Part shown: piece after piece, positions 1-64,000 of the stretch
How positions within the stretch are numbered: the first letter of the stretch is position 1
Layout: each line of letters starts with the position of its first letter
NCBI RefSeq assembly: GCF_016859125.1
Contig: NZ_CP069338.1
Coordinates: forward strand, 682,001 to 746,000
From: Archangium violaceum
GTDB taxonomy: Bacteria > Myxococcota > Myxococcia > Myxococcales > Myxococcaceae
Length of the DNA: 64,000 nt
Direction: 5' to 3'
Notes under the pieces: model-generated
The model's database searches: none
Told to the model about the DNA's origin: nothing
Seen by the model: only the letters and a program-made list of their open reading frames with translations
Translations under genes and position numbers: made by a program

Positions 1-85
1 CCGTGCGAGTCACGAACACCAGCGAGCATCGGGAAGCTCACTTGTGCGAGCGGCGCATCAATCAGGAGACGAGGAGACCCTCCAG

Positions 86-970
86 GTGAAATCCCTCGCG
101 AACATCGAAGCCTTCGTCCGAGCCGTGGAGCAGGGCGACTTCACCCGCGCGGCCCGGACACTCGGACTCACGCCCTCGGCGGTCAGCCGGCGGATCGCCC
201 GTCTGGAAGAGGAGCTGGGACTGGCGTTGTTCCGCCGGACGACGCGCGCCTTGCGACTCACGGATGACGGCCGTGCGTTCTACGAACGATGCAGGCGCAT
301 CCTGGGCGAGCTCGAAGAAGCGCAGGAGGCCATGACCCGCGTGCGAACCCGACCCACGGGCAGGCTCCGGGTGGACGCTCCGCAGGTGCTCGGACAGCTC
401 ATCCTGGTCCCTTTCCTTCCGAGGTTCTTCAAGCAATACCCGGGCATCGAGCTCGAGCTCACCCTCAGGGATTACCTGGTGGATCCGGTCACCGAGGGCA
501 TCGACGTGCTCCTGCGCATCGGAACGCTCCGGGACTCGGGGATGATGGCGCGGAAGCTGGGCGTCACCCGGATGGTGGCATGCGCCGCGCCGGGCTACCT
601 GAAACACCACGGGCGTCCCCGAACACCCGAGGACCTCGCCAAGCATCACTGCCTCGGGTTCCTGCGTGAATCAGGTCCCGTTCCGTGGCGGATGCGCACC
701 GGCGAGTACGAAGTGAAGGGCCCGTTTCACGTGAACCAGGGAGCGTCGCTCCGCGATTCCGCCGTGGCCGGCCTGGGAATCTGCTGGCTCTTCGACTTCA
801 TGGTCACCGAGGAGCTCGCATCCGGGAAGTTGGTGCCGGTCCTGGAGGAGTACGCGTGCGACGAGCGGCCCATCCACGCGCTCTATTCTGAGAACCGGCA
901 CCTGCTGCCAAAGGTGCGCGTCTTCCTCGACTTCGCGGCGTCGCTCCTGGCGAAGACCCGGCGGAGTTGA
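86..970 (+). CDS. LysR-family transcriptional regulator
   Basis: DNA-binding regulator of the LysR family. The N-terminal winged helix-turn-helix covers about residues 1-60 (AFVRAVEQGDF, then TPSAVSRRIARLEEELG, then LFRRTTRALRLTDDG). It is followed by a type-2 periplasmic-binding-protein-like effector domain (GRLRVDAPQVLG to the end) that would sense an unknown ligand. I chose the GTG at 86 because GAGGAG lies 9 bases upstream and family members start just before this helix. A GTG at 44 would add 14 poorly conserved residues. About 294 aa, normal for the family. The Uma2-like gene follows immediately on the same strand. The target is unknown, and no obvious divergent target gene lies within the window. 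Confidence 0.9.
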   Translation: MKSLANIEAFVRAVEQGDFTRAARTLGLTPSAVSRRIARLEEELGLALFRRTTRALRLTDDGRAFYERCRRILGELEEAQEAMTRVRTRPTGRLRVDAPQVLGQLILVPFLPRFFKQYPGIELELTLRDYLVDPVTEGIDVLLRIGTLRDSGMMARKLGVTRMVACAAPGYLKHHGRPRTPEDLAKHHCLGFLRESGPVPWRMRTGEYEVKGPFHVNQGASLRDSAVAGLGICWLFDFMVTEELASGKLVPVLEEYACDERPIHALYSENRHLLPKVRVFLDFAASLLAKTRRS

Positions 971-1024
971 GTGCAGGACCTCATCCGCCGTTCAACGGCC
1001 TCGGCGTTGCACGGCGCGGAGGTC

Positions 1025-1648
1025 ATGCGGAAGATCTCCCTCATGGTCACCCGTCGCCCTCCCGAATCCGAGTCCACCGAGCGAAACGCTCCGTCCGTCG
1101 AAGCGGCCTTTCAGTCGGCTCCAGAGGAGATGGTGGCGGAGATCCTCGACGGAGAGCTGTACCTCGGCCCGCGCCCGGCACGACCGCATGCCAACGTGGC
1201 GTCGAATCTTGGCGGCCTCCTCACCGCGCCTTTCAAGTTTGGCAGGGGCGGACCGGGAGGGTGGGTCCTCATCGATGAGCCGGAGCTGCACCTTGGCCCG
1301 CGTCCGGACAAGCTCGTGCCAGACCTCGCCGGGTGGAGGCGCGAACGTCTGCCACGCGCCGTGGGAGGAGACGAGGCTCCGGCCCATTACGACCTCGCCC
1401 CGGATTGGGCCTGCGAGCTCCTCTCCCAACGCACGCGGAGCAGGGACAAGGGCCAGAAGATGCGCATCTACGCCCGGGAAGGAGTGCGGCACCTGTGGCA
1501 CGTGGATCCGCTTGCCCGCACGCTCGAGATCTTCCGGCTCACCGAGGGCGAGTGGCACCTCGTCCACTCCTTCACCGGAGAAGAGCCGGTGCGTGCCGAA
1601 CCCTTCGAGGCCATCGAGCTCGAACTGGCGCTCGTCTGGTCCGAATGA
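1025..1648 (+). CDS. Uma2 family (DUF820) endonuclease-like protein
   Basis: Matches the Uma2/DUF820 family, which has a restriction-endonuclease-like fold and occurs in many copies in cyanobacteria and myxobacteria; its cellular function is not established. Visible motifs are EILDGELYLGPRPA, the GGWVLIDEPELHLG segment with its conserved acidic pair, DLAGWRRERLP, DWACELLS and the MRIYAREGVRHLWHVDP strand. A second copy lies at 21282-21836. The start is uncertain. GTG 971 abuts the LysR stop codon and could be translationally coupled; ATG 1025 follows GGAGG closely; ATG 1043 is also possible. The domain itself is intact in all three readings. Confidence 0.82.
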   Translation: MRKISLMVTRRPPESESTERNAPSVEAAFQSAPEEMVAEILDGELYLGPRPARPHANVASNLGGLLTAPFKFGRGGPGGWVLIDEPELHLGPRPDKLVPDLAGWRRERLPRAVGGDEAPAHYDLAPDWACELLSQRTRSRDKGQKMRIYAREGVRHLWHVDPLARTLEIFRLTEGEWHLVHSFTGEEPVRAEPFEAIELELALVWSE

Positions 1649-1980
1649 CGATGGAGTGAAAATCCTCACGGCACCCTTCCAGGCATGGGTGGAGGTGAAG
1701 TCCGCCTATGTGCGCCTGGAACCCGCTCCCGACTCCCACGCTGACGACGCGCGCTCGTCATCCCTCACATTCCGAGCAAACGAGATGCTCTCGCGCGTCG
1801 AATTCACTCGAAGAGCTTCGAGTGAAGTCCGCGTACGATGGTCGACGCGCCAGGCGCCCAGGACGGGTGCCCGGGCGTGAGGTGTATGCCCCAGCCGAAT
1901 CGTTCGCGACATGCGTTGATGGAACACGCTCACGACGACGGGGCATCGCCACTCGACTCAGCCACACACCCAGGAGCGTC
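1649..1980. other. Intergenic region with inverted repeat
   Basis: About 330 bases without a convincing gene. It holds the 24-base inverted repeat annotated separately. It also holds two copies of GTGAAGTCCGC, at 1695 and 1822, the second overlapping the right arm of the repeat. A ribosome binding site (AGGAG) sits just before the ATG at 1981. The region probably contains the promoter of the lipoprotein/subtilase pair downstream. Confidence 0.5.
1803..1826. promoter_or_regulatory. 24-base inverted repeat, candidate operator or hairpin
   Basis: The arms TTCACTCGAAG and CTTCGAGTGAA are perfect 11-base reverse complements separated by AG. Such symmetry upstream of an operon suits a dimeric regulator site. 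A 2-base loop is too tight for a stable RNA hairpin unless the stem frays, so I favour an operator. Confidence 0.5.
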
Positions 1981-3531
1981 ATGCCGCATTCCCCCCCCGC
2001 ACGACTGCTGCGTCCCGTGAGCATTGCCCTGTTGCTCGCCGCCTGCGGCTCTCCCTCATCCGACCCTCCCCCAACGACCCCACCGGAGCGCACAACGGGC
2101 CTACAGGGTGTCGTCGCCATCGCCCCTGCTGGCGCGGCGGTCACCGCCACCGAAATCCAGGCGTACCCCGCCGAGGGAGGTCCGGCGGTCGCGACCACCC
2201 AGAGCGACGAACACGGCCGATACACCCTGGCGCTGCCCGCCGGTGACTACAGCCTCACGCTGCGGAAGAGCGGGTACGCGGCCTCCCGAGTCGAAGGGGT
2301 GCGGATCCCCGACGGAGGCCTGACGCGACTCAACCTCGTGCAACAACGCGCCTTCCACCCGTCCTGGCCCACCGAGGCGCCCAGCGTCGACGTCGGCGAC
2401 GTTCTCGAGAACGGCAGCTACGACGCCGACAACTTCCTCCCCTACGACGTCACCGTCGATCCCGCCGGCACCCTGCCGACGCAGATGATCTACGCCGCGA
2501 TCGGCAAGACGCCCGGGTCCGCCTGGGCCTCCGGGGAGAGCCAGTCCTTCACGCAGACCGACACCACGGGCCCACGCTTCCTGCTGCCACGCGCCTATGT
2601 TGGCCTCGGCTCGACGACCTTCGAAGTCGTCGCCTACGACGCGAACAACAATCGCACACACGTCATCCGCCACGTCACGTTCACCAGCGTGCTCCCCTCG
2701 ACCCCTGGCCAGCCACTCGCGCCGCCCGTGCTTCAAAGCACGCTCGCCGTCACCTTCGGCAAGGCCCTGGAGGCAATGAACGTCCATCCCACGGCCGCGC
2801 CCGAAGGCGCGAGCCTGTTCGTCAACGTCCACTGGAGTCCCGCCACGGACGTTCCCCCCTGCAGCGACCCGCTCGTCACCATTCCGTACAAATACCGCGT
2901 GGAACGACGCATCGGATGGGGCGCCTTCACGCCCATCGCGACGCTCCCCGGATGGAGCATCGGCCAGGACCTGGATGGCGACGCGTGCGGAGAAGTCATC
3001 TACACCACCGACTACCGGGACACGAGCGCCGACCTCCAGCCCGGCACCCCCGCCACGTACCGGATCGTCGCCTTCAATGACAAACACGAGACGGCGCCGT
3101 CCAACACGCTCACCAGCACGCCGCTCCCGGCGTTCGACGTTCGCCTCACCGGTCCCGCCGCGGGGGCCACGGGCGTGTCCACCACGCCCACCTTCACGTG
3201 GAAGCCCACACAAACCGTGGGGGCCATCCACGTCTACAACGGCTTGCTGTGGGACACCGTCAGCGGCAACAGCAACCTGAATTTCTCCTCGGCTCAGCCA
3301 CGCCTCGTGAACCGCGATTCCTTCACCTGGAACGAGGACAACAACTACACCGGCAGCGTCTACGAGCAGCTCCAACCCGGAAGAACGTACGAATGGCAGC
3401 TCAGCCTGGCATTCGCCGCCGACAGCGCCACGTCCCCCACCGCCGTCAGTGTCGCCGCTGACTCCTACGGCGTGTACGGACCGTTCACCGTGGCGTCCAC
3501 GGATGTCTTCCGCTTCACCACCGCGCCCTGA
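1981..3531 (+). CDS. Lipoprotein with carboxypeptidase-regulatory-like and Fn3-like domains
   Basis: Predicted cell-envelope lipoprotein of 516 aa. The signal peptide ends in the lipobox LLAAC, giving Cys22 as the lipidation site. A low-complexity Ser/Pro linker follows. Next comes a carboxypeptidase-regulatory-like beta sandwich (GLQGVVAIAP...YTLALPAGDYSLTLRKSGY), then a long beta-rich region with Fn3-like repeats (PATYRIVAFNDKHE, GATGVSTTPTFTWKP). No catalytic motif is visible. The ATG at 1981 has AGGAG 4 bases upstream and places the signal peptide correctly; the frame stays open further upstream but without a leader. The subtilase gene starts 20 bases downstream, so the two probably form an operon. 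Likely an adhesion or surface protein. Confidence 0.85.
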   Translation: MPHSPPARLLRPVSIALLLAACGSPSSDPPPTTPPERTTGLQGVVAIAPAGAAVTATEIQAYPAEGGPAVATTQSDEHGRYTLALPAGDYSLTLRKSGYAASRVEGVRIPDGGLTRLNLVQQRAFHPSWPTEAPSVDVGDVLENGSYDADNFLPYDVTVDPAGTLPTQMIYAAIGKTPGSAWASGESQSFTQTDTTGPRFLLPRAYVGLGSTTFEVVAYDANNNRTHVIRHVTFTSVLPSTPGQPLAPPVLQSTLAVTFGKALEAMNVHPTAAPEGASLFVNVHWSPATDVPPCSDPLVTIPYKYRVERRIGWGAFTPIATLPGWSIGQDLDGDACGEVIYTTDYRDTSADLQPGTPATYRIVAFNDKHETAPSNTLTSTPLPAFDVRLTGPAAGATGVSTTPTFTWKPTQTVGAIHVYNGLLWDTVSGNSNLNFSSAQPRLVNRDSFTWNEDNNYTGSVYEQLQPGRTYEWQLSLAFAADSATSPTAVSVAADSYGVYGPFTVASTDVFRFTTAP

Positions 3532-3551
3532 GCTCGAAGGACGAACCCCCC

Positions 3552-5846
3552 ATGAAAAAAGCTCCTGCCCTGCTGGTGTTCACGAGCCTGCTGGCCGCCT
3601 GCACCCAGCCCTCGGCCCCCGCCGATCCGCTCAACCCTCCCCCCACGCCAGTCGACACCACGCCCCTCCCCGAGGCCACGGTGCTACACCCGCACCGAGC
3701 CGGGGAGCTCCTCCTTGGGTACCATCGTTCCGAGGATCTTCAGCGTGCCGTGCGCCTGCTCCAGGCGACGGTCATGGGGGACAACCCCACCCTCAAGCAG
3801 GCGCGCGTGGCGCTGCCGGACACGCTGACCGTCGAGCGGGCCCTCGGGCAGCTCGCGCTGGGGAGTCGCGCCACGCTGCGCTACGCGCAACCGAACTACA
3901 CCTACAAGCGCCCGGGACTCACGCCCAGGACCTTCATGGCGCTGAGCGTGAATGATCCACTCGCCGCGACGAAGTGGGACCTGGAACGGATGAACGCCGA
4001 GGCGGCCTGGAAGACGAGCGTGCGAGGACAATTCCCAGACGGACAGGGAGTCGTCATCGCCGTCGTCGACACGGGTATCGACGGCACCCACCCGGATCTC
4101 GCCGGCAAGTTCGTCGATGGCTGGGACGCGTCGGGTTGCTACGACTACTTCATTCCGCCCTCCCCCAGCGACCGGCGCCCCCACCCCATTCCGCCGAACG
4201 TCAACGCCACCAACAACCTGGAGCACGGCACGCACGTCGCGGGGATCGCGGCCGCGCTCCGGGACAACGCCCAGGGCGTCATGGGGGTCGCCCCCAAAGC
4301 GCGCCTGATGGACATCAAGGTCTTCTGCGACTTCAACGAAGACACCACCACCAGCGCGGTGATTGCCGAAGGGGTGCTCGGGGCCATCCTGGACCGCGAC
4401 GGGGACGGGCTCGTCCCCGACGTCATCACCATGAGCCTGGGCGGGCTCGGGTACGACAGCGCCACCGCGGATGCCCTCAACCTGGCCCTGTCTGGCCGTG
4501 ACCTCGATGGGCAGGCGCTGCCCGCCTACGATGACGGCACGGGAGGTGGCATCGCGGGGGACGGCATACCGGACCGCACCGCGACCGTCACCGTCGCCAT
4601 GGGCAACACGGGTCAAGCGGACACGCAGTACCCGGCGGCCGTTCCGGGCGTGATCGCGGTGGGCGCGACCGACCCCTCGGATGCTCGAGCGACCTTCAGC
4701 ACCACCGGCCATCACATCAGCGTGAGCGCGCCCGGCGTCAACATCCTCTCGACGTGGCCGGCCTTCCTGAACCAGCGGGAGCCCGGCTACAACGGTGGGT
4801 ATCAGGCGATCTCCGGGACGAGCATGGCCACGCCGGAAGTCGCGGGTGCCGTCGCGCTGATCAAACAATTCCATCCCGGTGCCACGCCCTTCCAGGTGCG
4901 CCGCCTGCTCGAGCGCACGGCCCATGACCTCGGCACGCCCGGCTGGGACGCGCAGACCGGCGCGGGTCGCCTCGACCTGAAGGCCCTGGTGGACGAGCTC
5001 GCCGGGCATGACCTCTCGCAGGACGAACCAGGCGGGCGCGCACGCGTCATCGTCACCACCGCGAACCGATGGGACAGCAATGACGATGGCTTCGTGAATG
5101 AGCAGGACACGCGGTACGCGCCACCCGCCGCGAACGTAACCTTGCTCCAGGGAGGCCGCGCCCTCTACCACGCCAAGACCAACGCCGCCGGGCAGGCCAC
5201 CTTCGAAGCAATCGCCCCCGGACAATACGAGGTCATCGCCAGCACGCCCGATATCTTCGACATCTTCTCGCCCTACAGCCGAAGCGACACCGTCACGGGA
5301 CAGGGAACGCTGACGGTGCCCTCCGGCGCCGAGGGCACGGCGTCAATCCACCTCACGTCGACGCTGGAAGTCACGGTGAGCTGGGCGGGTGGCGGTGATG
5401 TGGATCTGACCTATTGGGCATACATTCCCACCCTGCCCGATGGAACGCCTCCTCCGCTGCCGGATGAGCCCCGCCAGCACCGAGGGCAGATGGTCTGGCA
5501 GAGCGTCAAGAGCGGCTCGACGGACGTCACCTTCAGCGCCGACGACACAGGCACTTCCATCGAACGCGCGTCCGAAACGCTCCAACTGAACGCCACCCAC
5601 TATCCACTGATTGCCATGATGTCCGCGCCGCACCCCGAGAACTTCTGGGGGATCACACGGGTTGGCGTGGACACCACCCGTCTCACGCATGCCGTGACGG
5701 CCACCTTGCGTGTCAAACGCAACGGCGTGGAGCGCACCTACGGCCCGATCGCCCTCGAGCCGGGTGCCGGTGAATCGCTCGGAAACACCGTCCTGTGGAG
5801 CGGCATCGACTCCAAGTTCGCGGGAAGCTTCATCCTGATCCACTGA
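3552..5846 (+). CDS. S8 family subtilisin-like serine peptidase, lipoprotein
   Basis: Secreted or surface-anchored subtilase of 764 aa. The signal peptide ends LLAAC with Cys17 lipidated. A propeptide-like segment (about 45-120) carries the RVALPDTLTVERAL and YAQPNYTY signature of I9-type inhibitors. The peptidase S8 domain (about 140-475) shows the complete triad: Asp173 in VVDTGIDGTHPDL, His225 in HGTHVAGI and Ser424 in GTSMATPEVAG, with the oxyanion Asn in AMGNTG. The C-terminal 290 residues are beta-rich: a carboxypeptidase-regulatory-like repeat (AAGQATFEAIAPGQYEV) and an adhesin-like tail. It lies 20 bases after the lipoprotein gene. A hairpin follows the stop codon. Role inferred: extracellular protein degradation, common in predatory myxobacteria. 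Confidence 0.95.
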   Translation: MKKAPALLVFTSLLAACTQPSAPADPLNPPPTPVDTTPLPEATVLHPHRAGELLLGYHRSEDLQRAVRLLQATVMGDNPTLKQARVALPDTLTVERALGQLALGSRATLRYAQPNYTYKRPGLTPRTFMALSVNDPLAATKWDLERMNAEAAWKTSVRGQFPDGQGVVIAVVDTGIDGTHPDLAGKFVDGWDASGCYDYFIPPSPSDRRPHPIPPNVNATNNLEHGTHVAGIAAALRDNAQGVMGVAPKARLMDIKVFCDFNEDTTTSAVIAEGVLGAILDRDGDGLVPDVITMSLGGLGYDSATADALNLALSGRDLDGQALPAYDDGTGGGIAGDGIPDRTATVTVAMGNTGQADTQYPAAVPGVIAVGATDPSDARATFSTTGHHISVSAPGVNILSTWPAFLNQREPGYNGGYQAISGTSMATPEVAGAVALIKQFHPGATPFQVRRLLERTAHDLGTPGWDAQTGAGRLDLKALVDELAGHDLSQDEPGGRARVIVTTANRWDSNDDGFVNEQDTRYAPPAANVTLLQGGRALYHAKTNAAGQATFEAIAPGQYEVIASTPDIFDIFSPYSRSDTVTGQGTLTVPSGAEGTASIHLTSTLEVTVSWAGGGDVDLTYWAYIPTLPDGTPPPLPDEPRQHRGQMVWQSVKSGSTDVTFSADDTGTSIERASETLQLNATHYPLIAMMSAPHPENFWGITRVGVDTTRLTHAVTATLRVKRNGVERTYGPIALEPGAGESLGNTVLWSGIDSKFAGSFILIH

Positions 5847-5859
5847 TGTCCCTGGCGGG

Positions 5860-5883
5860 GCGCCGTGTCACGCAACACGGCGC
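5860..5883. terminator. Hairpin between convergent genes
   Basis: GCGCCGTGT and ACACGGCGC form a perfect 9-base-pair stem with loop CACGCA, starting 14 bases after the subtilase stop codon. It also overlaps the last codons of the leftward hydrolase. No U-tract follows, so it may only be a bidirectional stabilising or attenuating structure. Confidence 0.55.
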
Positions 5884-6728
5884 TCTGCCCCAACGGCGGA
5901 CCTCACCGCGTCGGCGACCTGCCTCGGATCCTGCAACTGGAGGCCATGACCGACACCGGTGAGACGAATCGTGGTGACGTCACCCAGGGCGCGGGTCGCC
6001 ATGTCGATGTCTTCCTGGGTCAGCAGCCCACCCGCGGCCGGGTCCGCCTGGAGCAACACGAGCCGGCACCGCAGTCTCTCGAGGAGGGACGCGCCCTCCA
6101 GGGCGGCATAGGTGTCGTCGAACCTGTCGAGGATCGCGTCCAGCAAGTCGCCATCATGGCAAGCCAGGGACCGGCTCAGCTCGAGGATGTAGGGGTGCCC
6201 CGGGCCGAAGAGTTCCCTGAAGCTGACGCTCCGGTCCGGCTCCGGCCGGATTTCGAGCTCGAGCAGCCGTTCCGCGACCTGCTCAGGGGTGAGACCCCGG
6301 CCCGTGAGCGCCCTCCAGGCAAGCGTGAGGTCTCGCGACTTCGCCTGATGTGCGCGCATACGTTCCCGGCCCAGCGGCGCATCGCCATCGATGATACCGG
6401 TGACCAGGTGCGGGGAATTCGCCGCGAGGACCAGGCTCACGTGCGCGCCATGAGAATGTCCGAACAGCCACGCGGGGCCGACCGAGACGTGGTCCAGGAC
6501 CCTCTTCACGAACTCCGCGGTGTCCTGGAGACGATAGGCCCCGGGCGTGTGGCGCGACTCGCCATGCCCCGGAAGATCGATGAGCACGAGTTGATGGTCG
6601 TCTTGGAGCAGAGGAGCCATGGAGGAGAACCACTGCCGCCGACCGGACCCCCCATGCAACAGGACGAGGGGCTGCCCCCGTCCCACGATCTCGAAAGCAA
6701 TACCATCCGTGGTCCTGCTCGTTCCCAC
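5868..6728 (-). CDS. Alpha/beta hydrolase
   Basis: Alpha/beta-hydrolase-fold enzyme of 286 aa with unknown substrate. Motifs: LVLLHGGSGRRQWF (oxyanion region), LIDLPGHGES, nucleophile elbow GHSHGA with catalytic Ser, and the terminal His in VGHGLQL. The acid is probably the Asp in LLQADPAAGG. I chose the GTG at 6728 because GGAGG lies 7 bases upstream; longer readings have no binding site and run towards the divergent gene at 6888. The gene is convergent with the subtilase. Esterase, lactonase and haloalkane-dehalogenase-like activities cannot be told apart from sequence alone. Confidence 0.85.
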   Translation of the reverse strand: MGTSRTTDGIAFEIVGRGQPLVLLHGGSGRRQWFSSMAPLLQDDHQLVLIDLPGHGESRHTPGAYRLQDTAEFVKRVLDHVSVGPAWLFGHSHGAHVSLVLAANSPHLVTGIIDGDAPLGRERMRAHQAKSRDLTLAWRALTGRGLTPEQVAERLLELEIRPEPDRSVSFRELFGPGHPYILELSRSLACHDGDLLDAILDRFDDTYAALEGASLLERLRCRLVLLQADPAAGGLLTQEDIDMATRALGDVTTIRLTGVGHGLQLQDPRQVADAVRSAVGAERRVA

Positions 6729-6887
6729 CGATCCTCCTCCACCTTCTACGGGTGCCACATGAGCACATGGATACAACTGAAGCCCGCGAGGGCGGCCAGA
6801 AAGCATCCCGGCAACGGCGCCCCGCCTTCTCGGGCAGGCTCCAGAAATTCCAACCCTCGAAAAGCCGGCCTCTTGATATCCTGATTG

Positions 6888-7358
6888 ATGGGTAGACGCA
6901 TGAACCGAATAGAGCTTGCTGAGTGGACCGTTGCTCCTGAGTCCCTCTTCCCGGCATGGCATTTCGTCGAAGAATTCGCGCAACGAACCTCGAGTGCTGG
7001 AGGCGTCGAAAAGATCATCATCTTCGAGCGAGTGTCGCCATCTCGATATGAACTCGCGCACACGCGTGACTGCACTGGGAATCAAGGCGCAGCGCTCAGG
7101 CCAGTCATTCGTGATGCGCTCCGGCGGGATACGCTGCTCGGGTTCGTGATTCGCGACTCATGCGATTTGGAGCCTCTCCTCGAAAGCTACCGGAAACAAC
7201 ATGGGGGAGTGCTTCGGGTACAAGACGTGATGAGGGAACTGGGGGCCGAAGTACCGGAGCTCGAGACCGTGCTCACGGCTGGTCGGAAACTCGTGTTGGT
7301 GGGCCACGACGGAGAACCGTTGTTCACGCTTGTCCCCCGGTTGGCTCCGACAGAATGA
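6888..7358 (+). CDS. Protein of unknown function
   Basis: 156-aa soluble protein without a recognised domain. Visible features: a predicted beta strand VEKIIIFERVSPSRYELA, a helix CDLEPLLESYRKQHGGVLRVQDVMRELG and a terminal beta hairpin RKLVLVGHDGEPLFTLVP. No signal peptide or membrane segment. ATG 6888, ATG 6900 and an upstream TTG are all possible starts and none has a strong binding site. It is divergent from the alpha/beta hydrolase gene, with about 160 bases between them. Base composition is somewhat less GC-rich than the neighbours, suggesting acquired DNA. Confidence 0.55.
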   Translation: MGRRMNRIELAEWTVAPESLFPAWHFVEEFAQRTSSAGGVEKIIIFERVSPSRYELAHTRDCTGNQGAALRPVIRDALRRDTLLGFVIRDSCDLEPLLESYRKQHGGVLRVQDVMRELGAEVPELETVLTAGRKLVLVGHDGEPLFTLVPRLAPTE

Positions 7359-7474
7359 CATCCCGCCATCGGAGTTCTTGGACAGGTAGGCATGGAGCGT
7401 GGTCCGCCCGGACTCGCGCGGGGGGTGAGCAGGCCTCGCCCGTGGCTGGTACGTGGATTGAAGAGCCTCCCATC

Positions 7475-7735
7475 ATGGCTCACGAGCCCCTCGAGCATTC
7501 CAAGCTCCACGGGAAGGCGTTCCTGCGCGACCTCCTGACCAGTTACATACACATCAGGCCATCGAAGCAGGAAACAGCCAGGCAGGACCTCGCGAACATC
7601 CAGAGCGCCCTGAGGCTCTACCATTCGAAGCATCGGCGCTTTCCGTCCACCGCAGAGGGAATGCGGGAGCTCGTGAACCGCCAGGGGCTGGAGCAGGTTC
7701 CGCGCGACCCCTGGGGCAGCCTTATGGAGCACTGA
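7475..7735 (+). CDS. GspG-like (type II secretion pseudopilin) C-terminal domain protein
   Basis: 86-aa protein whose second half follows the major pseudopilin GspG pattern: ARQDLANIQSALRLYHSKHRRFPST, then EGMRELVNRQGLEQVPRDPWGS. In GspG this helix-plus-loop follows a prepilin peptidase site and a hydrophobic N-terminal helix. Here the N-terminus (MAHEPLEHSKLHGKAFLRD) is hydrophilic, so the protein should stay in the cytoplasm unless another start is used. No other secretion genes lie nearby. It may be an orphan domain or a degenerate pseudopilin. The ATG at 7475 has a weak upstream GAAGAG. Confidence 0.6.
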   Translation: MAHEPLEHSKLHGKAFLRDLLTSYIHIRPSKQETARQDLANIQSALRLYHSKHRRFPSTAEGMRELVNRQGLEQVPRDPWGSLMEH

Positions 7736-8055
7736 GCGGCGCGGCCAAACCTCCTGAACGCCCCGCCGTGAAGGCGGCGACCTACAAGGCCTGCGAACGC
7801 CGCGACACCTGGCCGTCAGCCCGCCCGCCCCCGGAAATTCTCGGCGATCCGCGCCTGCATGTGCAAGGTCTCGGCGGTGATGCGCAAATCCTGCGCCGTT
7901 ACCCGGGGAGCCAACCGCCGTGCGTCATCACCCCTCAACGTCTCCTTGTTCCACCACCCATCGCGGCGGTAGACATGACGGATTGGACGACACCGTCCTC
8001 TCCAGAAAAGCCGTTCAACTGCCTCACACACCGACGTGGGAGAGAGGAGCGCGCG
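7736..8055. other. Intergenic region before prpE
   Basis: About 320 bases with no convincing gene. The prpE frame stays open through most of it, but without prpE-like sequence. Short antisense frames look like shadows. It probably holds the prpE promoter; no clear box elements were recognised. Confidence 0.4.
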
Positions 8056-9960
8056 ATGGGCACGTACAAGGAGTTTCACCGCCAGTCCGTTGAGCAGCCC
8101 GAGGCGTTCTGGGCCGAACAGGCCCGACTCATCGACTGGGAGCGTCCGTGGGACAAGGTCCTGGACGACTCACGTCCACCCTTCGCGCGCTGGTTCGTCG
8201 GGGGACGCACCAATCTCTGTCATAACGCAGTGGACAGGCACCTGGCGGACCGGGCGCAACAGCCCGCGCTCGTCCATGTCTCCACGGAGACCCAGGAGCA
8301 ACGCCGATACACCTACGCGCAACTGCATACCGAGGTGAACCGGGTCGCGGCCATGCTGCGCGGACTCGGAGTGAAGCGCGGCGATCGGGTCATCATCTAC
8401 CTGCCCATGGTTCCCGAGGCGGTCTTCACCCTGCTGGCATGCACGCGGCTGGGAGCCATCCACTCGGTGGTGTTCGGAGGCTTCGCGGCGCACAGCCTCG
8501 CCACGCGCATGGATGACGCGAAGCCGGCGTTGCTGGTGACGGCGGACGCGGGCATGCGCGGCGGCAAGGTCATCCCCTACAAGCCGCTGGTGGAGGAGGC
8601 CCTGAAGCTGGCGCAACACCCGCCCTCGCGGGTGCTGGTGCTCGACCGGGGATTGGATCCGAACATGCCCCGCGTGCCCGAGCGGGATGTGGACTACGCC
8701 ACGCTGGCGCGCGAGCACGAGGGCGCACGAGTCGAGGTGGAGTGGCTCGAGTCCTCCGAGCCCAGCTACATCCTCTACACCTCCGGTACCACGGGACGCC
8801 CCAAGGGCGTGCAGCGCGACACGGGAGGCTACGCGGTGGCGCTGGCGTCCTCGATGCGGAACATCTTCACCGGCAAGGCTGGCGAGACGATGTTCACCGC
8901 GAGCGACATCGGCTGGGTGGTGGGGCACTCGTACATCGTCTATGGCCCGCTGCTGGCCGGCATGACGACGGTGCTGTACGAGGGCCTGCCCATCCGCCCG
9001 GACGCGAGCATCTGGTGGCGGCTCGTGGAGGAGCACCGGGTGAACGTGATGTTCACCTCGCCCACCGCCATCCGGCTCTTGAAGCAGCAGGACGCGGCGC
9101 ACCTCTCGCGCCATGACACGTCGAGCCTGCACTACCTGTTCCTCGCGGGCGAGCCCCTGGACGCACCCACCCACGAGTGGATTTCCGCCGCGCTGCCCGC
9201 CACCCAGGTGTTGGACAATTACTGGCAGACGGAGACGGGCTGGCCCCTGCTCGGGCCCTGTCCGGGAGTGGAGGCGCGGCCACGCAAGTTCGGCTCACCG
9301 GGCACGGCCATCTATGGCTACCGGGTGAAACTGCTGGACTCGCAGACGGGCGAGGAGGTGACGCAGCCCAACCAGAAGGGCGTGCTGGTGGTGGAGCCGC
9401 CGCTGCCGCCCGGGTGCCTGTCCACGGTGTGGGGCGACGATGCGCGCTTCGTGTCCACGTACTTCTCCCACTTCGACAAGCCCGTCTACAGCACCTTCGA
9501 CTGGGCCACGCGGGACGAGGACGGGGACTACTTCATCCTCGGCCGGACGGATGACGTCATCAACGTGGCGGGCCACCGGCTGGGCACGCGGGAAATCGAG
9601 GAGGCCATTTGTGGGCATCCCGGCATCGCCGAGGTCGCGGTCGTGGGCGTGAAGGACCCGCTCAAGGGGCAGGTGGTGGTGGCCTTCGCGGTGCCGAGGG
9701 ACGCCTCGCGGATGCGGACGGAGGAGGGCCGCGCGAGCCTCACGCGCGAGGTGATGGCCACGGTGGACAAGACGCTGGGGGCGCTGGCCCGCCCGGCCCA
9801 GGTGCACCTGGTGACACTGCTGCCCAAGACACGCTCGGGCAAGCTGCTGCGCCGCAGCATCCAGGCCCTGGCCGAGCAGCGCGAGCCCGGCGACCTCACC
9901 ACCCTGGAAGACCCGAGCGCCCTTGAGCAGATCCGCGCGGCCCTGACGCCACGCGAATGA
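8056..9960 (+). CDS. prpE: Propionyl-CoA synthetase (acyl-AMP-forming)
   Basis: Cytoplasmic ligase of 634 aa in the acetyl-/propionyl-CoA synthetase family: ATP + carboxylate + CoA gives acyl-CoA + AMP + PPi through an acyl-adenylate. The N-terminal domain has FHRQSVEQPEAFW, FVGGRTNLCHNAVDRHL and SVVFGGFAAHSLA, all typical of PrpE rather than Acs. The AMP-binding signature YTSGTTGRPKG is at 241-251. The adenylation region has DNYWQTETGWP. The C-terminal hinge has GRTDDVINVAGHRLGTREIEE. Lys596 in RSGKLLRR is the conserved adenylation lysine, often controlled by acetylation. ATG 8056 follows GAGAGGAG. Butyrate or acetate as alternative substrates cannot be excluded. No methylcitrate-cycle genes are adjacent. 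Confidence 0.9.
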   Translation: MGTYKEFHRQSVEQPEAFWAEQARLIDWERPWDKVLDDSRPPFARWFVGGRTNLCHNAVDRHLADRAQQPALVHVSTETQEQRRYTYAQLHTEVNRVAAMLRGLGVKRGDRVIIYLPMVPEAVFTLLACTRLGAIHSVVFGGFAAHSLATRMDDAKPALLVTADAGMRGGKVIPYKPLVEEALKLAQHPPSRVLVLDRGLDPNMPRVPERDVDYATLAREHEGARVEVEWLESSEPSYILYTSGTTGRPKGVQRDTGGYAVALASSMRNIFTGKAGETMFTASDIGWVVGHSYIVYGPLLAGMTTVLYEGLPIRPDASIWWRLVEEHRVNVMFTSPTAIRLLKQQDAAHLSRHDTSSLHYLFLAGEPLDAPTHEWISAALPATQVLDNYWQTETGWPLLGPCPGVEARPRKFGSPGTAIYGYRVKLLDSQTGEEVTQPNQKGVLVVEPPLPPGCLSTVWGDDARFVSTYFSHFDKPVYSTFDWATRDEDGDYFILGRTDDVINVAGHRLGTREIEEAICGHPGIAEVAVVGVKDPLKGQVVVAFAVPRDASRMRTEEGRASLTREVMATVDKTLGALARPAQVHLVTLLPKTRSGKLLRRSIQALAEQREPGDLTTLEDPSALEQIRAALTPRE

Positions 9961-10018
9961 ACTACGAATTGGCCGAGGATTCAGAGGTGAGGCGGCCAGG
10001 GTTCAGGCATGAAGCACC

Positions 10019-10513
10019 TCAACGGAAGCCGTCGACGATGAACACGGCCGCGCGAGAGTCATCGATCAACGCGACTCCAGGCGGGGACTCTGGCTTCTTC
10101 CGCAAGCCACCATGACCCAGGCGAGCCACGGCGCAGATGGGAATGGGCTCACCATCCGGAGGGCGTGCCTCGTAGTACCGGATGATGACATTGGGCCCGC
10201 CCGTCCATATCTGCCCGTACAGCCGGGTCAGGGGAGAGAGATACCCAAGCTCTTCGAGCAAGTAGCTCTCGACGGGCCCATCCGTGAGCGAGACCGGGCT
10301 CTGACTGCTCTGGTTGGCATCGATCACGATGGATGCGCTGCTATCCCCGGGGCGGAGCCGCAGGATTCGCATTGCCTCCAAAGCCTTCTGCGCGCACGCC
10401 TGAGGACCTGGACTTCCATCCGCCCGCAGTGACACACCAGGGCCCGTACAGCCGAGCCCCCAGCAGGACAACAGGATGAAGGCCGAGAGGTGGGTTGCTC
10501 TTGTCGAAACCAT
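10019..10513 (-). CDS. Lipoprotein homologous to a kinase sensor domain in this window
   Basis: 164-aa exported protein of unknown function. The hydrophobic leader (AFILLSCWGLGC, Cys22) suggests a lipoprotein, though the lipobox is not canonical. The mature part shows ACAQKALEAMRIL, an EELGYLSPLTRLYGQIW segment, then YYEARPPDGEPIPICAVA. I align this by eye with the C-terminal domain of the kinase at 42215-44230 (CPAGAVETMKTLG, GDWGKLPQKTLLSGRLIFG, EAKVPGGDTFKVCLEV), which shares both Cys positions. It may therefore be a stand-alone version of that extracytoplasmic domain. It lies downstream of the gene at 10569-11219, with a 55-base gap, and is convergent with prpE. Confidence 0.7.
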   Translation of the reverse strand: MVSTRATHLSAFILLSCWGLGCTGPGVSLRADGSPGPQACAQKALEAMRILRLRPGDSSASIVIDANQSSQSPVSLTDGPVESYLLEELGYLSPLTRLYGQIWTGGPNVIIRYYEARPPDGEPIPICAVARLGHGGLRKKPESPPGVALIDDSRAAVFIVDGFR

Positions 10514-10568
10514 GAACCGGAATCCTACTTCCTGGGCGGCGTACTCCCGCCTATGGAACGAATGAAGC

Positions 10569-11219
10569 TCAACGACGGACGCGCGCCGCCAGGGCCGCCA
10601 GGTCCAACTCGACGTAGCCTGGCCGAAGCCCTCCGTCTCTGAAGAGCTCCAGGGTGGCCAGCGCGTGCTCGACCGAGACTTCCTCCTGGCGATAGCGCTG
10701 GTTCTCGGCACGCAGCGCCCTGTTCTCCGCCTGCTTCGCTTGCAGCGCTGCCCGTACTGCCTCGGGGGACTCCGGCTCGGGAAAGACATCGACCTGCCCA
10801 TCCACGACGTCCTTCCCAGCGATCACGGTGAAGGGCAACGACGTGCCGTCCACTCCGATCCGCGATGAGCCGCTGCAACAGGAGGAGCAGGCCCCCACAC
10901 TCAGGACGTGGTCGGGCCCCTCCATCGCATGGTTCATGAGCCAGGCGCGCAGGCGAGGTGAGCCGTGGTGCAGTTCCAACAGGCGCTTATCGACATGGCG
11001 GGGCGGAGTGCCCTGGGTGTCCTCGAGCAGCCCAAGGAGCAGCTCGGCCGATTCGGGGAACCCGGGGAAGAGAACCTGTCGCACCAAGGGGTTCAGACGG
11101 GTCACGAGCTCGAGGAGCTTCTGACTCTCCTCGAGCGTCTGCGTCTCGCACATCAACCGCTGGCACAAGAAACGGAACTCCTCGGACTCGCCCTCATCCC
11201 TCGTGACGAGCAATTCCAT
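10569..11219 (-). CDS. Protein of unknown function with Cys cluster and C-terminal coiled coil
   Basis: 216-aa soluble protein; family not recognised. Two alpha-helical stretches (EEFRFLCQRLMCETQTLEESQKLLELV; PESAELLLGLLEDTQG) precede a small cysteine-rich turn, GACSSCCSGSSRIG, and a beta segment SLPFTVIAGKDVV. Next comes a heptad-like helix, AVRAALQAKQAENRALRAENQRY, likely a coiled coil that could drive dimerisation. No signal peptide. Start chosen at the ATG before ELLVTRDEG. It is probably co-transcribed with the lipoprotein gene just downstream. The Cys cluster might bind metal, but this is inference. Confidence 0.6.
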   Translation of the reverse strand: MELLVTRDEGESEEFRFLCQRLMCETQTLEESQKLLELVTRLNPLVRQVLFPGFPESAELLLGLLEDTQGTPPRHVDKRLLELHHGSPRLRAWLMNHAMEGPDHVLSVGACSSCCSGSSRIGVDGTSLPFTVIAGKDVVDGQVDVFPEPESPEAVRAALQAKQAENRALRAENQRYRQEEVSVEHALATLELFRDGGLRPGYVELDLAALAARVRR

Positions 11220-11408
11220 GACGCCCAGCGTATCCGCTCCAGCTGCCCACCGGGAACGAGCCGCTGGCCGGGGGCCCGAGCGAGTCACGGCGCAAATGGG
11301 GCTGGTCCCTGGCGGCCCACCACACCGTTGATTTCCCGACCCACGAAGTTTGACAGGCGAGCACAGCACGAAGCACAGTCACTTGACAATCTACCGCCAA
11401 GGAACGCC

Positions 11409-11996
11409 ATGGACCTCCCGAAAGGACGCCTTCTCCGCTGGCTCTTGTGCTTCTTCGTCAGCGTCCTTGCGGGTGGCTGCGCGTCTTCTGCTTCAACCCG
11501 ACGTGAAGACGACGCCGAAAACAGAGGGACAACAGAGCAACCGCCAGACGAAAGCGCTTACAGGGACGCAGCGGAAAACCCTCTAAAGCTCCGAAGCTTT
11601 TCATCGGTCCGATTTGCTTCAACGAATAAATGCTCGAGTCCGCAAATGCCTTCAACTTCCCCTGAAGAGAAAGCCGCCCGCATTGCCGCTGCCCTCAATG
11701 GATTGGGTCACATTGCAATGGGACACCCTCTGGAGTGGGCTCATAGATTCAAGGGCGACGCGAAACCAAGGGAAGAGTTCCACGAGGACGCAACCATCGT
11801 TTTCGACATGGTTTCACGTGAGGAGAGCGTCAAGTCAAAGGTGATTCCCAACCCCGCCGAATGCAAAGCAGCGCTCTCCCGGTTTCAGGATATGGTGCGG
11901 TCCATTGATTTCGATGATGCCGCGAGCATGCTCAGCCTCAAGGAATATGCCCGGCAGGCCCTCGAAGCCTTTCTTGGAGAACCGTTTCCCGAGTAA
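11409..11996 (+). CDS. Lipoprotein of unknown function
   Basis: 195-aa predicted lipoprotein: a hydrophobic leader ending VLAGGC (Cys24), then a charged disordered stretch (REDDAENRGTTEQPPDES). The C-terminal part is mostly helical, with KAARIAAALNGLGHIAMGHP and AECKAALSRFQDMVRSI. The ATG at 11409 has AAGGA 5 bases upstream. Third-position GC is visibly lower than in neighbouring genes, suggesting recent transfer or relaxed selection. It is divergent from the 10569-11219 gene, and the metallophosphoesterase gene starts 31 bases downstream. No enzymatic motif seen. Confidence 0.65.
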   Translation: MDLPKGRLLRWLLCFFVSVLAGGCASSASTRREDDAENRGTTEQPPDESAYRDAAENPLKLRSFSSVRFASTNKCSSPQMPSTSPEEKAARIAAALNGLGHIAMGHPLEWAHRFKGDAKPREEFHEDATIVFDMVSREESVKSKVIPNPAECKAALSRFQDMVRSIDFDDAASMLSLKEYARQALEAFLGEPFPE

Positions 11997-12027
11997 GGAG
12001 CCTCAGCTGGCTGCTAGTATCCCGGCG

Positions 12028-12774
12028 ATGAAGATCGCCGCCATCTCCGACATTCATGGCAACCTGGAGGCCCTCGAGGCCGTGCTGGCCGACATCGACC
12101 GGCGCGGCGCCGATGTGATCGTCAACCTCGGGGACATTGTCTCGGGTCCTCTCCAACCAAGCGAAACCGCGGACCTGCTGATTCGCCTCGCTCTGCCGAC
12201 GATCCGCGGCAACCATGAACGACAGCTCCTCGCGCCCGACCTCAAGCGCATGGGTCCATCGGATCGTCACGCCGCGCAATCACTCCGGCCCGACCAGCGC
12301 GACTGGGTGGCCAGTCTGCCGCCGACGCTGTGGCTCTCCGACGAGGTGTTCCTCTGTCACGGCACGCCGGGCGACGATCTGACCTACTTCCTGGAGCAGA
12401 TCACCCCCGCGGGCTGCGGGCCAGCCCCGGTGGCGCTCGTCGAGGAGCGGGCCGGTGACTGCGCGGCTTCGCTCATCCTCTGCGGACACACGCACATGCC
12501 CCGCGTCGTGCGTCTGCGAGACGGGCGCACCATCGTCAATCCGGGCAGTGTCGGTCTCCAGGCCTACGAAGACGAGCGTCCCCACCCGCACAAGGTTGAA
12601 GTCGGCTCCCCGCACGCCCGCTACGCCCTCATCGAGCGCACACCGGAGGGCTGGGCAACCGAATTGCTCAGCGTGGTCTATGATTGGGAACGCGCGGCGC
12701 TCCTGGCCGAGGCGAGGGACCGGCACGACTGGTCGACGGCCTTGAGGACCGGCCTGATGGGACTCGCACGCTGA
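12028..12774 (+). CDS. Metallophosphoesterase, YfcE/MJ0936-like
   Basis: Calcineurin-like phosphodiesterase of 248 aa, cytoplasmic. The metal-binding motifs are all present: SDIHGN at residues 7-12, NLGDIVSG, RGNHE, FLCHGTPGDD and CGHTHMP, followed by VNPGSVG. Small stand-alone enzymes of this type cleave phosphodiesters or diadenosine polyphosphates; the substrate here is unknown. ATG 12028 begins directly with the first strand MKIAAISDIHG. It follows the low-GC lipoprotein gene and is convergent with the XRE-cupin regulator. Confidence 0.88.
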   Translation: MKIAAISDIHGNLEALEAVLADIDRRGADVIVNLGDIVSGPLQPSETADLLIRLALPTIRGNHERQLLAPDLKRMGPSDRHAAQSLRPDQRDWVASLPPTLWLSDEVFLCHGTPGDDLTYFLEQITPAGCGPAPVALVEERAGDCAASLILCGHTHMPRVVRLRDGRTIVNPGSVGLQAYEDERPHPHKVEVGSPHARYALIERTPEGWATELLSVVYDWERAALLAEARDRHDWSTALRTGLMGLAR

Positions 12775-12775
12775 T

Positions 12776-13390
12776 TCAGCGCGGCACACGTGCCATCGCG
12801 AAGTAGATCACGCACTCGCCGCGCCCGACGTTGACGAAGGCATGGGGCACGTCCGCCTCGAAGTAGAAGGCATCCTGTGACGCCACCGTGACGCTCCCGT
12901 CCGGGAAGTCGATGCGCAGCGTGCCCTTCTCCACGACCAGGTGCTTGCCCACCGCCACGCCCTTGCCGGGCAGCTCTCCCGTCGACGCATGGGCCGGCAG
13001 CGTGAAACGGACGAACTCCACGTCCCGCGTCTCGAACGGGGGCACCAGGAGTTGACGCACCACACCGCTCTCCGCGTCGCGGAACGTGGGCTGCTGCGCG
13101 GGAGGCAGCAGCACCCGGGCCTGCTTCGGCCTCGGGCGCGACATCAGCTCCGACAGCCCCACCCCGAGCCCCTGCGCGATACGCACCGCCACCACCAGCG
13201 TGGGGTTGTTCGTCCCCCGCTCCACCTTGGAGATCATCGCCCGGCTCACCCCGGATGCCTCCGCCAGCGCCTCCAGCGTGAGCCCCTGCTCCTGCCTCAA
13301 CTCCCGGATGCGCGCTCCCAACCTCGAGGCCTCCGCCGCTTCCAGCTCGGTCTCTTCCTCTCCACTCGAACTCGACTTGACATTTCTCAT
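12776..13390 (-). CDS. XRE-family regulator with C-terminal cupin sensor domain
   Basis: 204-aa transcription regulator. The N-terminal helix-turn-helix (about 25-80: GARIRELRQEQGLTLEALAEASGVSRAMISKVERG) is of the Cro/CI type. The C-terminal half is a cupin barrel (VEFVRFTLPAH, KHLVVEKGTLRIDF, DAFYFEADVPHAFVN) that presumably binds a small effector. It is divergent from an aldo-keto reductase gene with 120 bases between them, a common regulator-target arrangement. The likely start ATG at 13390 lies inside an inverted repeat and has no Shine-Dalgarno sequence, so leaderless translation or a start further in is possible. Confidence 0.88.
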   Translation of the reverse strand: MRNVKSSSSGEEETELEAAEASRLGARIRELRQEQGLTLEALAEASGVSRAMISKVERGTNNPTLVVAVRIAQGLGVGLSELMSRPRPKQARVLLPPAQQPTFRDAESGVVRQLLVPPFETRDVEFVRFTLPAHASTGELPGKGVAVGKHLVVEKGTLRIDFPDGSVTVASQDAFYFEADVPHAFVNVGRGECVIYFAMARVPR

Positions 13391-13399
13391 ATGTGAGAA
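13384..13399. promoter_or_regulatory. Inverted repeat over the XRE-cupin start, candidate autoregulatory operator
   Basis: TTCTCA, then TATG, then TGAGAA: perfect 6-base arms with a 4-base spacer, overlapping the ATG of the XRE-cupin gene in the divergent intergenic region. The size and symmetry suit an XRE dimer. Confidence 0.45.
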
Positions 13400-13510
13400 C
13401 AGTAAAGGCCCCACCCGAGCGGCTCGGCCCGGGCCCAGCGGCCACCGCCGCATGGGGACGAAGTGCACACGCTGTAGGGAACGCGAAGGTCACCACAGGA
13501 GAGGTGGAGC

Positions 13511-14524
<1,014 letters not shown>

Positions 14525-14545
14525 CAGTCCCACCTCCCTGGCGAA

Positions 14546-14588
14546 CAGGTGGCGGAGAGGCCTCGCCGCCACCTGGTTGATTTTCTCT
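14546..14588 (+). terminator. Rho-independent terminator after the aldo-keto reductase
   Basis: CAGGTGGCGG pairs with CCGCCACCTG (10 base pairs). The enclosed GAGGCCTC is itself self-complementary. The stem is followed by a T-rich stretch (TTGATTTTCTCT). Confidence 0.75.
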
Positions 14589-14811
14589 GAAATCGAGAAC
14601 GTAGGGACCTGTAAAGTTACATCGAGGCACTACGCAAAAGGTGCGGGCCTGCCCGCACATTTTGTCACCTGGATCCGCAAGATTTGTCACTCGGGGAGGG
14701 ACGGGCAGATGATAAATCCCCGGATTCCTTGGGTAGCAACGAAACCTGGACGTCGGCACGCCGCATGCTTGAGGAGCAGGCGGGGGAAGGGCAGCCCTCA
14801 AGGAGGCAGCC

Positions 14812-14985
14812 ATGTCGCAGGTTCGTTCTGTCGTGTCCAAGGAAGCGGATGTCTGGATTCTTCGGCTGGAGAAGGCCAACGGGAAGGTGCAGGAGTACCG
14901 GTGCACCACCGAGGGTCAGGCGAAGCAGCTCGCCATGGTGCTCGCCGCCTCGACTCCGGTGGAGTCGGTCCAGCCTCAGGCTTGA
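14812..14985 (+). CDS. Small protein of unknown function (57 aa)
   Basis: Short gene with an ideal ribosome binding site (AGGAGG, 6 bases before the ATG at 14812) and third-position GC typical of neighbouring genes. The product reads MSQVRSVVSKEADVWILRLE, then NGKVQEYRCTTEGQAKQLA, ending AASTPVESVQPQA. It predicts as a two-stranded sheet followed by a helix, with no signal peptide. The fold may resemble small DUF2188-like or beta-beta-alpha domains, but I do not recognise the family. It lies 89 bases upstream of the alpha/beta hydrolase start. Confidence 0.7.
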   Translation: MSQVRSVVSKEADVWILRLEKANGKVQEYRCTTEGQAKQLAMVLAASTPVESVQPQA

Positions 14986-15073
14986 GGTCGAAGCGGGCGG
15001 TTCCCAGTAACGGCGGAACGTGGCAAGCCGAGGGACCTGGGGAAGTGTTCCCGGTCCCATTGAGGAGCCGCCG

Positions 15074-15934
15074 TTGCCTTCATCCTTCGAATCGTTGACC
15101 GTCGATGCCCACGGCCTGGCCCTCCACGTGCGCCAGCGCAACGCCGCGGGCACTCCCGCCGTCGTGTTCCTGCACGGCTGGTTGGATCATTCCCACAGCT
15201 TCGACCTCGTCGCCGAGCACCTGCCGGACTCCTGGCGTCTGCTGATGCTCGACTTCCGCGGCATGGGCCGGAGCGCCTGGCTGCCACGCCACGCGAACTA
15301 TCAGTTCGCCGACCACCTGGTGGACGTGGAGGCGGTGGTGCGCGCCATGGGGTTGGAGGCGGTGCACCTCGTCGGCCACTCGCTGGGAGGCATCATCGCC
15401 ACGGCGTACGCCGCCGCGCGCCCCTCGCGTGTGCTCGGCATCACCTTGATCGAGAGCCTCGGCCCCACGGGTGGCCCTCCGGAGAACGCGCTCGTGCGGC
15501 TGCGCGGCTTCCTCGAGGACCTCGAGCGCGAGCCCCACCGCAAGCGCTACCCCAGCGTGGAGGCCGCCGCCGCCCGTCTGCGGGAGAACAACCCCTCCCT
15601 GCCCGAGCACGCCGCGCTCCACCTGGCCCGTCACGGCACCGAGTCCGTGGAGGACGGCCTCGTCTTCACGTTCGACCCGGCCCACCGCCGCCGCTTCGCC
15701 TTCGGCTACGACGACGCCCAGTGGCTCGCCATCTCCTCCGCCGTCACCTGCCCCATGCAGCTGCTCCTCGGCAGCGAGGGCTTCCGCTTCGATGACGAGC
15801 GCTCGCGAGCGCGGATCTCCGCCCTTCGCCAGCTCCGCCCTCCCCTCACCCTCCCCGGGGGTCACCACGTCCACCTGGAGCAGCCGGAGGCCGTGGCGCG
15901 GGCCCTGAGGCAATTCATACCCGCCGTCCCATAA
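15074..15934 (+). CDS. Alpha/beta hydrolase
   Basis: 286-aa alpha/beta hydrolase. Motifs: VVFLHGWLDHSHSF (oxyanion HGW), LLMLDFRGMGRS, nucleophile elbow GHSLGG and the late His in LPGGHHVHLE. A helical cap (residues about 135-210) contains FLEDLEREPHRKRYPSVEAAAARL. The TTG at 15074 is preferred because GAGGAG lies 6 bases upstream and the domain starts within 15 residues; a GTG at 15020 would add 18 residues without a binding site. Similar proteins include esterases and serine hydrolases of the MEST/ABHD type. The substrate is unknown. Confidence 0.87.
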   Translation: MPSSFESLTVDAHGLALHVRQRNAAGTPAVVFLHGWLDHSHSFDLVAEHLPDSWRLLMLDFRGMGRSAWLPRHANYQFADHLVDVEAVVRAMGLEAVHLVGHSLGGIIATAYAAARPSRVLGITLIESLGPTGGPPENALVRLRGFLEDLEREPHRKRYPSVEAAAARLRENNPSLPEHAALHLARHGTESVEDGLVFTFDPAHRRRFAFGYDDAQWLAISSAVTCPMQLLLGSEGFRFDDERSRARISALRQLRPPLTLPGGHHVHLEQPEAVARALRQFIPAVP

Positions 15935-16121
15935 GTCCTGCCCGATCACCCCGGCTCGACGGAAAACTCCTTCACCCTACAGGGTAAGACGCTTCCCTCC
16001 GGTCCCATCCGCCCTCGTGGAATTCGCCAACCCCTTGTTTTCATTGGGCCGCTAGTCGACACGCGGTTGGTACGCGTTTTGATTGAAGACGGGCCGGATG
16101 GGTTCGAGGCGAGAACGGGCG

Positions 16122-19100
16122 ATGAGAACGGGGCTGGGCGGTGGGCGGATCATCTGGCTGTCGCTGCTGACGGCGTTTCTGGCTGCGTGCCACGAGCCGG
16201 GGAATACCCGCGCGGTACAGGCCAAGGCGGCGGTGGACGCGGACGCACTCGACTTCGGCGAGGTGCCGGTCGGGCAATGGCGCGAGAAGGTCGTGCGTCT
16301 ACGCAACGTGGGCTACGTGCCCTTTCACGCACTGGAGGCATTGGGGCTGAAGGGAGATCCGTCATACGAGGTCTCCTTCGAGGGCGAGGGGCGGGTGATG
16401 CCCGGCGACGAGATGCGGGTGCGGGTGCGCTTCCACCCGCTCTCCGAGGGCCCCCTGGAGGAGACGGTCCACGTGACCACGGACGCCAACTCGGGCCGTG
16501 AGCACACCGTCCGGGTGCAGGGCCGGGGCGTGCCCCTGCAGGTGCAGATCTCCCCGGCGCTGCTGGACTTCGAGACGCTGGAGGTGGACAGCGATCGCAC
16601 GCTGCGCCTCACCATCACCAACCCGGTGGACCTGCCCCTCACGGTGACGGTGAAGGGCGAGGCGGCCGAGGCCTTCAGCACGGACACCTTCACCGTGCCA
16701 CCGCTCAGCACGCAGCAGCTGGAGACGAAGTACCTGCCGCGCTCCCTGGGCGACATGCGCGCGCAGGTGGAGGTGAGGCCCTGCGCCACCTGCACTCCGA
16801 CGACGGCGGAGCTCGCGGGCCGCTCGGTGGCACACGCCTTCGCGTTCGATCCCGAGCCGGTGCCCTTCGACAAGATTCCGGTGCACGAGCGCACGAAGTC
16901 CTTCACGCGCGCGCGCAACATCACCTGGCGGCCGGTCACCCTCCGGGGGCTGAGCACCAGTGACCAGTCCTTCACGCCGCTCGCGCAGCCGGGCGCGCGG
17001 GAGGTGAAGCCGGGGGAGATGGTGGAGCTGCCGCTGGAGTTCGCGGCGCGCTACTCCGGGCCCAACACGGGCCTGCTCACGGTGGGCTACGAGTCGGACA
17101 AGCCGCGCCAGGCGCAGGTGATGCTGGATGCGCGCGGAGGCCGGCCCGCGTTGGCGGTGGCCCCGGTGGCGCTGGACTTCGGCGAGCTGCCCGCGGGCGG
17201 CAAGGTGGGGAAGACGATCCGCATCACCAACAGCGGCAGCACCGGCAACCTGTACTTCCGGGGCGTGAAGGGGACGGGGGCCGCGGAGCACTTCTCGGTG
17301 GACGTGCCCCTGCGCGGCAAGCAGGCCTACCCCTGGAAGGCGGGCACGGCCTGGCCGGCGCTGGAAGCCGACGACATCCCCATCGCGCCGGGCGAGGACG
17401 CGCTCGATCTGACGGTGTACTTCGAGCCCCAGTCCGAAGGCTCCTGGCAGGCCACGCTGGTGCTCGTCTCGGATGACCTCTTCAACCCCGAGCGCACCAT
17501 CGTCCTCACCGGCCGCGCGCGGAGCACGGGCCCCTGCGTCTACGAGCTGACGCCGCAGCCGCTCCTGGACTTCGGCAACGTGGAGCCGGGCCGCGGCGCC
17601 GTGCTGGGCTTCCGCTTCCGCAACCCCGGCCGGGCCGAGTGCGCGGTGAAGGACATCCACCTGTCGAATGACGGCGGGGGCGCCTTCTTCATGCCGGGCG
17701 GCAAGCTGGCGGGCGGCGTGGTGCCGTACGACACGGCCTTCAGCGCGATGATCGCCTTCCGCCCCTCGACGCAGGGCGAGTTCCACGGCGAGCTGAAGAT
17801 GACGGTGAACAACCCCGCCGCGCCCACGGTGACGCTGCCGCTCCACGGTGTGTCGCTGGCGACGTGCCTGGTGGCCGCGCCGACCTTCGTGGACTTCGGG
17901 CCCATCCGTTACGACTGCCCGACGGTGCCCCGGCGCACGCTCATCTCCAACCAGTGCGCCGCGCCCGTCGTCGTGAACGACACGGCCCTCGGCGCGGGCA
18001 CCAGTGAGCAGTTCCAATTGACGACGCCGCCCGCCCTGCCGCGCATGCTCAACCCCGGCGAGGGCTTCGAGCTGGAGTTCACCTACGCGCGCAACGTGCT
18101 CGGCCAGCACTACAGCCCCTTCTTCGTCACCGCGGAGCGCGAGAGTCCGCTGCTCGTCCCCCTGCTGGCGGAGACGAACCACGAGGGCCTCCAGCTCGAC
18201 CGCTTCATCCAGGGCACCACCAACCAGCTGGACGTCCTCTTCGTGGTGTCCAACACCACCACCATGGAGCCCTACCAGGCGCGGCTGAAGGCGGCCCTGC
18301 CCGGGTGGGTGGAGCGCGCGCGGCAGGCCGGGGTGGACCTGCGCATGGGCGTCACCAGCACGGGTCTGGCGGCCCGCGCGGCCGTGTGCGCCGGGGTGTC
18401 GGGAGGCGGTGACGGGGGACGGCTCGTCCCGGTGGACGGCCGCCGCGCGCGTGCCGTCTCCAGTGACTCGCCCACGGCGGCGGAGACGCTGCGGGCCAAC
18501 ATCGATGACACGGGCCTGTGCCACAACCTGGTGCAGGGTCTGGAGACGATGCGTCAGGCGCTCTCCTCGCCCCTGGCCACCAGCGCGGATGATCCACGCA
18601 CCCCGCTGCCCAATGACGGCAACCTGGGCTTCCTGCGCTCCACGGCCCGGCTCGCGGTGGTGGTGGTGGCCGACGAGGACGATCACTCCGGCTTCGACCC
18701 GGAGAGCTACGTGCAGTTCCTCCAGGCCGTGAAGGGCACCGGCATGGCGCACCGCACCCAGCTCCACGCGCTGGTGCCCACCGACAACAGCTGCACCACC
18801 GCGGGTCCCCCGGGGCCGCGCTTCACCACCGTGGCCCAGCGCACGGGCGGCGCGGCGGAGTCCATCTGCCGGGGTGACTACGGCCCCTTCCTGGACAAGC
18901 TGTTCCAGCGCGCGGAGGGGCTCCAGGCGGACTTCACCCTGAGCACCACGCCCAATGGCACGGCGGAGATGTCCGTGCGCGTCCAGGGCGTGACGCTCCC
19001 CGAGGACCAGTGGACCTACGACGCCGCCCGCAACGCGGTCGTCTTCCGGAGCGCCGCGGTCCCCACGGCGGGCCAGACCATCGAGGTCCGCTACCGGAGC

Positions 19101-19133
19101 GCCTGCGGCGTGGTGCCTCCCCGGGCGCCCTGA
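16122..19133 (+). CDS. Choice-of-anchor-D lipoprotein with degenerate VWA-like domain
   Basis: 1003-aa surface lipoprotein: leader FLAAC with Cys23. It contains at least four ASPM/SPD-2/Hydin (choice-of-anchor D) beta sandwiches, recognised by repeated DFGEVPVGQWREKVVRLRN, DFGELPAGGKVGKTIRITN and DFGNVEPGRGAVLGFRFRN. The C-terminal third begins NQLDVLFVVSNTTTMEPYQ, which follows the pattern of a von Willebrand A MIDAS strand, but the usual DxSxS reads S-N-T-T-T. VVVADEDDHSGF follows at the second metal-loop position. The start is uncertain (TTG 16083, ATG 16098, ATG 16122); the last fits the leader best. Probably a cell-surface structural or adhesion protein. A kinase gene follows after a hairpin. 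Confidence 0.85.
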   Translation: MRTGLGGGRIIWLSLLTAFLAACHEPGNTRAVQAKAAVDADALDFGEVPVGQWREKVVRLRNVGYVPFHALEALGLKGDPSYEVSFEGEGRVMPGDEMRVRVRFHPLSEGPLEETVHVTTDANSGREHTVRVQGRGVPLQVQISPALLDFETLEVDSDRTLRLTITNPVDLPLTVTVKGEAAEAFSTDTFTVPPLSTQQLETKYLPRSLGDMRAQVEVRPCATCTPTTAELAGRSVAHAFAFDPEPVPFDKIPVHERTKSFTRARNITWRPVTLRGLSTSDQSFTPLAQPGAREVKPGEMVELPLEFAARYSGPNTGLLTVGYESDKPRQAQVMLDARGGRPALAVAPVALDFGELPAGGKVGKTIRITNSGSTGNLYFRGVKGTGAAEHFSVDVPLRGKQAYPWKAGTAWPALEADDIPIAPGEDALDLTVYFEPQSEGSWQATLVLVSDDLFNPERTIVLTGRARSTGPCVYELTPQPLLDFGNVEPGRGAVLGFRFRNPGRAECAVKDIHLSNDGGGAFFMPGGKLAGGVVPYDTAFSAMIAFRPSTQGEFHGELKMTVNNPAAPTVTLPLHGVSLATCLVAAPTFVDFGPIRYDCPTVPRRTLISNQCAAPVVVNDTALGAGTSEQFQLTTPPALPRMLNPGEGFELEFTYARNVLGQHYSPFFVTAERESPLLVPLLAETNHEGLQLDRFIQGTTNQLDVLFVVSNTTTMEPYQARLKAALPGWVERARQAGVDLRMGVTSTGLAARAAVCAGVSGGGDGGRLVPVDGRRARAVSSDSPTAAETLRANIDDTGLCHNLVQGLETMRQALSSPLATSADDPRTPLPNDGNLGFLRSTARLAVVVVADEDDHSGFDPESYVQFLQAVKGTGMAHRTQLHALVPTDNSCTTAGPPGPRFTTVAQRTGGAAESICRGDYGPFLDKLFQRAEGLQADFTLSTTPNGTAEMSVRVQGVTLPEDQWTYDAARNAVVFRSAAVPTAGQTIEVRYRSACGVVPPRAP

Positions 19134-19145
19134 GCGTCCCCGAGG

Positions 19146-19168
19146 GGCCCCGTCAAGACGACGGGGTC
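19146..19168 (+). terminator. Hairpin after the choice-of-anchor-D gene
   Basis: CCCCGT and ACGGGG pair around the loop CAAGACG. Two further outer pairs, one G-T, extend the stem. It lies 12 bases after the stop codon. The following bases are only moderately T-rich. Confidence 0.45.
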
Positions 19169-19210
19169 CTTCCGCTGGTGGCCCCGGGGCGGATATGGTT
19201 GTCCCCTCGC

Positions 19211-20356
19211 GTGGAAACCTTCGGCCGTTACGAGCTGCTACGAAAACTGGCGACGGGCGGAATGGGCCAGGTCTTCCTGGCCCGCCAGAAGGGCCCCGTG
19301 GGCTTCCAGAAGCTGCTGGTGGTGAAGCGGCTGCTGCCCCACCTCTCCGAGGACCAGGAATTCATCCAGATGTTCCTGGACGAGGCGCGCATCGCCGGCC
19401 TGCTCAACCACCCCAACATCGCGCAGATCTACGAGCTGGGGGACGTGGACGGCATGCTCTACATCGCCATGGAGTACGTCCAGGGCGAGGCCGTCAGTCA
19501 GGTGAACGCGCGCGCCAACCACCGCAAGGGCGGGCTGCCGTTGGGGCTCAAGTGCCGCATCATCGCGGACGCGGCGGCGGGGTTGGACCATGCGCACCAG
19601 GCGCGCACGCCCTCGGGCCGCCGGCTGGGCCTCATCCACCGCGACGTGTCCCCCCAGAACGTGCTGGTGGGCTTCAATGGCAACGTGAAGCTCATCGACT
19701 TCGGCGTGGCCAAGGCCGCGGGGAAGCTGTCGCAGACGATCGTCGGCACCATCAAGGGCAAGCACGCGTACATGTCCCCGGAGCAGGCCCGCGGCGAGGA
19801 GCTCGACGCGCGCTCGGACGTGTACGGCCTGGGCATCGTCTTCTACGAGCTGCTCACCAGCCAGCGGCTCTTCAAGCGCGAGTCGGACATGGCCACGCTC
19901 AAGGCCGTGGTCGGTGCCCGCGTCACCCTCCCCTCCGAGGCCGTGCCCGGCATCCCCAGGACGTTGGACGCCGTGGTGATGAAGGCGCTGGCGCGCAAAC
20001 GCGAGGAGCGCTTCCAGAGCGCCGGGGAGTTCCAGCTCGCGCTCGAGGACTTCCTGCTCTCCGAGCGGCTCCCCGGCACCCAGGCGCACCTCACCGCGTT
20101 CATGAAGGACCTGTACGCCGCGGAGCTCGAGGAGGAGCGCTTCGCCAGCGAGCCCACCGTCATCCAGTACGACCCACGGCTCGTGCGGGAGGCCAGCTCA
20201 CCGTCCTCGACCAGGGTGGCCCCCACCCCCCAGGGGCAGCAGGCCCGGCAGCCGCGGGCTCCCGTGCAGGGTGCTCGCCCCCGGACCGCTCAGGCCCCCG
20301 CGCCCCGTCGTCCCGACAGCACTCGCGAGCCCGGCGAGGACACGGAAGAGAACTAG
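19211..20356 (+). CDS. Hanks-type Ser/Thr protein kinase, cytoplasmic
   Basis: 381-aa protein kinase. The kinase domain (about 5-275) has a complete set of motifs: ATGGMGQVF glycine loop, LLVVKR lysine, HRDVSPQN catalytic loop, LIDFGVAK metal loop, the GTIKGKHAYMSPEQ activation segment and YGLGIVFYELL. The HRDVSPQN form is typical of myxobacterial kinases. The C-terminal 80 residues are low complexity (Pro/Arg/Gln) with no membrane helix, so the protein is probably cytosolic. Start: GTG 19211 begins just before the domain; TTG 19199, 12 bases upstream, with GGGGCGGA before it, is an alternative. Substrates unknown. Confidence 0.92.
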   Translation: METFGRYELLRKLATGGMGQVFLARQKGPVGFQKLLVVKRLLPHLSEDQEFIQMFLDEARIAGLLNHPNIAQIYELGDVDGMLYIAMEYVQGEAVSQVNARANHRKGGLPLGLKCRIIADAAAGLDHAHQARTPSGRRLGLIHRDVSPQNVLVGFNGNVKLIDFGVAKAAGKLSQTIVGTIKGKHAYMSPEQARGEELDARSDVYGLGIVFYELLTSQRLFKRESDMATLKAVVGARVTLPSEAVPGIPRTLDAVVMKALARKREERFQSAGEFQLALEDFLLSERLPGTQAHLTAFMKDLYAAELEEERFASEPTVIQYDPRLVREASSPSSTRVAPTPQGQQARQPRAPVQGARPRTAQAPAPRRPDSTREPGEDTEEN

Positions 20357-20496
20357 CCCCGCCCCGTCGCGCTCGGGCTCGGGCTCCGTCCAGGTGGGAG
20401 TGACCCAGTGGACAGCGAGCCCCGGGGGCAGTCTTGCCCTTCCTGGTCCTTCCTGCATTCTGCTCGTCCTGGCAGTTCTGCGGACGGGGGGAGCGT

Positions 20497-21123
20497 ATGA
20501 GCATGATCGGCATGTCCATTGGCCAGGACACGGGAGGCCTCGTTTCGGCCCAGGAGTTCGAACGGAGGATGGCCCTGGCGACACCCGCGGACACCATGTG
20601 CGGGTTCTTCTTCAACGGCGCGCTGGCGGCGGTCCGGAGCCTTGGAGACGAGGCCGTGAAGCGCTGCCTCGAGGCGGGCCAGGAGACGAGCTTCACGAGC
20701 TTCTTCAGATACCCCGCCGCCGCCTACCTCCGTGTCACCTACACGGCGGCGAATCTCCTGAAGGAGCAGCACGACAGCCTCGAGAACGCGCTGAGATACG
20801 TGGGGTGCATGGTGATACCTCCGTTCCTGTCCTCCGCCGTGGGCAGGACGATGCTCACCTTGAACCAGAGGAATCCGAGGCTTCTCATCAGCAGCCTGCC
20901 CACGGCCTACCGGGCCGCGGTGAGCTATGGGGAGAGCTGGATTCAGTGGACGGGGCCCAGGAGCGGGCTGATCCTCACGAAGCACGACTTCATCCACCCC
21001 GTCATCCACGAGGGCGCCCTGCTCTCCCTGTTCGAGGTGATGTGCGCGAAGGGCGTTCGGGTGAGAGGGCGGCTGGTGGGCGCCCTGGACAACGAGATCG
21101 CCTTCTCCTGGGGACTGGATTGA
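20497..21123 (+). CDS. TIGR02265/DUF2378 family protein
   Basis: 208-aa protein of the Myxococcus-specific TIGR02265 (DUF2378) paralogous family. No biochemical function is established. Visible hallmarks: an N-terminal MCGFFFNGALAAVR region, RYPAAAYLRVTYTAANLL, then a single-domain core and the terminal RVRGRLVGALDNEIAFSWG strand pair that recalls a heme/NO-binding or V4R-like fold. ATG 20497 follows GGGGGAG. It lies downstream of the kinase gene with about 140 bases between them and may be transcribed separately. This family is one of the best taxonomic markers in the window. Confidence 0.85.
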   Translation: MSMIGMSIGQDTGGLVSAQEFERRMALATPADTMCGFFFNGALAAVRSLGDEAVKRCLEAGQETSFTSFFRYPAAAYLRVTYTAANLLKEQHDSLENALRYVGCMVIPPFLSSAVGRTMLTLNQRNPRLLISSLPTAYRAAVSYGESWIQWTGPRSGLILTKHDFIHPVIHEGALLSLFEVMCAKGVRVRGRLVGALDNEIAFSWGLD

Positions 21124-21281
21124 CGGAGCCGCCCGCCCTTCCTGGACGTCGGACTTGCGCCGGGTATCTTCCGGAGGCAACTTCTCAGGGCAGGTGGTGT
21201 CGGGCGCCTCCATACGTCAGACCCAGGTACTAGACCGGCTCCATGGAAACGGAGACGGGCGTCGAGGGACAGAGGGAAATC

Positions 21282-21836
21282 ATGGGACGTGGACCGGCCA
21301 CCTACGCCGACCTGGAAGCACTGCCGGAGGGGGTGGTGGGGGAGCTCATCGGCGGGGAGCTCCATGTCAGCCCCCGGCCAGCGGGTCCTCACACCGTGGC
21401 GGCCTCCGTGCTGGGCATCGAGCTGGGGGGAGCGTTCCACCGGGGACGGGGAGGCCCCGGTGGATGGGTCATCCTGGATGAACCGGAGTTGCACCTGGGG
21501 GAGGACGTGCTGGTACCGGCTCTGGCTGGCTGGCGCAGAGAGCGGATGCCCCGCGTTCCGCGTACCCCGGCCTTCACGCTCGCCCCGGATTGGGTGTGCG
21601 AGGTGCTCTCGCCGTCCACCGCGACCCTGGACCAGAAGGACAAGCTTCCCGTGTACGCGCGCGAGGGTGTGCGGCACGTCTGGCTTCTCGAGCCGGAAAA
21701 GCGCGAGCTGGAGGTATTCCAGCTGGAAGGGGTGCGCTATTCATTGCTGAGCACACACACCGGCACGGCCCGTGTACGCGCCGAGCCCTTCCAGGCAGTG
21801 GAGTTGGAGCTCGCCGCCCTCTGGGATGAGGCGTAG
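21282..21836 (+). CDS. Uma2 family (DUF820) endonuclease-like protein
   Basis: Second Uma2/DUF820 copy, 184 aa from ATG 21282. Motifs: YADLEALPEGVVGELIGGEL, HVSPRPAGPH, GGWVILDEPELHLG, PALAGWRRERMP, DWVCEVLSPSTATLDQKDK and YAREGVRHVWLLEP. It has the full family length. The start at 21282 is preferred because related proteins begin with a short residue stretch before TYADLEALP and AGAGGG precedes it; ATG 21243 would add 13 residues. The metallophosphoesterase gene follows within 15 bases, suggesting co-transcription. Function in the cell is not known. Confidence 0.85.
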   Translation: MGRGPATYADLEALPEGVVGELIGGELHVSPRPAGPHTVAASVLGIELGGAFHRGRGGPGGWVILDEPELHLGEDVLVPALAGWRRERMPRVPRTPAFTLAPDWVCEVLSPSTATLDQKDKLPVYAREGVRHVWLLEPEKRELEVFQLEGVRYSLLSTHTGTARVRAEPFQAVELELAALWDEA

Positions 21837-21847
21837 ACGGACCCGGC

Positions 21848-23137
21848 GTGGAGGAGCACCATTCATCCATGGCGAGCACCCTGCCGGGAACGAGCAAGGC
21901 CGACCACCCCGTCGCCTACCTCACGGATGTGGAGGGCATCTGGGAGAAGCTGGCCAGCTTCTGCCGGGACAACCCCCACGTGTCCCTCGAGGCCGGGAGG
22001 CGATTGGTGGTGCGTCCGGGCGCCACCTTCGTCTACGGAGGAGATGCCGTGGACCGAGGCCCCGATGGGCGGCGGGTGCTCGGGACGCTCCTCGAGGCCA
22101 GGCGCCAGTACCCATCGCAGGTCATCCTCCTGGCGGGCAACCGGGACATCAACAAGCTGCGCCTGGCGCGCGAGTTGAACGGCCATCCCCTCGCCCGTAC
22201 ACCAGCGGACATGCGGAGCGCCCCTCGGCCGGTGCTCCTGCGTTGGATTTTCGAGAACACCATGGGAGCGCGCGACGCCTTCGGGTTCCGATGGACCGAG
22301 CTGGCCCGCACCGACGCATCCGTGAGCGAGGAGGACGTGGTGGCCAGCTTCCTCGAGGACCTTGGCCCCAAGGGGCTGATGCGCGACTACCTCGCCGCGT
22401 GCCAGCTCGCCCACCGCATCGGCAACACCCTCTTCGTCCACGGCGGGGTGCACGAGCACAGCCTCGGGGTGGTGCCCACGGGGGAGCGCGTGGAGGGCGT
22501 GGACGCCTGGGTGGAGGCCCTCAACCACTGGTACCGCGAGCAGATGGCGGCCTTCATCGAGGGCCGACTCGACGGGACGGGCACGCCGGCCTGGGAGCCG
22601 CTCATCGCCTACCAGGCCCCCACGCCCGGCAAGCGCATCAACACCGCCAGCGTGGTGTACGGACGCATGGCCGACGAGCGCAACCATCCCGGCCTCCCCT
22701 CTCCCGCCCTCATCCGGACGCTCGCCCGCTCGGGCATCCACCGGCTCGTGGTGGGTCATACGCCGAGCGGAGACTGTCCCTCGGTGCTCCGCGAGGAGGA
22801 GTTCGAGCTCATCCTCGCGGACAACTCCTACGGCCGGGTGGAGGGTGCCTCCCAGCTCTTCCTCCGCGATGACAGCGTGTACGTGGAGGGCCGGGTGAAG
22901 CTGGAGGACGGACGGCTGGAGCACGTCCGCTTCCAGCTCGCGCGCGGCGACACCTCGGTTCCCACCGGGCGGCAACTGCTGGACACCGGACACCTGGTGA
23001 AGGGGCCACTCGAGAGCGGGGACTGGCTGCTGTTCCGCGCGTTGCCGCAGTACCGGATGGAGCAGCTCCCGGTGGCCCCGAGCACACTCGAGCGCCAGAC
23101 GCTGGGCCCCGCGCGGGCGGGGACTCACGGCGTGTAG
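21848..23137 (+). CDS. Metallophosphoesterase, large PPP-like type
   Basis: 429-aa calcineurin-like phosphoesterase. Metal-site motifs: AYLTDVEGIWEKL (first strand, Asp), FVYGGDAVDRGPDG, LLAGNRDINKLRL, LFVHGGVHEHS and LVVGHTPSGDCPS, with the final ILADNSYGRV. The GGDxxDRG plus GNRD pattern is that of PPP-type phosphatases. The long helical insertion between GNRD and HGG (about residues 100-185) is typical of eukaryote-like bacterial members. Possible starts are GTG 21848 and ATG 21869. The distal about 90 residues form a beta-rich tail. It follows the Uma2 gene closely. Substrate unknown. Confidence 0.85.
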   Translation: MEEHHSSMASTLPGTSKADHPVAYLTDVEGIWEKLASFCRDNPHVSLEAGRRLVVRPGATFVYGGDAVDRGPDGRRVLGTLLEARRQYPSQVILLAGNRDINKLRLARELNGHPLARTPADMRSAPRPVLLRWIFENTMGARDAFGFRWTELARTDASVSEEDVVASFLEDLGPKGLMRDYLAACQLAHRIGNTLFVHGGVHEHSLGVVPTGERVEGVDAWVEALNHWYREQMAAFIEGRLDGTGTPAWEPLIAYQAPTPGKRINTASVVYGRMADERNHPGLPSPALIRTLARSGIHRLVVGHTPSGDCPSVLREEEFELILADNSYGRVEGASQLFLRDDSVYVEGRVKLEDGRLEHVRFQLARGDTSVPTGRQLLDTGHLVKGPLESGDWLLFRALPQYRMEQLPVAPSTLERQTLGPARAGTHGV

Positions 23138-23278
23138 AGCTCGGCCGTGGCGGTGTCGCCGTCGCGGTGCTGGCCCGCGCGTGCGCCCGGCCCGGCGCGC
23201 ACCCGCTGACACGGCTGTGTCTGTCATCCCCCTGAAGGGGAGGAGCCCCGCGCTTTCATGAAACGATTTTCCGGGCGC

Positions 23279-23743
23279 TCAGGACTGCAACCGCTTGATG
23301 ACCTCCAGCGCCTCGGTGATGTGCCGGGTGGCCTGGAGCTGGGAGTTGAAGACATGCTGGACGACGCCCTTGCTGTCGATGACGTAGGTCACCCGGCCCG
23401 GCAGCAGGCCCAGGAACGAGCGCGGAACACCGTAACGCTTGCGGAGCGAGCCGTCCCCATCGGGGATCAACGTGAATGGCAGCCGGTGCTTGGAGGCGAA
23501 AGCGTCGTGAGACGTGGACTCATCGGAGCTGACCCCGATGACCTCGGCGCCCGCCTCGGTGAAGGACTCATAGGAGTCGCGGAAGGAGCAGGCCTGGGCC
23601 GTGCAGCCCGGCGTGTCGTCCTTCGGGTAGAAATAGAGGACCACGGCCTTCTTCTTCTGAAGCAGGGCCTTGAGGCTGACCGGACCGCCATCCTTGTGGG
23701 TGAAGTTGAAGTCCGGAGCTTCGTCACCGACCTGAATCGCCAT
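23279..23743 (-). CDS. bcp: Peroxiredoxin, BCP/PrxQ type
   Basis: Thiol peroxidase of 154 aa that reduces hydroperoxides using thioredoxin. The peroxidatic Cys47 is in DDTPGCTAQACSFRD, with Cys52 five residues later as the probable resolving cysteine: the intramolecular-disulfide PrxQ subtype. The conserved YFYPKDDTPGCT and GVSSDESTSHDAF segments and the Arg in YGVPRSF are present. ATG 23743 has AAGGGAGA 4 bases upstream; a longer reading has no support. It lies 75 bases downstream of the PhnD-like gene in the leftward cluster and is convergent with the metallophosphoesterase. Confidence 0.93.
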   Translation of the reverse strand: MAIQVGDEAPDFNFTHKDGGPVSLKALLQKKKAVVLYFYPKDDTPGCTAQACSFRDSYESFTEAGAEVIGVSSDESTSHDAFASKHRLPFTLIPDGDGSLRKRYGVPRSFLGLLPGRVTYVIDSKGVVQHVFNSQLQATRHITEALEVIKRLQS

Positions 23744-23818
23744 GGGTCTCCCTTGAAGAAACGATGGAGCCCTCGCGATAACGCCCTGCGTCGACGCATG
23801 CAACGGGATGGCGAAAGC

Positions 23819-24640
23819 TCAGAGGCTCGCGAGGGCCACGCGATAGAGGGCGCGGTAGCCCATGCGCGGCGCGGGCTCGAAGCGCTCCGCGGAGAAGATC
23901 TCCTCCAGCAGGCGCTTGCCGTCGTCGCTCTCGTGCAGCCCCAACAGGGCCCGCTCCAGCAGGCCCGCCAGCTCCGGCGCCACGCTCATGCCCACCGGCA
24001 CCCCGTCGTTGGGCGCCTCCTCGGTGTAGGCGATGAGTTCGAACGCGCCACCCTTGCCGGGCAGCACCACCTCCACGCCGTCCGCGTACGTCAGCCCCGT
24101 GGACTCCGGCGGGCAGAAGATGCTCGCCATGTCCGCCGCCCCGCTCTGCACCGCTTCCAGCGCCGCCTTGTACGAGCCCGCGAACTGCTGCGAGGCGAAC
24201 GTCTTCGCCGGCTCCTGGCCCTTGGCCTTCAGGTACGCCACCGGCAGCAGGTAACCGGCCACCGAATCCCGGTCCACCCACGCCACCCGCGAGCCCTGCA
24301 GCTTCTCCAGCGTCAGCCCGGAGCCCGCCCGCGTCACCAGCGCCGAGCGGTACGACGAGCGGCCCCGCCGCACCCCGCGCGCCAGCACCCGTACGCCCAT
24401 GGCCTCCACCCTCGCGCACACGAAGGGCGGCGCCCAGACCGCGTCCGCCCGGCCCGCCAGCAGATCCTTCGCCAGCGCCTCGTAGCTGGACGCCACGCTC
24501 ACCTCCACCTTGCGGCTCAGGGCCCGCTCGATGAACGAGGTGAAGAGCTCGGCCCGCTCGCGCGCCAGCGCGTTGCCCAGCGAGGGCGGCAGGCCGAACC
24601 GGAAGGAGAATCGTGCCGGAGTGGAAGGAGGGGCGGACAT
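23819..24640 (-). CDS. PhnD/SsuA-like substrate-binding protein lacking a signal peptide
   Basis: 273-aa protein with the fold of phosphonate/phosphite-type periplasmic binding proteins. Motifs: FRFGLPPSLG, VSVASSYEALAKDLLAGRADAVWAPPFV, the YRSALVTRAGSGL strand, GSRVAWVDRDSVAGYLLPVAYL and GAADMASIFCPP. PhnD proteins are normally exported, but here the N-terminus (MSAPPSTPARFSF) has no hydrophobic segment. No transporter permease or ATPase gene is adjacent. The gene is 17 bases after the TerB-like gene and appears to belong to the ttcA operon. It may be a cytoplasmic ligand sensor rather than a transporter component. Confidence 0.78.
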   Translation of the reverse strand: MSAPPSTPARFSFRFGLPPSLGNALARERAELFTSFIERALSRKVEVSVASSYEALAKDLLAGRADAVWAPPFVCARVEAMGVRVLARGVRRGRSSYRSALVTRAGSGLTLEKLQGSRVAWVDRDSVAGYLLPVAYLKAKGQEPAKTFASQQFAGSYKAALEAVQSGAADMASIFCPPESTGLTYADGVEVVLPGKGGAFELIAYTEEAPNDGVPVGMSVAPELAGLLERALLGLHESDDGKRLLEEIFSAERFEPAPRMGYRALYRVALASL

Positions 24641-24657
24641 GGGGGGCCGGACTCCTC

Positions 24658-25485
24658 TTACGCCTCGCGGTCCAGACGCGCCACTTCGTCGTCCGCGAGC
24701 CCGAAGGTCGCCTGGAGCATGTTGAGGATGCGCTGCTCGCTCAGGCTCGGATCCTGTCCGCTGGCGTGGGCGATCTTCGTCGCCAGCCGGTAGGCCTTCA
24801 GCCGCTGGGGATGCGTCGTCAGCCCACGCGCCAGCACCTGCAACCGCGTCGGCAGGCCCTCGGCCGCCAGCGCCGCCACCGCCTCGCTCACGAAGGCCTG
24901 CGCCCGCTCGGGGCTCACGTCGTGGAAGAGCGGATCCGACGCGAAGCTCTCCACCAGCGCCCTCGCCTCCGCCTCCTTCAGACGTCCGTCCGCCGCGCTC
25001 ACCAGCACCATCACCTCCGCGAACAGGCGCTCCAGCGGCTCGCCCAGCGCCTCCGCCAGGCTGCCTCCACTCTCAATGACGTCGATGATCTGCGCCACCT
25101 CGTCCTCGGAGATGCCCAGCGCGGCCTGGAACGTCTTGAGCAGGCCCAGCTCCGTGCGCGTGGCCCGGTGGTCCGCGAACGCCACGGACGCCGCCAGCCC
25201 GAAGGCCAGCATCCGGTTCTTGTGGTCCGGCAGCCGCGCCCGGAACGAGGCGAGGATCTCCTCCAGGTCGTGCGCCTTGGACAACCTCTGGGCGCTCGTC
25301 TCCACCAGCGCGTTGAGCTCCTCGGGTTTGGTGCCCTCGAACTCGGGGCGCTCGATGACGCGCCGCAACAACGTCTGCATCTCCCGCTGCGACACCTGGC
25401 CATCGGCCATGGCGGCCAGCAGCATCACCTCCACCAGCGCCGCGTTCCGCTCCTTGCGCGCCTTCACTGCCTGCTCTCGAGGCAT
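24658..25485 (-). CDS. TerB-like (tellurite resistance) tandem-domain protein
   Basis: 275-aa helical protein with two TerB-like domains. The first is [27 protein letters not shown] and the second [26 protein letters not shown]; both contain the acidic ADG(Q/R)xxxxE loop. Further copies of the motif ([38 protein letters not shown]) suggest four half-repeats. The family is linked to metal or stress sensing, not proven resistance. ATG 25485 overlaps the end of ttcA by 22 bases and has AGGGAGGG upstream, so translation is probably coupled. The PhnD-like gene follows. Confidence 0.8.
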
Positions 25486-26342
25486 CCGCCAGCCCTCCCT
25501 GGGTTCTTGCTGCCGTCGTCGTCCCGCGACTGCGTACCACCCTCGGGTTGAGTACCCTCGGACGCGAGCGCGGAAAAGTCGAAAAGGCTCCGGTCCATCA
25601 GATGGCTCGCCCGCACGTTGCTCATGGCGGACAGCACGCTCTGCCGGACGTTGGGAATCTCCTTGCCCAGCTCCTCCATCAGCCGCTGCATGCGCTTGCG
25701 CTGCAGGTTCTCCTGCGAGCCGCACAGGTCGCACGGGATGATGGGGAACCGCCGGGCCTCGGCGTAGGCGGCGATCTCCTTCTCCGGCGCGTAGCACAGC
25801 GGGCGGATGACGGTGTTGCGCCCATCGTCGCTCTTGAGGATGGGCGGCATGGCCTTGAGCGAGCCGGCGAAGAAGAGGTTGAGCAGCAGGGTGTTGGCCA
25901 GGTCGTCCCGGTGGTGGCCGAGGGCGATCTTGTTGCAGCCCAGCTCCACGGCCGCCGTATAGAGGATGCCGCGCCGCAGCCGGGAGCAGACGGTGCACTG
26001 GGTCTTCCCGGGGGGCGTCTTCTCGAGGACGACGGAGTAGGTGTCCTCCTTGAGCATCTTGTAGGCGAAGCCCTCGCTCTTGAACCAGCCCTCCAGCTTG
26101 TCGGCGGGGAAGCCGGGGTGGCCCTGGTCCAGGTTCACCGCCAGCAGGTCGAACTTCACGGGCGCGCGGCGCTGAAGCTCCCGGAGCAGATAGAGGAGGG
26201 TGTACGAGTCCTTCCCACCGGACACCCCCACCATGATGCGGTCCCCATTGGAGATGAGGGAGTAGTCGGAGATGGCGCGGCCCATGTGGCCGAGGAGATT
26301 CTTCTCGAGGCGAAGGACGTCGGGGTTCATCGGGGTTGTCAT
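25464..26342 (-). CDS. ttcA: tRNA 2-thiocytidine(32) synthetase
   Basis: ATP-dependent enzyme that thiolates C32 of tRNA with an iron-sulfur cluster. PP-loop SGGKDS is at residues 42-47; the Cys pair is in [12 protein letters not shown]; further motifs are [12 protein letters not shown]-like NTLLLNLFF and [13 protein letters not shown]. Length 292 aa, typical, with a disordered C-terminal extension ([16 protein letters not shown]) that overlaps the start of the TerB-like gene. Starts ATG 26342 and ATG 26330 are both possible. Divergent from the ribonuclease D gene; first gene of a leftward cluster. Confidence 0.93.
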
Positions 26343-26408
26343 CCTAGCGGCGGCTGGGGAAAAAACACGCTACACGTACATACCTGCTCCGCTAGCCTGC
26401 TCTCCGCC

Positions 26409-27578
26409 ATGCCGACCTTCCCACAAGGTGCGCAAGACATCGTAGATGCCCCGGGGGCCCATGCGGCCGCCCGGAAACTGGAGCAGGCCGAGGAACTGGC
26501 CGTGGACGTGGAGGCGGACGCGATGCACGCCTTCCGGGCCCGGCTGTGCTTCCTCCAGGTAGGCACGGACGAGGACGTGTACCTCTTCGACACGCTGCAA
26601 CCCGGGGTGGAGCCGTCGCTCCTGGCGCCGGTGATGGAGGACCCGGGGCGGACGAAGTTCTTCCATGCCGCCTCGGGGGACCTGCCCTACCTGGCCGAGG
26701 CGGGAGTCCGGGTGCGCGGACTCTTCGATACCCACCGGGCGGCCACGCTGCTGGGGTGGCCCAAGGTGGGGCTGGCGGACCTGGCGCGCGAGCGGCTGGG
26801 CGTGGAGCTGCCGAAGGAGCACCAACAATCGGACTTCTCGCTGCGGCCGCTGCCTCCGGGGATGAGGGACTACATCGCCAACGACGTGCGCTACCTGGTG
26901 GAGCTGGGCAGGCAGGTGCGGGAGGCGTGCCGGAAGGCGGACATCCTGGAGGAGGTACTGCTCGACTGCCAGCGGATGTGCGACGAGGCGGCGGCGCGCC
27001 CGGACGTGGGAGCGGACTTCAAGCCGCGCCTGCCGAAGGGGGGACTGAACCCGACGCAACTGACGCTGGCCAACGCGATTGCCCACGCGCTGCACCGCAA
27101 GCGGCTGGAGTGGGCCGAGGCGGAGAACGTCCCGATGGGGAGGATGCTCTCCAACATGGCCATCTCGGACATCGCGGTGAAGCCACCGGGAAACCCCAAG
27201 GAGCTGGCGAAGGCGGCGGGAGTGCGAGGCGCCTTCGTGAGGTCGCACGGGGACGAGGTGCTGGCGTTGGTGCGCGAGCTGCTGGAGAAGTCACGCCGGG
27301 GCGAGCTGAAGGCGGAGGGCGGGGAGCAGAAGGGCCCGAGGGACGTGAACCGGCGCAAGAGGGAGGACGCGCTGAAGGCGTGGAGGGCGGAGAAGGCGAC
27401 GGCGCGCAAGGTGACGCCGTCGGTGGTGATGCCCAACGCCATCCTCGACACGCTGGTGTCACGGCCTCCGGCGAACCTCGAGGAGATGAGGGCGGTGCCA
27501 TACATCGGAGACAAGCGCGTGCAGCTCTACGGAGAGGAGCTGCTGACGCTGCTCGCCCAGCACCCGGTCCAGAGCTGA
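26409..27578 (+). CDS. rnd: Ribonuclease D-like 3'-5' exonuclease with HRDC domains
   Basis: 389-aa DEDD-family exonuclease for tRNA and structured RNA 3' trimming. Exo I AVDVEADAMHAF (the usual DTE is D-V-E), Exo II FHAASGDLPYL and Exo III YIANDVRYL are all visible in residues 25-170. Two HRDC-like helical domains follow: LTLANAIAHALHRKRLEWAE and SVVMPNAILDTLVSRPPANLEEM. ATG 26409 begins the conserved region. It shares a 66-base divergent region with ttcA. An intergenic repeat follows the stop codon at once. Confidence 0.88.
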   Translation: MPTFPQGAQDIVDAPGAHAAARKLEQAEELAVDVEADAMHAFRARLCFLQVGTDEDVYLFDTLQPGVEPSLLAPVMEDPGRTKFFHAASGDLPYLAEAGVRVRGLFDTHRAATLLGWPKVGLADLARERLGVELPKEHQQSDFSLRPLPPGMRDYIANDVRYLVELGRQVREACRKADILEEVLLDCQRMCDEAAARPDVGADFKPRLPKGGLNPTQLTLANAIAHALHRKRLEWAEAENVPMGRMLSNMAISDIAVKPPGNPKELAKAAGVRGAFVRSHGDEVLALVRELLEKSRRGELKAEGGEQKGPRDVNRRKREDALKAWRAEKATARKVTPSVVMPNAILDTLVSRPPANLEEMRAVPYIGDKRVQLYGEELLTLLAQHPVQS

Positions 27579-27579
27579 G

Positions 27580-27620
27580 CCCCCTCCCCTCTCCCTCTGG
27601 GAGAGGGACGGGGTGAGGGT
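27580..27620. repeat. Intergenic hairpin repeat, copy 1
   Basis: CCCTCTCCCTCTGGGAGAGGG is a near-perfect inverted repeat followed by ACGGGGTGAGGGT. The same unit occurs at 32268-32302 and 49645-49680. It starts within 3 bases of the ribonuclease D stop codon and may also act as a 3' mRNA structure. Confidence 0.7.
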
Positions 27621-27677
27621 ATCCAACCCCGTGCCGACCACCGTGTCCTGCTGCTCGAGAGGGATGAGACCACGGAC

Positions 27678-28172
27678 ATGTCCAGACAACCCGTGCCGCT
27701 GCTCGCCCGGTCGGTGTTGTGCATCCTGCTTTCAGGATGCGCTGCGGGAGGCATCAGGACCTCTGTCGAAGGAGGCCTGAGTCCCAGGCATTTTCATTTC
27801 CACGATGTCGTCACCAAAAAGGATGACAATGAACCAGGGGGCTGGCGGGCTGCATGCCTCGAAGTAGGCATCGAGAGAAACAACACGGGGGAATTGTTCT
27901 ACTGCAAGTTTGGCGTCGAAATGCCAATCAAGAACACGAGGCAGGGAGAAATCCCCATCGACCGAGCGCGGAGCATCGCCGCGAGCTGCGCCAATCAAGC
28001 AGCCAAGACAACGCTATCCACCGTCACGCCGGCAACCCCCATTGGCATCGCATGTGAAGAATTCAAGACCCTCTATCACCTGACCCTCAAGAACATCATT
28101 GATGGAGCCAGGGTCACGAAAAGATGCCGCGAGGCAATCCCCCCTGTCAGACTCACCCCACCCCGCCCGTAA
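27678..28172 (+). CDS. Lipoprotein of unknown function
   Basis: 164-aa predicted lipoprotein: leader CILLSGC with Cys21. The mature part has predicted strands (CLEVGIERNNTGELFYCKFGVEM) and four further cysteines (ACLEV, YCKF, SCANQ, ACEEF), which could pair as two disulfides. No recognised domain. Codon use is less GC-rich than in flanking genes. The next gene starts 4 bases after this stop, so the two are almost certainly co-transcribed. Possibly an accessory pair, such as an effector with a partner; nothing in the sequence proves this. Confidence 0.65.
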   Translation: MSRQPVPLLARSVLCILLSGCAAGGIRTSVEGGLSPRHFHFHDVVTKKDDNEPGGWRAACLEVGIERNNTGELFYCKFGVEMPIKNTRQGEIPIDRARSIAASCANQAAKTTLSTVTPATPIGIACEEFKTLYHLTLKNIIDGARVTKRCREAIPPVRLTPPRP

Positions 28173-28176
28173 CGCC

Positions 28177-28740
28177 ATGAGTCTCGACCGTACGCAGTTG
28201 ATTTCGATTGCGCTGAATTACTGGCAGTCGTTCAAGGACTACAGCCAGGACCCCAGTCCCGAGGACCAAAAGCGTTTCGAGGTCATCAAACAGAAACTTC
28301 AAGAGCATGACCGCTGGCTGGCATTCCAGAAGAAGCTCAAGGGCGAACTACCCGATTTCGACATTGGCGACTACACAGGGCCTGGTCCCTGCTTTTGCTG
28401 TGTGGCATATCCGAGACACAGCAGGTCCCAGCCTGACTTGCGTTGGGTCGTCGTCGGTTGCGTCAGCTTCCTAGCGCCCGTCTACATCGTCTACGGAGTG
28501 CAATTCGACTACAGCAACAACGAGCGAATCTTCAAGAAGCTCGCATTCTGGCCGCTTCCGCCCGAAATACAGGCGACCGCCGACACCATCGCCAGGAGAA
28601 TCGAAGCAAGCTTTGAAGTGACCGCGCTTCCGCACGAACTGGCCGAGCTCCATGTCCCGCTCTACGTCCAGTTCACGGAGCCACCGGAGACGACGCTCTT
28701 TCATGCGCTCTTCCTGGACAGCCCCGAGAACCTGCCGTGA
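28177..28740 (+). CDS. Protein of unknown function
   Basis: 187-aa protein, family not recognised. The N-terminal half is helical and charged (DPSPEDQKRFEVIKQKLQEHDRW). A central GPGPCFCCVAYP turn contains three cysteines. Next comes a hydrophobic stretch, WVVVGCVSFLAPVYIVYGV, that is either a buried beta sheet or one membrane segment. The end is ELAELHVPLYVQF. No signal peptide. It starts 4 bases after the lipoprotein gene stop. Base composition is less GC-rich than in the surroundings, as for its partner. Role unknown. Confidence 0.6.
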   Translation: MSLDRTQLISIALNYWQSFKDYSQDPSPEDQKRFEVIKQKLQEHDRWLAFQKKLKGELPDFDIGDYTGPGPCFCCVAYPRHSRSQPDLRWVVVGCVSFLAPVYIVYGVQFDYSNNERIFKKLAFWPLPPEIQATADTIARRIEASFEVTALPHELAELHVPLYVQFTEPPETTLFHALFLDSPENLP

Positions 28741-28757
28741 CCCGACCCTGTTGTGCA

Positions 28758-28773
28758 CAGGCGTAGACGCCTG
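28758..28773. terminator. Short hairpin after the unknown gene pair
   Basis: CAGGCGT and ACGCCTG form a 7-base-pair stem with a 2-base centre, 18 bases after the stop codon. A further ACGCCTG copy follows at about 28784. No U-tract, so termination is doubtful. Confidence 0.35.
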
Positions 28774-28877
28774 ACCCGAGGTCCACGCCTGGCCATCTCG
28801 GGAAATCGGGGTCACACCACCCCGCCTGCAATAAAACCGCCCCTCGGACGTTCCCTCGCGACCCAACCGAGGGACCC

Positions 28878-31631
28878 ATGAACCTCCGCCTCCGCCGCAC
28901 CCCCTGGGCGCTGCTCGCGCTCACCGTGGCCTGTGCCACACCGCAGCAGCGCACTGCTCCCACCCAGAACACGGCCCCCGCTCCCGAGCCAGCGGCCGAG
29001 ACCCCACGGCCTCCCACCTTCCGCCTGGGCACCCACGTGAAGCCCACGGGCTACCAGGTGGAGCTCACGGTGGACCCGGAGCAGGAGACCTTCGAGGGCG
29101 TGGTGGAAATCGCGCTCACCCTGTCCGAGTCCACGCGGCAGCTCTGGCTGCACGGCAACGGCCTGAAGGTGAAGGAGGCCACGCTCGCGGCGGGAGGCCA
29201 GACGCGGCCGGCGCGCGCGGTGACGGAGGGCACCCACTTCATCGGCTTCCTGCTCGAGCGCCCGGTGGGTCCGGGCCCCGCGACGCTGCGAGTCGCCTAC
29301 CAGGGCATCGCGTCGGAGAAGGAGACCACGGGCCTCTTCCGGCAGAAGGACGGGGACACCTGGTACGCGCTGACGCAGTTCCAGCCGGATGACGCGCGCC
29401 GGGCGATACCGTGCTTCGACGAGCCGGGCTTCAAGGTGCCCTGGCACCTGACGCTGCGAGTCCCCCGGAACCAACAGGCCTTCTCCAACACGCCAGTGGC
29501 CTCCGAGGAACAGGGCGCGGACGGGTGGAAGACGGTGCGCTTCCGGCCCACGCCGCCGCTGCCCAGCGAGGTGGTGGCCTTCGCGGTGGGCCCCTTCGAG
29601 ACAGTGGACGCGGCGCCCGCGGGCGAGAAGCGCACGCCGGTGCGCATCGTGGTCCCCAAGGGCCGCAAGGCCGAGGCCGCGTATGCCGCCCAGGCCACGC
29701 CGCCGCTGGTGGGCCTGCTGGAGGAGTACTTCGGCATCCCCTACCCCTACGAGAAGCTGGACGTGCTGGCCATTCCGCGGCCCGTGCTCTTCGGGGCCAT
29801 GGAGAACCCGGGCCTCATCACCTTCCAGATGCCGCTGCTGCTGGCCCGGCCCGAGCAGGACACGCTGCAGCGTCAGCGCTCCTTCGCGCGGGTGCAGGCC
29901 CACGAGCTGGCGCACCAGTGGTTCGGCAACCTCGTCACACTGGCGTGGTGGGATGATACCTGGCTCAACGAGTCCTTCGCGGACTGGCTCTCCCTCAAGG
30001 TGACGGGCCAGTGGCAGCCCTCGTGGAACCTGGACGCCCAGCGCGTGACGGAGCGCGCGCAGGCGATGACGGCGGACCGGCTCGCCACCACGCGCCGCAT
30101 CCGCCAGCCCGTCGAGAACGAGAGCGACATCCTCACCGCCTTCGACGGCAACATCACCTACGCCAAGGGCAACGCGGTGCTCGCCATGTTCGAGGCGTGG
30201 GTGGGCCCGGAGCGCTTCCGCGAGGGCGTGCGCGCCCACATGCGAAAGCACGCCCTGGGCAACGCCACCGCGGCCGACTTCTTCCAGGCCCTCTCCCAGG
30301 CGGCGGGCACCGACATGACGGCCCCCCTCACCACCTTCCTGGACCAGCCCGGCGTGCCGCTCGTCACCATGGGCCTCCAGTGCGCGGCGGGCGCGCCACC
30401 GAAGCTGACGCTGGCGCAGCGCCGCTTCCTGCCCGTGGGCTCTCGAGCCGCGAGCACGGCGGAGCAGACCTGGCAGGTGCCCGTATGCGTGCGCTACGGC
30501 ATGGGCAAGCAGGAGGCGCGGGCCTGCACCCTGCTCACCGGGAAGACGGGCGAGCTCGTGCTGACGGGCGCCACCGGCTGCCCCGGCTGGGTGCTCCCCA
30601 ACGCGGACGCGCGCGGCTACTACCACGCGAAGCTGGACGGAGACCTGCTCGGCCGGCTCACGAAAGGCGGCGGCAAGCAGCTCACCCTGTCCGAGCGCAT
30701 GGGGCTGCTCGGCGACGCGCAGGCGCTGATGGCCAGCAATGAGCTGCCGGTGGACGAGGCGCTCGGGGTGGTGACACGCCTGCTGCCCACGGATGACAGG
30801 GAGCTCCTCACCGGCGCGCTGGCCCTGGTGGGCTCGGTGCGGAGGGAGCTCATCCCCGAGTCGCTGAGGCCCAGGTACGCGGCGTTCGTGCGCCGCACGT
30901 TCGGCGACAAGGCGCACGCGCTCGGCCTGCGGCCCCGCCCGGGCGAGGACGAGGCCACGCGCCTGCTGCGGCCCACCCTGGTGAAGGCCGTGGCCGACCT
31001 GGGCCGGGATGAGTCGCTGCAGACACAGTCGCTCGAGCTGACGCGCAAGTGGCTGGAGGACCGCCGCGCCATCTCGCCGGAGATGGTGGAGGTGGTGCTG
31101 CGACTGGGCGCGCGCAAGGGAGACGCGGCGCTGCACCAGCGCATGCTGGCCGAGGCCCGCGGGACGAGTGACCCGGCCGAGCGCGGCGCCCTGCTCGGCG
31201 CGCTGGGCGCCTTCAACGATCCCACGCTCGTCCGCGCCAGCATCGCGCTGCTGCTCTCCGACGACTTCTCCCCGCTCGAGGTCATCATGTACATGGCGGG
31301 AGAGTTGATGAACGAAGAAGTCCCGCGCGAGCTGCTCTACACCTACGTGAAGGACCACTACGACGCCCTGACCGAGCGGCTGCCGCACGAGGCCCGCGGC
31401 GCGGCGCCCACCCTGGGCGTGGCCTTCTGCGACCCCGCGCACCGTCAGGACATCGAGGCCTTCTTCAAGGAGCGCTCGGCCCACCACCCCGGCGGCCCCA
31501 AGTTCCTCGCTCAGACACTGGAGCGGGTGGACCTGTGCATCGCCCAGCGGGAGGCCCTCCGGCCCGGACTCATGCGCTTCTTGACGCGCCCGTCACCAGC
31601 GTCTCCAGGGCCGGACCCAGACGGAACGTAA
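28878..31631 (+). CDS. M1 family zinc aminopeptidase, lipoprotein
   Basis: 917-aa membrane-anchored aminopeptidase that removes N-terminal residues from peptides. The leader ends TVAC with Cys19 lipidated, followed by a Pro/Ala-rich linker. The M1 N-terminal saddle domain precedes the exopeptidase motif GAMEN (306-310). Zinc ligands are His342 and His346 in HELAHQWFGN plus Glu365 in NESFADW; Glu343 is the catalytic base. The C-terminal half is an ERAP1-like helical repeat region (about 550-900). All hallmarks are intact and length is normal. ATG 28878 starts the lipoprotein leader. A large hairpin follows the gene. Likely role: digestion of prey or environmental peptides at the envelope. Confidence 0.94.
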   Translation: MNLRLRRTPWALLALTVACATPQQRTAPTQNTAPAPEPAAETPRPPTFRLGTHVKPTGYQVELTVDPEQETFEGVVEIALTLSESTRQLWLHGNGLKVKEATLAAGGQTRPARAVTEGTHFIGFLLERPVGPGPATLRVAYQGIASEKETTGLFRQKDGDTWYALTQFQPDDARRAIPCFDEPGFKVPWHLTLRVPRNQQAFSNTPVASEEQGADGWKTVRFRPTPPLPSEVVAFAVGPFETVDAAPAGEKRTPVRIVVPKGRKAEAAYAAQATPPLVGLLEEYFGIPYPYEKLDVLAIPRPVLFGAMENPGLITFQMPLLLARPEQDTLQRQRSFARVQAHELAHQWFGNLVTLAWWDDTWLNESFADWLSLKVTGQWQPSWNLDAQRVTERAQAMTADRLATTRRIRQPVENESDILTAFDGNITYAKGNAVLAMFEAWVGPERFREGVRAHMRKHALGNATAADFFQALSQAAGTDMTAPLTTFLDQPGVPLVTMGLQCAAGAPPKLTLAQRRFLPVGSRAASTAEQTWQVPVCVRYGMGKQEARACTLLTGKTGELVLTGATGCPGWVLPNADARGYYHAKLDGDLLGRLTKGGGKQLTLSERMGLLGDAQALMASNELPVDEALGVVTRLLPTDDRELLTGALALVGSVRRELIPESLRPRYAAFVRRTFGDKAHALGLRPRPGEDEATRLLRPTLVKAVADLGRDESLQTQSLELTRKWLEDRRAISPEMVEVVLRLGARKGDAALHQRMLAEARGTSDPAERGALLGALGAFNDPTLVRASIALLLSDDFSPLEVIMYMAGELMNEEVPRELLYTYVKDHYDALTERLPHEARGAAPTLGVAFCDPAHRQDIEAFFKERSAHHPGGPKFLAQTLERVDLCIAQREALRPGLMRFLTRPSPASPGPDPDGT

Positions 31632-31677
31632 TCTTCCACCCGTGCGACCCGGCGCGGGCGTAGGACGTTCCCCCCAC

Positions 31678-31722
31678 AAGCCCCACGTGCATGTGACGTG
31701 ACGACATGCACGCCTGGGGCTT
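31678..31722 (+). terminator. Two-segment hairpin after the M1 aminopeptidase gene
   Basis: AAGCCCCA pairs with TGGGGCTT and GTGCATGT with ACATGCAC, with small asymmetric bulges (1 and 3 bases) between the two helices and a 9-base loop. It lies about 45 bases after the stop codon. Termination or a structured RNA are both possible. Confidence 0.5.
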
Positions 31723-31906
31723 TGCCGGAGTTCCTCGGAGAGCGGGGCAAAAATCCCGGTAAGCGCCTGTGCGTTCTTCTCGAGGGCAGTAGGCACGGGC
31801 GCCCTGTCATGAGGCCGATTTAACATGTGGCCGGAAGGGTGACGCTTCCGGTTGCGGCTGGGGGGAACGTGCGTAGTTTTCAAGCCGCTGTGGAGGTGGC
31901 ACGGGC

Positions 31907-32257
31907 ATGTCAGGAGTGCGACTGGGTGGCGCGACGGCCGACATCCATCACTGCATCGCGGCGAGCCTGAGCTGTCAGGCCTCGTGCGAGGCGGCGATGG
32001 CGCAATTGGCCGCGACAGGGATGCGCGCTGACAGCGAGCCGATGCGCCTGCTGCGGCAATGCGCGGAGCTGTGTGAGCTGAATGCCCGCGCCCTGCAAAA
32101 GGACAGCCGGCTGGCGCGGCGCACGGCGACGCTGTGCTTCGAGCTGAGCAACCAGGTGGCGCGCGCCGCGTGGCTGGACGGCAACCTGTCCGCCCACGTG
32201 CTGGCGCGGGATGCGCTGCATCTGGCCCGGGCCTGCCGGCCGCTGCTCTTCACCTGA
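31907..32257 (+). CDS. Cys-rich four-helix-bundle protein, DUF326/copper-storage-like
   Basis: 116-aa all-helical protein with seven cysteines: Cys16, 23, 27, 52, 56, 77 and 110. They lie mostly on one face of each predicted helix, several in a CxxxC or Cx6C spacing. His14 and His15 are adjacent to the first. The layout matches small four-helix bundles that line their core with thiols to bind Cu(I) (DUF326/Csp type). Csp proteins usually carry more cysteines, so capacity would be lower, or the role may differ. No signal peptide, so cytosolic. ATG 31907 follows GGAGGTGG. A repeat element lies just downstream. Confidence 0.6.
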   Translation: MSGVRLGGATADIHHCIAASLSCQASCEAAMAQLAATGMRADSEPMRLLRQCAELCELNARALQKDSRLARRTATLCFELSNQVARAAWLDGNLSAHVLARDALHLARACRPLLFT

Positions 32258-32267
32258 GGGAACGAAT

Positions 32268-32302
32268 CCCCTCTCCCCCTGGGAGAGGGTTAGGGTGAGG
32301 GT
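32268..32302. repeat. Intergenic hairpin repeat, copy 2
   Basis: CCCTCTCCCCCTGGGAGAGGG followed by TTAGGGTGAGGGT. Same family as 27580-27620 and 49645-49680. Lies between the Cys-rich helical gene and the GNAT gene. Confidence 0.7.
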
Positions 32303-32330
32303 CTTCCACTTCCATAAAGGAGACCCCACC

Positions 32331-32882
32331 GTGCAGACGCCGTTCTTACTGGGCCCGCGCCTGTACTTCCGCCCGCTCGAGCGAGAGGACGCGCCGAGGC
32401 TGGCCTCCTTCGTCAACAACCCCGACGTGCGCCGCAACCTGCTGACCCACCGCCCGATGAACGTGGGGCAGGAGGTGGCGTTCGTGGACACCATGGCCGC
32501 CAGCCAGCGGGACATCCTCTTCGCCATCGCGCTGCGAGATGGAGACCGGATGATCGGCACCACCGGGCTGCACGAGCTGGATTTCCGGAGCCGGCGCGCT
32601 GTCTTCGGCCTGCTGATCGGCGAGCCGTCCGAGTGGAACAAGGGCTACGCCACGGAGGCCACCCGGATGATGGTGGACTACGCCTTCGGCACGCTGAACC
32701 TGAACCGGGTGGAGTTGGAGGTGCTGGAACACAACGTGGGAGCCATCCGCGCCTACGAGAAGGTGGGCTTCAACCGGGAGGGCCTGCTGAGGCAGCACCA
32801 TTACGTGGACGGCGCGTACGTGAACACGCTCGTGATGGGAATCCTTCGCTCGGAGTGGCAGCCGCTCGCGGCCACTAAATAG
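32331..32882 (+). CDS. GNAT family N-acetyltransferase, RimJ/RimL-like
   Basis: 183-aa acetyl-CoA-dependent acyltransferase. Motifs: LYFRPLEREDAPRLASFVNNPDVRRNL (RimJ/RimL-type N-terminus), IGTTGLHELDFRSRRA, FGLLIGEPSEWNKGYATEATRMMVDYAF (acetyl-CoA pyrophosphate loop) and NLNRVELEVLEHNVGAIRAYEKVGF. These are typical of enzymes acetylating ribosomal proteins, aminoglycosides or small amines; the substrate is unknown. The GTG at 32331 has AAAGGAGA 7 bases upstream, which decides the start. Independent of the preceding gene because a repeat lies between. Confidence 0.88.
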   Translation: MQTPFLLGPRLYFRPLEREDAPRLASFVNNPDVRRNLLTHRPMNVGQEVAFVDTMAASQRDILFAIALRDGDRMIGTTGLHELDFRSRRAVFGLLIGEPSEWNKGYATEATRMMVDYAFGTLNLNRVELEVLEHNVGAIRAYEKVGFNREGLLRQHHYVDGAYVNTLVMGILRSEWQPLAATK

Positions 32883-32959
32883 CGCGGCGCCGCGCGTTTC
32901 CCAATAAGGTGCGGCGGGAGGGACGGGCCGGTATCGAGCGGCGAAGTCACGAGGAGCAC

Positions 32960-34612
32960 ATGGCGGAGGGAGACGGGCAGGATCTGCGGGATGTCGTGCG
33001 TCGACTGGAGGAGACGGTCTCCCGGTTGGAGACACGCATCGAGCACCTGGAGACGGCGGCCCGGACACAGCCCGCCCTCCCCCGGCAGTCCACCGAGCAG
33101 GCAGCTCCCCCGGCACCCGAGCCCGCGAAGGAGACGAGGGATCTCGAGGCCCACCTCGGCACGTACTGGCTGAGCCGGGCGGGCATCGTGGCGCTCATCC
33201 TCGGCTTCTCCTTCCTCATCATCTACCACTTCGGCGAGCTGGGCGTGCTGGTGCGGGTGGGCGCGGGCTACCTGCTGAGCGCGGGGCTCGCGGCGCTGGG
33301 CCTGTGGCTGTCACGGCGCCACGAGCTCTTCGGGCGCATCGTGTTCGGAGGGGGACTCGCGCTCGCCTACTTCGTGACGTACGCGTTGCACTTCGTGCCG
33401 GCGGTGCGGGTCATCCAGAGCGAGACGCTCGCGCTCGTGCTGCTGGCGCTGAACGTGGTGGGCATCGTCCTCATCGCCCAGCGGATGCAGTCGGAGACGG
33501 TGGCGGGCATCGCGCTCTTCCTCGGGCTGCACACGGGGATGCTCAGCGACATCACCCTCTTCACCCTCATGTCCACCACGATGCTGGCGGGCGGAGCGCT
33601 CTTCTTCCTGGTGAAGAACCGCTGGGTCATCGTGCCGCTGTCGAGCCTGGTGGCCGTCTACTCGACGCACGTCGTCTGGGCGATGCGCACGGGGGCCATC
33701 GCCCCGGGCCAGCCCGACAGCGAGCGGCTGGCACTGAGCCTCTCCTTCCTCGCGCTCTACTACGTCCTCTTCTCGGTGGCGCTGCTGGTGCACCCGCGCG
33801 AGCTGTCCAAGCGTGCCTCGCTCTCCTTCGCGCTGCTCAACTGGGTGGGACTGCTCACCTTGGGGGCCGTGGAGGTGGCGCGTTGGGGCGAGCCCCACCT
33901 CTTCGCCTTCTTCGCCACCGTCGCGCTGGCCCAGGGCGCGGGCGCCGCGGTGGCCTGGTGGCGGGGCGCCTCTCCCATGCTCGTCCAGGCGTACCTGGCC
34001 ACGAGCGTCCTCACGCTCGCCCTGGGCATGCCCTCGCACTACGAGGACACGTCGCTGGTGCGGGCCTGGACGGCGGTGGGGCTCGTGGCGGGGCTCGCCG
34101 GGCGCGTCCTGGGCGCGGGTGCCCTGCGGGTGGTGGGCGTGCTCATCCTCTACGTGGCGCTCGGAGCCACCTGGCTGCCGCCCTCGGGACGCGCGTTCCT
34201 GTACGCCGCCCTGCTCGTGAGCTTCACGCTCGTCGAGCGGCTCTCCGTGGCCCGCTCGGAGCGGCTGCCCCCGCCCGTCGAGGGAAGCCGCCGCACCGCG
34301 CTCCAGCTCTTCTGCACGGCCGGCGCGGGACTCGCGCTGCTGTGGCTCGTGGGCGAGCTGATGCCGAAGGAGCTCACCACCCTGGGCTGGGGCGTGGCGG
34401 CCTTCGGGATGTTCGCCCTGGGCTTCGCCGTGCGCGAGCGCTGGTACCGCTTCGTCGGCCTCGCGGTGCTGGCCTTCACGCTGGGGCGGCTGATGCTCAT
34501 CGACCTGGCGGGGCTGCCCCCGGACCAGCGCATCCTCACCTTCATCCTGCTCGGGGTGATGCTGCTGGCCGTTTCCTATGTCTACACGCGGCTGCGCGGA
34601 AACCGGACCTGA
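32960..34612 (+). CDS. DUF2339 family multi-pass membrane protein
   Basis: 550-aa integral inner-membrane protein. A short N-terminal coiled coil (LRDVVRRLEETVSRLETRIEHLE) and a Pro-rich linker precede many hydrophobic helices beginning AGIVALILGFSFLIIYHF and ending TFILLGVMLLAVSYVYTRL. About 16-18 membrane segments are likely. The coiled coil followed by a GTYWLSRAG entry is characteristic of DUF2339. Function unknown; some relatives are suspected in envelope maintenance. ATG 32960 follows GAGGAG closely. It stands alone between GNAT and Nudix genes on the same strand. Confidence 0.82.
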   Translation: MAEGDGQDLRDVVRRLEETVSRLETRIEHLETAARTQPALPRQSTEQAAPPAPEPAKETRDLEAHLGTYWLSRAGIVALILGFSFLIIYHFGELGVLVRVGAGYLLSAGLAALGLWLSRRHELFGRIVFGGGLALAYFVTYALHFVPAVRVIQSETLALVLLALNVVGIVLIAQRMQSETVAGIALFLGLHTGMLSDITLFTLMSTTMLAGGALFFLVKNRWVIVPLSSLVAVYSTHVVWAMRTGAIAPGQPDSERLALSLSFLALYYVLFSVALLVHPRELSKRASLSFALLNWVGLLTLGAVEVARWGEPHLFAFFATVALAQGAGAAVAWWRGASPMLVQAYLATSVLTLALGMPSHYEDTSLVRAWTAVGLVAGLAGRVLGAGALRVVGVLILYVALGATWLPPSGRAFLYAALLVSFTLVERLSVARSERLPPPVEGSRRTALQLFCTAGAGLALLWLVGELMPKELTTLGWGVAAFGMFALGFAVRERWYRFVGLAVLAFTLGRLMLIDLAGLPPDQRILTFILLGVMLLAVSYVYTRLRGNRT

Positions 34613-34675
34613 GAGGGCTTCACCCTGGCATCGACGGTGACGGTCGGCTCGGCTAGCCTTTGAGGAGGAGGTGTG

Positions 34676-35188
34676 GTGAGCACTCTTTTCGACCCACTCG
34701 CGCGCGTGGCCTACCGCGGCGCCTACAAGCTGGCGACGGCGTACTGGTTCGTGCGCCGCCCGAAGACGGAGGGCACCCTCGTCGGCGTGTGGCTGGGCCG
34801 CAAGGTGTTGCTGTTGCAGAACTCGTACAGACGCGCCTTCGCCCTACCGGGAGGTGGCAGGCATTGGGGGGAGACCCCGCAGGAAACCGGCGCGCGCGAG
34901 CTGCGCGAGGAGGTGGGGCTGCGTGTCTCCCCTCACGAGCTGCGCGAGGTCTTCGAGACCCGGGGCACGGAAGAGTACAAGCGCGACCGGTGCCACTTCG
35001 TCGAGCTCGAGCTCCAGGCCGAGCCCCCCCTCGTCCTCGACAACCGCGAGGTGGTATGGGCCCGGTTCCTGGACCTCGACACGGCGCTCCAGCTGCCCCT
35101 CGCCCAGGTGGTGCGCGTCTATCTCGAGGAGGCGGCACGGCGGCGCGCGCCTGGCGCCACATCCCCCCAACCCTCTTCAGGAAAATGA
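34676..35188 (+). CDS. Nudix hydrolase
   Basis: 170-aa Nudix-fold hydrolase acting on nucleoside diphosphates linked to another group X; exact substrate unknown. The Nudix box is complete and canonical, reading GRHWGE, seven residues, then RELREEVGL. It follows LLQNSYRRAFALPGG. A helix-rich N-terminal extension (FDPLARVAYRGAYKLATAYWF) comes before the domain and might sit at the membrane surface. Two consecutive GTG codons (34673, 34676) follow a strong GAGGAGGAG; either may start. A hairpin resembling the intergenic repeat lies just downstream. Confidence 0.9.
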   Translation: MSTLFDPLARVAYRGAYKLATAYWFVRRPKTEGTLVGVWLGRKVLLLQNSYRRAFALPGGGRHWGETPQETGARELREEVGLRVSPHELREVFETRGTEEYKRDRCHFVELELQAEPPLVLDNREVVWARFLDLDTALQLPLAQVVRVYLEEAARRRAPGATSPQPSSGK

Positions 35189-35204
35189 CCGAAGAGGACT
35201 GATA

Positions 35205-35227
35205 CCTCCTCTCCGAAGGGAGAGGGG
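35205..35227. repeat. Truncated hairpin repeat-like element
   Basis: CCTCCTCTCCGAAGGGAGAGGGG: CCTCTCC and GGGAGAGG arms as in the intergenic repeat, but without the GGGGTGAGGG tail. May also serve as terminator for the Nudix gene. Confidence 0.45.
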
Positions 35228-35286
35228 AAGTGGCCGCGGTTGGAGCGCATGCTCCCAGGCCGGACCGCACCGGGCCCGGCGTGACG

Positions 35287-36786
35287 TCAGAGGGCCACGC
35301 CGTAGAGGGCGCCGAACTTGGACTTGAGATAGGCGAGGAAGTCCGTGTCGGTGAGGCCCTGGCCCGTCACCTTGCGCACCAGCTCCTCGGCGGGCTGGCG
35401 GTAGCCCTCGGAGTGCACGTGGGTGCGCAGCCAGTCGCGCAGGGGCCGGAGCTCACCGCGGGCGAGGCCCTCCTCCAGCTTCGGCAGGGCGCGCTGCGCG
35501 GCGCGGTAGATGGACGCGGCGTAGAGGTTGCCCAGCGAGTACGTGGGGAAGTAGCCGAACTCACCCCAGGCCCAGTGGATGTCCTGCAGCACGCCCCGCG
35601 TGTCGTCCGGAGGGGTGACGCCCAGGAAGCGTTGCATGCGCTCGTTCCACGCCGAGGGCAGCTCCTCCAGCGGCAGCGCGTCGCGGATGAGCAGCAACTC
35701 CAGCTCGTAGCGCAGGACGATGTGCAGGTTGTACGTCACCTCGTCCGCCTCCACGCGGATGAACGAGGGCGTCACGCGATTGAGGGCGGCGTGGAAGGTG
35801 TCCAGGTCCACGCCCGAGAGCGCCTCGGGGAAGGCCTCGCGCAGCGCCGGGAAGTAGTGCGTCCAGAAGGCGCGGCTGCGTCCCACCAGGTTCTCCCACA
35901 GGCGAGACTGCGACTCGTGCAGGCCCATGGAGGGCGCGTTCGCCAGGGGCGTGCGGTAGTGGGCCTCGGAGAAGCCCTGCTCGTACAGGCCGTGCCCGCC
36001 CTCGTGCAGCGTGCTGAGGAGCGCCGTCAGCGAGCCCTCCTCGATGCCCGTGGTGAGACGCACGTCCGTGGGGTGCTGCCCGCTGGAGAAGGGGTGGATG
36101 CTCTTGTCCTGCCGCCCCGCCTCCAGATCGAACCCCATGTCCCCCAACAACCGCAGGGTGAAGCGCCACTGCGCCTCCGGATCGAAGCGTCGGCCCTGGA
36201 AGAGGTCCTCGACCTTGCGCGGCGCCGCCTGAATGGCCGCGACGAGCGGAATGAGGTTGTCGCGCAGGGCGCTGAGCACCGGGGTGAGGCGGGCCACGCG
36301 CATCCCGGGCTCGTAGCCCTCGAGCAGCGCGTCGTAGCGCTCGCCGCCGTGGCCATAGGCATCCGCCTGCTCGCGCCGCAGGGCCAGCATCCGCTCCAGC
36401 GCGGGCTGGAAGACGGCGAAGCGGTTCTGCTTGCGCGCCTCGCGCCACGCCACGAGACCCCGGCTCTGCGCCTCGGCGAGCGCCTGCACCAGCGCCTTGG
36501 GCACCTTCACCGCCCGGTCCCGCTCCTGGGTGAGCACGCGCGCCATGGCCCGCTGGTCGGCGGTGAGGCTCTTGTTGTCGGCCGCCCAGGCGAGCAGCTC
36601 GCCCAGCCGGGGATCGACCAGGCGCTCGTGGTGGATGCCCTGCAAGGTGGAGAGCTGGTGGGCTCGCGACTCCGCCGCCTTGGCGGGCAGGTAGGTCTCC
36701 TGGTCCCACGTGGCCAGGCCAATGAGTCCACCGATATCCCGGAGCTCCTGCATCCGGGCGAGCAGCGTGTCGAAGGTCTTTTCCAT
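35287..36786 (-). CDS. M32 family metallocarboxypeptidase (thermostable carboxypeptidase 1-like)
   Basis: 499-aa zinc carboxypeptidase that removes C-terminal residues from peptides. Zinc motif HEGGH is at 261-265 in LLSTLHEGGHGLYEQG, with the third ligand Glu in GLHESQSRLWEN. Additional M32 signatures: LATWDQETYLPAKAAESRAHQLS, HPFSSGQHPTDVRLTT, YNLHIVLRYELE and HWAWGEFGYFPTYSLGN. Length is normal and the protein is cytoplasmic, with no leader. Transcribed leftward, divergent from the gene at 36853 with 66 bases between. Confidence 0.95.
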   Translation of the reverse strand: MEKTFDTLLARMQELRDIGGLIGLATWDQETYLPAKAAESRAHQLSTLQGIHHERLVDPRLGELLAWAADNKSLTADQRAMARVLTQERDRAVKVPKALVQALAEAQSRGLVAWREARKQNRFAVFQPALERMLALRREQADAYGHGGERYDALLEGYEPGMRVARLTPVLSALRDNLIPLVAAIQAAPRKVEDLFQGRRFDPEAQWRFTLRLLGDMGFDLEAGRQDKSIHPFSSGQHPTDVRLTTGIEEGSLTALLSTLHEGGHGLYEQGFSEAHYRTPLANAPSMGLHESQSRLWENLVGRSRAFWTHYFPALREAFPEALSGVDLDTFHAALNRVTPSFIRVEADEVTYNLHIVLRYELELLLIRDALPLEELPSAWNERMQRFLGVTPPDDTRGVLQDIHWAWGEFGYFPTYSLGNLYAASIYRAAQRALPKLEEGLARGELRPLRDWLRTHVHSEGYRQPAEELVRKVTGQGLTDTDFLAYLKSKFGALYGVAL

Positions 36787-36852
36787 GGCGATCCTTTAGT
36801 CCGATTCGCCTCGGACTTCCGCAAGCGCCAGCATTCGGTTAATGGGCCACCC

Positions 36853-37398
36853 ATGGCCAGCCAGCTTCAGTTCTTCATGTCCCCCGACGACGAGGTCGCC
36901 TTCTTCCGCTTCCTCGAGCGCTTCGAGCTGGAGGTGTACCCCCGGCGCGTCCCCCCTGATTGGGAGGCCTTCCGAGCGAGCCAGGAGAACGTCCCCCGGC
37001 TGCCCGAGGAGGACCTCTACCTGGTGGCCGTCTCCGTGGGCCCGGCCATCGTGGACAAGGTGAAGCGCGGCCCGGACAAGGGCTTCTGGCGCATCGACGA
37101 GGTGCGCTCGCCGGTCATCTTCATGGAGCGCTGCCGGATGAACGAGGAGGGCGAGCTGCTCAGCGGGCAGATGTGGGCCGAGCTGGAGGTGACGCCCCAG
37201 ACGGGCCGCAAGGAGGCGGCCTCGGATCAGTTCCGGCGCCTGTACCGCGAGATCGAGGAGTACCTGAAGAAGACCTTCCGCAAGGGTGACCCCAAGGCCT
37301 TCTTCGTGGGCCCCAAGGCCGCGCGCCTCCACAAGGAAACCCGGCTGGTGCTGCGCGACTCGGCCCACCGCGGCGGCACGGTGGTGCCGTACAAGTAG
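36853..37398 (+). CDS. Conserved protein of unknown function
   Basis: 181-aa soluble protein, family not recognised. It begins SQLQFFMSPDDEVAFFRFLE, followed by DLYLVAVSVGPAIVDKV, FWRIDEVRSPVIFMERC and a helix DQFRRLYREIEEYLKKTFRKG. It ends in a basic tail. The pattern (strand, helix, two long strands, helix) is compact and the codon bias is strong, so it is expressed. No catalytic motif visible. The start ATG at 36853 is internal to a longer open frame running antisense to the carboxypeptidase; the true protein begins here, past the divergent promoter region. Confidence 0.75.
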   Translation: MASQLQFFMSPDDEVAFFRFLERFELEVYPRRVPPDWEAFRASQENVPRLPEEDLYLVAVSVGPAIVDKVKRGPDKGFWRIDEVRSPVIFMERCRMNEEGELLSGQMWAELEVTPQTGRKEAASDQFRRLYREIEEYLKKTFRKGDPKAFFVGPKAARLHKETRLVLRDSAHRGGTVVPYK

Positions 37399-37507
37399 GC
37401 CCGTCTTTCTCAATCGTTGGGAATATACGGACGGGCTGACGCACGCGGTCATGGGTCCGCGGAGTCAGACCGGAGTGGAAAGTTGGTATGAAGCGGCCCC
37501 ACGCCTC

Positions 37508-39178
37508 ATGAGCCATCCAGCCACTGCCCCCGTCCGCGTCGGCACCATCCTGAGAGACACCTACGAGCTCATCTCGGAGCTGGGGAAAGGAGGAATGGGC
37601 GCCGTCTTCCTGGCCCAGCACCTCCGGCTTCCCGGCAAGCAGGTGGCGGTGAAGGTCCTCCACTGCCAGGAGGAGGTCAGCCCCGAGTTGCACGCGCGCT
37701 TCCAGCGTGAAGCGGAGATCACCTCGCGGCTCGGCCACCCGAACATCGTCGAGGTGCTCGACTTCCACAGCATGGAGGACGGCACGCCCTACCTGGTGAT
37801 GGAGTACCTGCGCGGCGAGAGCCTCTCGAAGCGGATGCGGAAGGGCCCCCTCCCACTCCAGGAGGCGCTCCTCATCGCGCGGCAGATCGGCTCGGCCCTC
37901 CACACCGCCCACCAGGCGGGGGTCATCCACCGGGACCTGAAGCCGGGCAACGTGTACCTCGTGCCCACCGAGTCCGGAGGCGTGCTCCACGAGCGGGTGA
38001 AGCTGCTCGACTTCGGCATCTCGAAGCTCGTCTCGGCCCAGACGCTCCACACCCAGGAGGACGTGCTCATCGGCACGCCGCGGTACATGTCGCCCGAGCA
38101 GGCGAAGGGAAAGAACCGCGAGCTCGATGCCCGCTCGGACCTGTTCTCCCTGGGAGCCATCGTCTACGAGATGCTGGCGGGACGGCCGCCCTTCAACTCG
38201 GAGTCCGTGGCGGGGCTCATCTACAACATCGTGCATGATCCGCCCGTCCCGCTGAGCCAGCTCTGTCCGGACCTTCCCGCGGAGGTGGTCGCGGCGGTGG
38301 AGCGGGCGCTCGCGAAGGAGCCGCAGGAGCGCTTCCCGGACGTCGCGTCATTCATCGAAGCGCTGACCGGGACGCCGCTCCAGAGCCTGCCCAAGCCGCA
38401 GCCGCAGCCGAGCCCAGAGCCCCGTCGTCCCCGGCAGGAGATCGTGACGGCGGGCCCCCGGGCCGCGCCCACGCCGCCCCAGGCGGAGGCTCCCAATCGC
38501 ACGGTGGCGTTGCGCCCCGGTGCCGCGGCGAAGTCGAAGGTCGCGGAGGAGCCGGCGCTCGCGGTGGTGTCGGCCCCCGAGGCCCCGCTCCCCGCGGCCC
38601 CGCCGAAGTCGAAGGCCCCGATGGCCGTGGGCGCGGCGGTGTTGATCCTGGTGGCCGCGACCGCCGGGTGGTGGTTGCTGCGCACCGCCCCCGCCCCCAC
38701 CGTCAGCGCACCGGAGAGCACGGCGAAGGCGGAGCCATCCCCGAAACCGGCCGACCCGCCCCCGCCGCCCGCCGTCGAGTCTCCGGCCCAGGCCCAGGCT
38801 GAAGCCGAGCCTCCTTCCGAGCAACGCCCGGAGGAGCCCGCGGTCTCCGAGCAGACGCCGGCTCCTACCGCCGCCGAGCCCGGTCCATCCGCGCGAGCCC
38901 CCACGCGCCAGGTCACGGCCGAGGTCATGCCCCAGGCGGTCCGGATGGATCTGGAAGAGGCGGAGAAAGCCCTTGCCGCGAACGATGCCGCGGAGGCGAT
39001 CCGACTCGCCCGCCGCAGCCAGCGGACGAAGGTCACCAAGGCGTCGTTCTCGCTCCTGACCCGGGCGCACTGTCGCCAGGGAGATCTCACCAACGCCCGC
39101 GCGCAGTGGGAGAAGGTTCTCCCGGCGGAGCGCAACCGGGTGCGTCAGTACTGCAAGCTATACGAAATCAACCTTTGA
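37508..39178 (+). CDS. Hanks-type Ser/Thr protein kinase, membrane-anchored
   Basis: 556-aa receptor-like kinase. The cytoplasmic kinase domain (about 18-285) has LGKGGMGAVF, QVAVKVLH, HRDLKPGN, LLDFGISK, GTPRYMSPEQ and LGAIVYEMLAG, so it should be active. A Pro/Ala-rich linker leads to a single membrane helix at 372-392 (AVGAAVLILVAATAGWWLL). The extracytoplasmic part starts with low complexity. It ends in a TPR-like helical hairpin (DLEEAEKALAANDAAEAIRLARRSQ, then LLTRAHCRQGDLTNARAQWEKVL). The ATG at 37508 opens the domain but lacks a clear binding site. A lipoprotein gene and a secreted-protein gene follow directly, so these may form one signalling unit. Confidence 0.92.
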   Translation: MSHPATAPVRVGTILRDTYELISELGKGGMGAVFLAQHLRLPGKQVAVKVLHCQEEVSPELHARFQREAEITSRLGHPNIVEVLDFHSMEDGTPYLVMEYLRGESLSKRMRKGPLPLQEALLIARQIGSALHTAHQAGVIHRDLKPGNVYLVPTESGGVLHERVKLLDFGISKLVSAQTLHTQEDVLIGTPRYMSPEQAKGKNRELDARSDLFSLGAIVYEMLAGRPPFNSESVAGLIYNIVHDPPVPLSQLCPDLPAEVVAAVERALAKEPQERFPDVASFIEALTGTPLQSLPKPQPQPSPEPRRPRQEIVTAGPRAAPTPPQAEAPNRTVALRPGAAAKSKVAEEPALAVVSAPEAPLPAAPPKSKAPMAVGAAVLILVAATAGWWLLRTAPAPTVSAPESTAKAEPSPKPADPPPPPAVESPAQAQAEAEPPSEQRPEEPAVSEQTPAPTAAEPGPSARAPTRQVTAEVMPQAVRMDLEEAEKALAANDAAEAIRLARRSQRTKVTKASFSLLTRAHCRQGDLTNARAQWEKVLPAERNRVRQYCKLYEINL

Positions 39179-39209
39179 GCTCGCGAAAGACATCGGGGGA
39201 CATGCGAAC

Positions 39210-40013
39210 GTGAGAATCATTCTGACAATGGTCATCGCCGTGGGGATGTTCGGCTGCGCCACGACCCGGGCGCCCATCGGAGCCGGGAAGGTCTTCTCGG
39301 GCCCACAGGGCGAAGAAGTGGCGGTCATCCCGCTCCTCCCCGCGGAGGAGCAGAAGGCGCTCGTCTACGTCCAGGGCACGGGCGGCGAGTTCGACGGCAA
39401 GGCGCTCCCGCACAAGCACGACGCCTACGACGGCAAGGAGGACTACACCACGACGCTGCGGGGCAGCGACTACCGGACGTTCATCGTGCGGCCCCAAGGG
39501 GGCGCCCGGAGCCATCAGCTCCATGTGCCCGGGCGCAACAATGGCATCCGCGTTTCCTACGACGAGGCTCGCACCCAGGCGCTGAAGGCCAGGGACATCT
39601 ACGCGCTGTACGAGAAGCAGAAGGCGGACGGCACGCTCGACAAGCTCGCGGCGTTCGACCGCACGGGCACGATGGCGCGGCACGACCAGTCGCTCGCCGA
39701 GACGCTGAACGCGATGAACAAGACCTGCGGCACCTCGGTGACCGCGACAATCGTCTGGGATTCCATCTCGGATGAGCTGCTGAAGGACTACAGCATCGCC
39801 TCCTTCTGCGAGAGCCCGCTCACCGCGCTGGAGAAGCTGTGCGACACGAACGTGAGCAAGCGGATCATCGGCGAGAAGGTGCGGGAAGTCCGCTGCCAGT
39901 TCGGGGATGAGATGAAGCTGTCCGTCGACGCGGGGCGCGTGACGTGGACGACGCAGCAGGATGCCGCGAACCAGGAAGACTTCGCCGTCCAGTATTTCGA
40001 AAAGAACCTCTAG
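39210..40013 (+). CDS. Lipoprotein of unknown function
   Basis: 267-aa exported lipoprotein: leader ends GMFGC with Cys16. The mature part shows beta strands first (ALVYVQGTGGEFDGK, DYRTFIVRPQGG) and helices after (EARTQALKARDIYALYEKQ). Four or more cysteines in the second half (KTCGTS, FCESP, LCDTN, RCQFG) suggest disulfides outside the cytoplasm. GTG 39210 has GGGGGA upstream. It starts 31 bases after the membrane kinase gene and the next gene starts 11 bases after it, so the three are probably one operon. Function unknown. Confidence 0.75.
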   Translation: MRIILTMVIAVGMFGCATTRAPIGAGKVFSGPQGEEVAVIPLLPAEEQKALVYVQGTGGEFDGKALPHKHDAYDGKEDYTTTLRGSDYRTFIVRPQGGARSHQLHVPGRNNGIRVSYDEARTQALKARDIYALYEKQKADGTLDKLAAFDRTGTMARHDQSLAETLNAMNKTCGTSVTATIVWDSISDELLKDYSIASFCESPLTALEKLCDTNVSKRIIGEKVREVRCQFGDEMKLSVDAGRVTWTTQQDAANQEDFAVQYFEKNL

Positions 40014-40024
40014 ACGGAGCGCCC

Positions 40025-40831
40025 ATGTCAGCTCGTCACATCTTCGCCACCGCCGCGGTCCTCCTCACCTCCAACGCCTCGTGGGCCATCGAGCCCCCAT
40101 GGGGCAAGGCCCAGAACCTGGGAGAGAAGCGGCTCCTCGAGAAGACCGCCGTCTGCACCGATGGCAAGGGTCACTACTTCACCCTGACACCCGGCAGGGA
40201 CGGCCCGGACCAGCTCTTCTACGGGGACGGCCGCACGTTCGTGCAGGTGCCCCTCGCCCGGTACTCCAATACCTCCTTCCTGGAGCCGCGCTTCGTCGAC
40301 AAGAGCCGCAACCCCAACTTCCGCGGCATGGACATGCGCGTGTACTCGGATGTCATCGTGGACAGGGAGAAGGGGAGCTGCGCGGTGCGCTGCGGCGAGC
40401 GGACCGTCCCCTTCTCCTTCGTCGAGTCCGAGAAGGCACAGGAGCTGCTCCTGTCCGCCTCGTTCGCGGAGAACCCGCAGAAGTTCGTGCCCTACGCCCT
40501 GCTCCGGGACAGCAAGGGCGTCTACTACCTGGTGGAGCGGGGTTTCCGGCCGGAGGAGGAGAACCGCTTCCGGGTGTCCATCGGGCCCAAGGGCAATCTC
40601 AAGCCGCAGCAGATGGTCAACCTCGTCTCCGATTCGGAGGGGCAGATCTTCTCCACGAAGAAGGGCGATCTCCGGCTCGTGGTGGACGAGAAGAAGCCCT
40701 CGATCTGGATCGAGAAGAAGAAGAAGCTCGAGCTGCGCGCGGTGCCCGTCTCGGAGAACCTGCCGCTCATCTACAACGAGCTGGGGCCCTACACCGGCGT
40801 CCGGCTGGGCACGCCCTGCGACGATCAGTGA
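40025..40831 (+). CDS. Secreted protein of unknown function
   Basis: 268-aa protein with a signal peptide cleaved after SNASWA. The mature part is beta-rich: HYFTLTPGRDGPDQLFYGD, VYSDVIVDREKGSCAVRCGE, YYLVERGFRPEEENRFRVSIGPKG and DLRLVVDEKKPSIWIEKKKKLELR. It reads like a periplasmic or outer-membrane-associated beta sandwich or propeller. Cysteines are few. It lies 11 bases downstream of the lipoprotein gene in the kinase operon. No family recognised. A hairpin element follows the stop codon. Confidence 0.75.
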   Translation: MSARHIFATAAVLLTSNASWAIEPPWGKAQNLGEKRLLEKTAVCTDGKGHYFTLTPGRDGPDQLFYGDGRTFVQVPLARYSNTSFLEPRFVDKSRNPNFRGMDMRVYSDVIVDREKGSCAVRCGERTVPFSFVESEKAQELLLSASFAENPQKFVPYALLRDSKGVYYLVERGFRPEEENRFRVSIGPKGNLKPQQMVNLVSDSEGQIFSTKKGDLRLVVDEKKPSIWIEKKKKLELRAVPVSENLPLIYNELGPYTGVRLGTPCDDQ

Positions 40832-40860
40832 GCGGGCTTCGCGCCTGAGCGCGTCTCGAC

Positions 40861-40894
40861 CCCCGCCCTCTCCCCGAGGAGGGCTGGGGTTGCG
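40861..40894. repeat. Hairpin repeat-like element
   Basis: CCGCCCTCTCCCCGAGGAGGGCTGGGG: CCCTC and GAGGG arms, then a GGGGTTGCG tail. A divergent relative of the intergenic repeat; it may be unrelated in origin. Confidence 0.4.
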
Positions 40895-40932
40895 TCCAGA
40901 CGTTACCAACACAGGTGCAGCAAGCGCGGCCC

Positions 40933-41135
40933 ATGTTGGCGCGGCTGCTGACGGTGCGAGAGGTGGCGGAACGGCTGGCGGTGTCTCCTGCTACCGTTCA
41001 CAGCCTGTGCGCCGCTGGGCGGCTCCGGTTCGTTCGGGTGGGACTGCCGTGAGGATTGACCCGGTCAGTCTGGAGGCGTTCATGGCCACCGGAAGCCAGT
41101 CCTGTGGGAGAACAGGCAGCCCCGCCGGGGCTTGA
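40933..41135 (+). pseudogene. Frameshifted excisionase-type helix-turn-helix gene
   Basis: The frame from ATG 40933 reads LLTVREVAERLAVSPATVHSLCAAGRLRFVRVG, the helix-turn-helix and wing of an excisionase/MerR-like DNA-binding protein. It then hits TGA at 41050. A neighbouring frame continues with TAVRIDPVSLEAFMATG, exactly the expected end of such a domain, to TGA at 41135. One indel near 41038-41045 explains the break. Such proteins usually accompany integrases in mobile elements. No integrase is visible, so this is likely a remnant marking the left edge of the island. Programmed frameshifting or a sequencing error are the alternatives. Confidence 0.65.
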
Positions 41136-41176
41136 GCAATGAGGGGCCTTCCCGCGTCGAGACACGCGGGCTCACA

Positions 41177-42112
41177 TCAAAGCCCCAGCCCCACAGTCAA
41201 AGCCGGAAAGGTCACGTTCCCGATGACGAAGGTTCGTTGGCCGTCAGCCTCCCAGAGCTTCAGGGTGAAGGTGCCCTCTGTCCGCGCGTCCGGGGCCATC
41301 ACTTCGAGCCAGACGCGGCGCTCCTCACCCGAAGGGATGGGCTCGGCTGGCCAGAAGGTCGCGTCCAGTACCTCTCCCCTGGGCCCGACCAAAACCGCGC
41401 CTTGCGGTGTCCACGACTTCACCGCGTCCGGGTTCTCCAACCACAACTCGATGGCGACCCGGCCAGGAGCGCGGAATGTCGTTACAGTCCGTGGCCGTAG
41501 GGTGTTGCTCTCGCGCTTGGTGATGCGCTTGGTGATGGTTTGAGACGGGATGCCCGCTTCCCCCACCATGCCCGAGGCGAACAGCCCGATCAGGCCCTCC
41601 GGCCTGTCTCGTTCCGCGTGCAGCCGTTGGATTTCCGCGCGCAGATCCGAGTTCTCCTCGCGCGTCTTCCTCAACTCGGCCTGGACGGAGTCCACCGAAC
41701 GCGGGTGGCGGAAGATCTCCACCTGGCGCTCACCAATCGCGGGATGGACAACCAACCGGAAGTTTGCGCAAGCAGGAACCGCATCATCGGCGAAGCACAC
41801 CGTCACCATGCTGGATTTCGCACCGCGCATCTTCTCCGAGGGCTCAAGCGTGAGGAGCCGCCTTCCAGGCGCCACCTCGAAGTGCTCGCGATTCTCCAAC
41901 GTCATCCCGCCCGCCCGCACATCCGAGTCGAAGCGGAAGGTGGTGGGCTGCCCTGGACTGATTTGAACCTCGGGGACTTCGTTGGTCCCTTCCGCCGTCA
42001 GCTCGATGCAGCGGCCCTCTGCCTCCCCTGGCGGAGGACAGGTCTGCGCGGTGGCGGAAGTCCCCGCGAGAAGCAGCATCATCAGGAACGCAGCAGGCAA
42101 CGAAGCGAACAC
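41177..42112 (-). CDS. DUF2381 (TIGR02268) family exported protein
   Basis: 311-aa protein of a myxobacterial paralogous family without known function. Cleavable leader (AAFLMMLLLAGTSATAQ), then CPPPGEAEGRCIELTAEG and a beta-rich domain (TTFRFDSDVRAGGMTL, SSMVTVCFADDAVPACANFRLVV). A coiled coil (VQAELRKTREENSDLRAEIQRLHAERD) follows at about 150-178, then a second beta domain (RVAIELWLENPDAVKSWTPQGAVL). GTG 42112 starts the leader. The kinase gene lies upstream on the same strand, 102 bases away. In myxobacteria DUF2381 genes frequently sit beside kinase genes, so a sensor or envelope partner role is inferred. Confidence 0.82.
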   Translation of the reverse strand: MFASLPAAFLMMLLLAGTSATAQTCPPPGEAEGRCIELTAEGTNEVPEVQISPGQPTTFRFDSDVRAGGMTLENREHFEVAPGRRLLTLEPSEKMRGAKSSMVTVCFADDAVPACANFRLVVHPAIGERQVEIFRHPRSVDSVQAELRKTREENSDLRAEIQRLHAERDRPEGLIGLFASGMVGEAGIPSQTITKRITKRESNTLRPRTVTTFRAPGRVAIELWLENPDAVKSWTPQGAVLVGPRGEVLDATFWPAEPIPSGEERRVWLEVMAPDARTEGTFTLKLWEADGQRTFVIGNVTFPALTVGLGL

Positions 42113-42214
42113 GGGGAGAAGACTCCGAAGCAGAAACGGTGTCCGCCTCTATCACGGCTCCGGGCCCCATGGTGACTGAGCCCGGGGCGATGGTACTGAC
42201 CGCTCGGCAGGCCC

Positions 42215-44230
42215 TTATTCGAAGCTGCTGACGGCTCTCACGCGCACCGTGGAGAAGACTCGTGCGCTCTCCGGTCCTCCGTTCGGCTCCCGAATGGCGC
42301 CTCTCCCACCCTCCTCGTCTCTCACTTCCAGGCAGACCTTGAACGTGTCTCCGCCCGGCACCTTGGCTTCGGTGAGTCTCCCGTACACGCGCCCATCGCC
42401 GAAGATCAGCCGCCCGGACAAGAGAGTCTTCTGCGGCAACTTCCCCCAGTCGCCAATCAATCGGATGGTGGTGTCACCCTCTTTCACGGTGATGTACATG
42501 GCCTCAGGCGAGGGGAATGTCGCGGGATGTTGGTTCCCGATGTCGAGGCCGAGCGTCTTCATCGTCTCGACCGCGCCCGCCGGACATGGAGCAGGTTCCG
42601 GAGTGGGGCGAACCTGCGGTGCTGGGCAGCCAGACAGCGCCGTACAGAGGGCCGCTGAACCAAGCGCATTGCCCGCGCGTCCGAGGACCTTCGTCTTCTT
42701 CTGTTGGGGCTTCTCGCTGCTGTCGTCCTTGCGAAGCATCGTGATCATGACAGGCGCGGAAATGGAGCCCATCGCAGGCTCGGCGCCTTCTCCGCTTGGA
42801 GGATCCAGCGGCTTCGCGGATTGCGCCACTTCACGACCGGGCCCGGCTTGTCGAGTGGGAGCGGCCTCGGATGACGTGTGGAGTGGAGCCGACTCAGGAC
42901 CAGTGGGCAGCGAGGTTGCGAACAGGAACGCGCCGAGCGCCACAGCCGCGCCCCCCACTGCTGCTGCGAAGCGAGAGCGACGGCGCGAGACCGGAGGGGT
43001 CGGGGCTGGTGTAGCTCGCGGTGCTCCATGAGGGGCCGGGGCTTGGGATGCTGGTGGCGGAACCGGCTCCGGTGGAACCGGCTCCGAGACAAGGACAGCA
43101 GCAGCAACGGGAGATTGCTGTTCCGGCACGACGGCGACAACTTCGGCCTTGGGCGCAGGTGCTTCTCCGGCCTTCTCCATGGCCTCGGGTGCAAGAGCCG
43201 GAACCTTCTTCGGTGGCATCCGGCCTCTCCGACGCTCTTTCTTCAGCCAACGTCGGAGCCAGCGCTTCGAGTCGTCCACATCCACCAGCGCGGGATCTTC
43301 CTCGGTCGTCCTGGTGTGGGGCGAGTCCGGCTCGAACAGCGGGAGGTCCCAGCTTGCATCGGCCTCGGCGTTGGCCATGGCCGCATCGAGTGCCGCGCAG
43401 AAATCGACCACACTCCCGTAGCGTGCTGCCGGGTCCTTCTCCAACATCCGCATGCAGATGTCGGAGAGTGCTCGCGAGACTCGTGGATTGAGAACATGCG
43501 GCGCCACAGGCGTTTGGTGGAGGATGCGTTCCGCGAGTCCGCCCTCTTCTCCATCCTCCCTGTCTCCGAACGGAAGGATGTCCGTCAGCAGCCAATAGAA
43601 CGACACCCCAAGGGCCCAAAGCTCGTCCGCTGGGCTGTAGTCGTAGCTCCCGGAATCGTTATCTCTGCTGAAACGCCACGCCTCGGGCGCGCGGAACTCG
43701 ATGGTTCCTGGCGGAAGACGCGAAGTGGTGGGGGCTGGGAGCCCCGTGAGCGTGCTCACGCCGAAGTCGATCAGCAGCGGTCTCGTGTTCCCATCCCGGA
43801 TGATGACGTTGTCCGGCTTGAGGTCCCTGTGCATGACGCCTTGCCGAAGCACTTCGCCGAGCGTCAGCCCGATATCCAGCATGATGCGCGCGGACTTGCG
43901 CGCCGAGGGGTTCTCCTCCGAAACATACGTCTCCAGGGTCCGGCCCCCGGCGAACTCCATGACGATGTAGGGGTGACCGACGAATGGATCCGGCCAGTAT
44001 CCGCATCCGAAGAAGCGGACGACATCGGGATGCTCCAGGTGGTTCAGGATGCTGCTCTCTCGCTTGGCCCTGTCATTCAACAAGTGGCCCCGGAGGATCT
44101 TGACGGCGTAGAAGCATCCAGCCTGCTCGGCCTTGTAGACGTAGCCGTAGCTCCCGCTGCCGAGCCTCTCGACAATGCGGTAGCCCCCGACCATTTCTTG
44201 GGTTTCCGGCAACCTGTAGACCAATCCCAC
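42215..44230 (-). CDS. Transmembrane Ser/Thr kinase with lipoprotein-like C-terminal domain
   Basis: 671-aa receptor-like kinase. The kinase domain (about 15-285) is complete: LGSGSYGYVYKAE, YAVKIL, MHRDLKPDN, LLIDFGVST, PGTIEFRAPEAW and WALGVSFYWLL. A basic, Pro/Ala-rich juxtamembrane region leads to one membrane helix (FAAAVGGAAVALGAFLFATSL, about 435-455). The outer part ends in a domain that starts like a lipoprotein leader (NALGSAALCTALSGC) and continues CPAGAVETMKTLG, GDWGKLPQKTLLSGRLIFG and TFKVCLEV. That domain also occurs alone in the lipoprotein at 10019-10513. GTG 44230 is preferred: GGGGGTGG lies just upstream and a longer reading would overlap the divergent XRE start. Confidence 0.9.
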   Translation of the reverse strand: MGLVYRLPETQEMVGGYRIVERLGSGSYGYVYKAEQAGCFYAVKILRGHLLNDRAKRESSILNHLEHPDVVRFFGCGYWPDPFVGHPYIVMEFAGGRTLETYVSEENPSARKSARIMLDIGLTLGEVLRQGVMHRDLKPDNVIIRDGNTRPLLIDFGVSTLTGLPAPTTSRLPPGTIEFRAPEAWRFSRDNDSGSYDYSPADELWALGVSFYWLLTDILPFGDREDGEEGGLAERILHQTPVAPHVLNPRVSRALSDICMRMLEKDPAARYGSVVDFCAALDAAMANAEADASWDLPLFEPDSPHTRTTEEDPALVDVDDSKRWLRRWLKKERRRGRMPPKKVPALAPEAMEKAGEAPAPKAEVVAVVPEQQSPVAAAVLVSEPVPPEPVPPPASQAPAPHGAPRATPAPTPPVSRRRSRFAAAVGGAAVALGAFLFATSLPTGPESAPLHTSSEAAPTRQAGPGREVAQSAKPLDPPSGEGAEPAMGSISAPVMITMLRKDDSSEKPQQKKTKVLGRAGNALGSAALCTALSGCPAPQVRPTPEPAPCPAGAVETMKTLGLDIGNQHPATFPSPEAMYITVKEGDTTIRLIGDWGKLPQKTLLSGRLIFGDGRVYGRLTEAKVPGGDTFKVCLEVRDEEGGRGAIREPNGGPESARVFSTVRVRAVSSFE

Positions 44231-44327
44231 GGAACCACCCCCGAGAATGCCGAGCCTACCAGCCTCGTGGAGAGCGAGCTGCGCTCCGAAAGCCACGGCC
44301 CCCCGTCCACCGTGGTAGACGGCCTCC

Positions 44328-44699
44328 ATGGACGAAGAACTTCAGCGCTCCCTCGGAGAGGTGGCTCGCGCGGCACGGGAGCGCCTCGGACTCACGCAGG
44401 CCCAAGTCGCCCAGAAGGTGGGTCTCGTCCCGGGTGTCTACGGGAGGATCGAACGCGGCGACATGATGCCGTCCGTCCCGAGCCTGCGGCGAATCAGCAT
44501 CGTCCTGGGAATCTCGTCTGACGCGCTGATGGGGGTGAGCCCTTCGCGGGTTGCAGCCACGGTGGATGAAGCGCCCCCAGTGGAGAACCTCTCGCCTGAA
44601 CTTCGGCGCATCCTCCATCAACTTCGCACGTGGACGCCGAAGCGGCTGAAGGTGCTCAGCAAGGTGCTGACCGTACTTGCTTCCTCCTTCGAGGATTGA
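44328..44699 (+). CDS. XRE-family regulator (paralogue A)
   Basis: 123-aa Cro/CI-type regulator. The helix-turn-helix is at about 10-65: VARAARERLGLTQAQVAQKVGLVPGVYGRIERGDMMPSVPSLRRIS. The C-terminal tail (SPELRRILHQLRTWTPKRLKVLSKVL) probably dimerises. It is divergent from the kinase gene, with about 97 bases between starts, and convergent with a clearly paralogous XRE gene. The Val-Xaa-Gly-Arg-Ile/Leu-Glu-Arg-Gly core is shared by both. It could control the kinase/DUF2381 transcript. Confidence 0.85.
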   Translation: MDEELQRSLGEVARAARERLGLTQAQVAQKVGLVPGVYGRIERGDMMPSVPSLRRISIVLGISSDALMGVSPSRVAATVDEAPPVENLSPELRRILHQLRTWTPKRLKVLSKVLTVLASSFED

Positions 44700-44718
44700 G
44701 CCAGGTAGAACCATCCGC

Positions 44719-45129
44719 TTACTCGGCTTGACCATCTGGCCGTTGTGCCGTGTGTCTCACCAGCGCATTGGCCGTGCTGAGCATGACGGATACCTGTGCG
44801 GCGTCCATGCGGCGAAGCGTTCTCACCAGTCGGCGCAGCTCGGGTGGATCATCTGCCTCGGGTTCAGGCACCTTCAGCCACGAAGGAGCCTTCTCGACAT
44901 CGAGCCCCAGGACGATGTTTGCGTCCAGGCGCAGCACGCGGCACAACCTGCGAAAGGTCGGAACGCTCGGGAGTAGGTATCCTCGCTCCAGCCGACCGAA
45001 AACCTCGGTGACGATCCCAACGCGATCCGCCACATCAGCCTGGGTCAGCTCGGCCGTCTTGCGAGCCTCACGCACGACCGCTGCCAGGTGGACCATCAGC
45101 TTCTTCTTCTCGTTCTGCCTGTCCGTCAT
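44719..45129 (-). CDS. XRE-family regulator (paralogue B)
   Basis: 136-aa Cro/CI-type regulator paralogous to the product of 44328-44699: AAVVREARKTAELTQADVADRVGIVTEVFGRLERGYLLPSVPTFRRL matches it almost helix by helix, and PPELRRLVRTLRRMDAAQVSVML aligns with the same tail. A basic extension (MTDRQNEKKK) precedes the domain. Only 19 bases separate the two convergent stop codons. The pseudokinase gene lies upstream on the same strand, 20 bases away, so the two are probably co-transcribed. Confidence 0.85.
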   Translation of the reverse strand: MTDRQNEKKKLMVHLAAVVREARKTAELTQADVADRVGIVTEVFGRLERGYLLPSVPTFRRLCRVLRLDANIVLGLDVEKAPSWLKVPEPEADDPPELRRLVRTLRRMDAAQVSVMLSTANALVRHTAQRPDGQAE

Positions 45130-45149
45130 CGGTGCGCTCGGTCCAGTGG

Positions 45150-46310
45150 TTATCGGATGCTCGATGCCTTCGGCCAGGGGAGGACACCCATCTCGATAGG
45201 GTGCGCATCCTTCCGCTTGAGGGCGGATGCTTTCTTGAGGATGTCGGCCAGTTCCGCTGCCGCCTCGGTGGCGCCGAAGGGTTGGCCGAGACTGCGAAGG
45301 TACGCGCGCAGATCGTCACGCAATTCAGCGGCCGACTGGTAGCGCTCAGCGGGGTCGCGCTGAAGGGCCCGGAGTGCGATCTTCTTCAAAGGGGCCGGGG
45401 CTTGCTGGGCGATGCGTTCCACGTCCTCGGGTCCGAAGCGCAAGAGCCGGTCAGCCAGCACCTCGATGGAAGCCCACGCCGACTGCTCGGCCTTCACGCC
45501 CGAAACGAGCCGAAGCGCGCGTCTGGATACCTCGGGTGGCAGTACGTCAGGAGGATCGAGCGGATGGTGGCCCGCGATCATCTCCAGCAGCACGAGCCCG
45601 AGCGAGAAGATGTCCGCGCGGCTGTCGATCCCCTTGGGCGAGAGAAGACCGGCCCGGCCCTTCTCGGAGACGGAGCGAATGATCTCCGGGGCCGCGTAGG
45701 CGAAGTTTCCTCGGAGCACTCGCGGCGGAGTGGGAACGCGGCCGAGAAGCTCGGAGAAGGCCGCGCCGAAGTGGGTGAGCTTCACCCGACCGTTGCGTCC
45801 GAGGCGAATGCTCATGGGACTCACGGCCCGGTGAACGATGTGAAGCTCGCGCCCTCTGTCGTCCTCGCACTGGTGGGCGTAGTCGAGAGCGTTGGCCACC
45901 TCGGCGGCGATGAAGGCGGCGAGGGCAGGCGAGAGCTTCCGCTCCAGCAGCAGCCCGGAGCCGATGATCGTGGCCAGGAACGCTCCTGGCGAGTGTTCCA
46001 TCACCACGAAAGGGGCCCCCTGATACTCGGCGAGCCGGAGAACGCGGCCGAGCCTCGGGTGATGCAGGTACTCGGCGAGCTGAACTTCCTCGATTGCTCG
46101 GGTCCGGCCCTCGCGCCCCTCCGGAACTTCTACCTGCTTCAGGACGACGAGCCTCCGGCGAGCCTTCTCCTTCAAGGGCCTGCACCACGAGAGAAACAGG
46201 GTGTCGTAGTCCACGTGTTCGAGGAGGGTACGAAACACCTCGTAACGGAAGCCTCCTGACTCGAAGGTGAAGCGCCCCGTGTCCGTGGGCGGGTTGCCGG
46301 TTCCGATCAT
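45150..46310 (-). CDS. Pseudokinase of the Ser/Thr kinase family
   Basis: 386-aa protein with a Hanks kinase fold but lost catalytic residues. The VAIK-like lysine is kept (RLVVLKQVEVP) and the alpha-C Glu may be in RAIEEVQLAEYL. The catalytic loop reads HIVHRAVSPMSIRL, Ala replacing the HRD Asp and Met replacing the loop Asn-1 region. The metal loop reads LTHFGAAF, His replacing the DFG Asp. C-lobe features remain: YAAPEIIRS, SRADIFSLGLVLLEMIAG and LKKIALRALQRDPAERYQSAAELRDDL. It should bind partners rather than phosphorylate. I chose ATG 46310 (GGGAAA upstream) over a GTG at 46385. No membrane helix. Confidence 0.85.
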   Translation of the reverse strand: MIGTGNPPTDTGRFTFESGGFRYEVFRTLLEHVDYDTLFLSWCRPLKEKARRRLVVLKQVEVPEGREGRTRAIEEVQLAEYLHHPRLGRVLRLAEYQGAPFVVMEHSPGAFLATIIGSGLLLERKLSPALAAFIAAEVANALDYAHQCEDDRGRELHIVHRAVSPMSIRLGRNGRVKLTHFGAAFSELLGRVPTPPRVLRGNFAYAAPEIIRSVSEKGRAGLLSPKGIDSRADIFSLGLVLLEMIAGHHPLDPPDVLPPEVSRRALRLVSGVKAEQSAWASIEVLADRLLRFGPEDVERIAQQAPAPLKKIALRALQRDPAERYQSAAELRDDLRAYLRSLGQPFGATEAAAELADILKKASALKRKDAHPIEMGVLPWPKASSIR

Positions 46311-46872
46311 GTGGTTTCCCGTGCGCTGCGGATCGCCTGAGAGGAGTGCGAGTCCCCATTGGTTATTTCCAACGTGCTCCGACACGTACCATGGAAGGGC
46401 GGAGAAATGGAAGGCACCTTACCAGGTAGGTCATCACCTCCGGGCATCCGGCAGGAGTAGGCTTGAGCCGCGGAAGGGACAACCAGGTGCGGATGCACCT
46501 ACGGGGAGGAGAGCCGACCCAAGCCCCGGCCCTTATGGAACCGGCCCCTGTCGAGAAACGAGCAGGACGGGCTGCGGCTCATGGAACAGGAAGTCACCGA
46601 GCCCAACCTCTTCCTCCGCCAGGGCGGGCCACGCGCGATGGAGCGTCTGGTGGAGGCCATCGTCCATCAGGTGCGAGGCAGATAGCACCGCTTACGTCGT
46701 CGGCTGACCAAAGGTTGGCGCTACCCGAACGGTTGACGCGCCAGTGGGAAGGGGCACCTGCTGGTCTGGATCGCCTCGCAGGCCCTGAGTTACACTCTGT
46801 CACCATCCGTTGAACTGCCAGTCAACAATCAGGGACTTGCCTGTTTCGAAGCAAGTCGAAGGGCGTGAACCC
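46311..46872. other. Region upstream of the pseudokinase, possible gene debris
   Basis: About 560 bases without an intact gene. One rightward frame is open from about 46466 to TAG 46683 and reads protein-like: PLWNRPLSRNEQDGLRLMEQ, then EVTEPNLFLRQGGPRAMERL and VEAIVHQVRGR. Its only ATG is at 46581 (34 aa). It may be the end of a decayed gene; family not recognised. The rest probably holds the pseudokinase promoter. Confidence 0.3.
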
Positions 46873-47097
46873 ATGATGAGGTTACTCGCCATAGTTCAGA
46901 CGCCCCAAGGATCGAAGAGCAAGCGATTCGTTGATGTGGTGGGCGTGGAACCGTCGACAGGGAGTGTCGAGGAAATGCATCAGGTGGGTCGCCAAACGAA
47001 GGACGGTCAGCCCGTGGCTCGTGAAAGAAAAGCCTTGGATGATATCCAGAAAGCAACGGGGGAGCGTCCAGAGTTCCACCCATACAAAGATGAATAG
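46873..47097 (+). CDS. Small orphan protein resembling a polymorphic-toxin C-terminal domain
   Basis: 74-aa protein. The first half contains a beta strand with an acidic start (KSKRFVDVVGVEPSTGSVEEMHQVG). The second half is QVGRQTKDGQPVARERKALDDIQKATG, ending ERPEFHPYKDE. From memory, a strand ending in MHQVGxQT followed by PVxRExxALDDIxxATGxxPxFHPY closes several restriction-endonuclease-fold polymorphic toxin domains. Here it stands free, with no export or pre-toxin region upstream. It may be an orphan toxin cassette or a truncated toxin. The next gene starts 9 bases downstream and could be its immunity gene. ATG 46873 has GAAGGG upstream. Confidence 0.5.
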   Translation: MMRLLAIVQTPQGSKSKRFVDVVGVEPSTGSVEEMHQVGRQTKDGQPVARERKALDDIQKATGERPEFHPYKDE

Positions 47098-47106
47098 CCG
47101 ACTCAC

Positions 47107-47616
47107 ATGGGACACCAGATCAGGTTTTTTCTGACTCCTGCGGACCTTCAAATCCTCGAGCAGCGGCTGAAGGCACACTGTCCGGTGGTTTATCTGGACT
47201 ACAGGTCGGAACAGCCTGTTCCGAGATTGCTCTCCACGCTCGCTGTGGCCGAGTTCGGCAAGACGTGGCTGCCGATGCTCCTGGTGCCGCCAGAATCATT
47301 GGAGGCGCTCAGCTTCGAGAATGTGATGCAACAGGGCTACTGGACCGTGGATCTGTTGCGGTCACCCGCTATCGAGTTGAGCCGCTGTTTCTACGACGGG
47401 AAGATCCTTCGTGTTGGACGCCTGTTCTATGATCGGGGCTTCTATGATGAGACGGGCAACTGGGTTGAGAAGCCCGCCGCTTTTCAAGCCTGGGCGAAGA
47501 AAGTGTTTTCAGTGGCACGTAAAGGACTCCAGAGGGATGTTGCCTTGGATGCCTATGTCGGAGAGAACGCCCAGGCGGAACGTCAGCGGGCGGGGCTTAG
47601 ACTGGTGTCGACTTGA
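47107..47616 (+). CDS. Putative immunity-type protein of unknown family
   Basis: 169-aa soluble acidic-to-neutral protein. It starts GHQIRFFLTPADLQILEQRL (strand plus helix), then KAHCPVVYLDYRSEQPVPRLL. The centre is GYWTVDLLRSPAIELSRCFYDGKILRVGRLFYDRGF, and the end is a helix FQAWAKKVFSVARKGLQRDV. The gene is 9 bases downstream of the toxin-like fragment, a spacing typical of toxin/immunity cassettes. I do not recognise a named family, so the immunity role is inference from context. Base composition is clearly less GC-rich than in the flanking housekeeping genes. Confidence 0.55.
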   Translation: MGHQIRFFLTPADLQILEQRLKAHCPVVYLDYRSEQPVPRLLSTLAVAEFGKTWLPMLLVPPESLEALSFENVMQQGYWTVDLLRSPAIELSRCFYDGKILRVGRLFYDRGFYDETGNWVEKPAAFQAWAKKVFSVARKGLQRDVALDAYVGENAQAERQRAGLRLVST

Positions 47617-47673
47617 GGTGTGGTTTGATTCGTCGGATGAAGTCCATTTCGGGCCCCGTGCCGCTCACCCTCG

Positions 47674-47901
47674 ATGACACCCTGGCACGCAAACGCGGAC
47701 TGCTTCACGGTGCTGTGGTTCGCCCAGGAGGGGCACGTTCTCTACGAGCATCCCTTGCGGCCCTGGTATAGGCACAAGGTACGTCCCTCCTTCGCCGACA
47801 TGCAGGCAGCGGCTTGCGCTTCGGCCAAAAGTGCGAAACTCGAACTCAGAGGCTGCATCGACCCCGGCCCTCTCCTCGAAGTGGAAGAGGGCGGGTCGTA
47901 G
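47674..47901 (+). pseudogene. Possible transposase C-terminal remnant
   Basis: A 75-codon frame reads CFTVLWFAQEGHVLYEHPL, then RPWYRHKVRPSFADMQAA, then loses character. The WYRHKxxPSFADM pattern resembles, from memory, the tail of some IS-type transposases, which continues into a helix that is missing here. Without terminal repeats or the rest of the gene this stays tentative. Confidence 0.3.
47862..47898. repeat. Hairpin repeat-like element
   Basis: CGGCCCTCTCCTCGAAGTGGAAGAGGGCGGGTCG: CCCTCT and AGAGGG arms around a 10-base loop. It is a distant relative of the intergenic repeat and lies downstream of prfC (leftward) as a possible terminator. Confidence 0.4.
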
Positions 47902-47910
47902 CACCGGAAC

Positions 47911-49530
<1,620 letters not shown>

Positions 49531-49644
49531 ATCGGGAAGGGAACTATCACGGGGCGTGTGTTTTTTCGCGGGGTTCCGTCCGTATGAGGCGTCCCCCCGG
49601 GGAGCATCCAGGCACACAGCCCCCCCTCCATACGCCATGTACGT

Positions 49645-49680
49645 CCCCGCTCCCTCTGGGAGAGGGTCGGGGTGAGGGTC
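49645..49680. repeat. Intergenic hairpin repeat, copy 3
   Basis: CGCTCCCTCTGGGAGAGGGTCGGGGTGAGGGT. Same unit as 27580-27620, with the left arm partly changed. It directly adjoins the bestrophin-like remnant. Confidence 0.7.
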
Positions 49681-49699
49681 TACGACCTGCTCCGGCCCC

Positions 49700-49823
49700 C
49701 CTTTCGCCTACAGCCTGTTGCTGCACCGGACGGCATACCTGTTCTGCCTGCTGCTGCCGTTCGGACTGGCTGGGCGAGCCGGTGCCCGAGCCGCTGACGC
49801 CCAAGGGGTTCCTGCTGCAATGA
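49700..49823 (+). pseudogene. Bestrophin-like (YneE) gene remnant
   Basis: One frame reads PFAYSLLLHRTAYLFCLLLPFGLA. This is very close to the conserved membrane segment of bacterial bestrophin-type channels, which normally continues through a second helix and a GLDALGDE-like motif. Here the sequence after GLA shifts frame and the other frame ends EPVPEPLTPKGFLLQ and a stop at 49823. Nothing N-terminal is present upstream, only the repeat copy. I read this as an internally deleted, truncated gene. The family assignment rests on memory of one segment. Confidence 0.45.
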
Positions 49824-49923
49824 GGCGCGAGGGGCTCGATCGCACGGCCCCCCACCCTGCCTACGAGCCGACCCCGCCTCCGCCCTTCCCGCCTGCCCCC
49901 CTCGGGAGGTATGCACCGGGGCA

Positions 49924-51498
49924 ATGAAGCACGACGAGACAGCCCAGACACTCCCAGCCGATGCACCGCCGACCGCCTTGTCGCTGGACGAGGTGCGCCG
50001 ATGCACGCAGCTCATCGAGGCGATCGTCAAGGACCGCGTCCTGCTGATGCGTCTCCCGGAGGAGGACCGGATCGCGCTCCTGACCGCTGCGGGCAACATG
50101 GTGCACCCGGAGCGCGACGCGAAGTCGCGGCTCGCGAAGGCGCTGAGGCACGAGCGCAAGAAGACGAAGCGCGAGCACGACCGCAACGTCCGCGCGACGA
50201 CGGAGATCCGCACGCTGCGCCGCTCCCCCGTGTTCACGGTGCCGCAGCTTCCTCCGCCGCCGCCCACGGAGACGGGTCCGGAGCGCATCCTCGAGAACCC
50301 GCGCCGGTGCTACGTCTGCAAGGCGGAGTACCGGAAGCTGCACTTCTTCTACGACATGATGTGCATCGAGTGCGGGGACTTCAATTACGCGAAGCGGACC
50401 CAGCGGGCGCCGCTGTCCGGAAAGGTCGCGCTGCTCACCGGCGCGCGCGTGAAGATCGGCTTCCAGGCGTCGTTGATGCTGCTGCGCTCGGGTGCGCGGG
50501 TGATCGCCACCACGCGGTTTCCCAAGGACGCGGCGTATCGCTACGCGCAGGAGCCGGACTTCTCGTCCTGGTCGCACCGGCTGCACATCCATGGCCTGGA
50601 CCTGCGGCACGCCCCCAGCGTCGAGCTCTTCGCGCGGCACATCGAGCAGACGCACCAGCGGCTGGACATCCTCATCAACAACGCGGCGCAGACCGTGCGC
50701 CGTCCGCCCGGCTTCTACGCGCACCTGCTGGAGGGCGAGCTGCGCCCCATCGAGGATCTCCCGCCCGAGCTGCGCCCGCTCCTCACCGGACACGAGGAGT
50801 GCGTCGCGGCGGTGCAGCCGGCCCTGGCCGCGGGCGGCGTCGACCCCTCGACGCTCGTGCCCACGTGGCGCAGCAGTGATCCCGCGCTCGGCATCCACTC
50901 GTCCGCCGCGCTGTCGCAGCTGCCGTACGTGCTCGAGCAGGAGGGCGACACGAGCGCCCTCTTCCCCCAGGGCCGGCTGGACGCGGACCTGCAGCAGGTG
51001 GATTTGCGGACGATGAACTCCTGGCGGATGAAGCTCGCGGAAGTCCCGACGGCCGAGATGCTGGAGGTCCACCTGGTGAACGCGGTGGCGCCCTTCATCC
51101 TCTGCGGGAAGCTGAAGCCGCTGATGATGCGGGACCGCTCCAAGCCCGGCCACATCGTGAACGTCTCCGCGATGGAGGGAAGCTTCTCGCGCGGGACGAA
51201 GACGGACAAGCATCCGCACACGAACATGGCCAAGGCCGCGCTGAACATGATGACGCTGACCTCCGCGCCGGACTACGCGAAGGACGGCATCTACATGAAC
51301 GCGGTGGACACCGGCTGGGTCACGGATGAGGACCCGGTGGTGCACGCGGAGCGCAAGCAGCAGGAACTCGACTTCCAGCCGCCGCTGGACATCGTCGACG
51401 GCGCGGCGCGCGTGGTGGATCCGGTCATCTACTCGGAGAACACCGGCCAGTACGTGTGGGGCAACTTCTTCAAGGACTACCGCCACACCGCCTGGTGA
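49924..51498 (+). CDS. Atypical SDR-family protein with N-terminal zinc-knuckle segment
   Basis: 524-aa protein. A helical basic N-terminus (RLAKALRHERKKTKREHDRNVR) is followed by RCYVCKAEYRKLHFFYDMMCIECGDFNY, a CxxC...CxxC arrangement at about 137-158 that probably binds zinc. The rest is a Rossmann fold like short-chain dehydrogenases: KVALLTGARVKIGFQASLMLL, LDLRHAPSVELF, LDILINNAAQT and VNVSAMEG. The expected catalytic Tyr is absent: the YxxxK position reads TNMAK after HPH. The glycine motif is also altered (TGARVKIG). A large insertion (about 240-330) separates NNAA from the active-site region. It may be a non-canonical or non-enzymatic SDR. Start ATG 49924. Confidence 0.8.
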   Translation: MKHDETAQTLPADAPPTALSLDEVRRCTQLIEAIVKDRVLLMRLPEEDRIALLTAAGNMVHPERDAKSRLAKALRHERKKTKREHDRNVRATTEIRTLRRSPVFTVPQLPPPPPTETGPERILENPRRCYVCKAEYRKLHFFYDMMCIECGDFNYAKRTQRAPLSGKVALLTGARVKIGFQASLMLLRSGARVIATTRFPKDAAYRYAQEPDFSSWSHRLHIHGLDLRHAPSVELFARHIEQTHQRLDILINNAAQTVRRPPGFYAHLLEGELRPIEDLPPELRPLLTGHEECVAAVQPALAAGGVDPSTLVPTWRSSDPALGIHSSAALSQLPYVLEQEGDTSALFPQGRLDADLQQVDLRTMNSWRMKLAEVPTAEMLEVHLVNAVAPFILCGKLKPLMMRDRSKPGHIVNVSAMEGSFSRGTKTDKHPHTNMAKAALNMMTLTSAPDYAKDGIYMNAVDTGWVTDEDPVVHAERKQQELDFQPPLDIVDGAARVVDPVIYSENTGQYVWGNFFKDYRHTAW

Positions 51499-51594
51499 CG
51501 GCGGAGCGGGAGCCGCACGAAAACGTTGCAGGGAGCTCACAATGGAGCGGGTACCGTACGGCCCGACGCCATGAGACATCCCGACACGAATGCC

Positions 51595-52182
51595 ATGAAG
51601 CGAGCGAGCCACGTGCTCGCCGCGACCCTGATGTTGGTGGGAGGAGGAGCACGCGCGGAGACCTCCGGCCCAACCTCCCCCGCGCGCCACGAAGTCAGCG
51701 TAGGCGCCACCTCGTTTCTCACCCTTGCCTCGTTGGGCTCCACGGAGACGCAGCTCACCCTGGATGTCGCCTGGCACTACACGCTGGGCATGGGAGCGAG
51801 GCCGCGGAGCGTGCGGCTGACGGCGGGAGTCCGCGTGGGCCCGCCGGGTAGCGCCGAGCTGCCACTGGAGGGCTACGGGCGTGTGGAGCTGGTGGCGCGG
51901 GTGGGACCCTGGGTGCCCGCGATGGGCCCGGAAGTGGGAGTGAGCGGCTTCACCCACCTGAGTCGCTACAGCGAGAGCCCCGCCTACCCCCGAGGCGTTC
52001 GCGGAGTGGTGCAGGAGCGCCTGGGACTCACCTATGCCGGCCTCGCGCTCGCGCCACTGCGCTTCCAGCTCGGGCGATTCACCGTCAGCGCCGCGGAGCT
52101 ACAGGCGGCGACCCCCTTGGAGGACTTCGGCTCGGCCGTCCGCGTCCAGCTCGGCCTGTTGCACCTGGGAGGAACTTTTTGA
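51595..52182 (+). CDS. Exported beta-rich protein, possible outer-membrane barrel
   Basis: 195-aa protein with a signal peptide cleaved after GGARA. The mature part consists of alternating strands (TQLTLDVAWHYTLGMG, SVRLTAGVRVGPPG, YGRVELVARVGPWVPAMGPEVGVSG) ending in AVRVQLGLLHLGGTF, whose terminal Phe is typical of outer-membrane beta barrels. Its last 50 residues resemble those of the protein at 53201-53734. The stop TGA shares one base with the ATG of the peptidase gene (TGATG), so translation is coupled. ATG 51571 is an alternative start. Function unknown. Confidence 0.7.
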   Translation: MKRASHVLAATLMLVGGGARAETSGPTSPARHEVSVGATSFLTLASLGSTETQLTLDVAWHYTLGMGARPRSVRLTAGVRVGPPGSAELPLEGYGRVELVARVGPWVPAMGPEVGVSGFTHLSRYSESPAYPRGVRGVVQERLGLTYAGLALAPLRFQLGRFTVSAAELQAATPLEDFGSAVRVQLGLLHLGGTF

Positions 52183-53204
52183 TGCGCACCATGAGACGGC
52201 TCACCCCGCTGTGGATGGCCATGGCCCTGTCAGCGGGCTGCGCCACCGAACCCCTCCCGCTCGACGAGGCACGAATGCCTGGCCTGCCGGAGCTCTCCGC
52301 TGCCGTGGATGAGGTGCGGCTGAGGAACACGGTGGAGGAGGTGGTGGCCGCGCACCGGAGCGACACGCCGCTGGACTGCACGCGCCTCGGCATCCCCGAC
52401 GCCACCGAGGACAACCCCTTCTGTCACCACACGCGGGAGAAGGCGCGTGAGTACATGCACCGCGAGCTCCAGGAGCTGGGCTACACCGTGAACGACCAGG
52501 TGTCGCGGGATGGCGAGCTCGACGTCGCCAATGTGGTCGCGGAGAAGCGGGGCACACGCTTCCCGGACGAGGTGGTGCTGGTGGGCGCGCACTACGACGC
52601 CTTCTACGCGGGGGCCGATGACAACTCCACCGGAGTGGCCGCGGTGCTGGAGCTGGCGCGCGTCCTGTCGGCCCACTCCTTCGAGCGGACCGTGCGCTTC
52701 GTGGGCTTCGACCTGGAGGAATTCGGACTGGTGGGGAGCACCCGGTACGTGAACGAGCAGGTGAAGGGCGAGAAGGTGGTGGTGGCCCTCATCCTCGACA
52801 GCATCGGCTACCGGGACACCACGCCCGGCTCGCAGCAGTCGGTGCCACCGCTCTCCTTCCCCTCGGCGGCGGACTTCATCCTCGCCACCACCAACGCGGA
52901 CTCCTCCCAGCAGGCCGATGAGCTGTGGGCGCTCAACCAGCGCCTGGGACTCACCCGGGTGATGACGCTCGGCGCGCCGGGCAATGGAAACGGACCGGCG
53001 ACCGGAGACCTCATGCGCAGCGATCACGCCCCCTTCTGGCTGGCAGGCAAGCCCGCCATCTTCCTGGGAGACACGGCCGACCTGCGCAGCCCCCACTACC
53101 ACCAGCCCACGGATACACCGGACACCGTCGACTTCGAGTTCGTCGCAGAGGTGGTGCGGTTGTCGGCCGTATCGCTCGCCTACTGGGCGGGAGGTGTCCA
53201 ATGA
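52182..53204 (+). CDS. M28 family metallopeptidase, lipoprotein
   Basis: 340-aa zinc aminopeptidase-type lipoprotein: leader ends ALSAGC with Cys20. Metal-site motifs: His137 in VGAHYDAF, the bridging Asp in GADDNSTGVA (146-147), catalytic Glu pair in FDLEEFGLVGS, Asp in LILDSIGY and the terminal His in SPHYHQPTDT. All ligands are present, so it should be active outside the cytoplasm. GGGAGGA precedes ATG 52182, which overlaps the previous stop by one base; the next ATG overlaps this stop by four (ATGA). The tight coupling implies that its products are made together. Confidence 0.92.
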   Translation: MRTMRRLTPLWMAMALSAGCATEPLPLDEARMPGLPELSAAVDEVRLRNTVEEVVAAHRSDTPLDCTRLGIPDATEDNPFCHHTREKAREYMHRELQELGYTVNDQVSRDGELDVANVVAEKRGTRFPDEVVLVGAHYDAFYAGADDNSTGVAAVLELARVLSAHSFERTVRFVGFDLEEFGLVGSTRYVNEQVKGEKVVVALILDSIGYRDTTPGSQQSVPPLSFPSAADFILATTNADSSQQADELWALNQRLGLTRVMTLGAPGNGNGPATGDLMRSDHAPFWLAGKPAIFLGDTADLRSPHYHQPTDTPDTVDFEFVAEVVRLSAVSLAYWAGGVQ

Positions 53205-53734
53205 AGGCGCCTGTGTTGGGGCTGCTGCTCGGCGCCCTGTGCCTCCTCCCCTCCCTCGCCAGCGCACGGGAACCGGGCGCCCACCAGCTCTCGGTCTATC
53301 TCCGCGGCGGCGTCTCGGCCGTGCTCGCGCCCTCTCGGGCCATGGGCGGCCTGGGTGTGGGCGTGGGCGTACGCGACGTGCTGAAGGACCGGTTCATCCT
53401 CCAGGCGGACGCGAGCTATCTCACGCTGCTCGGGCACGTGGGTGAGGTGCGCCTGGGGGCGGGCGTGCAACGTGGGGGCACGTGGTCGCCCGCGGCGCTC
53501 GCCACGGTGTCCCTGCTGATGGGGGATGCCCTGACGACACGCACCGAGACCATCCCCCGGTCACCCCGAGGACCGGCCGGAGCGCTCGGGGTGACGCTCG
53601 CGCCGCTGCGCTTCTGCATGGAGGGAGGCAGCTGCGTGTCGGTGCTGGAGCTGGGCGTGGGCTATGGGACGGACTTCGCCACCGCGGGCCCCTCGCTCCA
53701 GGTCGGATTGATGGAGATGGGACTGGCCTTCTGA
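53201..53734 (+). CDS. Exported beta-rich protein, possible outer-membrane barrel
   Basis: 177-aa protein with a signal peptide cleaved near LASA. Strand-rich mature part: HQLSVYLRGGVSAVL, GGLGVGVGVRDVLKDRFILQADASY, GEVRLGAGVQRGG; the end is PSLQVGLMEMGLAF with a terminal Phe. The segment GVTLAPLRFCMEGGSCVSVLEL aligns with GLALAPLRFQLGRFTVSAAEL of the product of 51595-52182, so the two proteins flanking the peptidase appear related. The ATG overlaps the peptidase stop by four bases. Function unknown; may house or receive the peptidase at the outer membrane. Confidence 0.72.
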   Translation: MKAPVLGLLLGALCLLPSLASAREPGAHQLSVYLRGGVSAVLAPSRAMGGLGVGVGVRDVLKDRFILQADASYLTLLGHVGEVRLGAGVQRGGTWSPAALATVSLLMGDALTTRTETIPRSPRGPAGALGVTLAPLRFCMEGGSCVSVLELGVGYGTDFATAGPSLQVGLMEMGLAF

Positions 53735-53748
53735 AGCAGGGGCGCGCC

Positions 53749-54543
53749 TCAGCTGCTCGCGGAGGTGTAGCGGCTGATGGCGCGCAACCACACCCGGCGG
53801 GAGATGAACGCGAAGAGGATGGAGCCCACCACCGCCCACAGCAATGACGTCCACGGCAGCCGCCCCAGCATCGCCTGCGCCGGGAAGGTGGTCATCACCG
53901 CCAACGGAATCACGAAGGTGAAGACGAAGGACAGCACCCCGCGGAACACCGGGGCCGGCCAGCGCGCCGCATCGAAGATGGACGTGAAGAAGTACGTCAG
54001 GTTGTCCACCTTCACCACGTAGAAGGCGGCGGCCACCGTGAGGATCCACAGCGAGTAGAGCAGCAGCACGCTGGTGCCCAGCAGCACCAGGGAGACCAGC
54101 ACGCCCACGGGTGACGGGGTCCGCCCCAGCAGGTGGAAGCCGTAGACGAAGATGCTCAGCGCCGCCACCACGTTGATGGCGCGCCACGGCAGGAAGCGCT
54201 CGGTGGACACCAGGAACTGCGCGTCCGCGGGCTTGAGCAGCACGAAGTCCAGCGTCCCCTTGCGGATGTGCTCCACCACGCCGGTGAGGCTGGGGTTGAT
54301 GGCTCCCTCGAGGATGCCCTGCAGCAGCGTGAACCAGCCGATGACCAGCAGCGACTCGCCGAAGGTCCACCCCTCGATGTTCTGCTGCTGGGCCTGGAAG
54401 ACGACGAACAGGGGAACCAGCGTGGTGGCCGTCCAGAAGATGGAGATGAGGCCGTCGATGAGGAAATCCCCGCGGTACTGCATCGCGAGCAGGCTGGAGG
54501 CCCGGAGCCGGACACCGAGCAGGCGCAGGTAGCGGTGCAGCAT
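53749..54543 (-). CDS. ABC-2 type transporter permease (PF06182-like)
   Basis: 264-aa inner-membrane permease with six predicted helices (FWTATTLVPLFVVFQ, LLVIGWFTLLQGIL, AINVVAALSIFVYGFHL, GVLVSLVLLGTSVLLLYSL, SFVFTFVIPLAVM, LLWAVVGSILFAFIS). The NPSLTGVVEHIRKGTLDFVLLKP segment is typical of the ABC2_membrane_6 (former DUF990) family. ATG 54543 has GGAGGG upstream and lies 4 bases after the previous stop. Third gene of a leftward ABC exporter operon; forms a heterodimer with the permease at 54548-55351. Substrate unknown. Confidence 0.88.
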   Translation of the reverse strand: MLHRYLRLLGVRLRASSLLAMQYRGDFLIDGLISIFWTATTLVPLFVVFQAQQQNIEGWTFGESLLVIGWFTLLQGILEGAINPSLTGVVEHIRKGTLDFVLLKPADAQFLVSTERFLPWRAINVVAALSIFVYGFHLLGRTPSPVGVLVSLVLLGTSVLLLYSLWILTVAAAFYVVKVDNLTYFFTSIFDAARWPAPVFRGVLSFVFTFVIPLAVMTTFPAQAMLGRLPWTSLLWAVVGSILFAFISRRVWLRAISRYTSASS

Positions 54544-54547
54544 CTCC

Positions 54548-55351
54548 CTACCCTCCAAAGGCCGCGAAGCGCTTGAGGCCCCGCTTCCAGAGTCCGACCG
54601 CCACCAGCAGCATCAACCCCACCCACAGCCACTGACGCGCCAGCAGTCCGAGCGCCTCGCCGAAACCGTGCGCGTTCGTCATCAACTCCACCGGCAGGCC
54701 AATCTGATAGCGGAAGGGCAGCCACTCCAGCAGCCAGCGCAGCGCGGAAGGGAAGAGATCCACCGGATACAGGTAGCCGGAGAACACGAAGAAGAGCGCG
54801 ACCCACACGTCCATCAGCTTGGTGCTGCTCTCCATGTAAAGGCTCATGGTGCCGATGGCCACGTTGGCCAGGAAGGTGATGAGCCATCCCCCCGCGAGCG
54901 ACACGAAGAAGAAGACCCAGCCCCACGCCGTCTGGGGCACGGAACCGGCGCCCACCTGGTACACGGAGAAGAGCGTCACCGGCACCACCAGGAACAAGCG
55001 CATGGGGAAGGAGCCCAGGTTCTCCGCCGCGTAGCACCACAGCGGCGACACGGGACGCAGCAGCCGCATGGCCAGCGTGCCCTGGCGCACCTCGAAGTTG
55101 ATCTGCCAGGCCGCCCAGGCGCCCGTCATCTGCCGCACCACGAAGGCGGCCAGGAAGTAGCGCACGAAGTCCCCGGAGCCATAGCGGCCCACGGGCGAGT
55201 AGCGCGCCACGGCCGTCCACAGCGCCATGGAGATGAACGGCATGGTGGTGGACAGCACCCAGACGAACATCTCCGCCCGGTAGGCCACCGCCTCGGAGAT
55301 GCCCACCCGGAGCAACGTGGGGAAGGCACGCAGGGTGCTCCGCACGCTCAT
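54548..55351 (-). CDS. ABC-2 type transporter permease (PF06182-like)
   Basis: 267-aa inner-membrane permease of the same family as its downstream neighbour: YRAEMFVWVLSTTMPFISMALW, NFEVRQGTLAMRLLRPVSPLW (the family's FxxGxL coupling region), then four more membrane helices. It pairs with the permease at 53749-54543. The start ATG overlaps the stop of the ATPase gene by four bases (ATGA). Such two-permease, one-ATPase sets export lipids, peptides or antibiotics; substrate unknown. Confidence 0.88.
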   Translation of the reverse strand: MSVRSTLRAFPTLLRVGISEAVAYRAEMFVWVLSTTMPFISMALWTAVARYSPVGRYGSGDFVRYFLAAFVVRQMTGAWAAWQINFEVRQGTLAMRLLRPVSPLWCYAAENLGSFPMRLFLVVPVTLFSVYQVGAGSVPQTAWGWVFFFVSLAGGWLITFLANVAIGTMSLYMESSTKLMDVWVALFFVFSGYLYPVDLFPSALRWLLEWLPFRYQIGLPVELMTNAHGFGEALGLLARQWLWVGLMLLVAVGLWKRGLKRFAAFGG

Positions 55352-56343
55352 GAGCCCACCACCCCGCGCCGCGCCTTGCTCTCGGCGAACAGCTCGCTCA
55401 TGACCTCCTCCAGGGGCGCGTTCTCCACCGTCAGGTCCTGCACCGGCAGGCTGGAGAGCGCCCGGCTCACGGTGGTGTTGACGGCCTCCTGCGGCACCTG
55501 CAGCACCGCCGTGACGTTGTCATGCGTCACCACCTTGCCCAGCGCCGTCAGCGTGGCCGCGTCCACCACCTGGTTCATGCGCAGCACCACCCGCTTCTCC
55601 GGCCGCACCCGCTGCACCAGCGCGTCCAGGCCTCCGTCGTACGACAGCATCCCCTTGTCGATGACGATGACCCGCGGACACAGCGCCGCCACGTCGTCCA
55701 TGTAGTGGCTGGTGAGGATGAGCGTGGCCCCGTACCGCTCGTTATAGGACTTGATGAAGCTCCGCATCGTGGCCTGCATGGACACGTCCAACCCGATGGT
55801 GGGCTCGTCCAGGAAGAGCACCTTGGGGCGGTGGATGAGCGCCGCCGCCAGCTCGCACTTCATCCGCTCGCCCAGCGACAGCTGCCGCGTCGGCTTGGAG
55901 ATGAGCTCCCCCAGGTCCAGCAGCCCCACCAGCTCGTCCAGCGTCTGCTTGTACTGGGCACGCGGGACGTCGTAGATGGCGCGGTTGAGCTCGAACGTCT
56001 CGGCCGGTGGCAGGTCCCAGATGAGCTGTTGCTTCTGCCCCATCACCAGCATGATCTTCTTGAGGAACAGGTCCTCGCGGTGGCGGGGAACATGACCATC
56101 CACCAGCACCTCGCCGCTCGACGGGTGGAGCAGCCCCGAGAGCACCTTGAGGGTCGTCGTCTTCCCCGCCCCGTTGGGGCCGAGGAAGCCCACGCGCTCG
56201 CCGGGCTTTATCTCGAAAGAGATGCCATCCACGGCCTTCACGGTGGTGTAGGTACGGTGGAAGACGGAGCGGAGGGCGGCCATGAGGCCGGGCGGGCGTT
56301 TGTGGACCTGGTAGTGCTTGCGCAGGTCTCGGACGGAAATCAT
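55348..56343 (-). CDS. ABC transporter ATP-binding protein
   Basis: 331-aa ATPase driving the two-permease exporter downstream. Walker A GPNGAGKTTT, Q-loop MGQKQQLIWD, signature LSLGERMKCE (variant of LSGGQ), Walker B VLFLDEPTIGLD and switch His in LTSHYMDD. The C-terminal about 80 residues form an extra regulatory domain (VVLRMNQVVDAATLTAL). The N-terminal MISVRDLRKHYQVHKRPPG is typical of the family. Start ATG 56343, with no clear binding site. First gene of the leftward operon; divergent from the Rsm22-type gene with 61 bases between. Confidence 0.93.
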   Translation of the reverse strand: MISVRDLRKHYQVHKRPPGLMAALRSVFHRTYTTVKAVDGISFEIKPGERVGFLGPNGAGKTTTLKVLSGLLHPSSGEVLVDGHVPRHREDLFLKKIMLVMGQKQQLIWDLPPAETFELNRAIYDVPRAQYKQTLDELVGLLDLGELISKPTRQLSLGERMKCELAAALIHRPKVLFLDEPTIGLDVSMQATMRSFIKSYNERYGATLILTSHYMDDVAALCPRVIVIDKGMLSYDGGLDALVQRVRPEKRVVLRMNQVVDAATLTALGKVVTHDNVTAVLQVPQEAVNTTVSRALSSLPVQDLTVENAPLEEVMSELFAESKARRGVVGS

Positions 56344-56404
56344 TGGGACAGGGTTTAACGCGGTTGCCTGGAAGAGGCGACCCTTCGTTGGAAGGCAGGG
56401 TTGG

Positions 56405-57568
56405 ATGAGTGGCGCATACGGCAAGGACCTGGAGCGGTGGATACCGCGGCTCATCGCCGTATGGCGGGAGGCCCGGAAGAAGGGGGACGGTCCCGAGACG
56501 CGCCTGACGCCCCAGGAAGTGAAGGAGGTGGGCGCGGGGGTGAAGCAGCTCTCCCTCGGGCTCACGCGTGACCGGAAGCTCGCCGGAGCCCGGTACATGG
56601 ATGACCCCAGGCTGCTGGGTGCCTACCTGCTCTTCTACTGGCCCGTCTCCTACGCCCAGGCGCGCGAGGCGCTCGGGGAGCTGCCCAACCGGCCCCGCAC
56701 CGCGCTCGACCTCGGGAGCGGACCGGCCCCGGTGGCCTTCGCCGCGCTGGACGCGGGAGCCTCGGAGGTGACGGCGGCGGACCGGAGCAAGCCGGCGTTG
56801 ACGCTCGCCCGGGCGCTCGCCGCGGAGGCGGGCGAGGCACTCGCCACCCGGGAGTGGGACCCCACGCGCAAGGCGGCCCCGCCGGAGGGCAAGTACGACC
56901 TCATCACCATGGGCCATGTCCTCAACGAGCTGTACGGCGCGGGGGACGAGGCGGTGAAGCCGCGCGCGGCGCTGCTGGAGCAGGTGCTGGCGCAGGTGAA
57001 GCCGGGGGGGAGCCTGCTCGTGCTGGAGCCCGCGCTGCGCGAGACGTCCCGGCTGCTGCTGAAGGTCCGCGACGTGATGGTGGAGAAGGGCTACGCCATC
57101 CGCGCGCCGTGCATGTACCGGGGGGCCTGCCCCGCGCTGGTGAAGGAGAGCGACTGGTGCCATGCGGAGCGCGAGTGGCCGATGCCACGGGTGGTGGAGG
57201 AGATCGCCCGGGCGGCGGGGCTGCACAAGGAATCGCTGAAGATGAGCTACCTGGTGCTGGCGCCCAAGGGCGAGGGCTGGCCGGAGCCGCGGACGGATCG
57301 GCTGTTCCGCATCGTCTCCGAGTCGCTCGAGGGCAAGGGGCGGCAGCGCTACATCGGCTGCGGACCCGAGGGCCGCATGGGCCTGGCGATGCAGGAGAAG
57401 CACCGCACGGAGAAGAACGAGCGCTTCCTCAAGCTGAACCGGGGAGACGTCATCTCGGTGACGAACACGGAGGCGAAGGGAGACGGACTCGCCCTGGATG
57501 ACACCTCGGAGGTGCGGGTGGTGGCCTACGCGGGCAAGGGCATCCCCCCGGAGCCCAAGGGGACCTGA
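56405..57568 (+). CDS. Rsm22-type small ribosomal subunit methyltransferase-like protein
   Basis: 387-aa SAM-dependent methyltransferase fold of the Rsm22/METTL17 family, which assists small-subunit rRNA maturation. SAM motif I LDLGSGPAPVAFAAL, motif II region ITMGHVLNEL and LLVLEPALRETSRL. A cysteine set in PCMYRGACPAL and SDWCHAE plus a downstream YIGCGPEG matches the iron-sulfur-binding positions reported for eukaryotic METTL17. The C-terminal OB-like end is NRGDVISVTNTEAKGD. ATG 56405. Convergent with the giant kinase gene with 30 bases between. Confidence 0.85.
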   Translation: MSGAYGKDLERWIPRLIAVWREARKKGDGPETRLTPQEVKEVGAGVKQLSLGLTRDRKLAGARYMDDPRLLGAYLLFYWPVSYAQAREALGELPNRPRTALDLGSGPAPVAFAALDAGASEVTAADRSKPALTLARALAAEAGEALATREWDPTRKAAPPEGKYDLITMGHVLNELYGAGDEAVKPRAALLEQVLAQVKPGGSLLVLEPALRETSRLLLKVRDVMVEKGYAIRAPCMYRGACPALVKESDWCHAEREWPMPRVVEEIARAAGLHKESLKMSYLVLAPKGEGWPEPRTDRLFRIVSESLEGKGRQRYIGCGPEGRMGLAMQEKHRTEKNERFLKLNRGDVISVTNTEAKGDGLALDDTSEVRVVAYAGKGIPPEPKGT

Positions 57569-57598
57569 GCCCGCGTGGGAGGGGCGGGTGGCACGGAC

Positions 57599-60500
57599 CT
57601 ACGCGAGCGGGAGCTCCAGCGTGGCCGTGGCCCCCTTCCCCGCCCCGTCGCTCTCCAGCAGGAGCCCGCCTCCCAGCAGCTTCGCGGCCAGCGCGCTCGA
57701 GTGCAGGCCGAAGCCGTGGCCATCCCTGCGCGTGGTGAAGCCGTGCGTGAAGAGCCGCTCGCGGAGCTCCGGCGAGAAGCCCATGCCGCTGTCCACCACC
57801 TGGATGCGAGCCACCTTCTCCCCGAGGGTGAGCCGCACGAGCATGTGCCGCTGTTCCACGGGCACCCCATCCAGGGCGTACTTGGCGTTGCTGATGAGGT
57901 TGATGAGGATCTGCAGCACCTTGTGCCTGTCCACCCGCACCTTGCAGGAGGACGAGAGCTCGCGGGTGACGGTGACACCGTGGCGCTCGAGCGCCGCCCT
58001 CTGGATGCGCAGCGCGTCCTCGGCGAGCTGGGACAGCTCGCATTCGTCGATGAGGAGCGCGGTCTTCGCGTAATTCTGCTGCACCTGGACGATGGAGCGG
58101 ATGTGCTCGACATGCCAGCCCATCTCCGCCAGGCCCCCCCGCAGGCTCGTCTGCTCGCGGAGGAGCTCCTCGGTGAGGGCGGCGAAATAGTCCGGCAGCT
58201 GGAGCCCGCGCGGATCCTTCGTGAAGAAGTCCGCCAGGCCTCCCCGGTGCTCCTCGAGCAGCGCGGAGAGCTGCTTCAGCCGGACCAGACGCGAGGTGGC
58301 CATGGTCCCGCGCATCACCTCGAGGTTGACGACGGCGCTGGTGAGGACATTGCCCACGTTGTGCAGCACGTTGGAGGCGATCTCGGACATGCCCACCTCG
58401 CGCGCGGTGTCCACCAACCGGGCCTGGGCCTCCTTGAGCTCCCGGGTGCGCGCCTCCACCCGGGCCTCGAGCTCGTCGTTGGCGCGGCGCAGGGCCGACT
58501 CGGCGTGCTGGACCTCGGCGTACAGGCGCGCGTTCTCGATGGAGATGACGGCCTGCGAGGCGAGGTGTCCGAGCAGCGAGAGGCGCTCCGGAGTGAAGGC
58601 CTCGGTCGCCAGCTCGTTCTCCAGGTACAGCACGCCGTAGAAGTGCTCCTTGCGCAGCAGCGGGAGGCAGAGCACCGACCGCGCCCGGCCTCGCGCGAGG
58701 TATTCGTCGGCCGAGAAGGGATGGGGCCGCGAGGCATCACCGATGAGCACGTGCTCCCGCGTGCGCTTGACGTAGGCGATGAGCGTCCACGGCAGCGCCT
58801 GGGGCGCGTCCTCTTCCGGCAGGAGGAGGGGCTCTCCCGGTGAGGCGCCGGAGATGGCCGCCACGGGAAGCTTGTCACCCCGGGCGAGCAGCAGGGCCCC
58901 GCGCTGGGCTCCCGCGTTCTCGATGGCCACCTGCATGAGGGTGGTCACCAACCGCTCCAGCACGATCTCCCCGGAGATGGCCTGCTGGGCCTTCACCAGG
59001 GAGAGGGCGTCGATCCGCGTCGACGAGCTCGTATCGCCTTCCGGCGCGTCCTCCGCGAGCACGAGGTTCGGCCACCGGGCTTCCAGGTGCCGCACCTTGC
59101 CCAGGGCGCCCCAGCGCAGGTACGCCTCCCGGGCCGAGCGCGCATAGGCATCGGCGATGGTCGGGAAACGCCGCTCGCGCCAGAAGTTCGCCGCGAGCTC
59201 GCTCGCGAGCCCGACGTTCTGGATGAAGCCATGCTCCCGGGCCGATTGGACCGCGTCCTCATAGGCGCGCGCCGCGTCCTCGCTCCGGCCCGTCACCCGG
59301 GCCAGCTCCGCGGATACCATCCGCTCGGGCGCGAGGAAGTTCTCCTGGCAATAGCCCGCCCACTCCGCGAGCTGCTGCTGGTGCCGCTGGAGCTCCCCGA
59401 GCCACCGCTCCCGCTCCTCCGGCGACGCCCCCGGGACACACGCGGCCAGGGTCAGCGCCAGGTAGAGGTGGAAGTCCAGCAGTTGGATGTGGCTGGTGGA
59501 GGACCAGACGAGCGCGGCGGCCTTCTCTCCCGCCTGACGCGCCTCCTCGTACGCGCCGCACATGAAGCGCGCCTGCATCTTGATGATCCAATACCAGCAC
59601 CTCAGGGTGCTCATGCGCTCGGGAGTCAGCCCGGCCTCGAACTCCTCCTCCTCGAAACCCTCTCCGCTCAGCGTATGGAACGAGCGCGTGCGCCCACGCA
59701 GGAACTGGATGTAGCTCTGCGACGCACGGATGACCTCATGCACATCCTGGTAGCCAGCCCTGTAGGCGAAGTCGAAGCGGGCGACCGATTCCGCATAGGC
59801 ATCCTCCAGGTTGTAACCCAGGGAGATGCTGTTCGTGACGATGTGGTTGCAGCAATAGCAGGCGACCTGGAAATCCCCGGCCTGCAGCGCGTGATGGAAG
59901 GCGCCACGGATGAGCTCCATGGAGCGGGAGATGGGCCGGGTCCAGTAGTTGACGATCTCCATGCTGTAGAGCGCCATGCCCCGGAACGCGGAGAAGTCGT
60001 GACGCTCCACGAGCTCGCAGGCGAGCTCGGCGAAGGCATAGCCCTCCCGGTACTTCTTGAAGGCCGGTCCCACCACCGCGCCGTACCAAGCGTACCCGTT
60101 CACGGCCGCTTCACTGTTACCATGCCGCAGGCTCAGGGACACCAGCCGGGCGAGGTGGAGGATGAGCAGGTTGTAGTCGGTGAAGTACGCCGGCGTGAAG
60201 AGAGCGCCCAGGACACTGAGCACCGCCTTCATGTCCGGGTCCGTCACGAGCGGCAGCTCGACGAGGCTCGCGATGGAGCGCTCACCCAGGAGGGCCCAGA
60301 CCTCGTCGTTGGCGGCCACCACCTCCTCCCAGGACGGATGCGGCGGCATGTGCATGCCCATCAGCCCCAGACACTCCAGCAGACAGGAGACGGAGGCCTG
60401 GATCTCCCCGGCGGCCAGGTGGAGATCGCTCCTCAGGCGATAGACGGCGGCGGTGTCCGTGGGAGTCCGTACCTGGGAGAGGAGGACCTCGACCAGGGCG

Positions 60501-62890
60501 CGCGCAGCGGCGGCTTTGCCGCTCATGAACTCGCTGGTCGCCTGGTCCAGGCGCAGCTTGAAGGCGAATGCGTGGTCCGTCGTCCAGGGGTTTCCCGGAA
60601 TGAGGTCGAAGGCCGTCGAGAAGTACGCGATGGCCGAGCGGTGCGCGGTCGAGCGCTTGGCCTTACAACCCGCCTCGGCATTCAGCCGCGCCACGCGCAG
60701 GCGCTCCTCGGGCGTGACGATCAACTCCGCCCCGGCGTTGAGCTGCCCCACGATGTCGAAGAGCTTCTCGCGCACCTCCTCCGGGGACAGGCTCTCCAGC
60801 AGCAGCCGGCCGATGCGCAGGTGCACGGCCTTGCGATCCTCCTCGGGAATGAGGGCCTGCGCCGCCTGCTGGATGCGATCATGGAGGAACCGGAACTGCT
60901 CCGGCCCCCCGCGCGCCAACATGCCCTCCTGGATTGCCGGCTCGAGGTTCCGCTCCACCTCGTGTGGCTCCATGCCGGAGATGATGGCCAGCATCTGGAG
61001 CGGGAAGGTATTGCCCACACACGCCGAGAGGCGCAGCAGGTGCTGGGCTCCATCCGGGAGCAGGCGCAACCTGCCCACCATGAAGTCGACGACATTGTCG
61101 GAGTAGCCCTTCTCCCGGACGCCATCGGCATCCCATCGCCACCGCCCATCCGGCGTGCGCGTCAACAGCCCGTCCTGGTTCAGCGTCAGCATCAGCTGGA
61201 TGAGGAAGAACGGATTGCCCCCGGTCTTCTCGAGCACCAGGGCCGAAAGCGGCACGACGATGTCCTCCCCCGCCCCCGGGAGCGCCTCGGTCACCAGTTG
61301 CTGGAGCTGCGCGAGGCTCAGCGGCTCGAGCCGGATGTCGGTGACCGGCGCGCCCGCCTTGCGCACCTCGTCCAACGTCAGCATCAGCGGGTGTGACGGG
61401 CTGACCTCGTTGTCGCGATAGGCCCCCACCCACAGCACGGGCGGCAGCTCCTCGCCGCAGAGCAGCTGCTGGATGAGCCGCAGACTGGCCAGGTCCGCCC
61501 ACTGCAGGTCGTCGAGGAACACGACGAGCGGGTGCTCGCAGGTGGAGAAGGCGCCGAGGAACTTCTGGAAGACCTGGTTGAAGCGGTTCTGCGCCTCGGC
61601 GGGCGGCAGCTCCTGGACGGCGGGCTGTCTGCCCACGACGAGCTCCAACTGGGGAACCAGGTCCACGAGCACCTGCCCCTTGTCCCCCCACGCCTCGTGC
61701 AGCCGCTCGCGCCACGTCGCGAGCTCCTCGTCGGTGCCCGCGAGCAACTGCTGCACCAGCCCACGGATGGCTTGAGCCAGCGTGGCGTAGGGAATGTCCC
61801 GCTGGAACTGGTCGAACTTGCCGCGCAGGAAGAACCCGCGCCGCTCCACCACTGGCCGGTGCAGCTCGTGGACGACGGCCGACTTCCCGATGCCGGAGTA
61901 GCCGCGGACCAGGACGAGCTCCGGCCGCCCTCCCCTCGCGGTCCGCGCGAAGCTCTCGAAAAGGGTGGCCACGGGAGCCTCCCGTCCATAGAGCCGCTGC
62001 GGCATCTGGAAACGACTGGGGAAGTCGTGCTCGCCTGGCGGGAATGCCTCGGGCTCTCCCCGGAGCAGACCGTCCCGGCACCGCTCGAGGTCCGCCTTCA
62101 GCCCATCGGCGCCCTGGTAGCGCTCCTCGGCGACCTTGGCCAGGAGCTTCATCACGATGGCGGACAAGGGGGGCGGAAGGGACGCGACGAGCTCGTGCGG
62201 GGGCCTCGGACGGAAGGCCATGTGCGCGTGGAACCACCCGAGCGCATCCTTCGCGTGAAAGGGCAGGCGGCCCGTCAGAAGCTCGTAGAACGTCACCCCC
62301 AGCGAATACAGGTCCGTGCGGTAATCCACCGCCCGGTTCATCCGCCCCGTCTGCTCGGGGGACATGTAGGCGAGCGTCCCCTCGATGAAGGGGGTGGCCA
62401 CCGAGTCCACGTGCTCCACCCGGTGCAGGGAGGCGGAGCCGAAGTCGATGATCCGCCCCTCCCCCGTGGGCGTGAGGATGATGTTGGAGGGCTTGAGATC
62501 CTTGTGGATGACGCCGCGCCGGTGGATCTCCCCAAGGGTCGAGGCCAGGGAGATGGCCAGCGAGAGGAAGCGGGTGACGTCGAGCCGCTGACCGACGAGC
62601 TTCGACAGCGGCTCGCCCTCGACCTCTTCCAGGACGAGGAGGGGGCGATCGTGGACGAGCTCACAGGCATGGGCGCGAGGCACACCTGCCACGTCCTGGA
62701 GCCGCTGCAGGATGCCGTGCTCCCGGCGGTACCGCTCCCACTCGCGCGGGCCGGGCACGGTGAGCTTGGGCGTCTTGACGATGACAGCCCGGTTGTCCGC
62801 GCCACAGACCGCGAGGAAGAGAAGGTTGGCGCCCGTCGCGCGCAGCGAACCGCGCAGCGTATGGCCCGGGATGTCCATCATGTTGTGCAT
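57599..62890 (-). CDS. Trifunctional Ser/Thr kinase, AAA ATPase and sensor histidine kinase
   Basis: 1763-aa signalling protein. N-terminal Hanks kinase (about 10-260): AVIVKTPKL, IHKDLKPSN, IIDFGSAS, GTLAYMSPEQTGRMN. AAA/STAND ATPase: Walker A GYSGIGKS with Lys336, Walker B VVFLDDLQWAD, then a long helical TPR-like region. A GAF domain (about 1240-1410: GAQRGALLLARGDKLPVAAI, SVLCLPLLRKEHFYGVLYLENE) precedes a coiled coil and the histidine kinase: His1510 in VLHNVGNVLTS, N box NLISNAKYALDG, DSGMGF, and GHGFGLHSSALAAKLLGG. Intracellular, as no membrane helix is seen. Start taken at the ATG before HNMMDIPGHTLRG; a weak binding site. A partner response regulator is not adjacent. Confidence 0.92.
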   Translation of the reverse strand: MHNMMDIPGHTLRGSLRATGANLLFLAVCGADNRAVIVKTPKLTVPGPREWERYRREHGILQRLQDVAGVPRAHACELVHDRPLLVLEEVEGEPLSKLVGQRLDVTRFLSLAISLASTLGEIHRRGVIHKDLKPSNIILTPTGEGRIIDFGSASLHRVEHVDSVATPFIEGTLAYMSPEQTGRMNRAVDYRTDLYSLGVTFYELLTGRLPFHAKDALGWFHAHMAFRPRPPHELVASLPPPLSAIVMKLLAKVAEERYQGADGLKADLERCRDGLLRGEPEAFPPGEHDFPSRFQMPQRLYGREAPVATLFESFARTARGGRPELVLVRGYSGIGKSAVVHELHRPVVERRGFFLRGKFDQFQRDIPYATLAQAIRGLVQQLLAGTDEELATWRERLHEAWGDKGQVLVDLVPQLELVVGRQPAVQELPPAEAQNRFNQVFQKFLGAFSTCEHPLVVFLDDLQWADLASLRLIQQLLCGEELPPVLWVGAYRDNEVSPSHPLMLTLDEVRKAGAPVTDIRLEPLSLAQLQQLVTEALPGAGEDIVVPLSALVLEKTGGNPFFLIQLMLTLNQDGLLTRTPDGRWRWDADGVREKGYSDNVVDFMVGRLRLLPDGAQHLLRLSACVGNTFPLQMLAIISGMEPHEVERNLEPAIQEGMLARGGPEQFRFLHDRIQQAAQALIPEEDRKAVHLRIGRLLLESLSPEEVREKLFDIVGQLNAGAELIVTPEERLRVARLNAEAGCKAKRSTAHRSAIAYFSTAFDLIPGNPWTTDHAFAFKLRLDQATSEFMSGKAAAARALVEVLLSQVRTPTDTAAVYRLRSDLHLAAGEIQASVSCLLECLGLMGMHMPPHPSWEEVVAANDEVWALLGERSIASLVELPLVTDPDMKAVLSVLGALFTPAYFTDYNLLILHLARLVSLSLRHGNSEAAVNGYAWYGAVVGPAFKKYREGYAFAELACELVERHDFSAFRGMALYSMEIVNYWTRPISRSMELIRGAFHHALQAGDFQVACYCCNHIVTNSISLGYNLEDAYAESVARFDFAYRAGYQDVHEVIRASQSYIQFLRGRTRSFHTLSGEGFEEEEFEAGLTPERMSTLRCWYWIIKMQARFMCGAYEEARQAGEKAAALVWSSTSHIQLLDFHLYLALTLAACVPGASPEERERWLGELQRHQQQLAEWAGYCQENFLAPERMVSAELARVTGRSEDAARAYEDAVQSAREHGFIQNVGLASELAANFWRERRFPTIADAYARSAREAYLRWGALGKVRHLEARWPNLVLAEDAPEGDTSSSTRIDALSLVKAQQAISGEIVLERLVTTLMQVAIENAGAQRGALLLARGDKLPVAAISGASPGEPLLLPEEDAPQALPWTLIAYVKRTREHVLIGDASRPHPFSADEYLARGRARSVLCLPLLRKEHFYGVLYLENELATEAFTPERLSLLGHLASQAVISIENARLYAEVQHAESALRRANDELEARVEARTRELKEAQARLVDTAREVGMSEIASNVLHNVGNVLTSAVVNLEVMRGTMATSRLVRLKQLSALLEEHRGGLADFFTKDPRGLQLPDYFAALTEELLREQTSLRGGLAEMGWHVEHIRSIVQVQQNYAKTALLIDECELSQLAEDALRIQRAALERHGVTVTRELSSSCKVRVDRHKVLQILINLISNAKYALDGVPVEQRHMLVRLTLGEKVARIQVVDSGMGFSPELRERLFTHGFTTRRDGHGFGLHSSALAAKLLGGGLLLESDGAGKGATATLELPLA

Positions 62891-63346
62891 GGTCTCGGAG
62901 TCGAAAGTCGAAAAGTGGACACGACTTGAAGAACGCCTGCAACGAGTACATCGAGCGCTCTTCCACGCTCGCCTGCCCCGTCGAGCCCTTGCCGTAAGTC
63001 CTACACGCCTCCAGCCCGAGCAATCCGCCTCGACGGGATAACCTCCTGGAATCATTCACGTCTCCCCGGCGCCGTGCTGGCACGCAGGATGCTTTATGAG
63101 CCCTCGAGAAGGTGATGGTGCAGGACGGTGGGGGAGCGGCGGGTCGGGGGGTCGTAGGGGCTCGGGCAGCCGGGTGGGGAGCAGTCGGGGGTAGGACCTG
63201 GGGAATCATGTCGGGGAGGGGCCGCTGGGGGGCGGTTCCTCCCCGATTATTTTGTCCGTACGCCCGCGCTCGCCCCCGGTGCGCGGCGGTGGTACCTGCT
63301 CTCGTCCCCTTGGGAGGACCCGATAAGAGGTCCCAGGAGCAGGAAC
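62891..63346. other. Intergenic region with sigma-54 promoter and G-rich tract
   Basis: About 456 bases between the giant kinase gene (leftward) and the GFA gene (rightward). It contains the near-consensus sigma-54 element at 63078-63093 and a strongly G-rich tract at about 63120-63240. Open frames across it are GC shadows without coding character. Confidence 0.5.
63078..63093 (+). promoter_or_regulatory. Sigma-54 (-24/-12) promoter
   Basis: TGGCACGCAGGATGCT matches the consensus TGGCACG-N4-TTGCW at every position except one (A instead of the first T of TTGC). The GG and GC dinucleotides have the required 12-base separation. It points rightward, toward the GFA gene 253 bases away. Confidence 0.6.
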
Positions 63347-63709
63347 ATGGCGGAGCAGAAGAAGTACACGGGTGGCTGTCACTGCGGGAAGGTGCGCTTC
63401 GAAGTGACGACGGATTTGAGCATGGTGATCGACTGCAACTGCTCGATCTGCACGAAGCGCGGGCTGCTGTTGACCTTCGTCCCCCCCGAACAACTCACCT
63501 TCGTGGCGGGGAATGAGGCCGCTCTGAAAGACTATCAGTTCAACAAGAAGGTCGTTCACCACCTCTTCTGCCCGGACTGCGGAGTCGAGTCGTTCGGCAC
63601 GGGCCAGACACCGGATGGACAGAAGATGTATGCCATCAACGTCCGATGCCTGGACGGCGTGGACCTCGCCTCCCTCAAGCGGACCCCCTTCGACGGCAGG
63701 AGCAAGTAG
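63347..63709 (+). CDS. GFA-family (Mss4-fold) zinc protein
   Basis: 120-aa protein of the GFA (glutathione-dependent formaldehyde-activating/CENP-V) family. Cys motifs: Cys11 and Cys13 in GGCHCGKV, Cys30, Cys32 and Cys35 in DCNCSICTK, and the CPDCG pair in the last third; together they bind one or two zincs. The FVAGNEAALKDYQFNKKVVHHLF segment is typical. Most members have no proven enzyme activity. ATG 63347 follows AGGAGCAGGA. The upstream sigma-54-type promoter may drive it after a long leader. Confidence 0.9.
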   Translation: MAEQKKYTGGCHCGKVRFEVTTDLSMVIDCNCSICTKRGLLLTFVPPEQLTFVAGNEAALKDYQFNKKVVHHLFCPDCGVESFGTGQTPDGQKMYAINVRCLDGVDLASLKRTPFDGRSK

Positions 63710-63815
63710 CCCCAGGAGGGTGGTGACTCCGGAGGCTCGTGGAGCTCCGGAGCTCCGGAGCTCAGGCGCAGGGCGGCAGGAAGAGCCCCTCGGTGAAGGC
63801 CCTGAGATTCTGGAC

Positions 63816-64000
63816 TCACGCCGGGCCGTAGAGCGTTCGGAGCTCGGCGGAGATCGCGCGCAGCCGGGCGCGGAGTGGTTCGGGTGCGAGCACTTCGACG
63901 GCACGACCGAGCACGCAGAGCTGGGAGAGCGCGATGGATTCCCGCTCGAAGTCGAGGGTGACCGTCTTCGTCCCATCGCGCGCACGGCGGCTCTCGGCGA
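63816..64000 (-). CDS. WYL-domain transcriptional regulator, C-terminal end (cut by window)
   Basis: The last 60 codons of a leftward gene run off the right window edge. The visible part reads GTKTVTLDFERESIALSQLCV, then LGRAVEVLAPEPLRARLRA and ISAELRTLYGPA before the stop. The strand-helix pattern with VEVLAPEPLRARLRA and a terminal LYGP is the usual end of YafY-type WYL-domain regulators, where it shapes the ligand-sensing oligomer. The DNA-binding half lies beyond the window. The gene is convergent with the GFA gene, with 106 bases between. Confidence 0.65.
   Translation of the reverse strand, partial: AESRRARDGTKTVTLDFERESIALSQLCVLGRAVEVLAPEPLRARLRAISAELRTLYGPA

What the first reader, a model, noticed from the sequence alone, without database searches (positions are those of the whole stretch)
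41177..46310. Compact kinase, pseudokinase, DUF2381 and twin-XRE locus, candidate undescribed signalling system
Five genes form a symmetrical unit: DUF2381 exported protein and transmembrane kinase transcribed left, a divergent XRE regulator, a convergent paralogous XRE regulator, and a pseudokinase co-directional with the second. Two regulators of the same ancestry meeting tail to tail, each next to a kinase-fold gene, suggests two linked half-modules. The flanks carry mobile-element and toxin-like debris. This resembles an accessory signalling or defence island more than core signalling.
Basis: partly seen in the sequence, partly recalled or inferred. Interest (0 to 1): 0.7.

Follow-up and report, generated by a model that had tools for sequence, protein, structure and literature searches.

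The report
Mobile envelope kinase from secretion parts
A five-gene cassette that has moved around the genomes of social soil bacteria encodes a membrane-crossing protein kinase and an exported partner whose predicted folds match core parts of a type IV secretion machine, together with an inactive kinase and two gene switches, which suggests secretion parts were reused as a signalling receptor.

Summary
The locus is real. Five genes (DUF2381 A, transmembrane kinase B, XRE regulators C and D, pseudokinase E) form one module with many copies in Archangium and its relatives. Of 44 E frames with at least 45% identity to the window's (itself included), 36 have XRE, B and A beside them; none stands alone. 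The parts diverge together, and six other intact copies match over about 5.3 kb (79-84% DNA identity) at unrelated sites. In five other Archangium genomes this site lacks the module. Many other copies lie near phage, integrase or Sit toxin genes.

The main new result is what A and B are. A is predicted to have the VirB9 fold and the B C-terminal domain the VirB10 fold: outer-membrane core proteins of type IV secretion systems. In eight genomes outside the expanded group all ten DUF2381 loci lie with T4SS-type genes, upstream of a kinase gene (directly so in eight); in one, a single chain holds kinase and TrbI/VirB10 matches.

Best mechanism (inferred): a VirB9/VirB10-type envelope scaffold signals to the cytoplasmic kinase which, with the pseudokinase, controls the XREs. 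Folds, synteny, linkage and movement rest on computation; signal, targets and output are untested. My ten paper searches found no description.

The parts
41177..42112 (-). Gene A: DUF2381/TIGR02268, exported; predicted VirB9 fold (N-terminal domain aa 29-137 clear; helix aa 140-168; C-terminal beta domain aa 190-305 less clear)
   Evidence: Pfam PF09544 147 bits; TIGR02268 256 bits and weak VirB9 TIGR02781 E 0.0099; AlphaFold2 mean pLDDT 84, pTM 0.52; first 8 Foldseek rows from T4SS core complexes; VIA Z 12.9-10.2
42215..44230 (-). Gene B: transmembrane Ser/Thr kinase fused to a VirB10-type C-terminal domain; revised start GTG at about 44230
   Evidence: Pfam Pkinase 1.8e-34; catalytic K, D, N, D in 98 of 109 B-type rows (window counted twice), the other 11 with gaps there; start from conserved RBS and GTG
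42914..42982 (-). B: predicted single transmembrane segment after RRRSR, preceded by a proline-rich stretch (limits approximate)
   Evidence: Kyte-Doolittle 19-residue window 1.61 at aa 452 of the 704-aa ORF, just over my cut-off of 1.6; sequence
42224..42568 (-). B: VirB10 C-terminal-domain fold, without antenna helices in the model
   Evidence: AlphaFold2 mean pLDDT 86.6, 10-residue blocks 87-98 from residue 31 on; first 14 Foldseek rows from T4SS core complexes; VIA Z 10.8-6.5 for 14 T4SS entries, next row 2.7
42626..42628 (-). B: conserved internal lipobox-like Cys (..LSGC), as at the N-terminus of stand-alone VirB10CTD-type lipoproteins of the same genome
   Evidence: Cys invariant in 26 of 26 aligned rows; stand-alone genes L195, L196, L197; lipobox read by eye
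44231..44327 (.). Divergent B/C intergenic region, conserved between copies
   Evidence: Alignment of 7 copies
44328..44699 (+). Gene C: XRE regulator, C type; inverted in this subtype
   Evidence: Pfam HTH_3 50.5 bits; C/D type tally
44719..45129 (-). Gene D: XRE regulator, D type, 20 bp downstream of E
   Evidence: Pfam HTH_31 40 bits; E>X gaps mostly -28 to +9 bp in other copies, the large negative ones being over-long ORFs
45150..46310 (-). Gene E: pseudokinase, 386 aa from the revised start
   Evidence: Pfam Pkinase 76 bits; HRA and HFG; motif tallies
46311..46541 (.). Conserved non-coding block upstream of E, ending at the right edge of the cassette
41118..41176 (.). Left edge of the homologous cassette, just past the end of A
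40909..41130 (+). Small HTH gene resembling an excisionase (judged by eye; my excisionase model did not match it), frameshifted here, reading through in L043 and L044, which also have an integrase-type match
   Evidence: 86-88% DNA match; translations and Int1 matches E 1e-8 and 2.5e-22

Best explanation
The locus is one copy of a mobile five-gene signalling cassette. A (VirB9 fold) and B (kinase, one TM, Pro-rich linker, VirB10 C-terminal domain) form an envelope receptor built from type IV secretion outer-membrane core parts. Inferred working: a change in the envelope is felt by the VirB9/VirB10-type scaffold and passed along the VirB10-like chain to the active cytoplasmic kinase of B. B acts with, or on, the pseudokinase E, whose gene directly precedes that of the XRE regulator D. 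E is an adaptor or decoy rather than a phosphotransferase. D and C then change transcription, most simply of the cassette and of the mobile element around it (phage or Sit toxin genes in many copies). Shown by computation: gene linkage, co-divergence, movement, predicted folds, T4SS synteny in outgroups, catalytic residues. Inferred: the A-B contact, the signal, the phosphorylation targets, the output genes.
For: Linkage: of 44 E frames at >=45% identity (window's included) 36 have XRE, B and A, 0 are alone. Co-divergence: r 0.60-0.88, 0 of 5000 shuffles; 0.55-0.88 and 0 of 5000 when shuffled only within genomes, where the best shuffle reached 0.42-0.59. Movement: window unit 79.5-83.6% identical to six intact copies without shared flanks apart from a 0.2-kb fragment in two; site without the module in 5 of 5 other Archangium genomes. 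Folds. Outgroups: 10 of 10 DUF2381 loci in 8 genomes lie with T4SS-type genes upstream of a kinase gene; L194's kinase carries Pfam TrbI at 1.3e-7; profile comparison of the module's B C-terminal domain with the T4SS versions: prob. 94.5%, E 7.8e-8 over 81 columns. B's kinase domain scores 97-139 bits against 6 T4SS kinases and 36-90 against 7 other kinase-fold genes tried. E: HRD Asp replaced in 44 of 44 at >=45% identity, and in 53 of 90 E frames with a module neighbour against 0 of 29 solitary ones. E>D spacing.
Against: No experiment. Sequence support for VirB9/VirB10 in the window's own proteins is weak (VirB9 model E 0.0099; TrbI in 1 of 26 rows at E 0.027; PDB profile searches found no T4SS protein); the case rests on predicted folds plus outgroup synteny. 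Foldseek TM-scores of A over its whole length are low (TMq 0.25-0.29), as two-domain alignments have rmsd 15-22; the N-terminal domain carries the match. Which subunit a matched PDB chain is, I read from titles, chain letters and recall. No shared operator motif was found for the XREs. Some modules, mainly of Myxococcus and Hyalangium, keep HRD, Asn and DFG in E, so E is not a pseudokinase everywhere. B-A pairs without E and XRE show that these are not needed by every copy.
Confidence: 0.62

Rival explanations
1. Regulatory switch of prophages and integrative elements: the XRE pair works like CI/Cro and the envelope kinase tells the element when to be induced; the cassette's benefit is to the element, not the host.
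For: Nine phage or integration families hit 27 of 63 module loci against 0 of 27 solitary-E loci, 0 of 32 background loci, 0 of 5 B-A-only loci and 0 of 12 XRE-kinase-E loci without A; head, tail, endolysin and integrase genes confirmed with PHROGs; decayed excisionase-like gene at the window edge; weak RstR-type match of C (44 bits, cut-off 80).
Against: The flank families were chosen because they recur in module flanks, so this tally is partly circular. The other 36 of 63 loci had none of them, and the window had no match to any of the 15 flank models; other phage families were not looked for. The XREs do not reach a phage-repressor cut-off.
Confidence: 0.3
2. Sensor of contact-delivered toxins and kin competition: the receptor detects SitA-type lipoproteins arriving by outer-membrane exchange and sets immunity or counter-attack expression.
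For: In the window's genome SitB-like loci lie near DUF2381 genes more than expected (5 of 15 within 10 kb, expected 0.71, P 4.8e-4). In the 10 cases where my caller found a gene within 60 bp after SitB, the overlap is 11 bp in all, as published for sitB-sitA (PMC5562445, passages). A lipoprotein directly upstream of E (cluster of 11 loci) is homologous to the SitA N-terminal part (hhalign 99.6%, E 6e-25).
Against: The window's copy and its seven closest relatives (L039-L045) had no match to the Sit models. Sit-type matches also occur in control loci: 1 of 27 solitary-E, 2 of 5 B-A-only, 2 of 12 without A. Sit cassettes are mobile-element cargo anyway, so co-location may be hitchhiking. The genome-wide test was run for G000 alone.
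Confidence: 0.25
3. Anti-phage defence island with abortive kinase signalling.
For: Kinases of known defence systems give the best PADLOC scores (PD-T4-6, MADS6); variable genomic site.
Against: Those are generic kinase-domain matches; I saw no nuclease or other effector gene belonging to the module; not tested against phage.
Confidence: 0.1
4. Ordinary expansion of myxobacterial Ser/Thr kinases with accidental neighbours.
For: Kinase-fold genes are many in these genomes (221 first-look candidates for E in G000, of which 10 passed E 1e-30).
Against: Fixed gene set, co-divergence and movement as a unit.
Confidence: 0.03

Closest known systems
Type IV secretion outer-membrane core complex (VirB9/VirB10; TrwF/TrwE, DotH/DotG, CagX/CagY, TraK/TraB)
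   Same: Predicted folds of A and of the B C-terminal domain; N-in, single-TM, Pro-rich layout of B; in outgroups the same pair sits at the VirB9-VirB10 place of T4SS gene clusters
   Different: B has a Ser/Thr kinase at its N-terminus; no antenna helices in the model; no VirB4 match at E 1e-10 in the window's genome with the one query tried; no separate VirB7 gene seen in the module
Transmembrane Ser/Thr receptor kinases (PknB/PASTA type)
   Same: Active Hanks-type kinase, one TM, extracytoplasmic part
   Different: Extracytoplasmic part is VirB10-like and comes with a VirB9-like partner, a pseudokinase and XRE regulators; no PASTA domain in the Pfam scans of B
SitBAI outer-membrane-exchange toxins of myxobacteria
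   Same: Neighbours of many other copies; the lipoprotein upstream of E in 11 loci is homologous to the SitA N-terminal part
   Different: The module encodes no toxin domain; the window copy has no match to the Sit models

Membership tests
Type IV secretion outer-membrane core (VirB9) | VirB9 fold | tested here: met
   Predicted model only. first 8 rows E 3.6e-9 to 5.1e-5; Z 12.9-10.2, next unrelated row 8.4. N-terminal domain clear; C-terminal domain aligned only with a different domain orientation. Subunit identity of the chains from titles, chain letters and recall
Type IV secretion outer-membrane core (VirB10) | VirB10 C-terminal fold | tested here: met
   Predicted model only; 14 T4SS entries Z 10.8-6.5 (ComB10 and CagY named in titles), next row 2.7; rmsd 2.5-3.3 over 94-107 residues
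Type IV secretion outer-membrane core (VirB10) | Antenna helices forming the outer-membrane channel (recalled knowledge) | tested here: not met
   Model of the 160-residue C-terminal piece has one helix (42-48) and none after it
Type IV secretion system | VirB4 ATPase and the rest of the machine in the genome | tested here: not met
   VirB4 of L194 as query: 0 matches at E 1e-10 in G000; 1 of 6 Archangium genomes has one, on a 73.5-kb contig. Only one VirB4 lineage was used as query
Type IV secretion system | Separate VirB7 lipoprotein | tested here: inconclusive
   None identified; no dedicated search. B carries an internal lipobox-like Cys and some DUF2381 partners look like lipoproteins
Active Ser/Thr kinase (gene B) | VAIK Lys, HRD Asp, Asn, DFG Asp | tested here: met
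   Present in the window's B and in 98 of 109 rows, the other 11 with gaps
Active Ser/Thr kinase (gene E) | HRD Asp, Asn, DFG Asp | tested here: not met
   HRA, Ser, HFG in the window; VAIK Lys and alpha-C Glu kept
RstR/CI phage repressor | Family cut-off | tested here: not met
   NF041951 44 bits (C) and 33 bits (D), cut-off 80
Anti-phage defence kinases | Protection against phage | not testable with these tools
   Only generic kinase matches
SitA toxin system (neighbours of other copies) | sitB overlapping sitA by 11 bp, lipobox | tested here: met
   Overlap 11 bp in 10 of 10 cases with a gene within 60 bp after SitB; my lipobox pattern in 8 of 10. Three of the ten (L028, L033, L082) are not complete modules. 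Named Sit families gave no match; toxicity not tested

The most novel reading that the evidence does not exclude
A new class of envelope signalling: the VirB9/VirB10 core of a type IV secretion system, whose VirB10 had first become a Ser/Thr kinase in a conjugative element, was cut loose from secretion and multiplied as a mobile trans-envelope receptor kinase. Paired with an evolving pseudokinase and twin XRE repressors, it lets mobile elements of myxobacteria sense contact-delivered toxins or envelope attack. The outgroup elements would be T4SSs whose channel is itself a kinase.
Probability: 0.4. Interest if true: 0.92.

Novelty: new variant of a known kind. Interest (0 to 1): 0.8.

Why it matters
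DUF2381 is a family of unknown function with 31 matches in this genome alone (29 over the curated cut-off). Reading it as VirB9, beside a kinase-VirB10 chimera, gives many myxobacterial kinases a testable sensor and adds a kinase to a T4SS core subunit in outgroup elements. It also offers a clear case of secretion parts turned into a probable receptor, and of kinase and pseudokinase forms holding the same place in one module.

Tried and rejected
Defence system: PADLOC matches are generic kinase and HTH hits. Operators: no 8-mer shared by the E upstream and B/C regions in more than 3 of 7 copies, no conserved palindrome upstream of E. Terminal repeats: an eye check of the edge alignment showed none, no formal test. 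Sequence-only proof of VirB9/VirB10 in PDB failed, and so did an attempt to name the PDB subunits by way of a kinase-free T4SS. E as a decaying gene: rejected for the window's clade, since E is a long open frame in most copies and all 44 E frames at >=45% identity share the HRD change. Flank tally: the models were built from module flanks, so it overstates the contrast. The SitB count lacks that fault but merges 18 matches into 15 loci by hand, uses 30 of 31 DUF2381 matches (two pieces of one gene merged) and, for modules, six hand-set midpoints. XRE positions: D-type next to E and C-type at the other end in 35 of 45 modules with two or more XREs; the inverted-pair group is mixed.

Rows dropped: one search used 64 of 68 E-B-A modules (second E copies sharing one B left out), 54 with an XRE, 36 for the within-genome shuffle; one search used 108 E sequences (loci from L151 on and short ones left out). 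The 119 E frames include the window's, are deduplicated by the last 250 residues, and their labels rest on score cut-offs I chose; several loci end at contig ends. Gene models come from my own codon-usage caller.

Papers: PMC5562445, PMC8546572, PMC6070905 and PMC12624023 were seen as find-passages only; all others as search listings with starts of abstracts. Searches behind 'not in print'.
Full report
What is there. The window lies in a 12.68-Mb genome (G000) of the genus that includes Archangium violaceum Cb vi76 and A. lansinium: G005 and G003 have contigs of the same lengths as those named records. The five genes are as described. B starts at about 44230 rather than 44329, because a conserved ribosome-binding site and GTG precede VGLVYRLPE-like residues in seven aligned copies; E starts at 46310.

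One module, many copies. Of 44 with at least 45% identity to the window's E, 36 have XRE, B and A close by, 8 have some of them (several at contig ends), none stands alone. At 38-45% identity 12 of 27 are complete and 6 alone; below 38%, 11 of 48 complete and 23 alone. E and the XRE behind it are tightly spaced, mostly -28 to +9 bp.

The parts evolve together and move together. Distances among E, B, A and XRE correlate across modules (r 0.60-0.88; 64 modules for E-B-A, 54 with XRE), a level not reached in 5000 shuffles. With 36 modules shuffled only within their genomes r is 0.55-0.88 against shuffle maxima of 0.42-0.59, again 0 of 5000, so part but not all of the signal is relatedness. The window's 41118-46541 aligns over about 5.3 kb at 79.5-83.6% DNA identity to six intact copies in three genomes, and in pieces to a seventh without XREs (L045); the flanks do not align, apart from a 0.2-kb fragment of the small HTH gene in two and a few weakly similar stretches elsewhere. 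Among cassette pairs with at least 3 kb of aligned core, 84 of 125 share under 500 bp of flank and 41 share more. Copies in different genomes reach 90-93% identity with 0-406 bp of shared flank (L067/L071, L069/L072, L048/L074), though some of these contigs are short. In five of five other Archangium genomes the neighbours on both sides of the window's site (the block at 35286-37396 and prfC) are present, 0.8 to 14.7 kb apart, and neither DNA matches nor my gene lists show the module there; in G006 the interval holds a different kinase gene.

What surrounds other copies. Recurrent flank families include a phage major head protein, head protease, tape measure, tail protein, endolysin, integrases and an excisionase (PHROGs). 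Lipoprotein-type genes follow SitB-like genes with an overlap of exactly 11 bp in the 10 cases where my caller found a gene within 60 bp, the arrangement published for the three sitBAI cassettes of M. xanthus DK101 (PMC5562445, passages). Named Sit families did not match these proteins, so the assignment rests on this layout. Tally with models from these flanks: phage or integration families in 27 of 63 module loci, Sit-type in 30, either in 41; solitary-E loci 0, 1 and 1 of 27; background 0 of 32; B-A-only 0, 2 and 2 of 5; XRE-kinase-E without A 0, 2 and 2 of 12. In G000, 5 of 15 SitB-like loci lie within 10 kb of a DUF2381 gene (expected 0.71, P 4.8e-4). A short lipoprotein directly upstream of E (11 loci) is homologous to the SitA N-terminal part (hhalign 99.6%, E 6e-25, 34% identity). 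The window has no match to any of the 15 flank models, only the frameshifted excisionase-like gene at its left edge.

E is a pseudokinase here, not everywhere. All 44 E frames at >=45% identity lack the HRD Asp (43 Ala, 1 Gly). Among E frames with a module neighbour it is replaced in 53 of 90 (1 gap), among solitary ones in 0 of 29; the VAIK Lys is kept in 70 of 90 and 29 of 29. HRD Asp, Asn and DFG Asp are all kept in 11 of the 90, 7 of them complete modules of the Myxococcus/Hyalangium type. On a midpoint-rooted FastTree tree of 108 sequences the HRD state changes twice (shuffled mean 36) and the 'any of three residues changed' state five times; Corallococcus modules have changed DFG and Asn while their sister clade keeps all three. 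Parsimony puts the changed state at that root and some deep branches have low support, so the direction and number of losses are not settled; repeated loss is the simple biological reading.

A and B have T4SS folds. AlphaFold2 on an alignment of 28 DUF2381 proteins gives a model whose first eight Foldseek matches in the PDB are chains of T4SS core complexes (E 3.6e-9 to 5.1e-5), VirB9-type by title, chain letter and recall; VIA Z 12.9-10.2 for these, 8.4 for the next, unrelated row. The last 160 residues of B match T4SS core chains, VirB10-type (ComB10 and CagY by title, the rest by chain letter and recall): VIA Z 10.8-6.5 for 14 entries, then 2.7. Where one entry matches both, the chains differ (8rt6 A versus B and v; 6gyb C versus B). 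Sequence signals agree but are weak, and PDB profile searches were negative. The B model shows no antenna helices.

T4SS origin. DUF2381 was found in 57 of 146 Myxococcota genomes drawn. Seven of these lie outside the window's family; these and G045, a small genome of the same family with one copy, hold ten DUF2381 loci, and all ten lie with T4SS-type genes. The kinase gene comes next after DUF2381 in eight; in L215 a small XRE-like gene and in L216 two genes stand between. VirB4 was seen in nine of ten, the tenth locus starting at a contig end. In G155, VirB2, VirB4 and the coupling protein are supported by Pfam or NCBIfam; the VirB3, 5, 6 and 8 places rest on order and on similarity among these loci. 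The G155 kinase has Pfam Pkinase (1.1e-31) and TrbI (1.3e-7, 32.1 bits, under the cut-off of 35) in one chain. The three G100 loci are more distant: DUF2381 E 1e-9 to 4e-8, and a weak or no match of the VirB10-type part. Profile comparison links the B C-terminal domain of the module to six T4SS versions (94.5%, E 7.8e-8), the aligned part ending before an antenna-like insert. In G000, of 30 DUF2381 loci read I count 19 beside a type-B kinase (weak in L035 and L036), 5 with a VirB10CTD lipoprotein-type gene (in L037 on the other strand, in the window at 10 kb with DUF2381 in fragments) and 6 alone or in fragments. The stand-alone lipoproteins (L195, L196, L197) would explain the internal ..GC motif of B as the relic of a fused lipoprotein; this is inference.

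Reading. The simplest history is: a T4SS with a kinase-VirB10 chimera; loss of the machine; the VirB9/VirB10-kinase pair spreads as an envelope receptor; E and XREs join; the set rides on mobile elements. How it works is inferred: scaffold to kinase B, to pseudokinase E, to XRE D and C, to transcription. VirB10 is cited as an ATP energy sensor of T4SSs (title in the reference list of PMC12624023), which makes a conformational relay along such a chain plausible.

Literature. No paper in the library holds DUF2381, TIGR02268 or the phrase 'Myxococcus xanthus paralogous family'; searches joining kinases, VirB10 or T4SS and myxobacteria showed nothing on such a fusion in titles and abstract starts. 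The library holds open-licence papers only.

Noticed in passing
window 10019-10801 and about 10650-10850 (-): A second DUF2381 site in the window: a VirB10CTD-type lipoprotein gene overlapping a fragment of DUF2381.
   Followed up: partly
window 37508-40831 (+): Between the conserved block ending at 37396 and the module: another Ser/Thr kinase gene (37508-39178) followed by two probably exported proteins (39228-40013, 40025-40831), both without NCBIfam match.
   Followed up: no
L194, L208-L216 (outgroup genomes): T4SS-type gene clusters in which DUF2381 stands at the VirB9 place and a following gene starts with a Ser/Thr kinase domain.
   Followed up: partly
L215:10563-10889 and L216:9540-11167: Genes wedged between DUF2381 and the kinase of distant T4SS clusters: a small XRE-like gene in one, two other genes in the other (by eye).
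   Followed up: no
L217 (G003 contig 2, 73.5 kb): An Archangium contig with VirB4 and, by position, VirB9 and VirB10 genes without a kinase domain, a contrast to the above.
   Followed up: partly
L072:8830-9348 and equivalents upstream of E: Short lipoproteins homologous to the SitA N-terminal part but far shorter than the toxins.
   Followed up: partly
L022:11305-15710: In this genome one module's DUF2381 gene lies in two pieces 3.4 kb apart.
   Followed up: no
window 46810-47616 (+): Two small genes of unknown family between the module and prfC, possibly a toxin remnant and an immunity gene; no match in the scans made (47107-47616; 46810-47097).
   Followed up: partly
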